A DNA stretch of 64,000 bases from Stropharia rugosoannulata (Eukaryota > Basidiomycota > Agaricomycetes > Agaricales > Strophariaceae). Positions 1 to 64,000 of this stretch are shown one piece after another. The notes below the pieces were generated by a model. The model had not been told where the DNA came from. It did not search any database and worked only from the letters and a program-made list of their open reading frames with translations. Location: NCBI GenBank assembly GCA_028532985.1, contig JANCIK010000001.1:2666001-2730000 (forward strand), read 5' to 3'. Made by a program: the position numbers and the translations under genes. Numbering within the stretch: the stretch's first letter is position 1; the number at the start of each line of letters is the position of its first letter.

Positions 1-434
1 TAAAAAGCCGAAAGTTGACGTTAATGAAGAACCAACTGCTGTAAGTGAATATTTGGTGAACATGAGACAGACCTTGATCAAGGACGCTTACAATGAGTGT
101 CTCTTAGGAAAAACGGTCGCCAGTTCCTGTAGATAACGACAGCAATGACATCAAGGTACTCGTTAATGCGGATGGAGACAAGTACATAGATCTCGGAAAG
201 AAGAAACGCGCTGTTGTAAGATCATTCAAAGGTATCCTATTGCTCGACATACGCGAGTATTATGGCACTCCAGGAGAAGAAAAGCCCGGGAAAAAAGGCA
301 TATCGCTGACTCTTGACCAAGTAAGGAAGCGTGGTTATTTATTTTAAAATATCTAACGTCATGTCTAGTGGAAAATACTCAGTACAGAAGCGACTACCAT
401 AGACAAATTATTCTCTGAGCAAAAGAAAGCATGA
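1..434 (+). CDS. SUB1: Transcriptional coactivator PC4/Sub1, 3' part
   Basis: This is the C-terminal part of a PC4/p15 single-strand-DNA-binding coactivator, which acts in the nucleus in RNA polymerase II transcription. Exons are 1-40, 108-320 and 369-434, joined in frame across GT..AG introns. The spliced protein shows the PC4 core: [18 protein letters not shown], then LLDIREYYG, then [12 protein letters not shown], followed by a short tail ending SEQKKA. These match the beta-sheet and C-terminal helix of the family. A basic and acidic linker precedes the core. The 5' end lies outside the window, so the start codon is not seen. It ends 132 bp from the end of the convergent gene on the other strand. 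Confidence 0.88.
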
Positions 435-566
435 AAAATGGCTCGTGTATGCATTTTCAATCCGTTTGGTGTTGTTCATGTTAATAAGGATATAAACCTA
501 ATCTATAACTAGTCCAAGTGATGCGTCTCTAGTGCCTTTAGCCCCATTGAGCCATAAACCAAGGAT

Positions 567-2970
567 TCATGCCTGATACATCTTAAAGAAGGCATCAATA
601 TCCATGAACGCCTCAATGATAGATAGTCTGATATTATTTTTCCTGTAACTCCTACATACAAATTAAATCAGTAGTAATCGTAAATGTTATAGTGCGGGTA
701 AACTTACCACCAACAGAAGAAGTAATCCAAAAGAAGGCGGCGAGAAAGGATGCCTCGGTCCTTAATTGAATCTATCAGTCTCTTTCTCTCATCCAACCAG
801 ACAGCATAGGTGCAGTATTGGGCGTTGACAAGAAATATTCTTATCTATGAAGAGCAATATGAAAATTTGATAGACACGTTGACAAGAGAGGTTACATTTG
901 AGTGTGTCGTCTTGAGTGCATGATCGAGATTCCTTGCAGTGATACCGTGAGTATGTACATCGCTATGCTATGATGGTAATTACCTAGTCAGATCATTGAG
1001 CTTAAGGACCATCAGGACTCGCCGGGGCACTCGTCTTAATACATCAAATACGGATAAAAGAATTCCTTCTTGCTGCATGACGGCGTCTCGAATAGCTTTC
1101 TTTTCTTCTTCATTTTGCGGAACCATGTCTATCAAACTTGATGCACGATGGAAATTTTTGTGCTCAGGCTCGTCCCAACTTCCTTTGAGAGCGACTCTTC
1201 CTGTGATGGCGGCTTCGAAAACAGGGTACTAATATTTGTTTTAGAAAGCAACTTCGTCAAAAAGAGAAGGAAGGTCAATGAAGTGATTGATTACCAAGTC
1301 ATGACTAATATTTCCCACTAGTTCGGCATACTTTTTACGCTTGACTATCATCGAAGGTGAAGTGGGTTCCATTAAAGATAACCAGAGCCTGGCATAGTTT
1401 ACACGCAATTCTGGATCGATATCGAAGTACAAACCATGATCCAACAACACTATTTCGAAGTTGTAGGGCGACTTGGACTCAGACGGTGTAGGTCTTATCA
1501 GTAGATTCCCTTTATTACATAAAAGTAAGATATGTGCTTCAGGCGTGCAGCAAGTTTCACCTACCGGGATGAGGATCCTGTCAAGATTACAATTTATGTA
1601 GTTGAAGCAAGTAATGATCAAGTATACTCACTGCATGAAACCACCCGTTCAGAAAGACCATTCGGCTGAAAATTCTGGATATTTCAATGGCAATTTTATT
1701 GCGATCCATGTTGTTTTCAGCGAGGTAAGATAAGTCGTCCGGACGTGCTCCTTTGATATACTCCATAATGAGGACTCTTTTCGTTGCAAGTATGACCTCT
1801 GGTATGTAGAGCGAGGTGTTTATTTTAGAAAATTCTCTGATAGTTCGATTTGCGTTATTTGCCTCGTGAATAAAGTCCATTTCTTTTGGCAAATTTGTTC
1901 TCATTTCATCCTTTATTGATAGCAACATGAGACTAACTCAGAGAGATAGAGTTGGTCTTACCGCTAGCCACGAGAATTCAAACCCAGGAAACCAGTACTT
2001 GATCCAGCCTGCCAGTTAAATAGTTAGGTGACAATGAGCAGCACAATAACTATACTTACCTAGTGTTACATCGACCATTTCCATATCGACGTCACAGAAT
2101 TCTGCAAGGTGGGGATGTTGGAGCTGTGCAGATAGTTCAGTTGTGCAAATGCACAACGTGAAAGATAACAGGAAGGACCTTGACAGCTACATGTCTACCA
2201 CTCTCTTTGTGAAAACCCGTATGAACCTGTGCAAGACTTGCCACCCCAATCGGTATTGGATCGAAGTTATCAAACAAATTTTCAATGGGTTGGCCCATGT
2301 CTTTCAGAAATAATCGTTCCAGGTCTTCATATGGCGTAGGTTCACATTTATCTTGTAAAACTGTCATCGTTGCAGTCCATTCCACGGGAAGGACAACCAA
2401 AGACGACATATGTTGTCCCAGTTTAATGAAGATACCTGCAAAAGCATCTTATCCATAGTGTTCGAATTGGAGGCATCAAGCTCAGTCACATACCTCCATT
2501 AACAAGCAGGGCCCTCAATACGCGTTCAGCACTGCGCTTATGGCATGAAGAATAGGCTTCGCGTTCCGCAATTTCAGATTCAAAGCCCTTGAGCATCAAA
2601 AGCTTGTAGTCTATGGCACTTGCAATGGCGGCCCCTAGTGGTACAAATGCAGTACTCAAATTAGACTTCAGCGATTACTAGAAAAAAAGAAAAGCTAACC
2701 CGCAACTCGAGAACACCGCACAGCGGCAAGTAAGCTATGCCTGAAAGGCTGTGAATACTGGTATGCAACATAACCACCCGTTCCAAGAATTATAGCACAA
2801 GTGGGGAATAATAACCAGGCGTTGGTGTTAGATTTTGAAGTAGGGTGTGATATCGGCTGATGACGAGCAAAAGAACGTCTCGGGGCTGTCCATAGACTTT
2901 GAAATATACAGCAATGGCGCCTAGGTGCGTTCAGTCGCACCAATTGGCTTCCGACCCGGATCGTTAGCAT
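567..2970 (-). CDS. ABC1/ADCK (UbiB) family atypical kinase, Mcp2-like
   Basis: This is a mitochondrial protein of the ABC1/ADCK/UbiB kinase-like family, probably the ADCK1/Mcp2 branch linked to mitochondrial lipid homeostasis. The ATG at 2968-2970 begins an Arg-rich N-terminus with few acidic residues, like a matrix-targeting peptide, followed by a hydrophobic segment (WLLFPTCAIILGTGGYVAY). Family hallmarks are visible: the KxGQ motif (FIKLGQHMS), an ATP-site Ala-rich stretch with VAVKV, MEYIKGARPDD, and the HADPHPGNLL catalytic-loop motif formed by splicing around 1565-1640, then VLLDHGLY. At least eight small exons are needed. The C-terminus ends MDIDAFFKMYQA, with the stop at 567-569. The family assignment is firm; the choice of Mcp2 rather than Ylr253w-type is inference. 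Confidence 0.85.
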
Positions 2971-3381
2971 AAGTACTTAGCAAGACGACAAGGACGAGGA
3001 CGCATCATCAAACCGAGCGGCCCGAGCAAGCGCCGATTTGTAACCGTAACCTTCATGATGCATGAATACAACAAAATCAGAAGCTACATTTGAGTAGCTT
3101 CGAGTTACATACTATATTATGTAAACTATGTAAAGAAGAAAAGTATCATACATACATATTTGTCGTTTCTCAAAGGTGCCTGAACTTTTAATACTCTTTC
3201 ATAACCTCTTATCTTTTCAAGTACCGATGCACACTGTCGTCCAAAGCTCCCCAAAAAATGCTCATCAATCAGTGTTTGTTCCTACTTCATGGATAAAGGG
3301 TACTGCCAGTGTGATAAGTAAACCACGCCTTGTATACTCGTACGTACTCAAGTTACTATGCCAATGGGTTTAAATTGTGAG
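2971..3381. other. Intergenic region
   Basis: About 410 bp between the start of the ABC1-family gene and the end of the allantoinase gene. I see no convincing coding sequence; a 65-codon plus-strand reading frame (3176-3373) has no family features. It should hold the promoter of the ABC1-family gene and the 3' UTR of the allantoinase gene. Confidence 0.5.
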
Positions 3382-5033
3382 TTAAAGCATATTTCCAATC
3401 GGTGTAGAGAACGTCTGCGGAGATTCGAATATTTTCTTGCCTCGAAGGTAAGTCTGCCGAACTTGTCCTTGAAGCTTTAAGCCGTTGTAAGGGGAGACCT
3501 TATTCTTATAATGTAACAAATCAGCTGTCACCTATAAACATAATGCAGTCAGAATCTACATCAGAACAACGCTGGATGAGAGACATACAGTGAATTCCGC
3601 ATCAGAATTCCACAGGACAAAATCGGCATCGAAACCTTCCTTTATTTGCCCCTTCACGCTTCCCAATCCTGCATGGTTCGCTGTCTTCAGACTCATCCAC
3701 TCAATGATTTGGCCTATAGAGATACCCCTCCGATTCCCCTCTGTCCAGAGTAGACTGAGGCCCAGACCAAGTGTGCTAATACCACCCCAAGCGGACATGA
3801 TATTTCCGTCGTGCATGTTCTTGAGTTCAAGTACACATGGACTATGATCTGAGACTACACAGTCGATCGTTCCATCTTTTAGACCTTCCCATAGCAGATC
3901 CCTATTAGATGCCTCACGAACAGGAGGACAGCACTTGAACTCAGGACATCCCACCGGTATATCTTCCGCATTGAGACAGAGGTAGTGAAAGCATGTTTCC
4001 ACAGTTAGCGGCAATCCTGCGGCTTTTGCTTCTCGAATCATAGGTAACGCATTTGCAGCCGACAAATGAACTATATGGCAACGCAAATTAGGATATCTCT
4101 TCTGTAACTTAATGACGAGCGAGATTGCGCTAGTTTCCAAATCTTGAGGACGCGACGCAAGAAAAGTGGAATATTGAGTTGGGTTCGACAGCTTTAAATC
4201 AGGCGTGGGTTGGTCGAGTTCAGCATGAAACAAAAGGGTGCTTTTGACCTCCTATATCACGTATAGAATCAAAACCACCAAAGAATAAAGAGGTGCAAAA
4301 TCTTACTTCCAAATCCTTCATTGCAAGATGAAGATCGTCCTCATTAACACAGGGAAATTCCTGTCTCAAGAAATACAATGAGACACCATCATGTGGCCGG
4401 TAATAACAGATGCGTACATCCACCCCGCTTTCGATGAGGAAACATTTGAATCCCTTGACGCCATCCTTCACCAGGGGTTTGAGGTCGTTCTGCTCGCAAT
4501 ACTTCAAATTAGTCTGTAGTACTAAAAGCGAGAAGGCTGGCAACTCACAGAGTTATTAGGTATAACGCCACCCCAAAAAGCTACATCTGTGTGGCACTGA
4601 CCCCTCGCAGCTTCTCTCTTTGTGTGAAGGTTGGCCACAGTAACAGTGGGAGGCAGAGAATTCAATGGCATATCAACCAAGGTTGTGATGCCCCCCGACG
4701 CTGCAGCTCGTGTGCCTGTCCAGAAACCTTCCCAAGCAGTGCGTCCTGGTTCATTTAAATGCACATGAGCACTACCACAATATTTTTTATCAGCGAAGTT
4801 CCAAAGCGCATTTTAATAGATACAAGTTACTCTACTAGACCAGGGAGTACGATGCTATTCCCAGCGTCAATCCACTCTGTTGTTTCGGGTGAGAAGTCTT
4901 CGGGGGTAGCTTGACCCTGGATAACCTGAACGATCTTTCCTGAAGCCTTGTTTATTACGATTGAAGCTGGTATCGGCTCATCCTTTCCTGGGAGCAAAAC
5001 CCTTGAGCCTGAGCAGATCAAGACAGAAGCCAT
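3382..5033 (-). CDS. DAL1: Allantoinase
   Basis: Allantoinase is a cyclic amidohydrolase that opens allantoin to allantoate in purine-nitrogen use. The ATG at 5031-5033 starts [20 protein letters not shown]. Splicing the first intron gives [15 protein letters not shown], the metal-binding HxH strand. Next come [15 protein letters not shown], then GVKGFKCFL, where the Lys of KGFK would be the carbamylated metal bridge. [25 protein letters not shown] (catalytic Asp) and [17 protein letters not shown] follow. The tail is [16 protein letters not shown] with the stop at 3382-3384. The whole metallo-dependent hydrolase fold is present at normal length (about 480 aa). The VSDHSPC and WGGIS signatures favour allantoinase over dihydroorotase. 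Confidence 0.92.
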
Positions 5034-5237
5034 AATTGAACTGTCTATTATCTTCTGAATCTTTTAGGTCATCATTTGTGTTGGGATCGATGATTTGATG
5101 GCGCTTACCCGATCTGTCTAAATGGCAGTGCCCCGGTGCACTTGTTTGGGCTAGGAAGTGACCTCTGATACTTTGATGAAGAGAGTCGAAGGACGCCGAC
5201 TCGGCTCTTCAAGCTTTAACATTTAGCTTCCACCACC
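5034..5237. promoter_or_regulatory. Divergent promoter, allantoinase / Yippee-like gene
   Basis: About 200 bp separate the two divergent start codons, so both genes must be driven from here or from overlapping 5' regions. Pyrimidine-rich stretches precede the plus-strand start. No specific factor site is claimed. Confidence 0.4.
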
Positions 5238-5850
5238 ATGTCTGAATACATGTCCGCCAGCGCTATAGAACCCTCCAGCAGCCCCCGACGACTCCCGGCT
5301 CTTCCAAAGGACGTGTCAAAACGTATTTCGCGACCTCTTCCCAAAATCCCTCGTGCGCTGATATGCAAGCAATGTGGGACATGTATCACTTCCCATAATG
5401 TCCTTCTCCCTGCCTCTGCTGTAAGTAAGCAAATTTTGCTCAGCGTGATTTTGTTTAGCGTTCGCTATTCAGATTCCTCCAAATTCGCGATCATTTAGAG
5501 GATTCGCCGGGAAGGCGTCGCTGTTTACAGAAATGTGAGTCATCGTGCGTGTGCATAGTCCCATCCGTTGATATATTTTCAGTTATAATGTTATACTCGC
5601 CAAGTCAGGCGTCCAGCTCATGGCTACCGGTGCTCATACTATGCAGGAGATCACATGTGGCACTTGCTCTACTTACCTCGGTTGGAAGATAATTCGTGCT
5701 CACGAGAGTACAGAAACTTGGAAAGAGGGACATTGTCTTCTCGAGCTCGAAAACTTGCGCCTCCAATCTGATCTTAGCACAGACACATCTGAGCAACGGC
5801 TAAATTCTCGGAGGACTTCATCAGGCTCAGAGTCTGATCTAGAATCTTGA
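5238..5850 (+). CDS. Yippee-like zinc-binding protein
   Basis: A protein of the Yippee/Moh1 fold. Exons are 5238-5420, 5473-5534 and 5583-5850. The protein starts MSEYMSAS, has a Pro/Ser-rich lead, then the first zinc pair CKQCGTCI. After splicing, IYNVILAKSG follows, then the family signature TGAHTMQEITCGTCSTYLGW with the second zinc pair (CGTC). WKEGHCLLELENL comes next, followed by a polar Ser-rich tail. The order CxxC - YNV - TGxHT - CxxC - GW - EG is diagnostic. Yeast Moh1 has no clear biochemical role, and animal YPEL proteins are linked to the centrosome and E3 ligase complexes, so function here is open. The ATG context CCACCATG is strong. Confidence 0.85.
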
Positions 5851-6468
5851 GACAACCATTGCGCATTCATCCTCTCACTGGCTTATACTCACATTGCAAG
5901 CGTTTCATAATTTATCCAGCACAACTACTGTATCGATGTACAATTTCTCTCCAATTACTTTAACTTTAATGGTGTATTAGGGTTTTATTTACTTTACTTT
6001 ATTTACGTTTTCTCTTTCTGCAACGGTACATTTAGAAATTTAATAGTTGAAGGCAGCAGTGAAATAATATTTACATTCCTTTGCTCTCTACATAGCATTG
6101 TGATACCTAGAATATCATAGGAATCGAACTGCATGTTTCTGAAACGAGTACAATGAGGCGGGCCACTCTCGGCTCCTAGCCGATTACCTAATGGTCAAAT
6201 AAATTAACGGCTTTCGTGTTAACCAAGTGTTAACCTCCGACTGTATGCAAGCGATATACTTACTGCCGACTCCAGAGATCACACCAAACATTCTCTCTGA
6301 TTTCATCGAGTCCTTTCTTTGACAAGAAGCTGGTCTTCTCGAATCACCTACCTTGATACCTTGATACCATTGTACTGCTTCAATTCGACCATCATATCGT
6401 CCATAACTTAATACATCGGATCGCCGCTACCTTATGAACTAGCTGTCGTATCCACATTGACAACTACT
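5851..6468. other. Intergenic region, 3' UTR and promoter
   Basis: About 620 bp between two plus-strand genes. It is AT-rich and carries a TTTACTTTACTTTATTTACG stretch near 5987 typical of 3' UTR or spacer DNA. No ORF or RNA gene was recognised. The distal part should be the promoter of the TBC-domain gene. Confidence 0.4.
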
Positions 6469-8926
6469 ATGACGCCTAGTCCAGTCGCCTTCGCACTGCC
6501 CCCCTCAGTGGCAGAACTTGCTGAACCAGACACGTTGGAGTCTCTGCGTTCACCACAACTAGACGAAGCCTTCAACGATCGTACTCTAGCACGTGAATCC
6601 ATCACCACGTCTGAATTCAACGACATCGCTTTGGACGATGAATCGTTAGCTTCCCCTACGACAGCAAGTCAAAAACAGAACACGGAAATAGAGGACTTGC
6701 AGACTGAACTTTCTCGGCTCAGTGATTCATCAATGACCACGCCAGCTGGTGAAATAATGGACAATCCTCCTCTTTCCGCAGGGCACAAGAAGACTGCGTC
6801 TACTACGACTATCCGCTCTATCCACGAACGTAGGCCATCCTTGCTAATGAATCGACCAGAGCTTCAAGAGGAGCCTAGGGGGAGAGTTCGCGGAAGTGTT
6901 GATGGACAACTTAAACTTCAAGAAGAGTTTGCCCGTCTACAGGAGAAGGAAGAAAAAGAGCACACAGTTGAGGGAGCAATTGACTGGGGTTGGTCATTTT
7001 CTCAAACTTACATGAGATTGTTGTAACTGATATGATTTTGTTTAGACTTCTGGGGAGCTGTTATATCAGGTATGTTATCCAGCTTGTTTTGCTGGTTTTA
7101 TTAACCGCGTATCTATAGACTATCAAGGATTCGCGTCAGAAAGACCGACTGATTTAGCAAGAGCGATACAGAAAGGGATACCGGCGACGCTGAGAGGCAT
7201 GATGTGGCAGCATATGTAATGATAATTTTATTTCCCTCATCTCCCACTCATTACGGCGTACAGGGCTGCATCTAAAGACCCTCAGCTAGAGGCTACCTAT
7301 CTAAGACTGCTAAAGGAAACAAGCGTCCACGAGAAATCCATCATTCGGGACTTGGGAAGGTGATACATTTGCGTTCCTCTTATATTTCAACCTGTATACT
7401 CATCCATTTCCAGAACTTTTCCCCATCACGATTTCTTTACTGATGGTCAAGGGATTGGTCAGGAAAATTTGTTCAACGTTCTCAAAGCATACTCTTTGTG
7501 CGTCGACATCAAGTCCCTACATATTACCATGAATCTCATGATCGGTTAGGTATGACCCGTTAGTGGGGTATTGTCAAGGTTTACCGTTTATTGTTGCTAT
7601 TCTTCTCTTGAATGTAAGAGGTTACTTGCGCTTATAGGACCAGGTTACAGTTATATCAATAGATGCCTGACGAAGAAGCCTTTTCTCTACTTGTGAGGCT
7701 CATGACTGTCTACGACCTTCAAGGGCATTTTCTTCCAGAAATGCCAAAACTGCAACTACGTCTCGTACGTTCTTGATAATGTTTAGGAAAATCGCAAGCT
7801 AATATTTGTTGTTATAGTTCCAAGTGAGCACAATGTCTTACGTCTCATTGCCCAAGCTCATCATGTCACAGTTTGACCGCCTTTTAGAGGAGCTACTACC
7901 AGTTCTACACGTACATTTTCTACGTCAAGGCATTAAATCAAGCATGTTCTGTTCACAGTGGTTCCTCACTCTGTTTAGCTATCGGTACCCTTTGCCTCTT
8001 GATTCCTCCCTCCCTTTGGCTTATGGACTTAACAGGTTCCCTCTCGAAATTGTATTTCGAATATATGATAGCTGCTTGGCAAACGGCATTGAAGCTATCT
8101 TCGGATTTAGCATCACACTCCTAAGAAAGAACGAGGAAGCCCTTTTAGCGTTAAAATTTGATGAAATACTGTCCTTCGTGAACACAAAGCTATTAGACAC
8201 TTATCTTGTGAGTTAGTCTCGTTCGTTTTTGTTATATTCTCTTACACGCGCGTCCTTGGCGCTGTGCTAGATTCCTTCAGAAAACATTAAGGAGAGAGAG
8301 CCCGTCGAATCAAAATACCGCGTTGATGATTTTGTTAGTGACGCAGCATCTCTCAACATAACTCCTTTCATGCTCGACTCTTATCGCCATGAATACGAAG
8401 ACCTTATGGTATGTCCAATGAAAATCCTTCTTTCCTCAAACGTTAGCGTACGCTTTGCAGCGAGAGACAAATAAGAACGCGACTTTAATCGACGAGCTTC
8501 GGAATAGTAACCGTGCCTTGTCTAATCAAGTGTGAGTATCTTTGGTTTTAATATTGATCTTTCTTGCTCATGTCATTGTCTGATATACGTAGGAAAACGC
8601 TGGAAAATAGTTTAGCTCAATTGAACATTGAGCACGTAGAAATCTTAGTGAGTGGATTCTCAACAAGATCTTTGATTAATTAACTGGACTCGAGAACGAG
8701 CTTGTGAAACATCGATTAAAAACAGAAGAGATGGAGGAGGAGCTTGTGCGGTATAAGTTGTTGTGAGTATCGTATCTCAGGGTGATTCTTATAACGACGT
8801 AGATCTGATTCGTTCTGAAGATATGCAGAGGCTATGCATCAAAACGAGGGAGCCAAGTCATCAACAAATAGTCGGATATCTCTTGCGCAAATGATGTCGA
8901 ATTTGAAGAGAGGCAGCGGTGGATAG
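6469..8926 (+). CDS. TBC-domain Rab GTPase-activating protein
   Basis: A TBC (Tre-2/Bub2/Cdc16) GAP for Rab GTPases, acting in vesicle traffic. Translation probably starts at ATG 6469 (MTPSPVAFALPP). The first about 170 residues are acidic and Ser/Thr-rich, ending in a Glu-rich coiled stretch. The TBC domain is spread over several small exons: a WGAVISDY block, GIPATLRGMMWQ with the catalytic Arg of the IPxxxR finger, HHDFFTDG, the Gln finger in VGYCQGLPF, and SQWFLTLFSYRFPLE followed by RIYDSCLANG. After the TBC domain come YRVDDFVSDA and a coiled coil (RETNKNATLIDELRNSN, then LKTEEMEEELVRYKLLYAEA). The stop is at 8924-8926. The TBC plus C-terminal coiled coil resembles the EVI5/Gyp5 group, but the exact Rab substrate cannot be read from the sequence. 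Confidence 0.88.
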
Positions 8927-9498
8927 GGAAAGCCGTGCTGACAAATGCATCTTAAGCACATGTATCACTGTGAGCGATGATAATCTCCAACTATATAATA
9001 CAAAGAACTCGATGAAGGCGGTAATCACTAAGTTGTGTCAGTTAAGTCCTTACTTGGCCTCACGGTCTCAAGTTCTTGCTAATGAATCTGACCTTACTGA
9101 CTGACATGTTCTTTAACTTATCTAAAGTTATGTGCTTCGTTTGGTTTGACCATTCCAGTACGAAGTCAACTACTGTACCTGGGTGGACGGTCAGGTTTGG
9201 TAAAGGAGTTTGAGACATTCAGACGGAGTAAGGAACACCAAGTCGAAAGCTCAAAGTCGAGGTTCCAATATCGCAATAATGATGCATTTACAAAGGAAAT
9301 GTCCTTACCATGTCATTCTGCCGTATGACAAGAGTGGTACTATAACTATATGCTGTATCAATACTGTATTACACTTTACAATTGCGGATCCATCCATAAA
9401 TAAAAGTAACGGACTTCTGAAACATCCAAGTCTATGGTACTACTCTGCAAATATCTCCCCTTGCCTAAACTCACGCGACAAATCAATAGTACTAAACT
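8927..9498. other. Intergenic region between convergent genes
   Basis: About 570 bp between the stops of the TBC gene and the ataxin-3-like gene. Small ORFs occur (for example 9146-9328), but they have no recognisable domain and start at non-ATG codons or inside 3' flanks. It is probably two 3' UTRs plus spacer. Confidence 0.4.
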
Positions 9499-11191
9499 CT
9501 ATGGGAGACCAAAGCGAGCCAGCCGTGCGCGACGAATTTCTTCCAGGCTGGGCGCAGGCGCCTCTTCGGTCTCCATTGCGACGTCAGAGCTTGCCGCACC
9601 CGAGGATATGGATTCTTCGTCGTCTGCATTCGTCGATAACGACTCGGAATGGGACCCTGTTTCGAGAGAAGCCCTCAGTGCCGCCTGCAGCTCCGAGTCT
9701 CCATCGTCATAGTGAACTCTCCCTCCGCTCGGTGCTTCATCCACATTAGCACAATGGCTCTCGAAATTCTGAAAGCTTTGATGTTTTGCCATAGCCTCGC
9801 TTTCTTGAATAGCACGACGCAACTCTTCTGCCTCTTCTTCTTCCTCTCTGCGCATGCGTTCCCGGCGCTCATTTAGTGCGAGCTGCTCTTCTGGTGTTAG
9901 GTCTGATTCCGACCACATTTCTCTCTGAGCATGCTCCTGCTGTTCCCTCATCCTTTGCAGTAAGACGCGATTTCTTTCCATGCTTGCTGTTACTAGATCA
10001 ACGTCCGCATGACCTGGAAGAGGAACGGTAGGAAGCCTAGGGCTAGGTGGTTCCGGAGTATCTGATCTTGCTATGAAGGATGCATGAGGATCCGATTGCG
10101 TTACGGATGAAGTATTGACAGAGGACGAGGCTTCGGATTTCTGCATCAAAGATGCTTGCAAGGCCGCCTGGAGTTCATAGTCCTCATCTTCAAAACCTTC
10201 ATGCTCAGGATTGGTATGTCGAGAAAGTTCTGCCTGTGACTGCCTGGCTTCACTTGATGGAACTGAGCTAGAGTTAGGTTCGGGTAATGTCAATGCGATA
10301 ACGTCTGCTTCTGTACGGGGAAGTGCTCGTGGCATCTCTGGATCTTGAACTACGGTAAAAACTGAGTAACCTATACGGGAGAAAGTGAGTGACACCATTG
10401 AATATAGCAAAAGTTCCGAATACCTTCCCCCTCTGCTTGCTGTAGAACCATGCCCAGATACACTTTGCTTACCCATTCCGGAGAAGAGAGAAAAGAGTTC
10501 AGGTTGAACCAATGACTGTTACCGCCATTCTCGTTCTCATCCGCATTCACTGCTCCAAATCTGCGCAACGTGAACCAATGTTGCTCCAAGTTTAAGATAA
10601 AAGCTAATTGTGCGCTAAAGTATAATTAAGTAAGAGGTCAACTCTTGGATGTAGACTCGGCTGACTGTGGTCGATCATGATATGGACGCATATCTTCTGA
10701 TTGCCACCGGACGAGACTGATAATTGGAATGAGTTCTTGTAGTTAAATTCGATGGGAATACTGACTTCAATCCCCATACCTTTAAGGCATTATCTAGTAC
10801 CTGAACAGAGAAAAATCCTTGAATCTATACATCAGGACAGCAAAGGGCTTTACGTAGATGTATGTCACCTGTGTCGTCCATGTTGGTACTTATGCGACCC
10901 ATATGATCATCGTCGTAGCTTTCTTCAAGTTCGTCAAGAGAACGAGCAAGGTCAGAAAGATCTGGGGCGGTAAACTAAGCACATAAGGGTTTGCTTGACC
11001 ATATTGGTGTTTAACGAGACGCACATAGTTCCCTTCTAAAATAACGGGATTCTTGATTGCCATAACTGGATTGTCCGACAAAAGGACTCACGAAGCAAGG
11101 AGTTCAAAGCATGCTGGGCGCACAACATAGATCCAGGCTGTTGCCTTTCGTGGTATATGTGCGGAATGAGGGCCTGAAGATTGCTGGTCAT
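9499..11191 (-). CDS. Ataxin-3-like Josephin deubiquitinase
   Basis: A cysteine protease that trims ubiquitin chains. The ATG at 11189-11191 gives MTSNLQALIPHIYHERQQ, followed by PGSMLCAQHALNSLL, which holds the catalytic Cys. Splicing yields FTAPDLSDLARSLDELEE, then NMDDTGFFSVQVLDNALKVW, then LNLEQHWFTLRRFG with the catalytic His, and NSHWFNLNSF with the catalytic Asn. The C-terminal half has two ubiquitin-interacting motifs, EDYELQAALQASL and DSELQAALRASLE. Between them lie a long acidic/Arg-rich helix (ALNERRERMRREEEEEAEEL) and a third UIM-like segment (LRRAIQESEAMAK). It ends RLARFGLP. Six or more introns are needed. Domain order and catalytic triad match ataxin-3; there is no polyglutamine tract. 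Confidence 0.9.
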
Positions 11192-11499
11192 GGCAGCTGT
11201 GTGTTTAACTATGAATTGCGGAGACGCGTAGTGGAGTTAATACTAGCTAACTAGCTAAGGCCTAATAGTGGGGCTCAAGTGGGGCTAGTTAAGGGCTAGT
11301 AGGGTTGAGTGGCGATACGCGTCTTTGAAAGCTGCACGTGCGGAAAGGCTGTTTTAGCGCTCAGTCTGGTGTTGCCAAGCATGGCCACACACGGTTCGCC
11401 GGGTTCGGTGACGACACCTTGACTGCAGACTCCTGCGCATTGCTGACACCCATCTGCATTGTCCGAAAATCACATTTCCCTGTCCCCGCTTCCCCTATC
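11192..11499. promoter_or_regulatory. Divergent promoter with two ACGCGT boxes
   Basis: 308 bp between the divergent starts of the ataxin-3-like gene and ATG27. ACGCGT, the core of the fungal MluI cell-cycle box, occurs at 11224-11229 and 11317-11322. Between them is a low-complexity stretch rich in CTAG, GGGGCT and AAGGGCTAG repeats (about 11240-11310). Function as MCB elements is inference. Confidence 0.4.
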
Positions 11500-12612
11500 A
11501 TGATTCTACGGCATATTCTTTACGACCTCTTCATTGCCGGCTTATTCCTTCAGAGCAAGGGGCAACTTTTTGCATACGCCCAGACGTTCGACTGTCATGA
11601 CATTACCGTGCAGGGCATCCAGTACAATCTGACCTCTCTGGCAGGGGAACATGTAGTGAACAGAACGCGCAACACCGAACCTACCTCTATGGTTGATTCA
11701 CTAAGGTTTAATCTTTGTGCCGACTTAACTGCCCAACCTGACGTGCCGGATACAGACCAGGTATATACACTTCCTTGACCTTGTGATTTGTAATTACCAG
11801 GTTCACATACAATCTTGGACATATGGTCTGACGAACTTTTTCTCTTCGCCGTCAAGTGTCCACAAGGAACGCGTGCATGCCTCCTCCAAGTGAATAAAAA
11901 AGATCAAGAACAAGACCGTGTCATATCAGTAATACCTATAGCAGTAACGGATAAACTGGATCCCAAAATTTCCAGCAATGCTGGTATGCCGTATTTCTTG
12001 TTTTTCTACATGTACTAAAGACCTAAATAGAATCCAAGTTGTTGTCTGTGTTTTTACACGGAACGGATTACCCCTCGACTAATCCCAGACCCCAATCGCT
12101 AAACTTAACTTTGCTTTGTGACGAACAAGTTAAATCCGATCCTAAAGTCGTTGACTACGATGGGTCAAGACTTGACATTGAATGGAGCACCCCAGCAGGG
12201 TGCCCTGTACAAGAAGATGGAGGTGAACATGGCGATAAAGGTGGTGATAAAAAACCAGAAGAGCCTGCAGAAGAGCATATGGGGAGTGGCATTGGCTGGT
12301 TCTTTTTAGTGTCAGTTTTACCCTACCTTTGCATTACCTTGCTGATCACGGACAAACAGGTTGCTGCTGGCCTTCTTGGCGTATTTTGGTTTGGGCGCCT
12401 ATTATAACTACTCGACATATAGCTCTACAGGGTATGATCTCATCCCGTAAGTTGTAATTTTTCGCTTAATACATGTCTTGACATCTGCCCCTTATAGTCA
12501 CCGCGATTTTTGGAAAGAAGTCCCTTATATGCTTAGCGATGTTGTTTCTCATCTCTGCTCCAATGTACGCCCACGACGAACTTCTAGTCGCGGTGGTTAC
12601 ATCTCCGTATGA
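11500..12612 (+). CDS. ATG27: Autophagy-related protein 27
   Basis: Atg27 is a type I membrane protein of Golgi, endosome and vacuole that helps deliver Atg9 vesicles. Exons are 11500-11760, 11857-11993, 12031-12310, 12360-12446 and 12498-12612, all joining in frame. The N-terminus (MILRHILYDLFIAGLFLQS) is a signal peptide. The lumenal domain has conserved Cys (TFDCHDI, FNLCADL, DQCPQGTRACLLQVN, LLCDEQ) and VISVIPIA. An acidic, Gly/Lys-rich linker leads into the membrane helix GWFFLVLLLAFLAYFGLGAY. The cytosolic tail carries the family signature GYDLIPHRDFWKEVPYML and ends GGYISV. The 97-nt first intron was chosen because it gives DTDQ-CPQGTRAC, the conserved join. Confidence 0.9.
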
Positions 12613-12854
12613 ATACATCTAATTCCTCGTTTTCTGGGCTACTGTAATACGCCATTTATTGCACGCATTTTATGAGACGTAATAATGAAGTATGAACAAG
12701 ATGTCCCCGGATTTTAATTGCAAACCATTTGCACAATCTACTGTCCAACACGCTTTTGACGTGTATGAATAGATGCAGTTACCGTCGACCGAATAAATGA
12801 TAACTGATACTTCTTGACGGACTATTCGAGCTTTTTGATCGAAAATATCATGTA

Positions 12855-13838
12855 CTAAAATTCAAAGGCCCTATTCATGTCTTCATGGAGGTGCTGTTTC
12901 ATGCCTGGGGGAAGTCGCGGTTCATTCCCATCCGCAATATATCCTGTATAACTGTCGAAGGATAGTAAAGAGCCAGTAAGTAGATGTGCTTACTGAATGG
13001 CATTTCTACAGATTCCTTCTCATTAAATTTAATTATAGGATGATCCTGAACAAGTCACAAAACACATTACAAGGAGATTATAAGACGGAGAACAACACTT
13101 ACAATGTATCTAATTTCATCGAGTGGAACACGATCATGGACAACTAATTTGGTGACACCAAGTGCTGTATCGGTTGTCATCTGGATTGGTCCAAGGTGGC
13201 GCGTAGGGAACCCAAGGACTCTGAGCTCTGATGTTCTATCGCGTGGAGGATCGTCACCTTGAAACATATCAAGTCTAATGACTGCTATTGTTGGGACGGA
13301 AGCCTACCAAGAATGCCCTGTGCATACATAAATAAGCAAATGCATATATCTCAATGTTAATAAATCGACATACCCCAAATAAGAACCACTCGAAACGATC
13401 ATCACCATCTTCCGGAGCGAGCTGCTTTTCAGCCTTCGGGTCGAGTAAACAAACTTTCTCCAGGGGAATACTGGCCCGTTTCATTTGTTCCAGAATTCCC
13501 TCTCGATGACATGAGAATCGTGCAAGCGACGTGTCTAGAGATGACTTGAACGCGGAGTTGATAAAATCGCAGGAAGGTTGCGAAAGAGAAGTAAATTGGA
13601 CATGGGCGTCACTTCCGGCCAGCATGCGCATATGCTACTTATGAAAGTCAAACAGGTCAATTTCCCGGACGTAGTGATGAGCGAATGAATCAGCATACCG
13701 CATACTCTAATTCGACCCAGGGTGGGATTGTTTTCGTAGTTGCCTCGTCTTCCTCCATGTGCTCTGTTAAATGCCATCGTAAGGAGAAACACATGACCTT
13801 TTTGAGAAATAATTACCGATGACATATGAAAACCCCAT
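12855..13838 (-). CDS. SFM1: SPOUT-type protein arginine methyltransferase Sfm1
   Basis: Sfm1 (DUF431/PF04252 family) is a SPOUT-fold methyltransferase; the yeast enzyme methylates an arginine of ribosomal protein Rps3. The chosen start (cat 13836-13838) gives MGFSYVIEHMEEDE after removal of the first intron. Then come PPWVELEYA, HMRMLAGSDAHVQFTSLS, VCLLDPKAEKQLAPEDG, and the knot region FLFGGILGDDPPRDRTSEL. RVLGFPTRHLGPIQMTTDTA then GVTKLVVHDRVPL carries the cofactor-binding signature, followed by IKFNEKESVEMPFRYI and a Pro/Gly tail ending MNRAFEF (stop 12855-12857). Length (about 240 aa) is normal. Identification is strong; the substrate is by analogy. Confidence 0.9.
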
Positions 13839-14172
13839 CTTCTCAGATGCTGGTGATTGGTTTGAGAGTAGGTAATGTAGGAGGTAATATGGTGAGCCAA
13901 AAGTAGCAAAATTACCTAGTGCACGAAATTGATAAGCGCTTTTTAATTTAACCTCCGAAGGCTATTTTGGAAATATGTGCTCACCATTGACCAACAGCAG
14001 CCAACACCACACACCTTTACGCTCCCGAGCATCCCGATCAATTGTATATGTTTATGTAACTGACATACCCACTAACGTCGAGTCAGGGCTCCAAGTCGTG
14101 TGCTTTGTTCGTTTTCTCCTCCCACAGTATCGTCAGTCTTTTCTTTCTTCTGTTATATCGTGCAGTTGTGGT
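13839..14172. promoter_or_regulatory. Divergent promoter, SFM1 / viroplasmin-domain gene
   Basis: 334 bp between two divergent starts. A small plus-strand frame (13975-14262) runs into the next gene but has no independent domain. It is best read as a shared promoter with 5' UTRs. Confidence 0.4.
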
Positions 14173-15218
14173 ATGGCGAGAGGCAAATGGTATGTTGTAA
14201 CAGTTGGAACTGACATTGGTGTATTTTCGCGATGGTTGGTTTATTTCCTGCGTACCATCTAATATTCATTGCTAAGACATGTGTATGCAGGTTGGACGCT
14301 GGACCCCTTGTGAAAGGGATCCCCGAGGCTTTGTACGAAAGTTACACAACGTTCGAAGAGGCCAGCATGGTCTTCGCTCGAGAGCAAGAGCTGGGCAGAA
14401 CAAGGATCGTAGGCAGGGCAAATGGACGGAGTACTATGTCTACTCACTCCAATGCAAGAAGTCCGCGTAATGACTCCTCTCAGCAGCTTTCATTCGCGAA
14501 TAACGAATGCCAATGTCACCGGAACTGTAAACTAGGCCCAGCGCAACCCTCATCTCCCACCATTAGAGCCTCCACAACCCCACAGTACGGAAAAGCACAT
14601 TCCGCTATATCCCGTTCTTCGTCTGAACCTTCGGCAGTCCTACGTCGGTTCCAGGTTATTGATGCACTTTTCAATGACGAGTTTGCTGATGTTGGAGTCA
14701 AGGCTAGGGCATCTTCAAGCTCAGATACCCTAGCATTGACTCCAACATTTAACACTAAAACTCACTCACCTTCAAAAACAGGAAATGGAGCGCCTATGCG
14801 TGCCGTTGTCCAGACACCATCTTGGGTTCCGCAGTACCCAAGGGCGATTCCTCAGTCGTCAGACGTTTTGTCACCTCTTAACAATGCTAATCTTGCATTG
14901 AAGTCCTTTCAAGAGACAATTCCCGTTTCGCGCGTCGAGGAGGCAAGTACTAGTTACAAGAACCTGAACACGCCGGCGTCATCCCTCTACATTTCTCCTG
15001 CTAGTACAACGCAAACAGGCAAAAGGACTGGTAAACAAGCAGTCGCCACGGACCCCCGGTCGCCCCTCGACCCTCGTGTTAAAGTGCAAGGTTCTCTGTC
15101 TAAGTAAGTGCAATTTCTTAGCGTGTTAGACCACTCTCTAATGATTGGTTGCAGCAGTTTCTTATTGGAGAGGCAATCTCCCTCTCTCAATTGTACTCAT
15201 CTGAAGTTGAATGTTTAA
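14173..15218 (+). CDS. Viroplasmin/RNase H1-N-type domain protein
   Basis: The N-terminus matches the small RNA-DNA-hybrid-binding domain shared by RNase H1 and caulimovirus protein VI. MARGKWYVVTVGTDIGVFSR is joined through one intron (14235-14289) to WLDAGPLVKGIPEAL, then YESYTTFEEASMVFA. The GVxxxW..A..LVxGxxxA.Y..Y.T.EEA pattern is characteristic. The rest (about 230 aa) is Ser/Thr/Pro-rich and looks disordered, with no RNase H catalytic domain visible, so this is not RNase H1 itself. An in-frame stop occurs at 15105-15107 inside a perfect GTAAGT donor. Splicing to the acceptor just before 15157 adds about 20 residues and moves the stop to 15216-15218, which I prefer. Fungal proteins of this sort are common and mostly uncharacterised. 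Confidence 0.65.
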
Positions 15219-15402
15219 TTTTACAAATAAAACTCACTCTAGTGTACTATGTTGGTACCGTGTTTGACTTTCAATGACTTGTCTTAAATAGTAGTATATA
15301 CAGTAGAGAAGGCGCTTTGTAATTTTTTATGTCTGCTGTATTCCAAATCTTCATAGTACTTGCATTAAAAATGTTAGTTAGAGTACCATAGGCTTTTTTG
15401 AT

Positions 15403-16470
15403 CTACACTGGATGGTTTGCTCCACGCGTGACAGTCGTCGCCGGCCGAGAGATTCCTGACTGCGTTCGTCTAGGTATACCTCGGGGAACACTTGAACCTG
15501 CGTCTAAAGGAAGTGATGAACAACAGTGAAGGTTACTAAAGGCAAGTAGGTCATCATACCTTGTCTGGGAGGAGCGGGGCCACGAATACCGCGCATTGAA
15601 GCTCGTGTACCACGTACGCCTCGTATACCCCGAAGTGCCCTAGTAGGCCTTTCCTGTTCTAGACGTTCTATTTCTTCTGCCTGAGCTCGTAACTCTTTCT
15701 CCTGTTCTATTCTTAACAGCTCTTGTTGTGCTCGACGGGCTTCAGCTTCTTTTTCCAGTAGGATCCTTTGCTCTTCAAGCCTCTCCCGTTCCAATGTTGC
15801 CTCATCCTGTAAGTAGTCAATTCATGCAATTGTACGATACGCAAAAAGCACTGACACCATCTGCGCCTTGCCATGACGTATCGAAAATAAGACGAGAAAT
15901 TTCTTCAGATTTGGATAACATATCAACATATTTATCTAGCAGTGCATTCGTTTGTTGTAATTGAGCCACTATACGCTACGATCAAGATAAGCTTGACATT
16001 TTGTGCGAAACCTTTAGACATACCTGATTCGCCGATCCTGCTTCACTCAAGGCGTCGTTAAACAATTCAAATGAAGAGTTCAATTTCTTCAATATGAAGA
16101 TATCGCTTTGCAGCTTTTCTTCTCTTTGTTTAGCTGCTTGTTCCTGTGCTTGTTGTAACGCGTTTTCGTCCAGGACATCATTCGCAGCGTCATCGTATTC
16201 TCCTTGATCTGGTGACACTGTGTTTTGGAATCCATCTCGACGCACTGGGGTAACGGGCTCCGGTTCCGGTTCTTGTCTGGCAAGTAGGCTGAATGGTTTC
16301 TGCATGATCCCAGCATCGTCACTTAAGGAAAGTTCTGACAGAGATAGATTTGCGCATAGGTCTGTCTGGTAGTGCTGACTAGTCGATGACATTATGAGTG
16401 AGTCCATAGACAGTAAACGAGACTCAGATCCACAGGCATTGATGTCAACCGAACTTGAATAATCTGCCAT
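15403..16470 (-). CDS. DUO1: DASH complex subunit Duo1
   Basis: Duo1 is a subunit of the fungal DASH/Dam1 ring that couples kinetochores to microtubules. ATG at 16468-16470 starts MADYSSSVDINACGSE. An acidic, Ser-rich N-terminal part precedes the Duo1 core: DIFILKKLNSSFELFNDALS, EAGSANQRIVAQLQQTNALL, DKYVDMLSKSEEISRLIFD and TSWQGADEATL. A long Glu/Arg coiled coil follows (ERERLEEQRILLEKEAEARR). The C-terminus is unusual, an Arg/Gly-rich repeat (RGIRGVRGTR, MRGIRG) and a basic tail ending ANHPV (stop 15403-15405). An earlier in-frame Met upstream of 16470 exists, but MADY fits better. The LKKLN..F core and WQGA motif are diagnostic. Confidence 0.87.
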
Positions 16471-17049
16471 GATGCTTCTAAAAACAACGAGTCTCTCCAA
16501 GATTGGCCAGATTAGATAACAGAGGCGAGTATAGTGTCCGGATATCAAAGGATGAAAACGTTCGGAGACATTCAAAAAGTTGTCGCATTACCTGTAGCCC
16601 AGTTAAGTAGCAGCGGGCAATGGCAGGCAATGGCCCGGTGGCCTGAAGAAGGTTCCGGCTACTAATATTATGTAATCTATGTGTGACAAGTCGTGAGAAA
16701 CACGAGTCTTGACACACGGAACGACCAAAAGACAGGATAAATCGCTGAATTAAAGTCTGCCCTTCCTGTATTTATACTCTACTGACAATCTGTTTAGGTA
16801 ATACTAGGTACGAAGAGCCAAGCAGGGGAAAGAGAAAGGAAAGGGGGTAGGGTAAAGTAAGACGCGAGCGCGCGTCGAGTGATGAGTGTGACTACCCGTT
16901 ACACTATGCCAGTAGTACCTATTTTGTAAATCCAATTTTGGCCTGTGTAGAACTCTGATCTAGGAGGGTCCATCGGCAATTTTTGGGTATTTTGGACTCA
17001 GACAACCCTCTCAAAGTCCATTGTACACTGTCCTAACACATTTCTTCAA
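16471..17049. promoter_or_regulatory. Divergent promoter, DUO1 / DBP10
   Basis: About 580 bp between divergent starts. A short GC-rich palindrome with arms GACGCG and CGCGTC lies at 16861-16876, containing CGCG cores. Minus-strand reading frames near 16478-16717 lack any domain and are probably chance. Confidence 0.4.
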
Positions 17050-20000
17050 ATGCCTGCCGGGAAGCGCAAACAACCAGTGTCCAGTGATTCCGAATCTGAC
17101 AGTAGTTCTTCATTTTCTGTGGTTCCTGCCGAGTCAGCAAGTGTTGATATTTCATCGGCTCTTGTGGGCAAACGCTTGAAGCTATCCTCAAATGTCGAAG
17201 ACGAAGATGATGATCTAACTACCTTCTTGCGAGAAACAATTGCTAAACGTTCAGTTAAAGAAGGTACGCAGATCCTCAAAAATGCGAAAGGCAAGGGCAA
17301 AATGTCCAAAGGAGAGGTGGGAGGAGGGAGCTTTCAGAGCATGGGTAAGTCACCTATCTTATTATTGTTACTGTGTACTAACCTTATTTGTAGGACTACA
17401 TCCTTCATTACTACGGTCTTTAACTTTGCAGGGATACCGAATACCAACGCCTATCCAGCGCCTGGCGATTCCTGCCCTCATTGCAAATCCTCCACGGGAT
17501 CTAGTAGGAATGGCAAGAACTGGTTCAGGAAAATCACTCGCATACATGATCCCTCTCGTTCAACGGCTTGGAGGCCGCCATTCCAGTGTTTTTGGAGCGC
17601 GTACTCTCATTTTACTTCCCACTCGCGAATTAGCTTTACAAGTTATGAAGGTTGGAAAGGAACTAGCTCGTGGATTTAAAAGTGGTAGCGGAGATCACGC
17701 AGGTGACAAAGAAGACGGAAATCATGACAACAAAGGTTCTCACCTACGCTGGGGATTAGTTGTCGGGGGGGAGAGTCTCGATGAACAATTTGAAATGATT
17801 GCAAGTAATCCTGATGTGTGAGTTTCGAATATTCATTGATATCTACACTCATAAAGATAACTCTTTCTCAAGCATCATCGCTACACCTGGCCGTCTTCTC
17901 CATCTTGTTGTAGAAATGAATCTCGACCTTAAAGCTGTCCAATATGTGGTTTTCGACGAGGCAGATCGCCTATTTGAGATGGGCTTCGAAGTCGCTCTAC
18001 ATGAGATACTTCAACGTCTCCCTTCTACAAGACAAACAATGCTTTTCTCTGCCACCCTCCCCAAGTCCTTGCTGGAGTTCGCTAAAGCAGGTCTACAGGA
18101 ACCAAAACTTGTCCGACTTGACTCGGAGAGCAAAATTAGTCCCGACCTCAAAATCGCCTTCTTCTCTGTCAAACAAGCAGAGAAGGATGCTTGTTTATTA
18201 TATCTTCTTCGTGATGTTATACATGTCCCCCTGGCTCCTTCTAAGGCCGTACGAGAGGGCCAACTTGCAACAAAGAAGAAAGGCCATTCAAAACGCCTCG
18301 ACGCGCTTATTGCTCCCCATCAAACCCTTATTTTTGCTGCTACGAAACATCATGTTGAATATTTGCTTAACCTCCTCACCGCCGTTGGATATGCCGTGTC
18401 CCATATATACGGTTCCCTAGACCAAGCCGCTCGAACTTTTCAAATGGACCAATTTCGCCAAGGTCTAACAAGTATACTTGTCGTTACTGATGTTGCGGCT
18501 CGAGGTATTGATATACCCGTGTTGGAAAACGTAGTAAACTACGACTTCCCTCAAGGGGCAAGAATTTTTGTTCACCGCGTTGGTCGAACAGCTCGTGCAG
18601 GACGGCAAGGATGGGCCTGGTCCTTTGTCACGAACTCCGAGCTTCCCTTCTTGTTGGACCTTCAACTATTCTTAGGGAGACCTCTGGTAAATGATGTCAC
18701 GAGCGACAAGGACCGAATATATACAGAGACACTCGTTCTGGGCAACTTCCAACGCGAAAAGATTGATGAAGATGTGGAATACCTCCGTTCATTAGACGCT
18801 GCGCATCACTCACTCCCAGTTCTGCGTGAAGTCATGAGACGTGGGCATGCAATGTATGAACGTAGCAAGGGCAAGGCTAGTCCTCAAAGCTACAAACGCG
18901 CAAAGGAAATGATGAAAGACCCGAAGTGGTTCTTGGCTGGGTCTGACTCTGGTATTCATCCTGTCTTGCTTCGTGGACCCCAGAGCAGCGAGAAGCGAGA
19001 TATCGAGAAATCTCGTAAAGCTCTACTCCAAGTCGTTGGATCGTTCAAGCCAACAGAAACCATTTTCGAAGTTGGCGCCAAAGGAGGATCCGAAACCGCT
19101 TCGTTGATGAAATCAAGGCGGAAGGCGATAGCTAAATCACATGAACGAGCCCTTTTCACTAGAACAACCGTAGAGGATCGAGAAAATGGGCCAGCAGTCG
19201 AGGTAGAACCTCGCGCTTCATCTCTCCCGAAGCTGGAGATGGCTGACGACGATGATTTGGTGGTAAGCGACTTAATTGTTTCGAGATTTTAAATAACTTA
19301 CTATCGGGAAAGGCTGTATTCGGCGTATCCGAGAGAAAAAGGAGTTTCAGAGATGATGAGTTCTACATGTCTCATTATCAGAAAGATGCAATGACAGAAA
19401 AAGGGCATGTCCTTTTATTAATTTTCTATCCTCTAACAACGCCTTATTGTTACTGTTAGGTATTCTTTGAACGATGGAGCTTCGTCATTTGCGAAGCAAG
19501 CTTCCAAGGTCTCGTTCGATCTTACCAATGACGAGGGAAAGGTAGAGAGGCGAAATCAGGGGGGTCAAACATGGGATAAAAAGCGTAAAAAGTTTATCAA
19601 GGGTGACGGGGTAGGTGCCGACAACGTCAAGATGGTTAGGACCGAAAACGGCACCCGACTACCAGCAAGTTACCGGAGCGGCCGTTTCGATGAATGGAAG
19701 AGCAAGAGTCGAATCAGTTTACCCAGAATTGGGGAAACCGAAAATGCATCTACTGTCTTCAAGAAGCATACGAATGCTGGGGGTCAACATTTCAAACATA
19801 ATAAGGTCGTTGCCCCGAAGCCTCTGGACAAGATGAGCCACGATTACGAACGAAAAGTCCGTCGACACAAGAAGGAGGCTGACGGCGAGTCGGAAAGCAA
19901 ACAACCTCAATTTTCTTCCAAGGGCAAAAAGCTCGGCGTTCGTCGCGGTGCGACTGGAAAGTCTTATGGTCGTGTTAAGAACGAGCTTAAGACTTCCGAG

Positions 20001-20096
20001 CAAATTAGAAAAGATAGAAAAATACAAGAAAAACGGAAGGCGAAAAATGCAAGGCCTAGTAGATCCACTGGCAAAAAAGGTAATGGTAGACGGTAA
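17050..20096 (+). CDS. DBP10: DEAD-box ATP-dependent RNA helicase Dbp10
   Basis: Dbp10 is a nucleolar helicase for 60S ribosome assembly. After an acidic Ser-rich N-terminus (MPAGKRKQPVSSDSESD) comes GGGSFQSMGLHPSLLRSL (Q-motif context with RIPTPIQ), then motif I ARTGSGKS, PTRELALQ, VGGESL, TPGRLLH, motif II DEAD (VVFDEADRLFEMGF) and motif III SAT. The helicase C domain has HIYGSLDQAAR, VVTDVAARGIDIP and HRVGRTARAG. The Dbp10 C-terminal domain (FYMSHYQKDA then SYRSGRFDEWKSK) and a Lys/Arg-rich tail follow. An internal Gly/Asp/His insert (GSGDHAGDKEDGNHDNKG) lies between motifs Ia and Ib. Introns at about 17345-17393, 17820-17873, 19263-19312 and 19406-19459 keep the frame. The gene ends 37 bp from the convergent QTRT1 gene. 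Confidence 0.93.
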
Positions 20097-20133
20097 TAAT
20101 GTTTTGGCTGTATCTATGTACAACAATGTTGTG

Positions 20134-21975
20134 TTATGGGCCCGTTGTCGCGTATTCCCACTTAGCACCGCTTCCCGGAATAATCTTTACCTCTGGCGCA
20201 CCCTCCAGCAGATCGACTCCGACGCTCCTTAGTGCGTTTACACACCACTGTGGGTATCCAGATTCGCCGAAGTATCTTGCAAAAAAACTTTTTAAATAGT
20301 CAGGGAATGTGCCAGCAATAATGCTCTCCCGTGCGCGACCCATGACTTGGGCTTGGAAAACGGCATTATGTAATGTAATAGCTAAGATAGTAGGTAATGA
20401 ACATTTGGAAGTGATAGCGTAGTAATGAGACGCACCATGGGCACCTGCAGTTTCATGAGTCACAAGATGATGAAGTATTGCCCTTGACGTTTTGCTACTG
20501 CATGTCGGGCAAGGGCACGTATCGTCTATGGCCTGAAACTCTTTTGTATGTTTGCTAAGTTCTTTATTTATTTCATTTTTTTAAAAACGTTAGAAACGAT
20601 TGGCAAAGGATGGCAGATGCATTACTTAGGTTAAGGGGTCCGTCGTGCGTCAAGGCGACGCCAAAACGGGCCGTCCGAGTAGGGAAAACACAATCAGCCT
20701 ATTACACGTGTTTAGATATCATAACAGAATTGCAATGCATTCGAACTTGCCATATCAACACCGAGAGCGACACAAACAAGGAGGTCTGAAAAGTAGTTAG
20801 TTGACTGCAGATTGAAACAATATCAGACCATACCTTCAGCAAATCCTATCCCCATGGAATACCTTGGACCTGAAACTACCCATTAGCTCACTGTCCTTTG
20901 TGCAAATCATGGAAAACCGACGGTCTGCAGGAAGCTTGTCTGTGCATTGTTTTATCCTAAAAATGCTTCAACAACCACAAAACATGTGAGATGATTACCA
21001 CGCGTACACCTTCCAGAATATATCTATTACAAGATCAACACTAGAGCAAAACATCTAAGTCATGCAGGAAGATTCACCTTTTTCCTCTCCTCCGCTTAAT
21101 CCACCAATAGCGTAACCGGCGACTCCGTCCCGGCGAGCAAGCATGGCATCCAAACAGCGATCGCGTAAACTGGGATCAAGACCTCCTTGTACAATAGCAA
21201 AGAGATTTTGTACATCTTCTTTCCCTGATTTCTTGTGCTGGACGATACAGCGATCTAACCAGCGAATCGATCTTTCCATCGCCTCTTCGACACGTGCACC
21301 TGTAGTCAGGCTTGACACTGATACTGATCAGCGGGGAAAAGAGATCGTCGTGCTACAATTTCACACACCAACATCGTCAAGTTGCATGATGATATCAGCC
21401 CCAATTGTATGCTGTATTGAGATACTTTCTTCTGGCTTATTGTGAACTTAATACTTTTGTCCCACTTGTTGCATACGATAAACTGACCGTGAGCATTGTC
21501 GGCTCGCCTGTAAATGGACTTGCGAAAAGAGCACCTTCTTCTGTGATAGTCGTGAACTTGCTAAGAGAAACGAGCTGAAAACCACCGCTATCCTGCAAAA
21601 TCATGATGAGACATAGAGCGGTATCTATCAAATTTGCATTCGCTTACTGACAGTCAACAAGTTGCGGTCCCATCCTTGAAATTTATGCGAGCCGCCCGCT
21701 TTTCTCAAAACCTCCAAGCCAGGGCGCAAGTTGAGATGGTACGTGTTGTTCAATATTAGGGTAACACCAAGTGACTCCATTTGATTCGCTGTGAGCCCTT
21801 TGATTGCTGCTTGGGTGGCGACAGGCATGAAAGTAGGAAGCATCGTCACTCCATCTATTTGAACAAGGGCTAAGTATTGACTAGAGGCTATGTAATTGGC
21901 GCACTCACGAGCAAGTTTCATGCGAGATACGCGAGCTTTGGTTGTATGACATCTTGCTATGATCTCGAACTGCAT
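20134..21975 (-). CDS. QTRT1: Queuine tRNA-ribosyltransferase catalytic subunit
   Basis: Eukaryotic TGT exchanges guanine 34 for queuine in GUN-anticodon tRNAs. ATG at 21973-21975 starts [20 protein letters not shown]. Then [41 protein letters not shown] (first catalytic Asp), [47 protein letters not shown] and [16 protein letters not shown] (nucleophile Asp) follow. The zinc site CxCxxC..H is CTCPTCS with a downstream His. It ends [10 protein letters not shown]. Seven or more introns are present, and the one at 20699-20750 begins GC rather than GT. S. cerevisiae lacks this gene and S. pombe has it; the presence of all catalytic residues implies the host salvages queuine. The partner QTRT2 is not in this window. 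Confidence 0.92.
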
Positions 21976-22190
21976 GATATGCGACTAGAGTAAGAGCTGT
22001 CCAATTTTGACAGAGGTAAGCTGGGAAGTTGCTTCGGAGAAGCGTTGGCGAAGAAATACTTACAAGCGCCAAGCTGCACCTAAAATTAACCTTAATGATC
22101 GACTGTGGCGTGGTTCTGTTTATGTGTGAAAGCTTTTGGTAAACAAAGGTCGAAGTATGATGCGGCAAGTACTACTAGTATAAGTAGTTT

Positions 22191-25094
22191 ATGCTTGCGA
22201 CTTATGCTCGCTCGGCCATGTGTCACCGCACGGCGATTGCACTTGCTCTGTTATTCCTTCCTCGAATAAACGGGTTTTATCTTCCTGGGGCTGCTCCCCA
22301 CAGCTATGTCGTTGGAGAAAGGGTAGACCTCTTCGTCAATGCCTTCACCCCCATGCGGTCAGGCTCTAATGACAAGATTGTGAGTTGACAATTGGTTCAC
22401 TATACGACGAATTGAAATTCATAAAATGCTGAACATGCTCTCAGCAATCTCTTATAAACTGTGGGCCGGCTGTTTTAACTTTGTGAATCTCCTCCTCAGA
22501 AAGTTTGCCTAATCTTCAGACGACTATTACCATCCAAAGCTTCGGTTTTGCCAGCCAGAGGGTGGGCCAGCAAAGCAGCCAGAATCACTAGGATCGATTT
22601 TATTTGGCGACAGAATTTTCAACTCGCCATTTGACGTGCGGAAAAGCATCACTCACGAGGGCATCATTCTAATTAATCAAACAGATTAAAATGCTTCAGG
22701 ACAATGATACTTGCAAGACTCTTTGCGTAGTTGACGACGTCTCCAAAGATGAAGCTAAATTTATAAATGACCGAATTCGTGAAGATTATGCTATGAACTG
22801 GCTTATTGACGGCCTTCCAGCTGCGGAGATGAAGTACGAAAATAACACTGGTGAATTGTTTTTCGACATTGGTTTCAACCTAGGCGACAATGAAGGACCA
22901 CATCAGAACCAGCCCGCCCTTAATAATCATTACGAGATCGTTCTAAAGTGACTCGCTTGATCATGATTTAGCTTTGCTCTGAAGGCTCATAATATCCTAT
23001 GCAAGGTACCACCAACCTACTGCAGATACCTACCGTGTAGTTGGGGTCCTGGTTTGGCCTGCAAGGTAAGGGTTTTTCCATTTTCTTCATTTTTCAGCCT
23101 TTAAAGTGCACGGCAGCATTGGTGGAAACCAGAGTCCTGCTCCTAACTGTGAAGTCAAAGGAACACCACCTCTGTTATTGAATGAAGACCAAGTCCAGCA
23201 AGAAATCCGTTATACTTACAGGATATCATGGAATGTCAGTAAATGATGTTTCTATGGCTTCACAATAATAATTCACACTCTTATCTAGGCGTCTGATACT
23301 CCATGGGTTAGTTTACGAAATATTTTGGAGTTCTCGAGAAATGATATTCCTACTTGACCACACAGGCGACTCGATGGGATAACTATCTCCACGTGTTTGA
23401 CCCTCGTATTCACTGGATAAGTCTTATAAACTCCCTGGTTGTGGTCGTATTACTGTGTGGAATGGTCTCTATGATTCTTTTTCGAAGTGTTTCCAAAGAT
23501 GTAAGTAGACTAATATTTCCCTGCTGGAGTGCTTAATGACCTTACCCTCAAAGATACATCGCTACAACGCCATCGATATGAGTGTAATAATAATGCATCT
23601 TCAGTTTTTATCCGTTTGCTAATGTTGTCATGTAGGAAGATGTCCAAGAGGATTGGGGCTGGAAACTTATTCATGGAGAAGTCTTCCGCTCACCCCAATT
23701 CACCCTACTATTATCAGTTCTAGTTGGAAATGGCTGTCAAATAAGCGCTATGGTTGCAGTAACCTTAGGTGACTTATACCTACCATCGTACCCTTTTTGG
23801 TCTTACCAGTTGTCTTTCAGTGTTTGCTCTATTAGGTTTCCTGTCTCCGTCAAACAGGGGCTCGTTAGCGACGGTGATGATGGTTTGTTGGTCCTGCTTC
23901 GGGAGGTCAGCACATGGTCGACCTATATTCATTATCTATTACTAATGGTTGCGACAGTATTGGTGGATATACGTCCAGTCGTGTCTATGCCTCGCTTGGT
24001 GGACGGGATCGTCGAAAAAATACGTTCATTACTGCAACGGCACTGCCAACGTAAAGAATTCCTCATAGACCTATATCCATCTGAACGACATGTTGACAGA
24101 CTGATCTTCGCCGTGATTTTCATCCTTAATTTCTGTCTGCTGTCAGCCGGTTCATCTGGCGCTGTTCCTTTCGGTACGACTTGGGTCAGAAATCCAACTC
24201 TACGTGTTCTAAATGAAATACCCTTTTAGGCACTATGTTGTTGATTATACTAATGTGGTTTGGGATTTCTGCTCCCCTCTCTGCAGTTGGTTCCTACTTT
24301 GGTTCCAAACACGGGGTACGAGTTGGCGCATTGAATTCACGTCCATTATTCTTCTCATTGAATCTTTTTATGCAGGTTATTCTGCATCCTGTCAGAGTGA
24401 ATCCTATACCTCGTCAGATACCTCCTGGTCCGAAATATCTCAAGCTTTGGGTATGTTATACAATTGGATAGCGTATTTTTAGTATTTATCTATCACTCCA
24501 GGCTGCAGCTCTTTTGGGTGGTATCTTGCCTTTTGGTATGCAGGTTGTCATTCTTTCTGTTTTTGAGACTAAAAATACATCTAGGTGCTGCATTTTTGGA
24601 GCTTTATTATGTTCTATCTAGCCTGTTTGCCTCGAGGGCCTATTATGCTTTCGGTTTCCTTGCTCTAACTGCTGGTGCCATTGCTGTAACTACAGCCACC
24701 GTTACTATCCTCTTTGTCTATTTTCTCCTTTGTGCAGAGGAGTATAGGTGAGTTAATCTATTGCATCCTTTAGCTTTATTATCAAACAGAACGAATGTCA
24801 TTTATTTCATAAGATGGCAATGGCGGTCCTTCATCATTGGCGGGGGCAGTGCATTTTGGGTCATAGCTTATGGACTTTATTATTGGGCCACTCAGCTCAA
24901 GCTTGAAACTCTGTCAAGCATTATGCTATACCTCGGTTATCTGTTTTTGTTAACTCTTCTTGTTTTCCTGGTCACAGGTAAGTTAATTGCATCTTCGTTG
25001 AGATCCGTTTGACTTATTGTATTCAGGGAGCATTGGGTTCATAGCTTCATATTGGGCTGTTCGCAAACTGTACAGGGCTGTGAGAATAGATTAA
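22191..25094 (+). CDS. Transmembrane 9 superfamily (nonaspanin/EMP70) protein
   Basis: A nine-span membrane protein of Golgi and endosomes. The first ATG at 22191 (or 22218) leads a hydrophobic signal peptide (TAIALALLFLPRINGFYLPG), followed by the family N-terminus PHSYVVGERVDLFVN. The lumenal domain has YDYYHPKLRFCQPEGG, LGSILFGDRIFNSPF, TCKTLC and MNWLIDGLPAAEM. The WDNYLHVFDPRIHWISLINS segment enters the first helix; then EDVQEDWGWKLIHGEVFR is assembled across introns. At least eight further hydrophobic helices follow, with VGTMLLII-like and EEYRWQWRSF (junction near 24750-24810) motifs. The C-terminus RKLYRAVRID (stop 25092-25094) resembles the KxD/KxH-type sorting tail of TM9SF. Twelve or so introns. 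Confidence 0.88.
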
Positions 25095-25168
25095 ACAAGT
25101 ATACCATACGCTACATAATCTTTTATATAGATAATTTGGTAGTCTTCGCCGATGTAATGACTCTTTGC

Positions 25169-26934
25169 TTACTTCTTTGGGGCCATTAAAATCAAAACTT
25201 TGTCTTTCCCAGCGCGTAGTATAGCAATAGTGCCATTTATAAGGTCAGATGGTTCAATCCTATCCTGTACTGTTTGAATGACACGACCATTCAAATACAG
25301 ACCTCGAGATGTTATTAAAGCCCGCGATGCAGCTTTGAATTTGTAAGTAAGCATAAGGTTATTAGAACTTGTCTACTTACAATTTGACGAGACGAGACCA
25401 TGTTTTGATGCCAGTTTCCCTAAAGGAGCGCTAGTCAGTTCCTGAAGAGTTGTCTTGATCAGACGCGGGTCATCCTGAAATGCCGACACAATATCTGCAG
25501 TTGTTAACTTGGAGTAATCTGATCCGAAAAGCAAGCTGGTTTTAGTGATCGCTTGAAGAACCCCAGACTCTGTAGGGAGGAAGGTAAGAACACAACGGCA
25601 TATCAAAAGTGTAAAGCCTCGCACTCATGTGGACCATTTCTGTGATTTCTGCGGCAAGGCGTGACTGCGCCAAACGTTTATCCGGTTGGACCTGTATCAG
25701 AAGTGTTAACGATCACAGAGAACATGGAAAGTTGGCTTACTTCATGTGCCTTTTCAATTTCCCCGATTTCTTCATTTGAAAGTAGAGTGAATAATTTTAA
25801 GTACTTGCCCACATCGGCATCTGCGACCTTCAAGAAATACTACGCAAAATGTGAGCTTCTGCGCAATGCTTTTAATGTGCCAAACCTGCCTGGTAGAAAT
25901 CAAACACGGAAGTCAAGGTTTGGTCCAACCAGATGGCATTGCCGGCGCTTTTCCCGAATTTTTCTCCAGTCGACGTAGTAAGCAAAGGAGTAGTCATGCC
26001 GAACGCCTCAGGAGCGAGATTCACCCCAAACGCTTCAGACGCCCTCAACTTTCCTATTAAGTCTAACCCGGCTACTATGTTTCCCCACTGATCCGAACCA
26101 CCGACTTGTATAGAGCACCCAAAATGTCTGTTTAAGTGATGGAAGTCGTAAGCTTGCAGTAACTGATAAGTGAATTCAGTGAAATTGAGTCCTTGTTGCG
26201 AACTAAGCCGTGCGGACACGCTAACTCGATGTTTCAGAGGGGCACAGAAATTTACATCATTTGTTCTTACCTCTCGCGATTGAGCATGGTGTTTATTCGG
26301 ACATGAGATCCAACTTTGTACAAGAAGTCAAGCAAACTGAAAGATTTATGCCATTCAAGGTTGTTGACGACTTGAGGCTCTGAATCAAGGTGATTCACTT
26401 CCACGCGGGATGACGCGTACAGCAAAGCTCTGTGAAAGAACGTCTGGATACTTGCAGTTAAACTGGCTGCGTTGTCATCAACCTGTTTAATATCAGCTAA
26501 TTGGCGCTCTACAAGTCTTCCTGAAGGATCCCCAACGCGCCCTGTCGCCCCACCGATCTACTAATTGTTAAATTCGAAAAAATGTAAAGTTGCAATAATG
26601 GCTCACAAGTGGAATGATTTTGTGACCACGTAAACGAAAATGCAGGAGTGCAAGCAACGGGATAAGGTGTCCAATATGAAGTGATTTAGCGGTCGGGTCT
26701 ACACCTGCGTAGATGGTTTGTTTTCCAGTTTCAATTGCATTTGCTAGAGCGTCACGTCTATTATATATTGGTACAAAACGACTTTGCAGAATAAGCTACA
26801 AACCTTGTCACGTCTTGAATAAACCCCCGCTGTGCTAATTCTTGAAGCACAGGAATAGGCTTAGAAGGAGTGTGGAATTGGCGCTGTGGAATCACAGATA
26901 GAAGTTTGCGCGACGCACGCCGACTGGACCACAT
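25169..26934 (-). CDS. MSY1: Mitochondrial tyrosyl-tRNA synthetase
   Basis: Class I tyrosyl-tRNA synthetase of bacterial/mitochondrial type. ATG at 26932-26934 gives [20 protein letters not shown], an Arg-rich presequence ending near FHTPSK. Then [33 protein letters not shown] (HIGH), [31 protein letters not shown], the Tyr-recognition [27 protein letters not shown], and [13 protein letters not shown] (KMSKS variant). The C-terminal part holds [11 protein letters not shown], an anticodon-binding region, and an S4-like end ([18 protein letters not shown]) ending VLILMAPKK. Seven introns or so. Divergent from RPS23. Confidence 0.93.
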
Positions 26935-27266
26935 GACTAGGACAGGGAAGGTATTGCGAAGACAAGATCAACACTGATTTATGATATTCAACTTGCTAGC
27001 CCTTGCCCTCAAATTGCCCTTATATAAAATTGCTGACTGAAAGGAATGTAGTGTTGAATGCTCGTATGTGTGTGCCGAACGCTACGAGTTCTTCCTGATT
27101 CAGGAATAGAGGGGCTCGTTAGCCTATCAAACGCTTCGAGCTTCCGGTACTACCCGTATTATGTGATGTCGGAGTTTGAGGACTGTATCAGTTTTTCAAA
27201 TTAAGGTTTACCGGCTGTTCCGCGAGTTCGCTATCGCCAGCATCAGAATCGTACACCACCGCAAGA
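26935..27266. promoter_or_regulatory. Divergent promoter, MSY1 / RPS23
   Basis: 332 bp between divergent starts. A TATA-like TTATATAAAAT lies near 27020. The part next to RPS23 is pyrimidine and purine rich, as is common for ribosomal protein promoters. No specific site is asserted. Confidence 0.4.
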
Positions 27267-27916
27267 ATGGGCTGTAGGTGGACACTCTGAATTGAACACT
27301 AGCTTATGTCTCATTATTCTGCTTTGCATAGCCAACAAACCTCGTGGTCTTCAAGCAGCCCGCAAGTTGCGGACTGACCGTAGGGACAATCGCTGGGTAA
27401 GACTGGTTCATCTACCCCAAGTCAACTCACTTATTATCCTACAGGCGGACAAATCCTACAAAAAACGCGCCCTTGGAAACATCTACAAAACCTCGCCTAC
27501 TGGGGGATCTTCGCACGCGAAGGGTATCGTATTGGAGAAAGTCGGTGTGGAGGCCAAGCAACCAAATTCTGCCATCCGCAAATGTGTTCGCGTGCAGTTG
27601 ATCAAGAACGGAAAGAAGGTCACTGCTTTCGTGCCTGTGCGTCGTGTTTTGATGTTAGAACGTTAAATATGTCTAATATATCTATGCAGAACGACGGTTG
27701 CCTTAACTTTGTGGACGAGAACGACGAAGTTCTTATCTCTGGTTTCGGTCGCCGAGGCAAGGCAAAGGGTGATATTCCCGGTGTGCGATTCAAGGTCGTT
27801 AAGGTGTCTGGTGTTGGTCTTCTTGCCCTGTGGAAGGAGAAGAAGGTCCGTATAAAATATAGTCCTGTTACATTTCTTAAACGTATCTTTCTTTGCAGGA
27901 AAAGCCCAGGTCATAA
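27267..27916 (+). CDS. RPS23: 40S ribosomal protein S23 (uS12)
   Basis: uS12 of the small subunit, at the decoding centre. Translation starts at ATG 27267 with a tiny first exon (ATGGGCT), joined to [19 protein letters not shown]. Then [57 protein letters not shown] (containing the conserved decoding-loop PNSAxRK), TAFVP joined by an intron to [20 protein letters not shown], and [20 protein letters not shown]. The last exon supplies EKPRS (stop 27914-27916). Length of about 145 aa is normal. Four introns, the last about 50 nt. Confidence 0.95.
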
Positions 27917-28633
27917 ATTCTGTGTCCAATGCTATTCTCTTTGTACTCCACTATGTACATACGAAATTATGACTCGTATGCCTCTTTCTTTTATGCTCTT
28001 ACGATTAGTGTGACTCTGTGAACGGACACATCGATGTTGTGAAATATTAAGTGGTGCGTGCGTTATATCAATTATTTGTAATGCTGCCTATATCGTGCGG
28101 TCACGTGACTCAACATTGAATTCATCCAACATGAATGTAGTAAATGTATCTCTTGTGCTCGGGCATGTATTGTCGCCAGTGAGGAATGCGATAAATGTCT
28201 CCCAAAATAGTTTTGGATAGAAACTTGTTCTTTGCTTGGTTTGAGGTCAGAGCATCATTTGTTCGATATCCAAGGACGTTATTGTCTCAAGGCCTACGGT
28301 GGTTGTCTAAGAATCGAGACGACCTTGCGAACACAATTGACGAATCTGCCATGCATTCGGAATTGTTTTCTGTCACCTTTACACAACCTTTACATGCCTA
28401 TTTGGTCGTCGCCGACCTGGGCACTTTGATAGTGCCGCAGGGTTGACATCAGTTGGGAGTATTGAAATGCCGTTCAACAATCCCATCTGTGTCGAAAAAT
28501 AAGCCATCCTTCTAAACCAAACGTGAGCCTTACAACACTGTCGTTGGACCCAAGCGACGGTCATGAGAAATAAATAGGATGGCATGTGGTTTTGATAGTG
28601 GCCACTGAAAGTTAGCAGCTTTAATTGCGTACG
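27917..28633. other. Intergenic region flanking the transposon island
   Basis: About 715 bp downstream of RPS23. A plus-strand frame at 28195-28446 begins with ATG and is open for 83 codons, but I recognise no domain and no splice-linked continuation. CACGTGAC occurs near 28102. Before the Gypsy insertion this joined directly to 51984-52445, so about 1.2 kb of spacer separated RPS23 from CDS1. Confidence 0.4.
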
Positions 28634-28852
28634 TGTAAGGATGCTATCCTTACATCATGACATCACATGCCACTCTCACATAAGTAGCCGGAGCCACGCC
28701 TAGTCAACACCTCTTTCCTTCTGCTTTTCCTGTCGTCTGTTCTCCTGTTGTAGCCACTCCGAATCCACACGCGCATTCAGTTTCTTTTTGTGTGTTTCCG
28801 TGAGTCTTCCTTCCATCCAAACTCCAGTGTTTTCCGCCTCGGCGGTTTTCCA
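28634..28852 (+). repeat. 5' LTR of Gypsy element
   Basis: 219 bp, reading as base-for-base identical to 51765-51983. It starts with a perfect inverted repeat, TGTAAGGAT and ATCCTTACA around GCT, which could form a hairpin at the very end of the LTR. Confidence 0.95.
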
Positions 28853-28965
28853 CTTTTTTTGAAACTTTGTGCGCGCCGTGTGATCTGTCCGTACAGTGGT
28901 ACATCTCGCCTTTAACAAAATCGCCCAGTCCAAAGTCATTCCTTTTCTTCTTACCTCTCTTCTCC

Positions 28966-31632
28966 ATGTTGTCCACACATTTTGAGTCCGTAAAAGTGCC
29001 TGAAAATACTAAGTTTAATGCAGTTTTGGGTGCTACTTTGGGAAGCGTTGCCACGTCTCTTCATGCTCCGGTTAAATTGGGCATTGCTTCGGTTCATTCG
29101 GTTGCTTCGTTATTGGGTGTTGCCTCGGCGGTTTCCAAGGGTGCTCCCTCGTCATTGCCTCGTATTATTGAAGATGAATTATTGGTGCCTCGGGTTCAAG
29201 ATGCCTTTCTGTCTCGCAGATCTACACGTCGTCACCCTATTGGACCACTCTTGGATGGCTCCACGTTACCTCCCGCACGTCTCTCCTCTCGCCGTCGCAC
29301 CTCAGCAGTCGCCTTGCCTTTGTCGGAGTCTGCATCACTGTCTTCTGTGTCTGTGTCGACTGCTCAGCCTCTGTTGTTATCGGAGCCACATGCAATGCCT
29401 GTTGCTACAGAAAACTCTTCAGACAAACACTCGGATGATAATGATTACGGTAAAATAAAGAGCACCATCATGTCCATTGACTCTTTGTCCTCCTCGTTGT
29501 CTGGTGATAGCAGTGTTCCTTTTGCTCCTCTGCATTTTATTGTTCAGCCAAACTATCTACACCACCACTTGTGGAAGGCAAATCTCCGTGCTACTCCGGA
29601 TGCTCAGCCATTTGGCGTTATTCCTATCTTGTTGGACAATGGCTCTGGTTACGTTTTAATCCGCGCTTCTCTCGCTGATAACATGAACCTGTCTCGCACA
29701 CCTTTGGCCGAACCATATCACGCTTCAGGTGCCTGGGATAGTGTGGGCGAACAGGTTTTTACAGAAACAGTAACCTTGTTCATATCCTCCTCCTGTGATT
29801 CTTTTGCCTTGAAACCCGTCACTGCCCTTGTTGCAGATAGCTTGTCCTCGCCTATGATTCTGGGCCGGCCGGTTCTTGTGCACAACAATCTGATCGATGC
29901 TGGAGAACTTAACACAGTTATTTGCGGAAACTCGGGATGGGACCTCATTAATGAGAAGACGGCTCGTATTCCACACATTTCACTAAAAAAGCGTTTTCGG
30001 GGTGTTCCTCGTCCTGTCATTGCACGCCGTCAGCAAGCCCGAGATATCATGGCTGCTCGTCGCTGCCTCATGAATGAACTCAAGTGGAGAATCAAACCTC
30101 GTCGCTTGCATATTGAAAATAGCTCGGCCTCGAAACCTGAACAAGTTGATGTTCCCATTATCGCCTCAATTGCATCTCGTATCGAACAACTTTCAAGTTT
30201 ACAGATATTACACGATAAGGAACAGGAGATCAAGGCGTACTATAAAGATATATTTGAACCAATTCCCCATGCAAATCTACTTCCTATGACGGAAACAGCA
30301 CGCATTCGCTTAAAGGATGTTAACAAGAAGATTGCCACGAGAAATTATAGCTGCCCTCGGAAATTCAATGACCTTTTTCGTGAGCTCATTCAGCAGAAAT
30401 TGGATCAAGGTTTCATTCGTCCCTCTAATAGTGAGCACATATCTCCCTCATTCCTTGTTCCCAAGCCAGGAGACAAATCAAAAATGCGTTGGGTTTGCGA
30501 TTATCGCTCCCTGAATGATAACTCGGTGCCAGATCAGTTTCCACTTCCCCGTGTTGATGACATCTTGCGCGACTGTGCCAAGGGCAAAATCTGGGGTAAG
30601 ATTGATATGACAGAAGCTTTCTTTCAGACGAAGATGGATCCGGACTCCATCAAATACACGGCAATCTCTACTCCCTTTGGTGCTTATGAATGGACTGTAA
30701 TGCCTATGGGTTTTCGTAATTCCCCTGCTATTCAACAACGGCGCCTCACCAATGCTCTGCGACACTTAATTGGCAAGATCTGCCATGTCTATTTGGATGA
30801 CATTATTATCTGGTCAAATTCTCTCGAGGAGCACATGGTAAATGTGCAGCGTGTCCTTGATGCACTTCGCCTCAATCGACTGTATTGTAACGCCTCGAAG
30901 ACTAAACTTTTCTGCTATGAAGTCGAATTTCTCGGTCACAAAATTTCTCAAGAGGGCATTGAACCTTGCCACAAGAAAGTCTCAAAGATTCTAGAATGGC
31001 CAGTTCCTCGGTCATCAAAGGAAGTTCGACAGTTCCTGGGTCTCGTTCGATATTTGAATGCCTTTCTGCCCCATCTTGCTGCACAATCTCGCGTCCTTGA
31101 TGAGCTCACGACAAAGGAATCTGAGAAGAAGTTTCCGGGGTGGTCAGAACGTTACCAGCATGCATTTGATGCTATCAAACAGATTGTTACCTCTCGTGAT
31201 TGTTTGACTACTATTGACTACGATGACTCGACCAAGAAGATATTCTTGACCACAGATGCCAGTGACACTTGCTCAGGAGCGGTTCTCTCTTTTGGTCCTT
31301 CATGGCAGACTGCTCGCCCTGTGGCTTTCGACTCCATGACATTCAAAGGTCCGGAATTGAACTATCCCACCCATGAAAAGGAGTTATTGGCCATTATTCG
31401 CGCACTACGTCGTTGGAAGGTTGACTTACTCGGAGCTGAGTTTTCTGTCTATACAGACCACAAGACCTTGCTAAACTTTCAGCATCAGTCCTCCTTGTCA
31501 CGACGCCAATCTCGCTGGATGGAGGAACTTTGCATTTTTGATTGCCGCTTTGTATACCTGAAGGGGTCTGCTAATTCGGTTGCTGATGCACTCTCACGTT
31601 ACCCACACACAGTTGAATCTCTTAAGGTTGCA
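28966..31632 (+). CDS. Gypsy pol, 5' part (protease, RT, RNase H)
   Basis: First part of a single pol ORF; the first ATG is at 28966 (MLSTHFESVKVPENTK). About 220 Ser/Ala-rich residues without a zinc knuckle come first. Then a retropepsin-like strand, VIPILLDNGSGYVLI, with MILGRPVLV downstream. Reverse transcriptase follows: RWVCDYRSLND, GKIDMTEAFFQTKMD, MPMGFRNSPA and the catalytic YLDDI (about 30789-30803), then FLGHKIS. RNase H has FLTTDASDTCSGAVL and SVYTDHKTLLNF. Its coding sense ends at SLKVA, codon Ala 31630-31632, where the KDZ transposon begins; the frame runs on by chance to a stop at 31696-31698 inside the inverted repeat. The protease motif reads DNG rather than DT/SG. Confidence 0.9.
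31626..31632. repeat. 7-bp target site duplication, left copy
   Basis: GGTTGCA, repeated at 49894-49900. Pol reads ...AAG GTT GCA here and GTT GCA GAG... on the other side, so one copy suffices for the intact gene. Confidence 0.9.
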
Positions 31633-31914
31633 CACATAGAACAGTCCCCTGGTACCGTACCCTATAATGTATTCGGGGACTATATATATACTATATGACA
31701 TAACATCATTCCTGCCAATTCTTTATTTAGATCTCTGCCATGTGTCACAGACGGATCCGGCGACTAAACGTCTACCGTAGGCTATAGCGTCATTCCGGCA
31801 GAATGCGGGTTCCCAGCCACCGTTCCAGCTCGGCATCGGGCCGACACACCACCCCTCGGAGGGTCGGTCGGTGCCCCGAGGTGTTGGTCGGTGGCAAGCT
31901 ACCCAGACTCGGCT
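31633..31914. repeat. Left terminal inverted repeat of KDZ-TET element
   Basis: About 282 bp, the reverse complement of 49612-49893 with four mismatches over the outer 270 bp and a few more at the inner edge. It contains an AT run (TATATATATACTATAT) and a cluster of TCGG/CCGA words at about 31832-31895. Confidence 0.95.
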
Positions 31915-32295
31915 TGGTAATTAGCATCCTCAAAGCATTCTGATTGTTATATAAGTAGGGGTTTTTAGTGCTCTTATATATATGATAGAGTACCAGCTCC
32001 AACATCCTACACCTGTCCTCAGCGCCGGCCACCGGATCCAGACGGACACCGATATTGACCTTTTAGATATAAGCATTTTATGTTTGTTATTGTCTTTGCT
32101 CATTGAATGCATGTTGCTGTGATTGTAAGGTCGGCTAAATACTGGTGTTAATCGGACCTCTCCGACAACGAATCGGTATCCGATCAGCTCCATTTCGGCC
32201 CATCGGCACGTGACATACATGTGGAAGTAACATTTTCTTACTACCCTACTACTTAGTATACTACTACGACCGTCCATTGCACTACGTCAGGTACC
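31915..32295. promoter_or_regulatory. Subterminal region and TET gene promoter
   Basis: 380 bp between the left inverted repeat and the TET/JBP start codon. It contains a dense run of short inverted words: AATCGGACCTCTCCGA followed by AATCGGTATCCGAT (about 32150-32174), and TTTCGGCCCATCGG. These could be transposase-binding or promoter sites. No coding sequence is evident. Confidence 0.5.
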
Positions 32296-33582
32296 ATGTC
32301 GCATTTACTAGCACTAGACTTGACGGAAACTGTTGCAAAATATATGAAGGCACGTTTCCACACAATTGTCACGGGCGAAGTGGTCAATATCCATTGGCCA
32401 TACAATGCTTGTCTTCAATGTGATTGCGACGATATGGTTGATGAGGTCGTAACGGCATTTCGTAACCGCAGTAAGATAAGGACTGCTATTTGGTGGATGA
32501 CTTGCTTACCATTTCTAATAGAAGAGACATCCTGGAATGTTGAAGATTATGTTTCTTGTTTAACTCAAAAACAGAACGGTCAAAATCAAGAACTGGAGAC
32601 AGCTATGTCCAAAAAATTTGGAGGATTACAAAGTAGCGAAGCCCTTATCACTGAGGCATGTCTGATCACAGACTTATCTGGCAATATGCTGTTGTGGTAT
32701 CTCCCAAATACTCTAACAAAATCAAGAGAGGTTGAGTGTTCCAAATTGTCCTTATAACAATAACTAAAAATAGTGGCAGAGTATGATATGGGAAGGTGTA
32801 GCATCCATGGGGTCATTCATAAAAGTTGCAAACAAATCTAACAATTCAAGTGGGCCAACATACTACGCCACAGGATCAGCATCGGAGTCCGGTCGGGAAT
32901 TGAGCTCGGCGTCCGGTCGGGAATTGGCATCGCATGTCATTCCAGAGATCGCGTCAGGAACTGTAACAATTGCACCTTCCTCATATGAGGTTGGTCATGA
33001 GGTGGGTTCTTTGACACGAGCACAGTGTGTGTGTATAATAACAAGAGTAACTAGAAGACCAACAATCTGGAAATGTCGTCTTTGTTAAATGTAAAGAACA
33101 GGAATTGGCTTGAGAGCCAGAAGGAGCTTTCGGCCTTGATTGGAGGCTTACTTTCCATTATTCATCCAGAGCAGTACGAGCAAGGAATTGCTTGCTTGAA
33201 GTACATCCAGGCTCATCCCGATATGCTTGCCAACTCAGCAGAATTGACCGAGGTGATGAATTTTTGGAGTGCCCCTTTTATGGCAATCACCATTATCAGC
33301 AACCGGAGCACCCCGTTTCACCGAGACACGGGAGCCGATACGAGTGCCTTTGATGTCTTGATCAACATTGGTACCACTCCCAATGTGTACTTTGAATTAC
33401 CAGGCTTGGGCATTAGACTGGCATACAGAGGTGGAACAGTTATCGGAATGTCATCAAGGGTACTTGTCCATGGGGTGGCTAACAACATTGACAGAATTTG
33501 TATTATCTATCATTCTAAGCACACCATTACTGAAGCATTGCATGGACAAGTACTCCCATGGATGAATATTTCACAATTTTAG
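32296..33582 (+). CDS. TET/JBP family 2-oxoglutarate/Fe(II) DNA dioxygenase
   Basis: A fungal TET/JBP-like dioxygenase, a family that oxidises 5-methylcytosine in DNA. Three exons (32296-32730, 32774-33001, 33055-33582) give 396 aa with no internal stop. The N-terminal region has LITEACLITDLSGNMLLWYL, typical of the family. The catalytic double-stranded beta helix begins near FWSAPFMAITIISNRSTPFH: the metal motif is H310-R-D312, then FDVLINIG, FELPGLGIRLAYRGGTVIGM, the distal metal His in VLVHGV (H360), and the 2-oxoglutarate Arg in IDRICIIYH (R368). All active-site residues are present. A short duplication in exon 2 gives SGREL twice. It lies just inside the left end of the KDZ element and reads inward. 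The family is confident; activity on 5mC is inference. Confidence 0.9.
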
Positions 33583-33651
33583 TTAACTTTGCTCCTGTAT
33601 TGTTTTCGGGTTTATGAATTATTTGTGCAAAAAAATTCTATACTATTACAT

Positions 33652-35834
33652 TCAATCAATGTCAATGGTACCCTGCTCAAAACTAAAGTCATCTTCATCA
33701 TTTTCATCATCATCATCATCATCAGCGCTATCCTCAGAGGCAGCGGAGTCGTCATCGGAGTCCGAGTTTTCACTCGGAAGAGAGGAGAGAGCCGATGAAG
33801 GCCGGACGGAATCAACAATATTCGTGTCCGTCTCGCCATCGGCGTCATCGTCAGCATCGGCGTCATCGTAAGTAGACGAGGTAAAGCCTGGTGGGATATC
33901 TTCTTCGTAAGCCGCAACACTAGGTAAATTGACGAGACTGTGCTCAGGAGAAGGTTCGGCGCCACGCCGATCAAGACTTGCAGGCGACCCAAGATAACCG
34001 GTCTTTATGATTCCATCGTCACCACGGCCAGAACTCTCGGAGGCTTCATCTGATTGTTCGATGTTTGGAGGGGTATCTTCTTCCACTTCCACGTCAGCAG
34101 TGAAAGCGGGAATAGTTAGTGGCCGACCGGCCTCCGACTCGAAGACTACTATGTTTGTCGGCATGGCAGGTGGCGGATCCTCACCATAGAAGTCGTCTTC
34201 TTCCTGCGTACCGTCGGCTTCACTCTGCTTCCCCTTCATGTCAGTATCGGAGACCTCCGACTCCGCCGAGTTATTTCCGTTATCCTCAATAGATTCACTT
34301 GTCGGGGGGAGCTCCTCGTCAATGGATTCGTCCGCGCTGTCAGTGATTTCCGAAAGGACTTCAATTGTCGGAGGGATGTCCTCGTCGAAATGTTTGATTG
34401 GCATTTGAGGCCCGTCGGCGTCGGAAACGGAGTGCGGCACAAGAACGGGCACAAGAACGGGTGCCGGCAAGCGAGTGTGCCCGCCGGGATGAACTGGATA
34501 TTTAGAGTTTGGTGAGAGAATTCGAACGGACTTCGATTTCCCTGTTTGTCGCGGAGCCCGAGTCGGCACCGACTCGGATTGATCTGTTCAAAATTATCAT
34601 TGTTTGTGGTTATTTATTTTTGAGGGTACTTACTGAGCATTTCTGGCCGGAATTGACGCTTGAATTCTTCTGGTGGATTTGCACCGTACTTGTGAGGGAT
34701 GACGCCGGTATCCGACACATGCTTTGCGATTGCTTCATATTGATTAATGACATAATTTGACCGCTGCATTGCCATGCCCACACTGCGCGTGGTAGATGCA
34801 AATTGGGTCCCAAGATTCTGCAATTCTTTAATTGCGGTGTCTGCCAAATCTTTCCATTGGGAGCACTTTTCGCAGACAACCCTTATGGCTTCAGGATTAG
34901 GAAGGTTGGTCGATGCCTGTGTTTGTGATGAGATATTCTTCACGCCCGACGTGCGTGATAAAGCCGCCGGTGACCATAATCGGGCGCCGGTAGATCGTTC
35001 CGATGCTTTGGTCGGCGGTCCTGATCGACCCATTGGAGGTGGTTCTCTGTTATGGGATGGAGACGGTTCCCGTCAGTGGAATGGCCTTGGTGCTTGAGTC
35101 ACCGGCAACACAATTTTGGTTCTGTCGTACGCGGCTTGCCACTTTGGCAAGGCTAAGCAGTCATCTGGAATCGGTCGGGGGTTCAACAGCCACCGATCCT
35201 GATCCGTGTCGCGTTTCTCTGCCCTCTGCTGGTCCTGATCGTTGGTGCTTTCTTCTTCATCGTCCGCTTTCCTCCAGCCCCTGAATATGGTGCTCCCCAA
35301 GACGGCTTCCTCATACGCGGCCATGTGCTCGATGATGTTGACATAGGCTGGAATTGAATCAATGACATTTTGCCCCGATTGATTCCACCAATAATGGTAG
35401 TCTGCGGTCATGGTCAAGATAGCCGCGTCATCATCTTCACTGTATTCTCGGTCCACCAATCCTGGTATGTTTGAGGAATCTGTTTCGTCCGATGGTTCGT
35501 ACATAGCGCGGACCATGAAGTCGAAAAAGTATGGAATTTCAATGACAAATCCCTGTATATGGCAAAATCCAATGTACGAAAGGGCAGCTTCCTAGCTCGC
35601 GCTGTATTAGTATGTCTATTTGAATAATAGGATTGTACTCACTACTTCCGCGGAGACATTGTACCAGTAAGGAAGGCCATCCCAAATATCTTTGAACACA
35701 GCCCTCGCGGCCATGCGCACCCGAGCCATGAGGAGGTGTACCTTGATGTTGGCGCGTTCCTGGCAATCACGGAAGTTAGATGCGTGAATGGGAAAGGGCA
35801 TTTTGCCAACTAGATCAGGGGTGTCGGGATCCAT
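33652..35834 (-). CDS. Transposon-encoded acidic-tailed protein of unknown function
   Basis: Unassigned. Exons join in frame from ATG 35832-35834: MDPDTPDLVGKMPFPIHASN, then MARVRMAARAVFKDIWDGLP, then EAALSYIGFCHIQGFVIEIP (after the intron near 35640-35590), then FMVRAMYEPSDETDSSNIPG and ADYHYWWNQSGQNVIDSIPA. A middle exon (VVCEKCSQWKDLADTAIKEL and following) is helical with one CxxC. The last exon (33652-34570) is a very acidic disordered tail with repeated DIPP/DTPP words and a poly-Asp run from (TCA)n repeats at about 33697-33722. Proteins like this seem usual beside KDZ/TET genes in Agaricomycetes, but I know no function. A role in transposition or chromatin binding is a guess. Confidence 0.65.
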
Positions 35835-36182
35835 TCTATAACGCAAGGGTAAGGATAACAAAAGCGACTTTTACTGTTCCGTTGATGGTTGGATATAATC
35901 ACATGACATTTGTCGGTGTGATCCGTTGATTACACAATCATATCACGTGTGCAGCATAGATCTTTACAGAAATACTTATTGTCTATCTGTAAGTAAATGA
36001 GATGTGTTGAAATAAAAGGCTCTTCAGTTACATTGCCCTACTAATTCCACATTTACAGTTCCTTCTCTACATACACATGGAATGAACAAACAATATTGAG
36101 AGAAGATCGGCTTGTTACCAAGTGTCGGATGTATCGGTCGCCGTGTCGGTCATGTGTGCTGTACAGCAGTGCAATTCTCTAA
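35835..36182. other. Spacer with degenerate copy of the transposase gene end
   Basis: About 350 bp upstream of the acidic-tailed gene and downstream of the transposase stop. Bases 36001-36063 resemble 36231-36291 inside the transposase last exon (shared words GATGTGTTGAAATAAAA, GCTCTTCAGTTACA, ATTCCACATT). TCGG words occur at about 36125-36150. Confidence 0.55.
36001..36063. repeat. Partial direct duplication of transposase 3' end
   Basis: About 60 bp, direct orientation, roughly 75-80% like 36231-36291 by eye. It repeats the piece of the coding sequence around MWNELGRVTEELFIS, now outside any ORF, so it is a decayed segmental duplication. Confidence 0.6.
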
Positions 36183-39100
36183 TTAAACATATATCAGCCC
36201 AACATCTTCCCAAGCACGACTATGGTTAGGATGTGTTGAAATAAAAAGCTCTTCAGTTACACGGCCCAATTCATTCCACATTGAAAGTTGCTTTTGTGCA
36301 TAAGCCTTGAATCCGCGAAGAATACGATTTTGCATGTCAATGGTGTTATGTGCTTCGCTTGCGATATCGGACGGGGGCCGACCGGCGTCCGCACGGGCAG
36401 GGATATTGTCTCGATGTGACCTCCAAGACTTGGCCCTGAATACAAAAAATCTGACGGTCCAGTTCATTTCGTGTTTGGTTAATTCAAGTTCTTCCGACCA
36501 ACGAAGATGCTGAGCACGAGCCCTAAGCCAATTTACACGGAGAACTATAGATCTTGTTAAGTAACGAATCAAATATACAAATACATACGTACAATCCTCC
36601 AAACGCTGAGAGGTCTACTGCGTGGCTAGACTCGAAATCGCGAAACACAACACACACACACACCCAGCGGAGCGAGATCCTATCCCTTAGATCGAGCGAA
36701 CGCCCTCAACTAAACGGCTAGTATAATCTATGCTCTGCTCTGGTTCCCGTTCTGGGCGTGCGATGCGCGCACCTCGTGTCCTCTAGTCTTTGTAATAGCA
36801 AGTAGTGCCTGCAAGTTCGTTTGTAAGGAGGGGTTTAATTCTAGTAAATCTCGGATAGAGCCCGGTTGCTAGTGGCGTGCGCTAGGCAAAATGATAAATG
36901 AAATAAGTTGTTTTTAGCGAACGGCTTCGCTGCGCGCACTTCCGGGTCCGGTGACCTCGTGCGATGCGCGGACTCTCCAAAGTCCAACAATCCAAGACTC
37001 TCCAAAGTCTTTCACCCGGTGGTGCAGTCTCGCAGTCTAAACACTACAGTGCGAGTTTCCGTACACGGTTGTACTGACTCCTCACTGAGCTCTCCAAATG
37101 ACCCGGTGGCCAGAAGCTATCCAAAACTCCTATGATTCACGAATACTTCACAGTTTAAAACCCTAACAAAAGCTAAACACAGCCCGCTGACGGCCTGGGA
37201 CAGAACCCAGCACACAGATCTAGTGGGTAGACAATTGCTTAAATTACTATAGACAAGAATACAGGTTTATATGCGATGCGCGCATGTGTACTATTAATAG
37301 GGTAAAGTAAATACTAGCAACGCGCGGCCAAAGGTCCGCGCATCGCATCTGGGCTTCCCTTTAGTGTCCTGGTCCCTTGGCACTCGCTGCGCGCATGTCG
37401 GTCGTTCCCTCGGGCTTTTGCGCGTCTTTTGATGCGCGCCGCCACGGTCACATGATGTGTGGACTTAGGCAAATTCTGCCTTTGCGATGCGCGCACATGA
37501 GATGCGCGCACAGCCCTTCACACCGCCTTTGGTACTCGCTCAGCTGTACTCACACCGCACTTAGCCGGTGCTTAACCGTTCTACGCACACCTGATCGCTC
37601 GCACGGATGGCCAAACTATGCACTTTTTAGACTGTGCAGCTCGCTGACCAATCCCTCTCGCGATACGGAGCGCGCAGGCGCTTATAGTCATGAGGCTCGC
37701 GCGCTGATAGCTATAGACTACGAGGCAGGCTCAACTCTAGTCTCTCTGTGTTTCCCGCGCGCAGCTATCCCACTAACGGGCCTTCTGACTGTTTACACCC
37801 GTAGCCAAAAAGCAGCCCTGTCAACGCTCACTGGTTTCAAGTGCTTCCGTTCTCTGTCCGACGGGAACCGACTCGGTCTCCGGGGCATCAGACCTGTTGC
37901 TTGTATCAGGGTCAGTTTCAACATTGAGAGTGCTCCATATCCATGACAATCGTAATTGACTTCCTCCCCGAACATTTGGATTGAAAACTGCTTCACTTGC
38001 TTGAGTATCCTCACGAGTAAGTTTCGGAAATCTTTTTTGTACTTCTTCCTCTGATGATAGAGAGACCATTACGGCTCTGTTGGCCTGGAAAGCTTGTCTG
38101 TTTAGAGATATTGATGCTGATAACATTCCAACACGTGTTGTGGCCCTTGTTAAGTGTGACCCGGTGGACCCCCGAACATTGTTTTTGTACACCCAGGACA
38201 ATTGAACAATCGCCGATCGAATAGATTCCAGGATATCTTCGGTGTGACCTTTCCGAATCGCAAGTTCATGTTCTTGTAATCTACTCACAGTCTGCTTGTC
38301 ATCGCGGTGAAGATGTCGAATCATACTTTCCGTGAAAGCTGATGGGAAAGGTAGTCTCTGCTGCTCGGGATCGGCCCGACTTACTTCATAATGCTCTGTG
38401 CTGTCGGCGTCATCATATTCAATTTCGATCAAGGAATTGTCGGCGTCCGCCCGATCGGTGAAAATTGCAACGGCTTCTTGCCCAATGTACTCGCAAGCCT
38501 GCTTTGAGAATTTATCCACTCGGGTCCGAAGATTTCTGCGCCGACGAACCAGATCCTGTCGTTGAGTTACAGTTGGATGTTTGGATAATTTTCGAACATG
38601 CGATCTTATTTCAGCTCTGTAGTGAATAATTAGTATATTAAGAATCATTGTTTCTTGTTACTAACTGTGTTTGCTCAATCTTGAGGCCCTGAGATATCCA
38701 CGTTGCCTGTCCAGTTGATCCATCTTCCTTCATTTCCTGTTCGGACAACATTAATTCAACCTCCTGTCTGGATGCTGCTTTCTTGATCTTCGGAGCATAA
38801 ATATCCATTCCATCGGGTTTCTCTTCCCTTGTTCTTTCAGCAGCCAATACTTCTGTCTCCCATCTGTCTTTCAGCTGTGGCCCAATCTTGTTGGTGAACT
38901 GCCTGAAATGTTCGGAGGCCTCCGAAGCCTCTTTGACTGCCCTTGTGTATTTCTTCACAATTGTTGTTCCTATGTTTTCATTAGATCATTTCCATTACAT
39001 ATTGATAGTAATCTACATCACCTATATGAATCATTTTTTTCCAATTTGAGTCTCCCATATGGTCATCCAAAATTTCAGTTCGATGTGCCGTTGTCACCCC

Positions 39101-41355
39101 CCGAGCTCCTCTTGAAACTTTATTCAAGAGACTCCAAAGAGTCTCCAATATCTCTCCATCAACAATGCCCGCACCGGGAATATATGTGGATGCCCATCGG
39201 TACAAACATTCATCCTTGTGTCCATGGACATGCCATAACCCAATAGCCCGGATTAGTCTTAAGCGGCGTGGAAGCGAAATACCTTTCATTTTAGCAAATC
39301 GCGCACGTTGGTGAATTCCATATATGCACATGATGTCGTAAATCATCATTGCCTGCTTTATCCCATCCATGTTTGTATTCTTCACTGCTTCTGAGAAGCT
39401 ATAATCCATGCAGATTTGCCGTTCCCCTAGTTGAAAATCCACAACACTGCTTGGGCAGAAACAACCATGTCTTGCACAAGCCTGGGCGCCGATCCCCCTT
39501 GCCCTTCTGCCAGCAACAACCTTTTCGCTGTCTAGTTGCGCACGGTGAGAATGGCAATCAATTTTCTTTAATAATAATTAATATATTTAAAATGTATTCC
39601 GAAGGCACTAAGTACATACCTGCTTAAACAGCTTGGAATATTTGGGTGCATCAGCCAGATGCTCCTTGTATGGCTGTGCTGCTGTCATGAACGCATCTCC
39701 ATGGGTGAGGTGAACGTCGTCCGCTTCATTCCGCTGATTAAGATGATCCGCCTTGAAATTGCCATCCGCACAAAATTTCCGAATGTAAAGGTATTGGTGA
39801 GGATTGTTTTCCCAATTCTCAGGTAAATTGATTCCTGGTTGAGGACAGGTTGGACAAAAAAGAGCCAGATGTTTGTTGATCGGCGCCGTGCCGGTCTCCG
39901 AAGCAGAATCATCGGAGTCGATTGCCATGAGTATTGCATCATTGTTGGCGTCTTTTCGAGGCTCCGAGTTAGGAGCTCGAGCGGTTTCCGCGTCGGGACC
40001 CGTGTCGGGAAATAGCCCGGTGCCCAATTCTGTGGGTGCGTCCTTATCGGCCTCCGCCCGGGTGGCCTCCGATAGTGCGTCCATAAACTCATATAGCTGT
40101 CTATCATATGCCCGCCCGTGTATTTTCCATAACTTCATGTTTCTATAGCATCGGCTGAGGCGCCGAAGTTCTCGGTATCGATCTACCACTGCTGCAGGAT
40201 AAGATGGGCAGGTAAGGCGTCGAAGTTTGGCGTAATATTGGTACGCTGAAGTCTTGCATTCCAGGTTTGAGACACGAAAGTCCTTGAGGACTGTAAAGGT
40301 GAATACGGTCTCAATTTTATCGTAGCTTGTCGGTAACATTGACAATTCAATCCAGGGTAAATCAGGTTCTTGTAGTGAGCCAGGGCATAAACACCGAACG
40401 AAAGGTAAGTGATGAACACCTGTCACGTCAACGATAGTAATGAACTTGTTGTCTTGATTATCATATGGTCTAGGTCTGGGAAGTATGTTTGGGTAGCCAA
40501 GTCGCATGTCAAATTCTTCCTCCAAGATTTCGTCTTCCCAATCTTCGGGCTCCGGGACGGTGCCGACCCGAGCCTCGCGCTCAAGGTCAGCTTCATGGAA
40601 TTCTTCTGTTGCGATGTCAGCTGTAGGTAGCTCCCAGTTTGGATCTCGAAGGAAAGATTAACATTTGATATTAAAGACAGATTAAACTTCTACCTGCATC
40701 TTCAACATAAGGCCTAGATGGACATCTTTGCCCTTGGTGGCCTAGGTGTAGTTTTATTCCCAGTTGCCACAGAGCGCCAGTCTTAAAGCAACTCCCTTGC
40801 CATCTCTCGATTCGGTGTAGAATTTGGAATTGATGTTCGCGACGGCAGCACACAGTACACAGAAATCGGCCGCCGAAGCAATCCCGGCACCGCCATTTCC
40901 CTTGATTTAAGTTACAAGCTTGACATTTTAGATTTTCGGGAGCAGGTGCTTCGTTTGCAATCCAGATTTGCAAGTGCCGCTTCCGTCGGTGCACCCATTC
41001 ACGAAGAAATGTATTCTGAGACTAGGAAATGTAAGCTGACATCTTTATTTGACTATTCTTGACTTACCTTTCCCCTATGCACAAATGCAGGCAGAGCTTC
41101 AAGATTTCTTATTGTGTCTTCCTGAGTAACATCTCCTGGGTACTGCGCCATGGTGAATATCTCCTCTACACTCTGCTGTGTGCAAGGTACTGATGCCTTT
41201 GTTGCTGCAGGAACAGTGTACACTCCGGCCATTTTTCTTGGACGTCGAGCGTGTGCCCTACGTTGTTTCACTGGTCTGCCTTTATCGTTTAATTGGATAG
41301 GCTCGTCATCTTCGCTCCCGACGGACATCATATGTATGTGGCTGCGAGAACTCAT
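36183..41355 (-). pseudogene. KDZ transposase with CxC2 cysteine cluster, interrupted
   Basis: Kyakuja-Dileera-Zisupton transposase. ATG at 41353-41355 starts MSSRSHIHMMSVGSEDDE. Order: a basic N-terminus; LREWVHRRKRHLQIW; the CxC2-type zinc cluster CQACNLNQGKWRCRDCFGG then LCTVCCRREHQF; ITIVDVTGVHHLPFVRC; ECKTSAYQYYAKLRRLT; CPTCPQPGINLP; catalytic ADGNFKADH (Asp 39764-39766); ARHGCFCPSSVVDFQLGERQ; MIYDIMCIYG (Asp 39335-39337); GLWHVHGHKDECL; IVDGEILETLWSLLN (Glu); and ILDDHMGDSNWKKM. The C-terminal helical part runs to ETSER at 37829, where a 1,215-bp insertion (36608-37822) breaks the gene. Removing it joins SER to LEDFLRVNWLRARAQHL and the frame continues to GLIYV (stop 36183-36185). The DDE-type residues are intact, but the full-length protein cannot be made unless the insert is spliced or lost. 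Confidence 0.9.
36608..37822. mobile_element. 1,215-bp non-coding inverted-repeat element (hAT-like MITE?)
   Basis: Inserted in the transposase gene, flanked by AACGCT on both sides (36602-36607 and 37823-37828). The flanks extended to 8 bp match at 6 of 8. Ends are imperfectly inverted: GAGAGGTCTACTGCGTGGCT on the left and, complemented, GACAGGGCTGCTTTTTGGCT on the right. Composition differs sharply from its surroundings, being GC-rich and carrying about eight copies of the word GATGCGCGCA or variants. No coding potential beyond chance ORFs. The CAGGG-like end and 6-8-bp duplication suggest a non-autonomous hAT element; this is inference. Confidence 0.75.
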
Positions 41356-42067
41356 TATCAGAGGACAGAGATCAGCAAAGGAGAAGTGAAGTTCTATGAT
41401 ACCTTTCGTATTCCTTTTATATGTTCGGTACAAACAATTGACTTGGACCCGTTACCCAATGAAGTAACAAGTTAGAATTAAATATGTTCAATGAATTTAG
41501 AATACTATGACAACATTGTATTTGTTATCTTATTGTTTTTTTTTACTCTTGTTCTTGTTTATTGTTCAGAACTTCAGTGCACAGCATATTACAGGTCAGT
41601 AAAGAACAACAACCTGTCTAAGCGGGTTGGCCATGGATGCAAATACAACAGTATAATATAATATCTTTTGTATAATGTACATGGGCACACTTCGTATGCA
41701 ACGGGTATTGCCTAGTTGCATTATCTGCATCGAACACGACCAATATTTATTTACAGCAGTAGAAACGGTGTAAGTTGATCAAAGTCTAAGAAGGATGAGG
41801 AGAATAACATCATCCCACTCTGCATCGGGTGTTCACTGCAATTACACTCTCTATCATAGAATCTGTATGTATTCTTCAATAAATCTCGTGAATATCTACC
41901 TCATTACCTGATATCAGCTGTATAGATCGGCATCGGTCGGCGACATGTCGGAATCACCGATCAGATTGTATACTTTAATTTATCGATGGCGTGCAAATTG
42001 CGACAGCGTGCGCCTTGCCAAAAGGGGTCAAATTCTAATTACTAACGACATTCCCCGTTCATTATCC
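41356..42067. promoter_or_regulatory. Divergent region, KDZ transposase / WF-motif gene
   Basis: About 710 bp between the transposase start and the preferred start of the next plus-strand gene. AT-rich, with a T-run near 41540, then a TCGG/CCGA cluster at about 41926-41960 (GATCGGCATCGGTCGGCGAC ... ACCGATCAG). An in-frame ATG at 41945 could lengthen the downstream gene by 41 residues. Confidence 0.45.
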
Positions 42068-44464
42068 ATGCCTCCGTCTACCGAAGAGACAGTGATTGCA
42101 GTGGCGAAGGATGCATCAGTTCCAGAGCCATGGACAGCCAAAGAAGAAGAGATCTTGAAAACCCATCTGGATGCATATAAGGCCCAGAAGAGAGGGCAAA
42201 AAAACACATGGTTACGAGATGTTGTTTTACCGCTGATAAGGGAATGCTATAAGGAAAGGTATAGCCGGAATGCTATAGAGAAGGATCCAGAGGCAAAGAA
42301 GCAATGGAAGAAGAGGAAATTGGTGAGCAAAACACTGATTGACCCACCGGTCGGTGTCCGAATCGGCTCAAAAACGCTAATGGCATAATTATTTAGCGGG
42401 TCTACAACTGGTTTCGCAATCATGGAAGAAAAGAACGTACCCCCCATATTCCAGGGCTCAACTACAAAATGACTTTTGATACCGTTGTCACTGCCAAAAA
42501 AAAAAAAGGAAATTGAGGTTTTGGCACGGAGTCGGGCCGGCGCCGACATCGATGCCAGCAGTCGGGAATGGATAGGTCACTACCAAGGAGCAAAAAAAAT
42601 AATCAAGGAAGAACTGACAGATGAAGAACGGGAAGAGTACTTGAAGGAGTTGGAGCAATGGCAACTAAACGGTGTGCCAAAGGACATACAGATTGAGTGA
42701 GCGCCAAGATCTTCGTTACTTCGATCTTTAATCACGTCAACATTAGGAACGCCATGAAATATTCCACTAAAGTGGCCAAAGCGGCGGATAAGATCAAATG
42801 GGAAAGTATGGGCATCCGAACAACATCATTCTCCTGCTTCCAAGGCGAAGACGGGAAAGGGGTGTACGCCGTGTGAGCATATCAATTGTGTTTAACCAGT
42901 AGTGCGTTCCTAAAAACTGAACAAATATAGCTTTGACACGCAGAATATGCAGGGCAGCTCCCCTACATATGTTCCTAGCTTCCAGAGATGGGCTCCAAAG
43001 GAATTCAATTTGTTCCTAAAGAAATACATCGAGTATACCAAATTTGCTATCAAGCTTAGCGCCGTCGGTCCGAACGGGGATGCTAATTCCACTGGTAGTC
43101 CAGTATTGGTCAACAAGGGTGGTTTGCCACGTGTACCGCCCGCAATCACGAGCAGCACAGGTGTCGAATACCTTGAAACGCAGGAAAGGGCAATACGCCA
43201 ATACATTGGTCAACACTACAAGTTGGCGTATGGCAGAAAAGCTGCCACACCTTACAAATTTATGACTGACGGGGATTACCATTGGAGCATTTTTGTTGAC
43301 GAAATCTACATGCCCGATGGAATTGAATTCAGCGATCCTCACAGTTACAAAGTTCATCAGACCAGCCAGATTTTGAGATTATGGAGATATAGGGAAAGCC
43401 AGGGTGAACTGCCATTCCGGTTTTCAAATGTGAAGCAGGATGACATACCAGGATCTGCCCAATACCCTGACGGAATGTTGACGGAGTTTAAAGCCCCCAG
43501 CTCACGGTCAGTCCCTACAGAAGAAGAGACAACTGCTGATCAAAGGGCGGAAGTGGTAGATGTCGGCGCCGATGCGGGCTCCGACATGGCAAACCTCGGC
43601 GCCGGGGCGGGCTCCGAAGACGCACACGCTGGTGCAGAGACAGCCTCCGACAGTCATTCAAGTACGGAATGTGCAGACTCGAATGAAATTTCAGGTTCAC
43701 GGAAGGAGCAGAACCAGGGAACCAGCCAAGCTCCCAAGGTTTGTTAAATCATTTCTGTCGTTGGTGAATATAAAGTGACTATAAATCAGCAACACGAGGT
43801 TTCAGTGGAATTTGCCTCGGGAAAAGGGCAGGAAAAGCAGGGCGGCGCCGACCGGGAGCCGACGACTAGGTTACCTACGCCAGCAGAGTCCACTGACAAG
43901 TTTTTACATGACACCGATACAGATAACTCGGTCGCCGATCGTTCCCGTGTTCAAAAGGAAAGACCTCGGCCAAGACCGAGAGGTTTGGCTTCAACACAAA
44001 GGTTGTCGATGAACATTCCAGCACTTACCCCAGATGTGTCAGTGGCATCCAGTCAGACACCTGATGGTGTTGTACACTCTGAGGATGATAGCAGCGACCC
44101 AAAGCAGGTGAAGATCAGACAGGGTAAATCCACCATCAGGAAAATAAGGATCGAATCTCCTGAAAGTGAAGTGGCTTCGGATGGACCCGATCGGCCCCCG
44201 AGCACGCCAGTCCGAAATCCGATGCCTGAAACTCCCGCACTCCGGCCACGCAAGAAAAACTTTAAGCAACAACAGGATCCCAGGATTGAAAATGAAACAC
44301 ATTCCCGGCAGCCGACCGAGAATCTATATACTCGTCAAATGCCTGGAAGATCTCGTAAACGTACAGAAAAAGGTGCTGCATATGATCAGATGATTGGGTC
44401 TAGTCCCACAGTTGTTGGTTCTTCACCATCCATGACCATTTATAAGAAGAGAGGGGACAATTGA
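42068..44464 (+). CDS. Transposon-encoded protein with WFRNHGR motif, frame shifted
   Basis: Unassigned. From ATG 42068: MPPSTEETVIAVAKDASVPE, then WTAKEEEILKTHLDAYKAQK and, across an intron (42323-42396), KLRVYNWFRNHGRKERTP, a helical basic segment that looks DNA-binding. The frame then meets a run of 12 A (42496-42507): read straight it ends after a few codons, whereas the next conserved-looking stretch (EIEVLARSRAGADIDASSRE) is in another frame and would be continuous if the run were 11 A. Later exons give NAMKYSTKVAKAADKIKWES, VPSFQRWAPKEFNLFLKKYI, a low-complexity Asp/Ala/Gly part with repeated GADAGSD/GAGAGSE words, and a Ser/Pro/Arg-rich basic tail to 44464. It may be a pseudogene, a slippage-expressed gene or a homopolymer error. 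Confidence 0.6.
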
Positions 44465-44601
44465 ATACTCAGATACTTGGATGTATATCGGAATAGCAAT
44501 CAATTTATAATGATGACAAGATATGACATTACAAAAAACAATAAACAGGTAGGGGTTAAGTACATCCACAAAAAGTATATACACAATACAAGTGCTTCAA
44601 C

Positions 44602-47600
44602 TCATGTCTTCTTTTTCTTCCCGTGTCCAGTTGTCATCACGCGGCGGGGCGGCTTGTCATTCATTTTCCTCTTCTTGCTGACTCTCCCGGCTATGGTATC
44701 CGTGTCGTCTTGAAGCTCTGGAGGTATTGGGGGATGTGTTTCCACCCACAGTTCTGCACCTGCCGCGCGTTTACGCAACCGAGACGGACCGGGAACCAAG
44801 TCGGGCGCCGTGGAATCGTCGTCCTCGATGTTAGTGAGTGGAGAGAGGCGGTCTGGATCCATCATCGCGTTGATGCCCTGAGACATTAGCCGCTGCTCTG
44901 TTGCGGCGTCGTGTGATTTTTCCAGAAGCTGGTCGATTGCGTTGACCAGGGCTGGGTTGGCTCCCATCTGAACAGCTATGTCGCCTGAGAATAAAAGAAA
45001 TTATTACAAAAATACCAGAACGGAAGAAGTACTTACTTGACTCCTCCAGTGGACAGTCTTGACGTCCATCCGCGACACCAAGGGAATCCTTCTGAGTTGG
45101 GATGGACATCGCTGTGGGAATGGACGCAGAAACAGTAGGATCTTCGACTTCATTAGATGCCTTGGCAGCTTCCTCTGATCCGCGTTGAGCGATGCCCGTG
45201 GGGTCTTGCAGCGGATCCGCAGTTGCAACGGCGGTTGTCGCCTCAGCAATCATCTCGGAGTCCGGCTGGATCTCCTGCTGATGCTCAGAGTCCTCTGGCA
45301 GCGGATCCAGAGTCGGAACGGCTGATTTCGCGCCGGCCACGTCCTCGGAGTCCGGGTTGTTCCCCTGCTGGTTCTCAACGGAGGGAGAATAGGAGTCCCG
45401 CGGGCCTGCGTCATCCACAGAGGTCTCCGCAAATGGTTCAGCATTTGCAGTAGGTTGCGATTCTTGGCCCGGTTGCTGATCTTCATTTGACACTGATTGC
45501 TCGGGCTCCGTGTCCTGTACGTCGGTCGGTTCCGTTTGTTGTCCGGGAAATTCATCGCCGGTCATCGACTGCTCAGGCCCCTGCGCAGTATCTTCTGGAC
45601 CCAATGACTGGGCTGTGACCAACTGCTCGTCGACAGACATCGGCGATGTCGACCGTCGGTGCGCCTCCAGACCCTCGTTGATGGCATGTTCGGCCTCCGC
45701 AGGCTCATGCGCAGTAGCTTCCGATGGTGGCCGGGCCGGAATCACCACTTCCGCAAGCTCTTGTGCATCATAGTCGGCGGCCGGCCGGGGGTGCTGCGCA
45801 GAAGGCATGTGCCCCTGTTCGCCTTGTACGATGGCCTCGGTGCCCGACGAACTATCCGATAACACATACCGTCGCTTGCGGGAGGAAACGGGTCGGTAGC
45901 TGACTTCTGTCGAGGTGTTCAGAAGGCCATCATCTTGGACTTGTTCTGACCGTGGTATTGATCCTCGATCGAGTGCAATTGCCATCCGCGAGACTTGTTC
46001 CCCGACTCGATGTAACCTTTTCCCCTGTGCCACCTGTTCGGACATCACCTGCTGCACGTTGTCCATCACAACTCGCACATCTTGCAATGTCTTCACTAGA
46101 AGCTCGCCCAGGTTCGTTGGAATGAAGTCATCGGCGACGCCCCGACCGGTCTCCACGGCCTGAAGAGGCTGTGCAAATTGACCCAAGGGCGTCTCATAAT
46201 GCAGAGTCGACTGCAATCGGTATCGGTCGCATGCCGACCGGGAACGCCGCCTTGCCATATTCTTGACTTCTTTTTCGCCCCACCCGTCGTCTTCGTCAGA
46301 GCTGGTTGCCTTGTCGTCGGAGTCGGAGCTTCGACTGTCGTAGCCATCATCAGTCACATACCTCCTCCTGTTGTCCTCGCCGCGGCTAAGTTCACATTTT
46401 ACCTTCATCGTCTTGCATCGGAGACATGCAATCCGCTTCTCATCGGGATCCCTTTCCCATTTCAAGCGGTCCCGCAACGTGTACTTGTCGCGATATTGGC
46501 AGGCATGGCCGCCCAAGAGACACCGCTTGCAAGGACGAGGGGACTCGACGACCGCTGACGCCTTCCTCTTTTTGGCCTCCTCCAAAGGTTTGAACGTCGG
46601 ATCCAAACGGCTGGGCTCGCCGGCATCTTCACTTAGTTCCATGTATTTCTTGCGCATGGATCTCCGTGTCGGGCCCCGAGTCGGTGGCCGAGGAGCAATG
46701 TCATCCTTTCTTGGACGCTTCTTTGTCGGAAGAACTACCTCTGGCCGTGTGGACTTGTTAGGTGGACGGCGTGCCCGATTTGAAGTACCGGTCCTATTCT
46801 CGTTGGTATTCGCGTTTTCATCGTCCCCGTTGCTCTGGTCAAGCTGGTCTACCTCCATATCCTGGTTCGCCGTTGTGTCCATGGCCTCCAAACCCGTGGA
46901 ACCTGGTGTTTCCATCTGGCGATCCAGACGCGAAGGACCTGCTTTGGCCATTTCATGCTGCATCGGGGTCTCTCCGACGTCCTTCGGCATCGTTCCGACC
47001 TTTGAGGGGGCTAGGGCAGTTTCCAAGGGCCCTATGAGCTGCCTTTGCTGATCGGCGACCGAGTTCGCAACGCCGTCAACTTTCGGAACCACACCAACTA
47101 GCTTCGGCGGTCTCGGTGGTGATATTCGGACTGGGCTCGGAGCATGTCCGAGGTCTTTCAAAGACCCAATCTCTCCTGTTTCTACCGTCTCGACTCTTGA
47201 TCCCTGGGCTAGCGGCTCTTCGTCCGAGGACACATATACTTTTGACGTGATTTTTTTGCGCGTCTGTATATATATTAGTTACCATTATTTTGTAAATATC
47301 TGCCTTCTTACCCTACGAGGCTGCTTCTTTGCCGTATCGGTGGGCAATGTGGCCCAGGTGACAGAGTCTAAAGAGCGCGTAATAATGTCAGCATGGAACC
47401 ATCAGCATGTCTTGTTGGGCTCACCTTCGTCCCTCTCTTTTCCTTTGCCTTTCTCTTCCTTCTTTGTCCTTCCCCTCCCTTTATCCGCACTCTGTTCCAT
47501 CTCCTTCGCGTCGGTTCCATCCTTTGCCTTGTTTTCCTTAGTTTTTGACTTCATTTTGAACCAGCTAGGGATTGCATGGCCTATATCAAATGTCATTAAT

Positions 47601-48028
47601 GTACAAAGTAATGTAGAACATTGAAATAACGTACCACCAAATAACACATTTTTCGGTATCCCACCCGCACTCTTCTCTATACCAACTAGTGCGGTCATCC
47701 CTCCGGTCATCCGGCTATGCAGACCATCAAAAGTGAAAACTTGCTTCGATTTTTCGAGATCGACACCGTAGTGGTAGACATAGTCTACTAGCGTCCATGG
47801 CGTAGTTTCACGGTTTAACTGGTGCCGACGCAGCTGAAGCGGGATCATAAGAATGTATTGTCAGAGAAAATCAGTTGGTGATGTGAAAAAACTACTCACC
47901 TCTTTAGCGCGCGCCCACAAACTGGGCCACCGCTCTGGAAACCCCGTCTCATCCTTGCGCGCCCAAATGTCAACCAACTGCTTATGCAACTCGGCGCGTG
48001 AGGAGAGGAAGGCGCTTTGGGACGACAT
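44602..48028 (-). CDS. Transposon-encoded protein with split Zn-cluster-like cysteines
   Basis: ATG at 48026-48028 gives MSSQSAFLSSRAELHKQLVD. Splicing adds TTPWTLVDYVYHYGVDLEKS, RMTGGMTALVGIEKSAGGIP, KNVLFGGHAIPSWFKMKSKT, a Lys/Glu-rich stretch, and DSVTWATLPTDTAKK, with all joins in frame. The large exon (about 45040-47250) is disordered and basic/acidic, but contains two cysteine triplets, CKRCLLGGHAC and CLRCKTMKVKC, each CxxCx6C, about 28 residues apart. That is the spacing of half a Zn(II)2Cys6 site each, so one metal cluster could be built from two halves. A DVRVVMDNVQQVMSEQVAQG helix follows. The last exon (from 44991 down) starts GDIAVQMGANPALVNAIDQL and ends GHGKKKKT. It is probably DNA-binding; function is unknown. 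Confidence 0.65.
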
Positions 48029-48500
48029 GTTGAAGGAGGGATACCGGGGAGTTGCGTAGCGGGATGCGGTGGAGGTACGACGGGATGCTAGGCAGATGGC
48101 AGATACGAAGAGCAGGCGCGACGGGGTGGGAAACGAACGCGAAGAAGACGGTAAACGAGTGCGACGAGACGCGAGGGATAGCGCAATGGCGCGGCGGCTG
48201 ATGGGCGAGACGCGATGAGAGGCGCGACGTGACGCGTGGAGGAGTGCTTGGAAGAAAATGACAAGTCCAAATCGGACGCAAGCCGATGTTCTTCAACTTG
48301 GGCCAAACATGATCAAAGTCGGTCATATGACCTGTGCCGCCGGTCTTTCATTCGGCCACCGGTAACAGCCGGTGACCGTCATGGATGACCGGCGACAACC
48401 GATGACTTAATGGTGACTGCTGGATGTCTGTAAAGGACAGATCTGATAAAAGATTGCTTACCTTCTGCCAGTCCTACTGAGTATATAAGAGTTATTTACT
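48029..48500. promoter_or_regulatory. GC-rich divergent region inside the transposon
   Basis: About 470 bp between two divergent transposon genes. The first 200 bp is very rich in GCG/CGA words. From about 48337 to 48410 there is a cluster of CCGGT/ACCGG words in both orientations (GCCGCCGGTC, GGCCACCGGTAACAGCCGGT, GACCGGCGAC). No coding sequence of the transposon seems to need this region. Confidence 0.5.
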
Positions 48501-49314
48501 ATGCGCCCTCGTAAGCAAGAAATTTGTACTATGTAAAGTCATAATAAAATAAGCAATATAGCCTCCTTGAAGAGAAAGGCTGCTCACCTGGAAAGCAGTG
48601 ATGAAGATATCGAAGTCTCCAGCCCCATCCCAATCCCGAGATATTTTGATGGTGGTCCTGTGGATGCAGATAGTGATTCTTCAATGGAAGTGACCAGTCC
48701 AATACCAATACCTATCCAGAGCGACTACTCAATGGAGATATCAAGCCAGATTTCAACGTCCAGTGATAACAGCATTGAGGTTTCTAGTCCAATTACAGTG
48801 AAGACAATTATCGAAATCTCGGACTCCGACAACGAATCGGAGGCGGTCGGAGATGGGCTTAGCTATACAACTAGTGCTGATAGTGAGCATGAGTCCTCTT
48901 CAACGCTTACCCACTTAATTAGACATATGAAAGTTGGGGACATTAGAAGAAAAATCTCCGACTCGGCCACCGACCGACCTTTGTCGGACATTGTAGACAT
49001 CAATTTAGATCGTGTAATGGATATTACATGGAATGTCCCCAATAATTATGTGCGGCATCTTGACGTCCTTCTAAACTCTTTACCTAACCCTTACATAGAC
49101 TAGGTTTTCTCTCGAAGATGTATATGAAACCTCAAAACTGATTGACGATATGAAACTGGGACCAGACTTTCAAACCAAACTGTCAAGCCTAATCAATGCT
49201 CGGAAACAACAATATTATATGGAGAGGGCGTACTGGGAGCTGTGTAATGATGGTCTCCAGGGTTTAACCACCATTCAGCAAAACCTCGCACACTGGAGGG
49301 ACCGGTTGGCATAG
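48501..49314 (+). CDS. Transposon-encoded small acidic protein
   Basis: Unassigned, 225 aa. Three exons join in frame: 48501-48510 (ATGCGCCCTC), 48562-49013 and 49099-49314. The protein begins MRPPSLKRKAAHLESSDEDI, then repeats an acidic SSPIPIP / TSPIPIPIQ / SSPITVK word, then EISDSDNESEAVGDG, HLIRHMKVGDIRRKISDSAT and VDINLDR. The last exon gives FSLEDVYETSKLIDDMKLGP and a helical ending, LTTIQQNLAHWRDRLA. The donor GTAATG at 49014 and acceptor CATAG at 49098 restore a frame that otherwise ends at 49103. SDSD/E acidic clusters resemble SUMO-interacting or histone-binding motifs only loosely. Confidence 0.6.
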
Positions 49315-49611
49315 AAAAACATTCATATATAAGCATTACTGGAAGTTGAATAATATATCGGCAAGTGTGTCGGCCCCCAACTTGTGCTACATCATTTGTC
49401 TGTTAAGTCCTGCGCATTTGTAAAGGTTTGAGGCTTTATAACGGAGCCTCGGTTACCGATAATGAATGCTTATGCCCCAAGACGGTTGATTGTTAGTTTA
49501 TCGGACAGCTCCGAGGGTGTGGTACAAAAGAGACTACTGTATACGCAATGTCCTCTTTGAGATCTTGGGACACCCTTTTCGGTCCTTAGAATCATCCAAA
49601 TGCAAGAGCCA
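49315..49611. other. Subterminal region, right side of KDZ-TET element
   Basis: About 300 bp between the last transposon gene and the right inverted repeat. It has TCGG words at about 49357-49375 and no ORF with support. Confidence 0.4.
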
Positions 49612-49893
49612 CACCGCGTCTGGGTAGCTTGCCAGCGACCAACAACTCGGGGCACCGACCGACCCTCCGAGGGGTGGTGTGTCGGCCCGATGCCAAGCTG
49701 GAACGGTGGCTGGGAACCCGCATTCTGCCGGAATGACGCTATAGCCTACGGTAGACGTTTAGTCGCCGGATCCATCTGTGACACATGGCAGAGATCTAAA
49801 TAAAGAATTGGCAGGAATGATGTTATGTCATATAGTATATATATAGTCCCCGAATACATTATAGGGTACGGTACCAGGGGACTGTTCTATGTG
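49612..49893. repeat. Right terminal inverted repeat of KDZ-TET element
   Basis: Partner of the left repeat, ending CTGTTCTATGTG at 49893, followed by GGTTGCA. Confidence 0.95.
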
Positions 49894-49900
49894 GGTTGCA
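49894..49900. repeat. 7-bp target site duplication, right copy
   Basis: GGTTGCA, matching 31626-31632. Confidence 0.9.
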
Positions 49901-51553
49901 GAGGCCGCTGCAAGTCACCCATATGGCTATATTGACGATGAGCCTGTGACTATTGCGTCAGTTAATTTAATCTCAGCGGAGACTGTCTGGCCTTCAGTCG
50001 TTGCACTCACGGATCGCCCTCAGACGGACTCATCCAGCTCTCCTCAACTCACTCAAGAAGTTATTACTGCCCTTCGTTCGGCCTACGCTCTCGATCCATG
50101 GTGTCAAAAGCTCTTAGTCGCCCAACGTGGAATGCCAATTCTAACTGTACGTAATGGGCTATGGTTCATTGGTGACAGGCTTGTTGTTCCTGAAAATTGT
50201 GGGGTACGTGAATATGTCTTCCGCATGGCTCATGATAATCTAGGGCATTTCGGTTTTGCGAAGACATATGACTCTATCAGACGCTCCTACTTCTGGCCCA
50301 ATATGCGCACTCAACTTGAGAATGCTTATGTTCCCGGGTGTGACGAATGTCAACGAAACAAATCATCAACAACTACTCGCTCGGGTCCCCTGCATCCACT
50401 TCCTATTCCAGACAATCGTCTTGAAGATGTTGCCATGGATTTTATTGGTCCACTTCCTGAAGACGATGGGTCCGACTGCATTCTTTCCATCACTGACCGT
50501 TTAGGTGCAGACCTCCGCATTATTGCATGTCGAATGGATATCACAGCCGAAGATCTTGCTTTGATTTTCTTTGATCAATGGTATTGCGAGAATGGATTAC
50601 CTTTAAACATGGCCTGTGATAGGGATAAGTTATTCTTGTCACGATTTTGGAAAGCATTAACTGCACTGATTGGTGTTCAGGTTAATATGTCGTCAGCCTT
50701 CCATCCTCAATCGGACGGCGCCAGCGAAAGGTCTAACAAGACAATTAACCAGTCAATCCATTTTCATGTTGAACGCAATCAACGGGGCTGGAAACGAGCA
50801 CTGCCGCGCATACGTTTCCACATTATGAACTCTAAGAATGCCTCAACTGGATACACTGGTTTTGAACTTCGCCTTGGACGTCCTGCACGTGTAATACCAC
50901 CCCTGGTTCATCGGGAAGGTGCTACTCATACTACTGACACATCTGCTAGACAGGTCATCGAGCGCCTCCACACTGATACTCAAGATGCCCGTGACAATCT
51001 GCTCCTCGCAAAAATCTCGCAGGCATATCATGCAAATGCTTCACGTCGCGATGACCAACAGTGGCTTTCGGGTGACCTCGTGATGCTTGACACGTCCAAC
51101 CGTCGTAAACGTCTTCGACATCCTACAGATCAACGTGCAGCTAAGTTTATGCCTCGTTGGGAGGGTCCATATACTATCGTTTCATTTTTTGCAGATAATT
51201 CGACTGTGTTACTGAAATTACCTTCTTCCGCTTCGTCTAATGCAACCACTCGTAACCCAGAAGACCTTACTTACGAAGTCTTCCACACATCCCTGATCAA
51301 ACGCTACACTCCTAATGACGACTATCTTTTCCCTAACCGTGCGCGACCAACTCCGCAGACAGAAATGGTTGATGGAGAAGAAGAACATTTCGTCGACCGC
51401 ATTATCGATGAACGTAAAGTGCGGGGTCGTACTAAATACCTCGTCAGATGGAAAGACGAAGGTCCAGAGGCCGACCTTTGGTTGGAAGAAGACAAATTGC
51501 AGGACAATGTCGCTCTCGACAACTGGGAAGCTCTTGCCAGTACATGTTCTTGA
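49901..51553 (+). CDS. Gypsy pol, 3' part (integrase, chromodomain)
   Basis: Second part of the split pol ORF, in the frame that continues GTT GCA at the insertion point. It has the integrase zinc domain (HDNLGHFGFAKTYDSIRR, then CDECQRNK), the catalytic core Asp in AMDFIGPLP, ACDRDKLFLSRFW with the second Asp, and the Glu in HPQSDGASERSNKT. The C-terminal part has GDLVMLD, RWEGPYTIVSFF and VFHTSLIKRY (GPY/F module), then a chromodomain VDRIIDERKVRGRTKYLVRW ending NWEALAST. The chromodomain would direct integration to marked chromatin. All catalytic residues look intact. Confidence 0.92.
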   Translation, partial: EAAASHPYGYIDDEPVTIASVNLISAETVWPSVVALTDRPQTDSSSSPQLTQEVITALRSAYALDPWCQKLLVAQRGMPILTVRNGLWFIGDRLVVPENCGVREYVFRMAHDNLGHFGFAKTYDSIRRSYFWPNMRTQLENAYVPGCDECQRNKSSTTTRSGPLHPLPIPDNRLEDVAMDFIGPLPEDDGSDCILSITDRLGADLRIIACRMDITAEDLALIFFDQWYCENGLPLNMACDRDKLFLSRFWKALTALIGVQVNMSSAFHPQSDGASERSNKTINQSIHFHVERNQRGWKRALPRIRFHIMNSKNASTGYTGFELRLGRPARVIPPLVHREGATHTTDTSARQVIERLHTDTQDARDNLLLAKISQAYHANASRRDDQQWLSGDLVMLDTSNRRKRLRHPTDQRAAKFMPRWEGPYTIVSFFADNSTVLLKLPSSASSNATTRNPEDLTYEVFHTSLIKRYTPNDDYLFPNRARPTPQTEMVDGEEEHFVDRIIDERKVRGRTKYLVRWKDEGPEADLWLEEDKLQDNVALDNWEALASTCS

Positions 51554-51764
51554 GTTTTCGTATGTTTTCAATTTTCTTCCTTCACGTACCTCTTACTTTC
51601 ACTTCTGCCTGCGGTAGCTTCCCCACAGGGGTTTGACGCACCCGTGCACGGATTTTTCTTTTGTCGCGTGTGACCCTTTTATCTCAGTTTAATTTTCTAT
51701 CTCTACTAACTGCTCTATCTACATACGCTCTTCCCTCGCCCTTCTTTTTCTTGGGGGGGAGCAC

Positions 51765-51983
51765 TGTAAGGATGCTATCCTTACATCATGACATCACATG
51801 CCACTCTCACATAAGTAGCCGGAGCCACGCCTAGTCAACACCTCTTTCCTTCTGCTTTTCCTGTCGTCTGTTCTCCTGTTGTAGCCACTCCGAATCCACA
51901 CGCGCATTCAGTTTCTTTTTGTGTGTTTCCGTGAGTCTTCCTTCCATCCAAACTCCAGTGTTTTCCGCCTCGGCGGTTTTCCA
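51765..51983 (+). repeat. 3' LTR of Gypsy element
   Basis: 219 bp, identical by reading to the 5' LTR. Preceded by the polypurine tract and followed by the GTACG target duplication. Confidence 0.95.
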
Positions 51984-52445
51984 GTACGTTAATCCATACC
52001 TACGGGCATAGTATAAATAAGTACATACTACAGATAGATAGTAAGAGTATCAACACCTACAATGAATGAATAGTAGTAACAGCGAATGTAGACTCCTGAT
52101 ATTGATTCATAATATTTTCAAAGCAACGTAGGGCTCGTCTTACAAGGCGGGCCCACCTTGTAAGACGAGCTCTGACTTGTAAATTAATTGATATAATTAC
52201 AACATCATTGTAAGACAGATCTGCATTAATGGCCTTGAAGTGCCTTGTAAGGCGTGAATGAAATTTCCGACAATTTTTATTTGCCAACAGGCTCGGGAAT
52301 TCGACTTCCATGTACTTGCTATCCAAAGCCTCATAATGATAATGTCATCATTGTTTTCGGTCGCATCAATGGTATAGTAAAACTAGATAATTATGTAGTA
52401 GCAATAAGCACTAGCCCTGACAGTCAATACTAAAGTACTAATATT
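51984..52445. other. Intergenic flank with perfect hairpin
   Basis: About 460 bp between the retrotransposon and the end of CDS1. AT-rich with TAGTATAAATAAGTACATAC-like repeats near 52008. It holds the 15-bp hairpin listed separately. A 90-codon minus-strand frame (52057-52326) overlaps the hairpin and shows no domain. Confidence 0.5.
52133..52170. repeat. Perfect 15-bp inverted repeat
   Basis: GCTCGTCTTACAAGG and its exact complement CCTTGTAAGACGAGC are separated by 8 bp (CGGGCCCA). A related word, CCTTGTAAGGCG, recurs near 52242. It may be the remnant of a small inverted-repeat transposon, or a transcript hairpin. Confidence 0.8.
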
Positions 52446-54604
52446 TTAAACAGATATCCCTTGTTGCTCAAGATATCTCGAGAGATCACGAATTAGTTCC
52501 AATTGCTGCTCAACAGTAAGCCCGCTGACAACTGTTTCTAAGATTTTGCCAACAGTGATGTTGTTGACGCGGATTAGACTGCTATAGTAAACGTAGGTGA
52601 AAACACCCATGAGGAATCTAATTGCCCATTAATCATGCACAAGACGCTTGTAGAAAAGCTAATACTTACTGGCAATCCATCCGATCTGTCATACCACCAT
52701 GGCCAGGAATGCTGTGGCCAAAGTCTTTGATGTTGAAAGCGCGTTTGAACCCCGACGCAAAAAAGCCGCCAAAAGGTGCCACCAATGAGGCAAAACAGGC
52801 AAGAACTAAGAGGTGGAGTTGATAGGGAGCGTATGATACCCTTGTGATCGATGAACCAGTCTAGAAAGCATTATAAGCGACCCGGACTGGTAAAGTAACG
52901 AAGTCAGAACTCACGAATACAGACAAGAAGGAAGACAGAGGCCTCCAAAGTTCAACATTCCTCCAAACAAATACTGGGTTTGGTGTACATGAAGTTGAAG
53001 AAAACGCACTGACGCCTAAATCGTGGACAGGACATATCATGTAGTTGAAGCGCATAAAGAAAGTTCCCCAGGCTAGAGCAAATACAATGGTGGATAAAAA
53101 TGCTCCAACAAAACCTTCTACAGTCTTTTTGGGTGATAACTTGATAAGGGGCGTGCGGCCGATTGTGATGCCCCAGATATAGGCAAAACAGTCATTGCAG
53201 ATTACCAATGACGCTGGCACCCAGAACCAAATGAGGCCTTCGAGAATATTATTCACTATGAAGTGGCTGACCAAAAATTAACACATAATGCTTTACTGAT
53301 TGTATAATAAAAGCCCACCTTGAGACAACAATCAACAAGAGACTCATATGGACCCAACAGAACAAGCCGAACTGTTGCTTTAGGAAGCCTTTCTTCAAAG
53401 ACATTACAAAACCCATGAAACCTATGATGTACAGCGTGAAACTAATCATGCGATGATTTGTGGCAAATGGCAGCAGATTGGCATCTGCAAAAACGACGTG
53501 CTAGAATACCCGATCGATTAAGTACGACAGTGAAAAGGTAATCATATTGGGCTTACTTTGAAGTAATATATGATACTTTCACCATACAAAAAGTAGTTTG
53601 TCACGGCGAAAAAGTACCAATTTAATGTTTTGCTCCAGGGATCTTTTCCTTTGTACTGACTGGCGTCCTGCGAATCGGAGATTGCCGTTTTCAGAGAGAA
53701 TAATGCAGTGACTTCGCGGTAAACAAGGGTCTGGCAAAGCATAACCAACAAAATCATATAGGAGTGACCCAACACCAGTAACGCTAACGATAATAAGGCA
53801 TTCAGTCAAGGACAGTTTATACAATGCAATAAGTACTTACTGAGAAATCCGCCAATCATGATGAAAGTCCATAGTGTACGAGTCAAAGCATTTTGGCGTT
53901 TTTTAACTTGCTCTGCATTCAGCCCTTTGCTAGCTTCCGCAGTATTCAGTGCGTCCTGCCTGGCCGAACCATTCGTCTGAGTACCAGACACGACTATCGA
54001 CGAGCCAATGGGCACTACTTGATGATCAAAGGGCAGGGGTGGACTGGATGAAGAAGTTTTGTCATTATGGGAATCTGCAAATATATTTACTGGTTTTGGT
54101 GGTCGAACTACTGACTGAGGCTGTAGCGTAGACGCATTGAGTTCGTTAGGAGGCAGTACTGCCTCTAAGTCAGTCTCATCAGATGTAGATCTCGGAGGCT
54201 GAAGGTCTTCAACATATTCCATAGCAGGGGCGACTGCTTGAGTTGGTGGGGGGAAAGCGTCCTCTTCATGCCGAACACTCGGCTCGTCTTCAGCCAGTGG
54301 TGACTTGGCTTTCTGACGCTGTTTCCGTTCAATGCGTGCTAGACGATTCGCTCTTTTGATAGCTGACTTTGTCATTTTGGGACTTTCGTGTTCTTGTGGC
54401 ATAATGCTTTACATTGTAGGCTTAGTAATTTCGTAGCTGGTAATGACGAATATGAATATATTGTACAGACCTCGTGTCTTTCAATAACTCAAGGTCTGAC
54501 GAGTGCTCATCATCCTCTGACTCTTCACCGGACTCCACGTACAATGCTTCATAAGTAGTCTTGGAGGCGAAGATGGTGCGAGGGGTATCACTGAAGCGAC
54601 TCAT
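52446..54604 (-). CDS. CDS1: Phosphatidate cytidylyltransferase (CDP-DAG synthase)
   Basis: Makes CDP-diacylglycerol from CTP and phosphatidic acid in the ER membrane. The membrane part has [20 protein letters not shown], several hydrophobic helices, [40 protein letters not shown] and the full family signature [20 protein letters not shown] followed by GMTDRMDC. It ends EQQGISV. ATG at 54602-54604 opens a short exon ([20 protein letters not shown], acidic end) that splices with matching phase to [20 protein letters not shown]. The result is an extension of about 240 residues, basic then acidic/Pro-rich, before the first helix ([13 protein letters not shown]). If that splice is wrong, translation could start at 54402. 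Confidence 0.9.
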
Positions 54605-54856
54605 GATGACGTCCGTCAACAAGTGAAGAAACACTGCACTGGACCAACACTAGACTGACTTTTATTTTTGGACACGAGGACTATGTTTGGTTTTCATAGT
54701 AATGAACAACAATAGCATTTGAACGAGTCAAGTGGGTTCAAGTTTGTCCTACGAGCCATTCTACACTTGCTTCTACAATCGTATATAAAACAGCAAGCTA
54801 TTGTCCATGGAAATGATAATACAACACTAATTTTGAACGCATCTACTAGAACCAAA

Positions 54857-57800
54857 CTAAAACTTCCACTCAGATTCAACCTCCATTGCCCACGGGACTA
54901 GAAATATAAGATGTCAGCTATAGGTAATTGAACAAAATACCAGAAACTGTACATTTAGTTACTAGCGTTTTGGAGAATATTTTCTCAATGGGAACATCAT
55001 GGATTTGGCACCAAGCAGCAGTAATTCTACCAACCTCAAAAGATCAGCAAGTTTCCAAATATGTCAGAAGTGTACTGACCGAGGATCAAGATAATTGATT
55101 TTACTACGCCATTATGAATTTAGTCAATCTTGTGCATTATCTTATAGTACCACGCACCTTGTACCCAACGCTACTTCCTTGCCTGCATCCCTATCAACCA
55201 TCTGTAGTTTGAAAGATTTGATCTTTTGCGTGATTTTCTCAATGGCGTCTTCTAATCTCTCGGCGGTGCGATTTTTGGGGTCAGCTTTGCCTGTACCACG
55301 TTCCTTCGCCAATCGTTCGAATTCTGCTTCAACATCACGAATGCGATCCTGCAAAACAGACTCTTTTTGCGTCTTTTTACCATCTTCTTCCAGCTTTTCG
55401 TTATCTTTAGCGAACCTCTTCTCAATCTTCTCAATTTCTTTGGCCTTTAGCGAATCCTCATGTTCTGCAATCCAATCTTCTTCCAGATCAGATTCGTCGT
55501 CCTTATAGAGAGGGTTCCTCTTATACTTGGAGTCGAGTTTGAATAACGCATGCCGTAACTTCATGCGGTCGTACTTGAATGATCTATACTATTATCTCAG
55601 AGATATCAGCAAACCAACATCCACATGCAGACGGACGAACGTAAATAACTACCTTGTCCCGCATTTTTGCCATAGATTGATCGTGCGTCTTCGGAGCGCT
55701 ACGTTGATGGTTACAGAGAATGGCCACCTTACGATTTGCAGCATTGTACGCATTGAGTTTTTCTTGCAAACTCGCACCCTCGAGCGTCTCTTCATCCAAA
55801 AGCCGCTGGAACGTGATAGAAGCGTTGAAGGTACGGAAGACCTTCGCAGTTAAGCCTTTCATTTCATTAGTGAGATGTTTGTTGAGAGATGTCGTCTAAA
55901 CCTTTTCAGTCGGCATGTCATACGGAGGCTACAGCTTCGAACGTACCGTTACACGATCAAACAGGTTATCATCATCGTTTTTGTTCTCCTTAAATATCCT
56001 GATATTCTTGAAGACCTGCGCTTCAACCTGAACTCTGTTGTAGTACCTAATGGAGTCCTTTCCAAGGAAATCGAAAATAATAAAATCCGGCGCCTCGAGT
56101 GTAACGTGTTCACATCGGAGAGAGCAGCAACCAACAGTATCTGCTTCGTCTTCACCTTTCTCATTTCCAGCACGCAGTGCCAATTTATCGATGAAATACA
56201 TGGCAGTAGCACGCTGTCGATCTGCCATAACCTTCGAGCGCAGATCTTGGCTGTAGTTCTCTCGGATGCGATCGACATGATTCTGCGTTTTTGTTAGACC
56301 AGAAACAGAATGAATAAATACTAGCTACCTTTAATTCGCGTGCTTTCTCGAATTTCTGCATGTCGCTTTGGCCTTTCAAAGAACTCCCTGCTGCCAAGAA
56401 AACATATTTATGATTACCGTTGATATTCTCGGTCCAGTTGGCAAGCCATGTAACAGTGTTATCATGCGTAACCGCTTTCCATTGCCCAGGCATATTAGGA
56501 ACTGGCACTGGCGCTCCTTTCCCGATGTTAAGCGTGATATCTTCCGGGCGTACCCGGAACTTATAATTTGACTGTCAAAAGTTTGCTCCTATGTTGTTTG
56601 ATACACTTACTTTCAGTGCACCTTTCTTAGGATGGTCTCCACGTCCTCTGAACAAACCAGGGGGTTCAACTCTGAAGTTGCCTACTTTCTCTTTACGTCC
56701 GTCAAGAAGACAAGTTGTGTATTTAGCTTCCATTTCCTCCCTAGCCTTCTTATTAGCTTTCTTCTCATCTGCTGACATCGCTTTCTTCTTGGCCTTCTCC
56801 TCTTCAAAGTATTCGAACATGGGCCGGAAATCGCACAGGTCAAAATTAGTTATCTTTGTGCCGTCTCGCTGTTTCTGGAATTAAAAAACGTATGAACATT
56901 TTTTAAATAAATCACTCACAGGAGGATGTTTTTTCATCACGATTTTCCAGTCTTCGAAGAAGTTTCTGCTGAAGGTTGGGTCCCTGGCATGGTCAGTTTC
57001 TAGTAATGTAGCGTAGAAACCTGCCACTTCCTCCGCGTCAGGAGGAAGGTCAACAGGTTGACCTAATCAAATTTATATAAGAAAATGTAAGAAATAAGGA
57101 AGAGGGTATTGCATCACACCATTATATTTCATCTTGATGGTAGACGGTAAAGGTTCGTAGGGGGGAGGGAATAGGACACCACTATGCTCAAGAGTCGTCC
57201 ACTTCACACTATCATCGCCGTTATCAACGTTGCTTTCCCACCACCGGAATATTTCCTCCTGCTCTTCTTCCTTCTTTTCTTTCTTCTCTTTGATCTTTGC
57301 AGGAGATTTCCCTATTTCATCCGCTTTTGCCTTCCTCCCTCGTTTAGGCTTTGGGACATCAGTGTCAGAAATTTCTTCATCCTTGACTTTCTTCCGACGA
57401 GATTTGGAAGGTGCCTTGGTAATGCGCGCCGTATCATCGTCACTGCCGCTCTCAATTTTGAGCTTGCGTTTCCGGGCAGGCTGGCGTTTAGCAGAAGCAA
57501 CCGGTTTGTCGTCATCTTCACCATTGAAGTCGTCTTCTTCCTTTACTTTCTTCTTTGGTGGTTTCGAGGATCTTCCGTTAGAAGCCCGGCGAGTTTTACT
57601 GAGAGTTTCACTGTCGGACTCGTCTGCGGTCTCCGGAGGCTGCTGCACAGAGCTTAACTTCCCATTTGTTCTGCCCTTAGCTGGGGAAGACGCCAGGGGA
57701 ACATCATCATCACTTGAGCTTTCTTCATAAACAACCTTTTTGCGTTTAAGATTACGAGACGGCAACGACGTGGCGTCCGTGGTACGAGTAGTTTGGGACT

Positions 57801-58008
57801 AGAAAGGTGAATATAAGCCATAAGTACTTCGTATGAAACTGATTAGAAGAGATATCACCAATGGCAAATCGTCATCGTCGCTGGAATCCTTGAGCTCAAG
57901 GCTGCTTGCGCCATTTCCATTGATGGCAGTTTCTGGTTTATGAGCATTACTTGCAGTGCGGTTAGGCAGCTGCTCATTGATGACAACCATAGGAGAATCA
58001 ACTGGCAT
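54857..58008 (-). CDS. TOP1: DNA topoisomerase I (type IB)
   Basis: Relaxes supercoils in the nucleus. ATG at 58006-58008 ([17 protein letters not shown]). A long charged N-terminal domain has [28 protein letters not shown] and similar nuclear-localisation words. The core begins [20 protein letters not shown]; then [60 protein letters not shown], and the catalytic region [20 protein letters not shown] and [13 protein letters not shown] coiled-coil linker ([20 protein letters not shown]) precedes the catalytic Tyr in SKINYLDPR. The C-terminus [20 protein letters not shown] requires a last intron (about 54903-54961); the stop is at 54857-54859. All key residues are present. Confidence 0.93.
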
Positions 58009-58338
58009 GGTATTACAAAGAGATTCCAACACGATTATAATTAAATTTCACGCGTTCAGAAAAGAGAACGGGGGCACTGAACAAATTGAATGGGAAGAGG
58101 AGTATGGTTGTTGAATGATGGGCGTATTCAATCAAATTGTCCCGTCGGTGCAAGTCAAAAGAGCCTGCCCGAAACTAACAGGTCATGGTTTCGTGAGTAG
58201 TGTTTAGTCAGCGTTTATTCCGATCCATCCCAACCCCGGCCTCCTCCCTTTACAATTTCTATCAGCCAACGTGAGGTGCTATCGTCACAATATTGTTCAT
58301 TACTCGCCGTACTGAATGACATGATTTCAGCTGACAGA
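58009..58338. promoter_or_regulatory. Divergent promoter, TOP1 / NDUFB3
   Basis: 330 bp between divergent starts. No clear motif. A short upstream frame beginning near 58276 precedes the NDUFB3 ATG and probably belongs to its 5' UTR. Confidence 0.4.
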
Positions 58339-58536
58339 ATGTCCAACCTACCTTTATACCGAGATCCGTGGGGCAAGGCTGAAGCCTGGCGAAAGAGCCC
58401 CATCTTTACCAACCGTATCATGCTTCGCAATATGTTTCCTGGATTCGGAATTGCAGTCGTTGCGTTCACGGCTTACGTGGTTGTAGACAATGTTTACCTC
58501 AGTGCTAAAAAGTCGACAAATTCGCATCATCATTGA
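58339..58536 (+). CDS. NADH dehydrogenase 1 beta subunit 3 (B12) homologue
   Basis: A small accessory subunit of mitochondrial complex I (NDUFB3/B12 family). ATG at 58339 gives MSNLPLYRDPWGKAEAWRKS, the RDPW..xEAWR signature, then FTNRIMLRNMFPGFGIAVVA, a single membrane helix (FGIAVVAFTAYVVVDNVYL) and a short polar tail ending HHH. At 65 aa it fits the fungal family. An upstream in-frame ATG at 58321 would add six residues; the shorter form looks more natural. Confidence 0.85.
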   Translation: MSNLPLYRDPWGKAEAWRKSPIFTNRIMLRNMFPGFGIAVVAFTAYVVVDNVYLSAKKSTNSHHH

Positions 58537-58852
58537 AAGACTGTTGTAGGTGACTGAATCTTCATTTATTATCCGTCTTCAATTATTAAATAAGACTCTT
58601 TACAGTTTAAAACTTGACTAGGTTATTACATATCGTTCCGTTGTTACTCGAAAGCTATATTCGTTCAACCTCCACCGTTTTTGATGCACGTCGGACAATT
58701 GCACTAGTTTGGTGATGAAGAGTAGGTGTGCTGTTTACCTTAAGGATATTAGGACTATTTATTTGGCTGCGTGCAACAGGGTAATTTCTTGAATCATATA
58801 AACCAGATGATGGCAATGGAATAGATTTATGGATATGGAAATAGTCGCAGAG
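58537..58852. other. Intergenic region between convergent genes
   Basis: About 315 bp between the stops of NDUFB3 and ILV1. AT-rich 3' flanks; nothing else seen. Confidence 0.4.
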
Positions 58853-60783
58853 CTAGCCTTGCAAGAAGCGCTTGTATACAGCATTTTCCGTCTCTTCCAC
58901 ATATGCATAATCAAGGGTCTTCAGGAATTGATAAAATTGTTCTAATTCGTCTGTTGGTACTTGAATTCCAGCAAGGACTTTGCCCAAATCTAGAAATGCA
59001 TTAAAAGAAGGTCTCTGTTCGTTATTTATCGACGTACCGGCACCGTGATTACGGTAGTGGAAGAGCGAGATATTCCAGCCCTGTTGTAGTCCGACAAGGA
59101 ATTTACGCAGTGCACCAGGTCTCTCCGGGAATGCTGCGTATGGAATAAACAGTGGGCTTAATCAAACTATAATATAGACTAGCTCACCGAATCTGAAGAT
59201 ACGCTCGTTAGGGACACTCTGACAACCCCCAATCATATAGCGTACATGACTCTTGGCGACTTCGTCATCACTGATGTCGAACCCTACCATATCTGAGTCT
59301 TTCAAAGTATTTAACACCTCAGAAACTTCCTCTTGTCGTGATGTTGACTGTAGCTTAAAGGACATTAGTACGTGCGCCCTGTCGCCCGAAACATTGTAAC
59401 GGTATATAAACTCAGTGACGGCGCGGGGATGGATGATCGCGTGCAACGCAATGAAACTATTGCATAAGTTAGTTACTTTGAACATCTACTGTCTGTTAAC
59501 CACCTACCTGCCCGGACATTCTGGAATGTCCACGCTTAAAAGAGCTTCTCTTCCTTCGCCCAGTTCAGCCCGCTCCGCAACGAACCTCAGACGATCGAAA
59601 TTCATATTCGCGCCACTGACAACAGCAACAAATTTTTTCTGTGCCCCAACCAGATTATTTTGAATGATATACCGTTTAAGGCCAGCCAGACTTAAAGCGC
59701 CTGCGGGCTCCGTTACGGAGCGTGTTTCTAAGTGGAAGAATAAAGACTGTAACATTGATGTAATCAATGAATGAACTGACCTTCAAAAATGTCCTTTATC
59801 GCGGCGCAAATCTCGTCGTTATCGACTTTAACTACCTTGTCAAGGAGCTGCTTGCAGATCCGGAAAGGTTCTGCCCCTACAATCTTAACGGCAGTGCCAT
59901 CGCTGAAAGGCCCTACATCGCGAAGCGTCACCCTTTCACCTTTTTCAAGGCTCTGGGCCATGGCATCCCCGTCAAAAGTTTCTACGCCTACGACCTGGGT
60001 TTGAGGAGCACCTATCCTCTTCACATACTCGCTAACACCGGCAACAAGGCCTCCTCCACCGACAGATGCAAATATCGCACTGAGCTGATCAGAATCCGGT
60101 ATTTGCTTCAAGATTTCCATCCCAACCGTCCCCTGTCCTGCAATGACCAGTGGATCATCATATGGAGGTACGAAAATGAGTCCATGAACCTCAGCTAAAC
60201 GGGCACACTCTGCTTTGGCTTCATCGAAATCGGTTCCATGAAGAACGACTTTGGCGCCGAGACGGGCAACATTGCGCACTTTGATATCTGGGGTACCCTG
60301 AGGCATAACAATTGTGCATGGAATAGAGAGTCGTGCTCCAGACAAGGCAACTCCTTGAGCGTGATTTCCTTAATATTATGAGTTAGCATTTATTTGACAG
60401 TCAATAAAGACGCAGGAAGTGAGAAAGCGCACTTCAGTGCATCATGGTAAGACATACGCGCACTAACCAGCACTGCAGGTAATGACGCCTTTCCATCGTT
60501 CATCATCAGTTAGGCTAGCCATAAAATTATAGGCACCCCGGATCTTGAAGCTGAACACTTCTTGAAGGTCTTCGCGTTTCAGCCATATCTCGTTTCCAAG
60601 CTTCGCACTGAGATTTGCGGCCAAAACCAGAGGGGTTTCTTTCAATATTTCATAGACTTTGGAAGTTAGAATGAGGCGAATATAGTCCGGAGTATCAGAA
60701 GTAAGCTGATGTTTTGCTAAGCGTGGATATTGGATAGGTTGCGGAGCTGTAGATGAGTATTCTAAAGTAGCAACTGGAGCCAT
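58853..60783 (-). CDS. ILV1: Threonine deaminase
   Basis: PLP enzyme that makes 2-oxobutanoate from threonine, the first step to isoleucine; mitochondrial in fungi. ATG at 60781-60783 ([20 protein letters not shown]). It shows the PLP Lys in [30 protein letters not shown] (spliced), [37 protein letters not shown], the Gly loop [52 protein letters not shown] and [20 protein letters not shown]. Two ACT-like regulatory domains follow ([40 protein letters not shown] then [11 protein letters not shown]), giving isoleucine feedback control. It ends VYKRFLQG. No clear mitochondrial presequence is visible at this start. Confidence 0.93.
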
Positions 60784-60918
60784 GCTTGCAGACGAAGAGC
60801 GAAAAGTGACTCGACACCAAAAATATCAATAGCTTTGAGTCACATGATGATTCATTCTAATTCCAGTGGTTTATTAGTCCGTCGGTCTACGCAAACACTT
60901 GTCAACGTCCTTTCTACA
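60784..60918. promoter_or_regulatory. Compact divergent promoter, ILV1 / PHD gene
   Basis: Only 135 bp between the ILV1 start and the preferred start of the PHD-finger gene. It contains GAGTCAC (about 60836-60842), close to the TGACTC site of Gcn4-type bZIP activators, which would fit an amino-acid biosynthesis gene. This is inference from a short match. Confidence 0.45.
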
Positions 60919-63007
60919 ATGGCTCACACTGCCACGATGGGCCCACCATTATCCCCTCGCGAAACGCGTCGCTCTGGGCGTCGTTCTGCTCCTTCCGTAT
61001 CTGCTAGTGCCTCAAAATCCCCTGACTCTGACTTGCCACCCCGAGAGAAGGCCACTGGGTCGCGCACATCTTCGTCGACCAATAATCGTAACAAAAAAAC
61101 CAGACAAGATGATCAGGACGACCTATTGGAAGATAGGAAGCAACATCATACGACCTCTGCGACTTCCTCCGGCTCCAGTAGTGGCTCCAACAAGTCTAAA
61201 AGGAAACCCAAAGAAAAGGATATTGACAAAATAGCGAATAACAGCTCGGGTGATCATGATACCCCCACAAATGACCAAACTGCACAAGAAGCTCAAGATG
61301 AAGAAGAAGAACAGGGAATCACACGGTGTGTTTGTGGAAGTGCTGGTGTGTTTGATTCTCTGTTTCCCATCCTCCTCTTTTCAAGATCACTAACATTCCA
61401 CAGAGGATGACCCAGATGCAGGTGAATTTATGGTCCAGTGTGAAACATGCAAAGTCTGGCAGCATGGCCTATGTATGGGATATATCTCTGAAGACCAAGT
61501 ACACGATGATGATTACTACTGCGAGCTATGTAAGCCTCAGATGCACGAGGACCTTTTGAAGTACGTCATGCAATTTACCTATAACGACAATAGTAATATC
61601 GACCATATGTCAGGAGACTTGCAAAGAGGCCAAGGCAGACTTCGGCGACCTCGCGACACGAGCCTACATCTACCCAACGCGTTTCTCGTTCCCGTTCGCC
61701 TTCCCACTTCCTGAAGCAGGCTTCAAAACGTCGAAATACTATGAACAGTCGAGACGCAGCATTTGATGAAAGCTTAAAAGAAATAATCGAGGCCACCGCA
61801 GCTGAGGCTGCTGCTGTCCATGATGTCACAGTAGACGAACATCTTCCACCTGTTGCTGAAGACAGTAACAAAAAGAAGAGAAAGCGTCTGGACGAAGACA
61901 AGTTAGTCTGTAAATATTCAAGGGACCACTTAACCATTCTAACCAAATCTTCAGCAGCTCAAAGAAACGCACGAGATCTGCTTCCACCGCTTCAGATGGA
62001 CATCGTGGAACAGCGCCTCTTACAGATCTTCCTGTTGCAGAAAGAGCGCCACTCGGGTCTAAGCCTTCGGGTATCAGGAATCGGCGGGGAGGACGGAAAA
62101 ATACCACAGTCGAAGCTATTGCGGTCGATCCAGAAGAAAGTTAGTATCACGATTCCACATTTACACATTTATTGACCAGCTTTTTACCTTAAGCCTTGAA
62201 CGCAAGCATCAAAAGGCCGGCAAATTCACGCGTTAGATCAAATCTACCAAAGCGGCCGCCCGCCTCACAGGGAGTGTCTCATGGTTCAGGTGGGCTAAAC
62301 CTCACTATATCAGCCATGGTCTAAACGACTCTTATACACTAGGCCAACAATCTGGAACGAGTACGGCGGATGCGCGTGCTTACCGCAATTCGCATGCATA
62401 TGCGGTTTCACAGCAGACCCTGTTCACATCCTGGAACCTTCCCGATTATTTATCGCATCTTGAGCAGATGTTGCCGACAGATATCCCTCAGCCATTGGAA
62501 GTAAAGGCCGGGATATCTTCTGCTGGCATGCCGAACTCCAGGGGTGAGAGCGCGGATAGAACCATGGAAAGGGGAGTCAAAGTTAAATGGCCTGCAAAGA
62601 GGATGAGCGTTGGAGATATGAATAAGCGTGTTCGCGCTCTAGTCGAATGGGTAGGGCGAGAACAAGCCAATGCTCTTGATCGCGGACGAAGGCGCGAGGC
62701 TCTTGAAAAAGCGTTACGTGACCAAACGACGACCCCAGCCGAATCAAATGATTTCCCTGAAGAGTCTATTGTCTTGAGCAATACAGATGATTCGATGATA
62801 GTTGGCCAGCGAGAACCGACCAGCGACCAGCAACATTACCGGCCGAAGGAGTTTATTGAGAGACATTTTATGTCCGAAAGTACTTTAGAGGTTTCATCGC
62901 AGACTATGAAAATGATGGAAGAATTAATGGAGGAGCTCATTGGGTTCCAAGAGAGGTTTGGTCCGGGTGCCAAAGCTAGAGATCGCGAGCGAAGATATGC
63001 TGCATAG
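60919..63007 (+). CDS. PHD-finger protein, Cti6-like
   Basis: A nuclear PHD protein similar in layout to yeast Cti6, a histone-methyl reader of the Rpd3L deacetylase complex. ATG at 60919 starts MAHTATMGPPLSPRETRRSG. A disordered Ser/Lys/Asp-rich part precedes the C4HC3 finger: RCVCGSAEDDPDAGEFMVQC, ETCKVWQHGLCMGYISEDQV, DDDYYCELCKPQMHEDLL. Splicing then gives KRLAKRPRQTSATSRHEPTS, an Arg/Ser-rich region, MNSRDAAFDESLKEIIEATA, SSKKRTRSASTAS, and late exons with TLFTSWNLPDYLSHLEQMLP, MSVGDMNKRVRALVEWVGRE and a helical end RDRERRYAA. The C-terminal NKRVRALVEWVGREQ block is shared with fungal Cti6 proteins. At least five introns. Confidence 0.82.
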
Positions 63008-63354
63008 ACTTTCCCTGTACCTGCCCTGTACCCGTCGATATTATTTACGTTTAGGCTGTGAGATTGTTTGGTTGTTGTCTTGTCTTGTAAGATCTGGACT
63101 ATATGTAATATTATTCTGTAAAATTGACCCTCGAAGTTAGAACTGGGCTGAAGATTGTTGTATTTTTCACCATCTCATTGTTGCCGGATTGTTAGATTTG
63201 CAATTTCTTGTCGTGCGTAGTGCTGGCATAGCCACATTAGTGAACGCATTAACGTAATGCGTGACACAGGAGTTGGCGGACGCGTTGAAAGTACTTTAAC
63301 TTTGACATACAAGGTACACACCGTAATACCTGTAGACGACGTTATAGACTTTCA
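63008..63354. promoter_or_regulatory. Intergenic region upstream of last gene
   Basis: 347 bp between two plus-strand genes. It includes the pair CGCATTAACG/TAATGCG near 63245-63262, a small inverted word. Otherwise 3' UTR and promoter. Confidence 0.35.
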
Positions 63355-64000
63355 ATGACTTCCTCAAATTCAGCATCTTCATTGATAACGGGAAATGAGG
63401 CTAATTCGTCGGTTCTACCTAACCATATGGACCACGATTCTGTTGGAAGCGATGAAGATGAAGAATTTACTTATCCTGGAGACTATTCAAGACGCATGGA
63501 CGAATTATTTGAAGGAGAAAATGATACTTCATGCGAAGACGACCAGCTAGAACTTGGAGAAGAGGACGACGATGAAGAAGTGTTTATATATGACGGTGTT
63601 GACGCTGAAACCTCTGCAAGTTATAAGGATCAAATGCGTGACGTTCTTGACCAAGACCACGATGAAACGGGGTCAGAGGATGAAGCTGTAAAAGCTGGGG
63701 AGTCGTTGGTGCATCACCAATATGCACTTCCTACAGAAAATACGGTGCGTTTGAATGAAAATATCTGTCTGCGAAAGCATTTCCTCACGTTTCTACGCTA
63801 GCACTGTGAAGATGGTTCTCAGCCTCTGTCACTCTCCGCAACCTTTATAGGCATATCACTGACAGATGCAAGTTTGTCTTATGCGAACCTTGCCAGACCA
63901 TTTCTGCACCCCAATATTTCCCGATTACGTTCAAATACCCCGCAGACTTTCGGTGCAGTATCAAATGGCACTTCGGCGACGTCGCGCTCTAACTTTTTCG
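63355..64000 (+). CDS. N-terminal part of an acidic protein, possibly Vps8
   Basis: Starts at ATG 63355 (MTSSNSASSLITGNEANSSV) and runs off the window. The first exon is strongly acidic (DSVGSDEDEEFTYPGDYSRR, LELGEEDDDEEVFIYDG). An intron after YALPTENT (about 63744-63802) appears to lead to a second exon with LSYANLARPFLHPNISRLRS and NTPQTFGAVSNGTS. The PFLHP.ISRLRS.TPQ block recalls the N-terminus of basidiomycete Vps8, a CORVET tethering subunit, but the WD40 part is outside the window, so I hold this loosely. Confidence 0.4.

Follow-up and report, generated by a model that had tools for sequence, protein, structure and literature searches.

A TET-bearing KDZ transposon, probably of Kyakuja kind, in a Ty3/gypsy retrotransposon of Stropharia rugosoannulata: exact ends, six-gene order and CpG decay of its copies

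The segment at positions 31633-49893 of the window (the whole stretch of 64,000 nt analysed here, from contig JANCIK010000001.1 of Stropharia rugosoannulata) is very likely a DNA transposon of the cut-and-paste type, belonging to the Kyakuja kind within the KDZ superfamily, whose insertion in a young Ty3/gypsy retrotransposon produced a target-site duplication (TSD) of 7 bp; this degree of confidence is meant for the explanation as a whole, including the roles given to the genes and the timing of TET action. The segment has exact ends and is 18,261 bp long; since 1,217 bp of this length are a solo LTR, to which a 4-bp duplication is added, the element proper comes to about 17.04 kb. The initial annotation, which missed the solo LTR, had presented an 18.3-kb copy with complete cargo, a description that has to be given up, since the length includes the solo LTR and the transposase is truncated. 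The features are the following (the gene models of the element are crude and were made without transcript support):

28634..51983, + strand: Ty3/gypsy retrotransposon hosting the insertion (LTRs 28634-28852 and 51765-51983)
31626..31632: left TSD, GGTTGCA, 7 bp
31633..31912, + strand: left terminal inverted repeat, 280 bp, starting CACATAGAACAGTC
32297..33582, + strand: TET/JBP dioxygenase gene, about three exons, CcTet relative
33652..35834, - strand: g2, about 665 aa (crude model), C-terminal half acidic
36183..36602, - strand: detached 3' tail of the transposase gene, past the solo LTR
36607..37823: solo LTR, TG..CA, 1,217 bp, inside the transposase gene
37821..41355, - strand: KDZ transposase gene with CxC2 cluster, six exons (crude model), frame ending at the LTR junction
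42068..42388, + strand: g4, small, basic
42754..44464, + strand: g5 (crude model), with a conserved domain (42932-43447) and a C-terminal part of low complexity
44602..48028, - strand: Zn gene, about 1,000 aa (crude model)
49614..49893, - strand: right terminal inverted repeat, 280 bp, with 98.2% identity to the left one
49894..49900: right TSD, GGTTGCA, 7 bp

Ends, target site and related copies

The inverted repeats align without gaps across 285 bp (98.2% identity in 280 bp), the termini read CACATAG..CTATGTG (CA..TG), and a search of 48 Mb gives 42 occurrences of the terminal 14-mer and 0 of a reversed control. Excision of the segment together with one TSD yields a frame that stays open for 1,493 codons. 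This had been read as the rescue of a host ORF, and the restored frame stands; what it restores is Ty3/gypsy pol, as seen from the Pfam domains in the two halves of the rescued frame (RVT_1, RT_RNaseH, Integrase_H2C2 and Chromo) and from the identical flanking LTRs, 219 bp each, so that the disruption of a host gene is ruled out. The same genome also has a related empty site: the joined 400-bp flank matches C7:1931499-1931898 at 400/400 bases (100%), the sole full-length match among six, and over 3,400 bp the uninterrupted gypsy sister at this site differs from the joined flanks by 9 mismatches and 0 gaps (99.74%), the two flank blocks overlapping, when aligned to it, by precisely the 7 TSD bases. 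The repeats, the duplication on both sides and this related empty site together uphold the ends and the empty site expected by the initial annotation, which had also spoken of a dated insertion; the date can be given relative to the gypsy element and to the state of CpG decay, and not in years.

The expectation that other copies would end at the same points also holds. The termini are common to five sister copies, one fragment and more distant families, and exact 7-bp TSDs, of differing sequence, are present at nine of the 14 end pairs (the window copy and eight others). The five end pairs without TSD belong to copy D (one end of which is short by 31 bp), to three small elements (L028, L029 and L031) and to C2:1029856-1078372; for copies F and G, one end each was found. 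Exact ends and a 7-bp TSD also enclose two large elements, of 52.2 kb on C13 and of 42.2 kb at C2:1111785-1153944. Because copy C (46.7 kb) is enlarged by nested PlavakaB-like insertions and the sister element on C12 measures only 17.9 kb between its ends, nesting is the likelier source of their size, and giant Kyakuja elements of 42-52 kb are disfavoured. The subfamilies diverge to an uneven degree (2-16% per 750 bp) and the shared derived sites conflict (DG 24, AG 22, AD 11, where A is the window copy), a pattern which suggests that the element copies have probably recombined. The genome additionally holds related elements without a TET match (the C9 and C13 pair).

Genes of the element and their conserved order

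The identity proposed for the two main genes, a KDZ transposase and a TET/JBP protein, is confirmed by Pfam matches. The KDZ catalytic domain is over the cut-off (PF18758, E 7.7e-36) and is preceded by a CxC2 cysteine cluster (PF18803, E 9.5e-17), while the TET gene matches Tet_JBP (E 4.3e-16) and its catalytic domain matches the CcTet structures (PDB 8jkk/7vpn, E 6e-18). The iron ligands HxD...H are kept (an HRD Fe motif and the distal His), the residue matching CcTet Asp337 is Asp, and the position matching Gly331 is Ala in copies A, D, B, C and E, as it is in L038, L032 and L033, which are more distant; an AG-type TET was defined as combining the Asp337 equivalent with Gly or Ser in the 331 position. 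From homology and iron ligands we infer a CcTet-like dioxygenase, which would be expected to oxidise 5-methylcytosine. In D, B, C and E the catalytic exon is uninterrupted and free of stops, and in copy G the open frame of the TET region has the same length as in A.

For g2, g4 and g5 there was no significant domain match (a sub-threshold BRCT-like match only for g2, no Pfam match for g4 or g5), and the single-sequence structures predicted for g4 and g5 (pLDDT 55 and 33) are too low for use; the g4 product is probably helical. The Zn protein contains six cysteines in a split motif, CX2CX6C-X24-CX2CX6C (near 46394-46531), which is Zn2Cys6-like, gives a sub-threshold Zn_clus match in Pfam and keeps 6/6 motif cysteines in the C10 element. 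The g4 and Zn proteins are likely candidates for DNA-binding accessory factors; g2 and g5 encode conserved proteins with a presumed accessory role. A possible seventh gene (48.5-49.7 kb) was left out of the count because copy B has a broken frame there and the model is ragged. When the window copy is compared with copies B, C and E, pN/pS is 0.24-0.26 for the transposase, 0.37-0.44 for TET (significantly below 1 against those three), 0.34-0.38 for g2, 0.32-0.36 for g5 (first two exons) and 0.48-0.52 for Zn (main exon), values (0.24-0.52) that are consistent with purifying selection between subfamilies. The ORF holding g4 has a pN/pS of 0.59 and one stop in copy B, and frame shifts appear on alignment in KDZ of copy C, Zn of copy B and g5 of copy E.

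The complete order TET>, <g2, <KDZ, g4>, g5>, <Zn is found at 10 loci, and KDZ, g4 and g5 hold the same side and strand at 30. Next to KDZ, the expected side and strand are kept by g2 at 15 of 16 loci, by g4 at 32 of 36 and by g5 at 31 of 34, a conservation that reaches down to about 21-43% identity. These counts follow the removal by hand of extra exons of one gene, which took KDZ from 123 matches to 86 loci, g2 from 42 to 16, g5 from 48 to 34 and Zn from 39 to 13, with all 32 TET matches (31 over the cut-off) and all 36 of g4 retained. The six genes counted by the initial annotation are six conserved genes, and its term cargo undersells them: a side and strand kept at 30 loci, with the full order at 10, suggest one inherited module rather than loose cargo.

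Inverted repeats by themselves could come from an inversion or a segmental duplication bounded by repeats, in which case the segment would not be a transposition unit; this we regard as a negligible prospect, given 7-bp duplications of varied sequence at most of the end pairs, a clean related empty site, a transposase gene within the segment and copies on several contigs. It is also very improbable that the extra genes are chance passengers acquired by the family, like the cargo of giant elements. The faster evolution of g5 and Zn relative to the transposase (pS 0.18 vs about 0.05-0.09) would fit such an origin, as would the Zn gene, which was not found next to the most distant KDZ families, but the side and strand kept by g2, g4 and g5 next to KDZ, down to such low identity, speak for the inherited module.

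In the window copy the transposase gene of this module is broken by the solo LTR, which is flanked by a 4-bp duplication (ACGC, 36603-36606 and 37824-37827) and leaves a last transposase exon of 264 aa, vs 403 aa in copy D; to move again, this copy would thus probably require a transposase from elsewhere. The LTR belongs to an abundant LTR element family (341 first-look candidates, 40 scored), and copies B and E themselves sit in copies of this LTR family. A preference of the element for LTRs is not claimed, because the target LTR of B and E is very abundant.

CpG decay and the proposed action of TET

In the window copy, CpG>TpG changes make up 15/58 of the derived changes (26%), vs 84/120 in D, 112/135 in G, 31/40 in B, 46/64 in C and 38/47 in E (70-83%); the difference between A and each other copy has p values from 6e-7 to 4e-14 and the same direction in 3/3 segments. 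Over shared columns, A also has the highest CpG count (795 vs 663-765 in the other copies). Judged by this low share, the window copy shows the least decay and is probably the youngest, although it would be young in decay state only and not as a lineage, because its branch carries 43 non-CpG changes, not fewer than D (36) or G (23). The decay of the resident copies, which we read as a likely sign of methylation, indicates that carrying a TET gene would not prevent long-term CpG decay. CpG hypermutation was dropped as a novelty for Agaricomycetes, since CpG-biased mutation is already reported for Heterobasidion parviporum (PMC5870257) and for Tricholoma matsutake (PMC6980582).

The usual proposal is that TET shields its element, so that a TET-bearing transposon escapes CpG silencing while the enzyme works; Kojima 2025 (PMC12730594) favours TET as an aid in escaping silencing, and the little-decayed, CpG-rich window copy and a TET frame that is stop-free in D, B, C and E, with a pN/pS below 1, agree with it. 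We nevertheless consider it unlikely, given that the five other copies are heavily decayed, D, B, C and E with an intact TET catalytic exon and G with a frame as long as that of A. Additionally, the gypsy element, which is TET-less, differs from its C7 sister by the same type of change (8/9 differences), so that resident copies give no sign of being protected, although the TET of the copies may be inactive or silent. A further scenario has the window copy move in trans, its transposase already broken by the solo LTR before the jump into the gypsy element and the enzyme supplied by another copy; this is possible, on the less probable side, the private non-CpG changes of A giving time enough for an earlier LTR hit and the gypsy target being young (identical LTRs, few differences from its sister). 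Against it, the solo LTR was found in none of copies D, B, C, E and G, and it is rich in CpG (93 vs 43-75 in seven other copies of the LTR), so that it may have landed after the jump.

In the mechanism that we prefer to shielding of resident copies, the KDZ transposase with its CxC2 cluster would cut at the CACATAGAACAG ends, a chemistry predicted for ends, TSD and empty site that are themselves observed. TET would most likely act for a short time, from before the move until just after it, and make expression or excision easier, a timing that we infer, and the resident copies would later be methylated and then undergo the observed CpG decay despite TET. A fuller version, in which the six-gene module is co-inherited, TET is active only around transposition, landed copies decay while the moving lineage stays clean, and defective copies such as that of the window may travel in trans by means of the transposase and TET of their relatives, is rather doubtful as a whole, and we offer it tentatively. 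This family can address the role of a transposon-borne TET for its carrier: one little-decayed copy beside five decayed copies that keep TET, and relatives without a TET match, all in the same genome, allow a direct test of whether TET shields the copies in residence, promotes excision or has neither effect. Four accessory genes (g2, g4, g5 and Zn) are also singled out by the conserved order for tests in KDZ transposition.

Comparison with known systems

The linkage of a KDZ transposase to TET/JBP and extra genes, among them a divergent HMG protein, was reportedly described by Iyer et al. (2014, PNAS), whose KDZ elements are said to have been defined by gene neighbourhood, with no exact ends given; the window element is like them in this linkage and in its extra genes, and g4 is a candidate for the divergent HMG protein. 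Starship giant elements are defined by a tyrosine-recombinase captain gene, and 0/18 scanned ORFs of the element match a recombinase family at E up to 0.1.

By its domains, its 7-bp TSD and its termini, the window element very probably falls within the already described Kyakuja kind of KDZ transposons, in its TET-bearing form; the 8-bp TSD of Zisupton and Dileera does not fit, all nine TSD-bearing pairs having 7 bp. Kojima 2025 (PMC12730594) delimits Kyakuja families that bear TET, found in five orders of Agaricomycotina, their TSDs being of 7 bp and their ends CA..TG, and our element is like these in TSD, termini, KDZ transposase and a CcTet-like TET/JBP gene, which is putatively of the AG type here. 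A delimited copy of this kind is therefore not the rare material that it had been taken for, several being delimited in that work and several being held by this genome. The 280-bp inverted repeats set it apart from the two Laccaria families, stated there to lack them, an absence that is the described state of those two families and not a defining Kyakuja feature; the main text and legends of that paper describe no fixed six-gene order. A CxC2 cluster accompanies such elements in Pleurotus (PMC7641404). The Marasmius oreades genome (PMC8290104) is also a mushroom genome with KDZ elements (KDZ and Plavaka making up about half of its DNA elements, with characterised inverted-repeat motifs).

The KDZ1 element of Cryptococcus neoformans, of about 11 kb, shares with ours, according to the main text of PMC12810828 (in which the word dioxygenase is absent), a KDZ transposase, long inverted repeats (241 bp in KDZ1) and a zinc-cluster domain, and differs in having an 8-bp TSD and CxC1, vs 7 bp and CxC2 here. 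Finally, the predicted TET enzyme resembles CcTet of Coprinopsis cinerea (PDB 8jkk, 7vpn) in keeping HxD, the distal His and the Asp337 equivalent, and departs from it by an Ala in place of Gly331.

Ends, copies and target site

The TET-bearing Kyakuja-kind KDZ transposon at 31633-49893 (copy A) has the exact ends proposed in the initial annotation, defined by inverted repeats (an ungapped alignment of 285 bp, with 98.2% identity over 280 bp) and by the 7-bp duplication GGTTGCA, which flanks the element on either side. In the window's own genome (48 Mb, 20 contigs), 40 inverted-repeat matches were scored out of 44 candidates, and the terminal 14-mer occurs exactly 42 times, against none for a reversed control. 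Among the 14 end pairs examined across families, nine carry an exact 7-bp duplication and five carry none.

Five sister copies align to copy A, namely B (contig C13), C (C9), D and E (both C7) and G (C12, ending about 2 kb before the right end), while F is a fragment. A, D and G are 97.8-98.4% identical to each other and B, C and E about 99%, with 93.1-93.7% between A or D and the latter group. Subfamily divergence is patchy, rising from about 2-6% to 7-16% (window 33883-34632 and 43633-47382), and the shared derived sites conflict, which together suggests recombination between copies.

Related elements span 17.9 kb (C12) and 20.8 kb (C10) from end to end; two others with exact 7-bp duplications, C13:1554586-1606741 (52.2 kb) and C2:1111785-1153944 (42.2 kb), with ends in the terminal-repeat matches L044, L045, L048 and L049, likely owe their size to nested insertions. 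Copy C itself carries two nested insertions, both PlavakaB-like with CATCA..TGATG ends; in the larger, two 427-bp repeats (100% identity, about 5 kb apart) are perhaps a nested LTR element:

C9:2651500-2678207, 26.7 kb (L012-L015)
C9:2639369-2642250, 2.9 kb (L011)

L028 (C14:203652-205701), 2.05 kb long and also sharing these ends, has mutually inverted sequences as its outer flanks in place of a direct duplication, as though lying within a hairpin. L032 (C13:1480362) and L033 (C12:2088650-2090468) are remnants of another family that carries TET and whose ends show about 80% similarity, the TET catalytic exon being readable in the former and interrupted in the latter.

The frame restored by removing the element, taken initially for a host ORF, is by its domains (protease-like, RT, RNase H, integrase zinc domain and chromodomain) the pol of a Ty3/gypsy retrotransposon (28634-51983, + strand) with identical LTRs of 219 bp each. 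A related empty site lies in the same genome: the joined 400-bp flank was found uninterrupted, at 100% identity, at C7:1931499-1931898. This gypsy sister differs from the window gypsy at nine sites over 3,400 bp, with zero gaps, and the flank blocks aligned to it overlap by exactly 7 bases. Four host-type genes surround the insertion, by Pfam:

3556-4251, amidohydrolase
17799-19292, DEAD-box helicase
27384-28013, ribosomal protein S12/S23
57073-57798, topoisomerase I fragment

A module of six genes

The six genes attributed to the element were recovered, in the order TET (+), g2 (-), KDZ transposase (-), g4 (+), g5 (+) and Zn (-). The TET protein matches Tet_JBP and the Coprinopsis CcTet structures, keeping the HxD, the distal His and the Asp337 equivalent, with Ala at the Gly331 position (roles of these residues after Kojima 2025, PMC12730594). 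The transposase has KDZ and CxC2 domains, and the Zn protein has six cysteines in a split spacing, conserved in the distant C10 element; domain searches gave no significant family match for g2, g4 and g5.

We mapped the five partner genes genome-wide and compared them with the KDZ loci (86 after hand-merging exons). The matches located within 13 kb of KDZ with side and strand as expected number 26/32 for TET, 15/16 for g2, 32/36 for g4, 31/34 for g5 and 9/13 for Zn; 27 of the 32 TET matches lie within 12 kb, where chance alone would place about 4%, and 26 of the 27 are convergent with KDZ. At 30 KDZ loci both g4 and g5 are placed as expected, 22 of these also with TET, although the 30 are not independent cases, because some are near-identical copies. 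All five partners are present at 10 loci (with Zn permitted up to 45 kb), and three loci have the other partners and no TET match. In related families sharing the ends of the element, g2, g4 and g5 are about 43-72% identical to the window proteins and Zn 33-48%; identity falls to 21-43% in more distant families, with the gene order kept (the two most distant g2 matches being weak, E ~5e-4). The genes of the element are a module.

Between subfamilies (A vs B, C and E) these genes are under purifying selection, with pN/pS of 0.24-0.25 for KDZ, 0.34-0.38 for g2, 0.32-0.36 for g5, 0.48-0.52 for Zn and 0.37-0.44 for TET; the value of 0.59, with one stop in copy B, refers to the ORF holding g4 and not to the g4 gene model. 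Against the close copy D, the ratios are 0.26 (KDZ), 0.29 (g2) and 0.31 (Zn), those for g5 (0.62) and TET (0.44) not being significant. Frame shifts appear on alignment in Zn of B, g5 of E and KDZ of C.

The transposase gene of copy A was hit by a solo LTR overlooked initially (36607-37823, 1,217 bp, 4-bp duplication) and missing from D, B, C, E and G; the last transposase exon has 264 codons in A vs 403 in D, and early stops or a frame change also occur in this exon in B, C and E. Without this LTR, the element measures about 17.04 kb. The parent is an abundant LTR element whose copies pair up about 14.7 kb apart; the source element is about 15.9 kb long with 1.2-kb LTRs (e.g. C6:712105-728019, among other pairs).

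CpG decay among the copies

For each terminal branch, the other five copies served to identify which changes are derived. CpG>TpG changes account for 15/58 of these in A, against 84/120 in D, 112/135 in G, 31/40 in B, 46/64 in C and 38/47 in E (A vs each other copy, p from 6e-7 to 4e-14), and the lower share of A has the same direction in three element segments. With fewer outgroups the counts are 26/88 (A), 116/163 (D), 34/43 (B), 58/76 (C) and 46/57 (E), one extra site each in A and B having a gap in its context. Copies other than A are thus decaying at CpG, A itself being little affected, although the TET catalytic exon is uninterrupted in A, D, B, C and E. A protective effect that lasts once a copy is resident finds no support in these data. 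CpG transitions also make up 8/9 of the differences between the two gypsy sisters. CpG methylation would be the obvious cause of this decay. Rates of CpG change per site (CCG 0.185, TCG 0.132, ACG 0.117, GCG 0.098) reveal no strong TCG context among the four contexts. No strong depletion of CpG as a whole is seen, however, with observed/expected values of 0.94 in the element, 0.91 in the gypsy body and 0.88-0.93 in the window flanks.

Proposed mechanism and known relatives

We propose that movement of the element begins with recognition of the CACATAGAACAG ends by the transposase and proceeds via a 7-bp staggered cut; the ends and the duplication are observed, and the chemistry would most likely follow that of KDZ, by analogy. 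Near the time of a move, TET would probably act, in cis or in trans, on methylated cytosine. DNA binding is the probable role of g4 and the Zn protein.

Literature searches of broader aim than gene order alone, covering the text of Kojima 2025, yielded no description of the six-gene order, and we do not put it forward as new. TET-bearing Kyakuja elements with 7-bp target site duplications and CA..TG ends have already been described (Kojima 2025, PMC12730594). The type of TET and the abundance of KDZ elements make an agaricomycete the likely host. KDZ1 of Cryptococcus, a different KDZ element, likewise has long terminal inverted repeats (PMC12810828), and in Pleurotus CxC2 regions precede intact KDZ transposons (PMC7641404).
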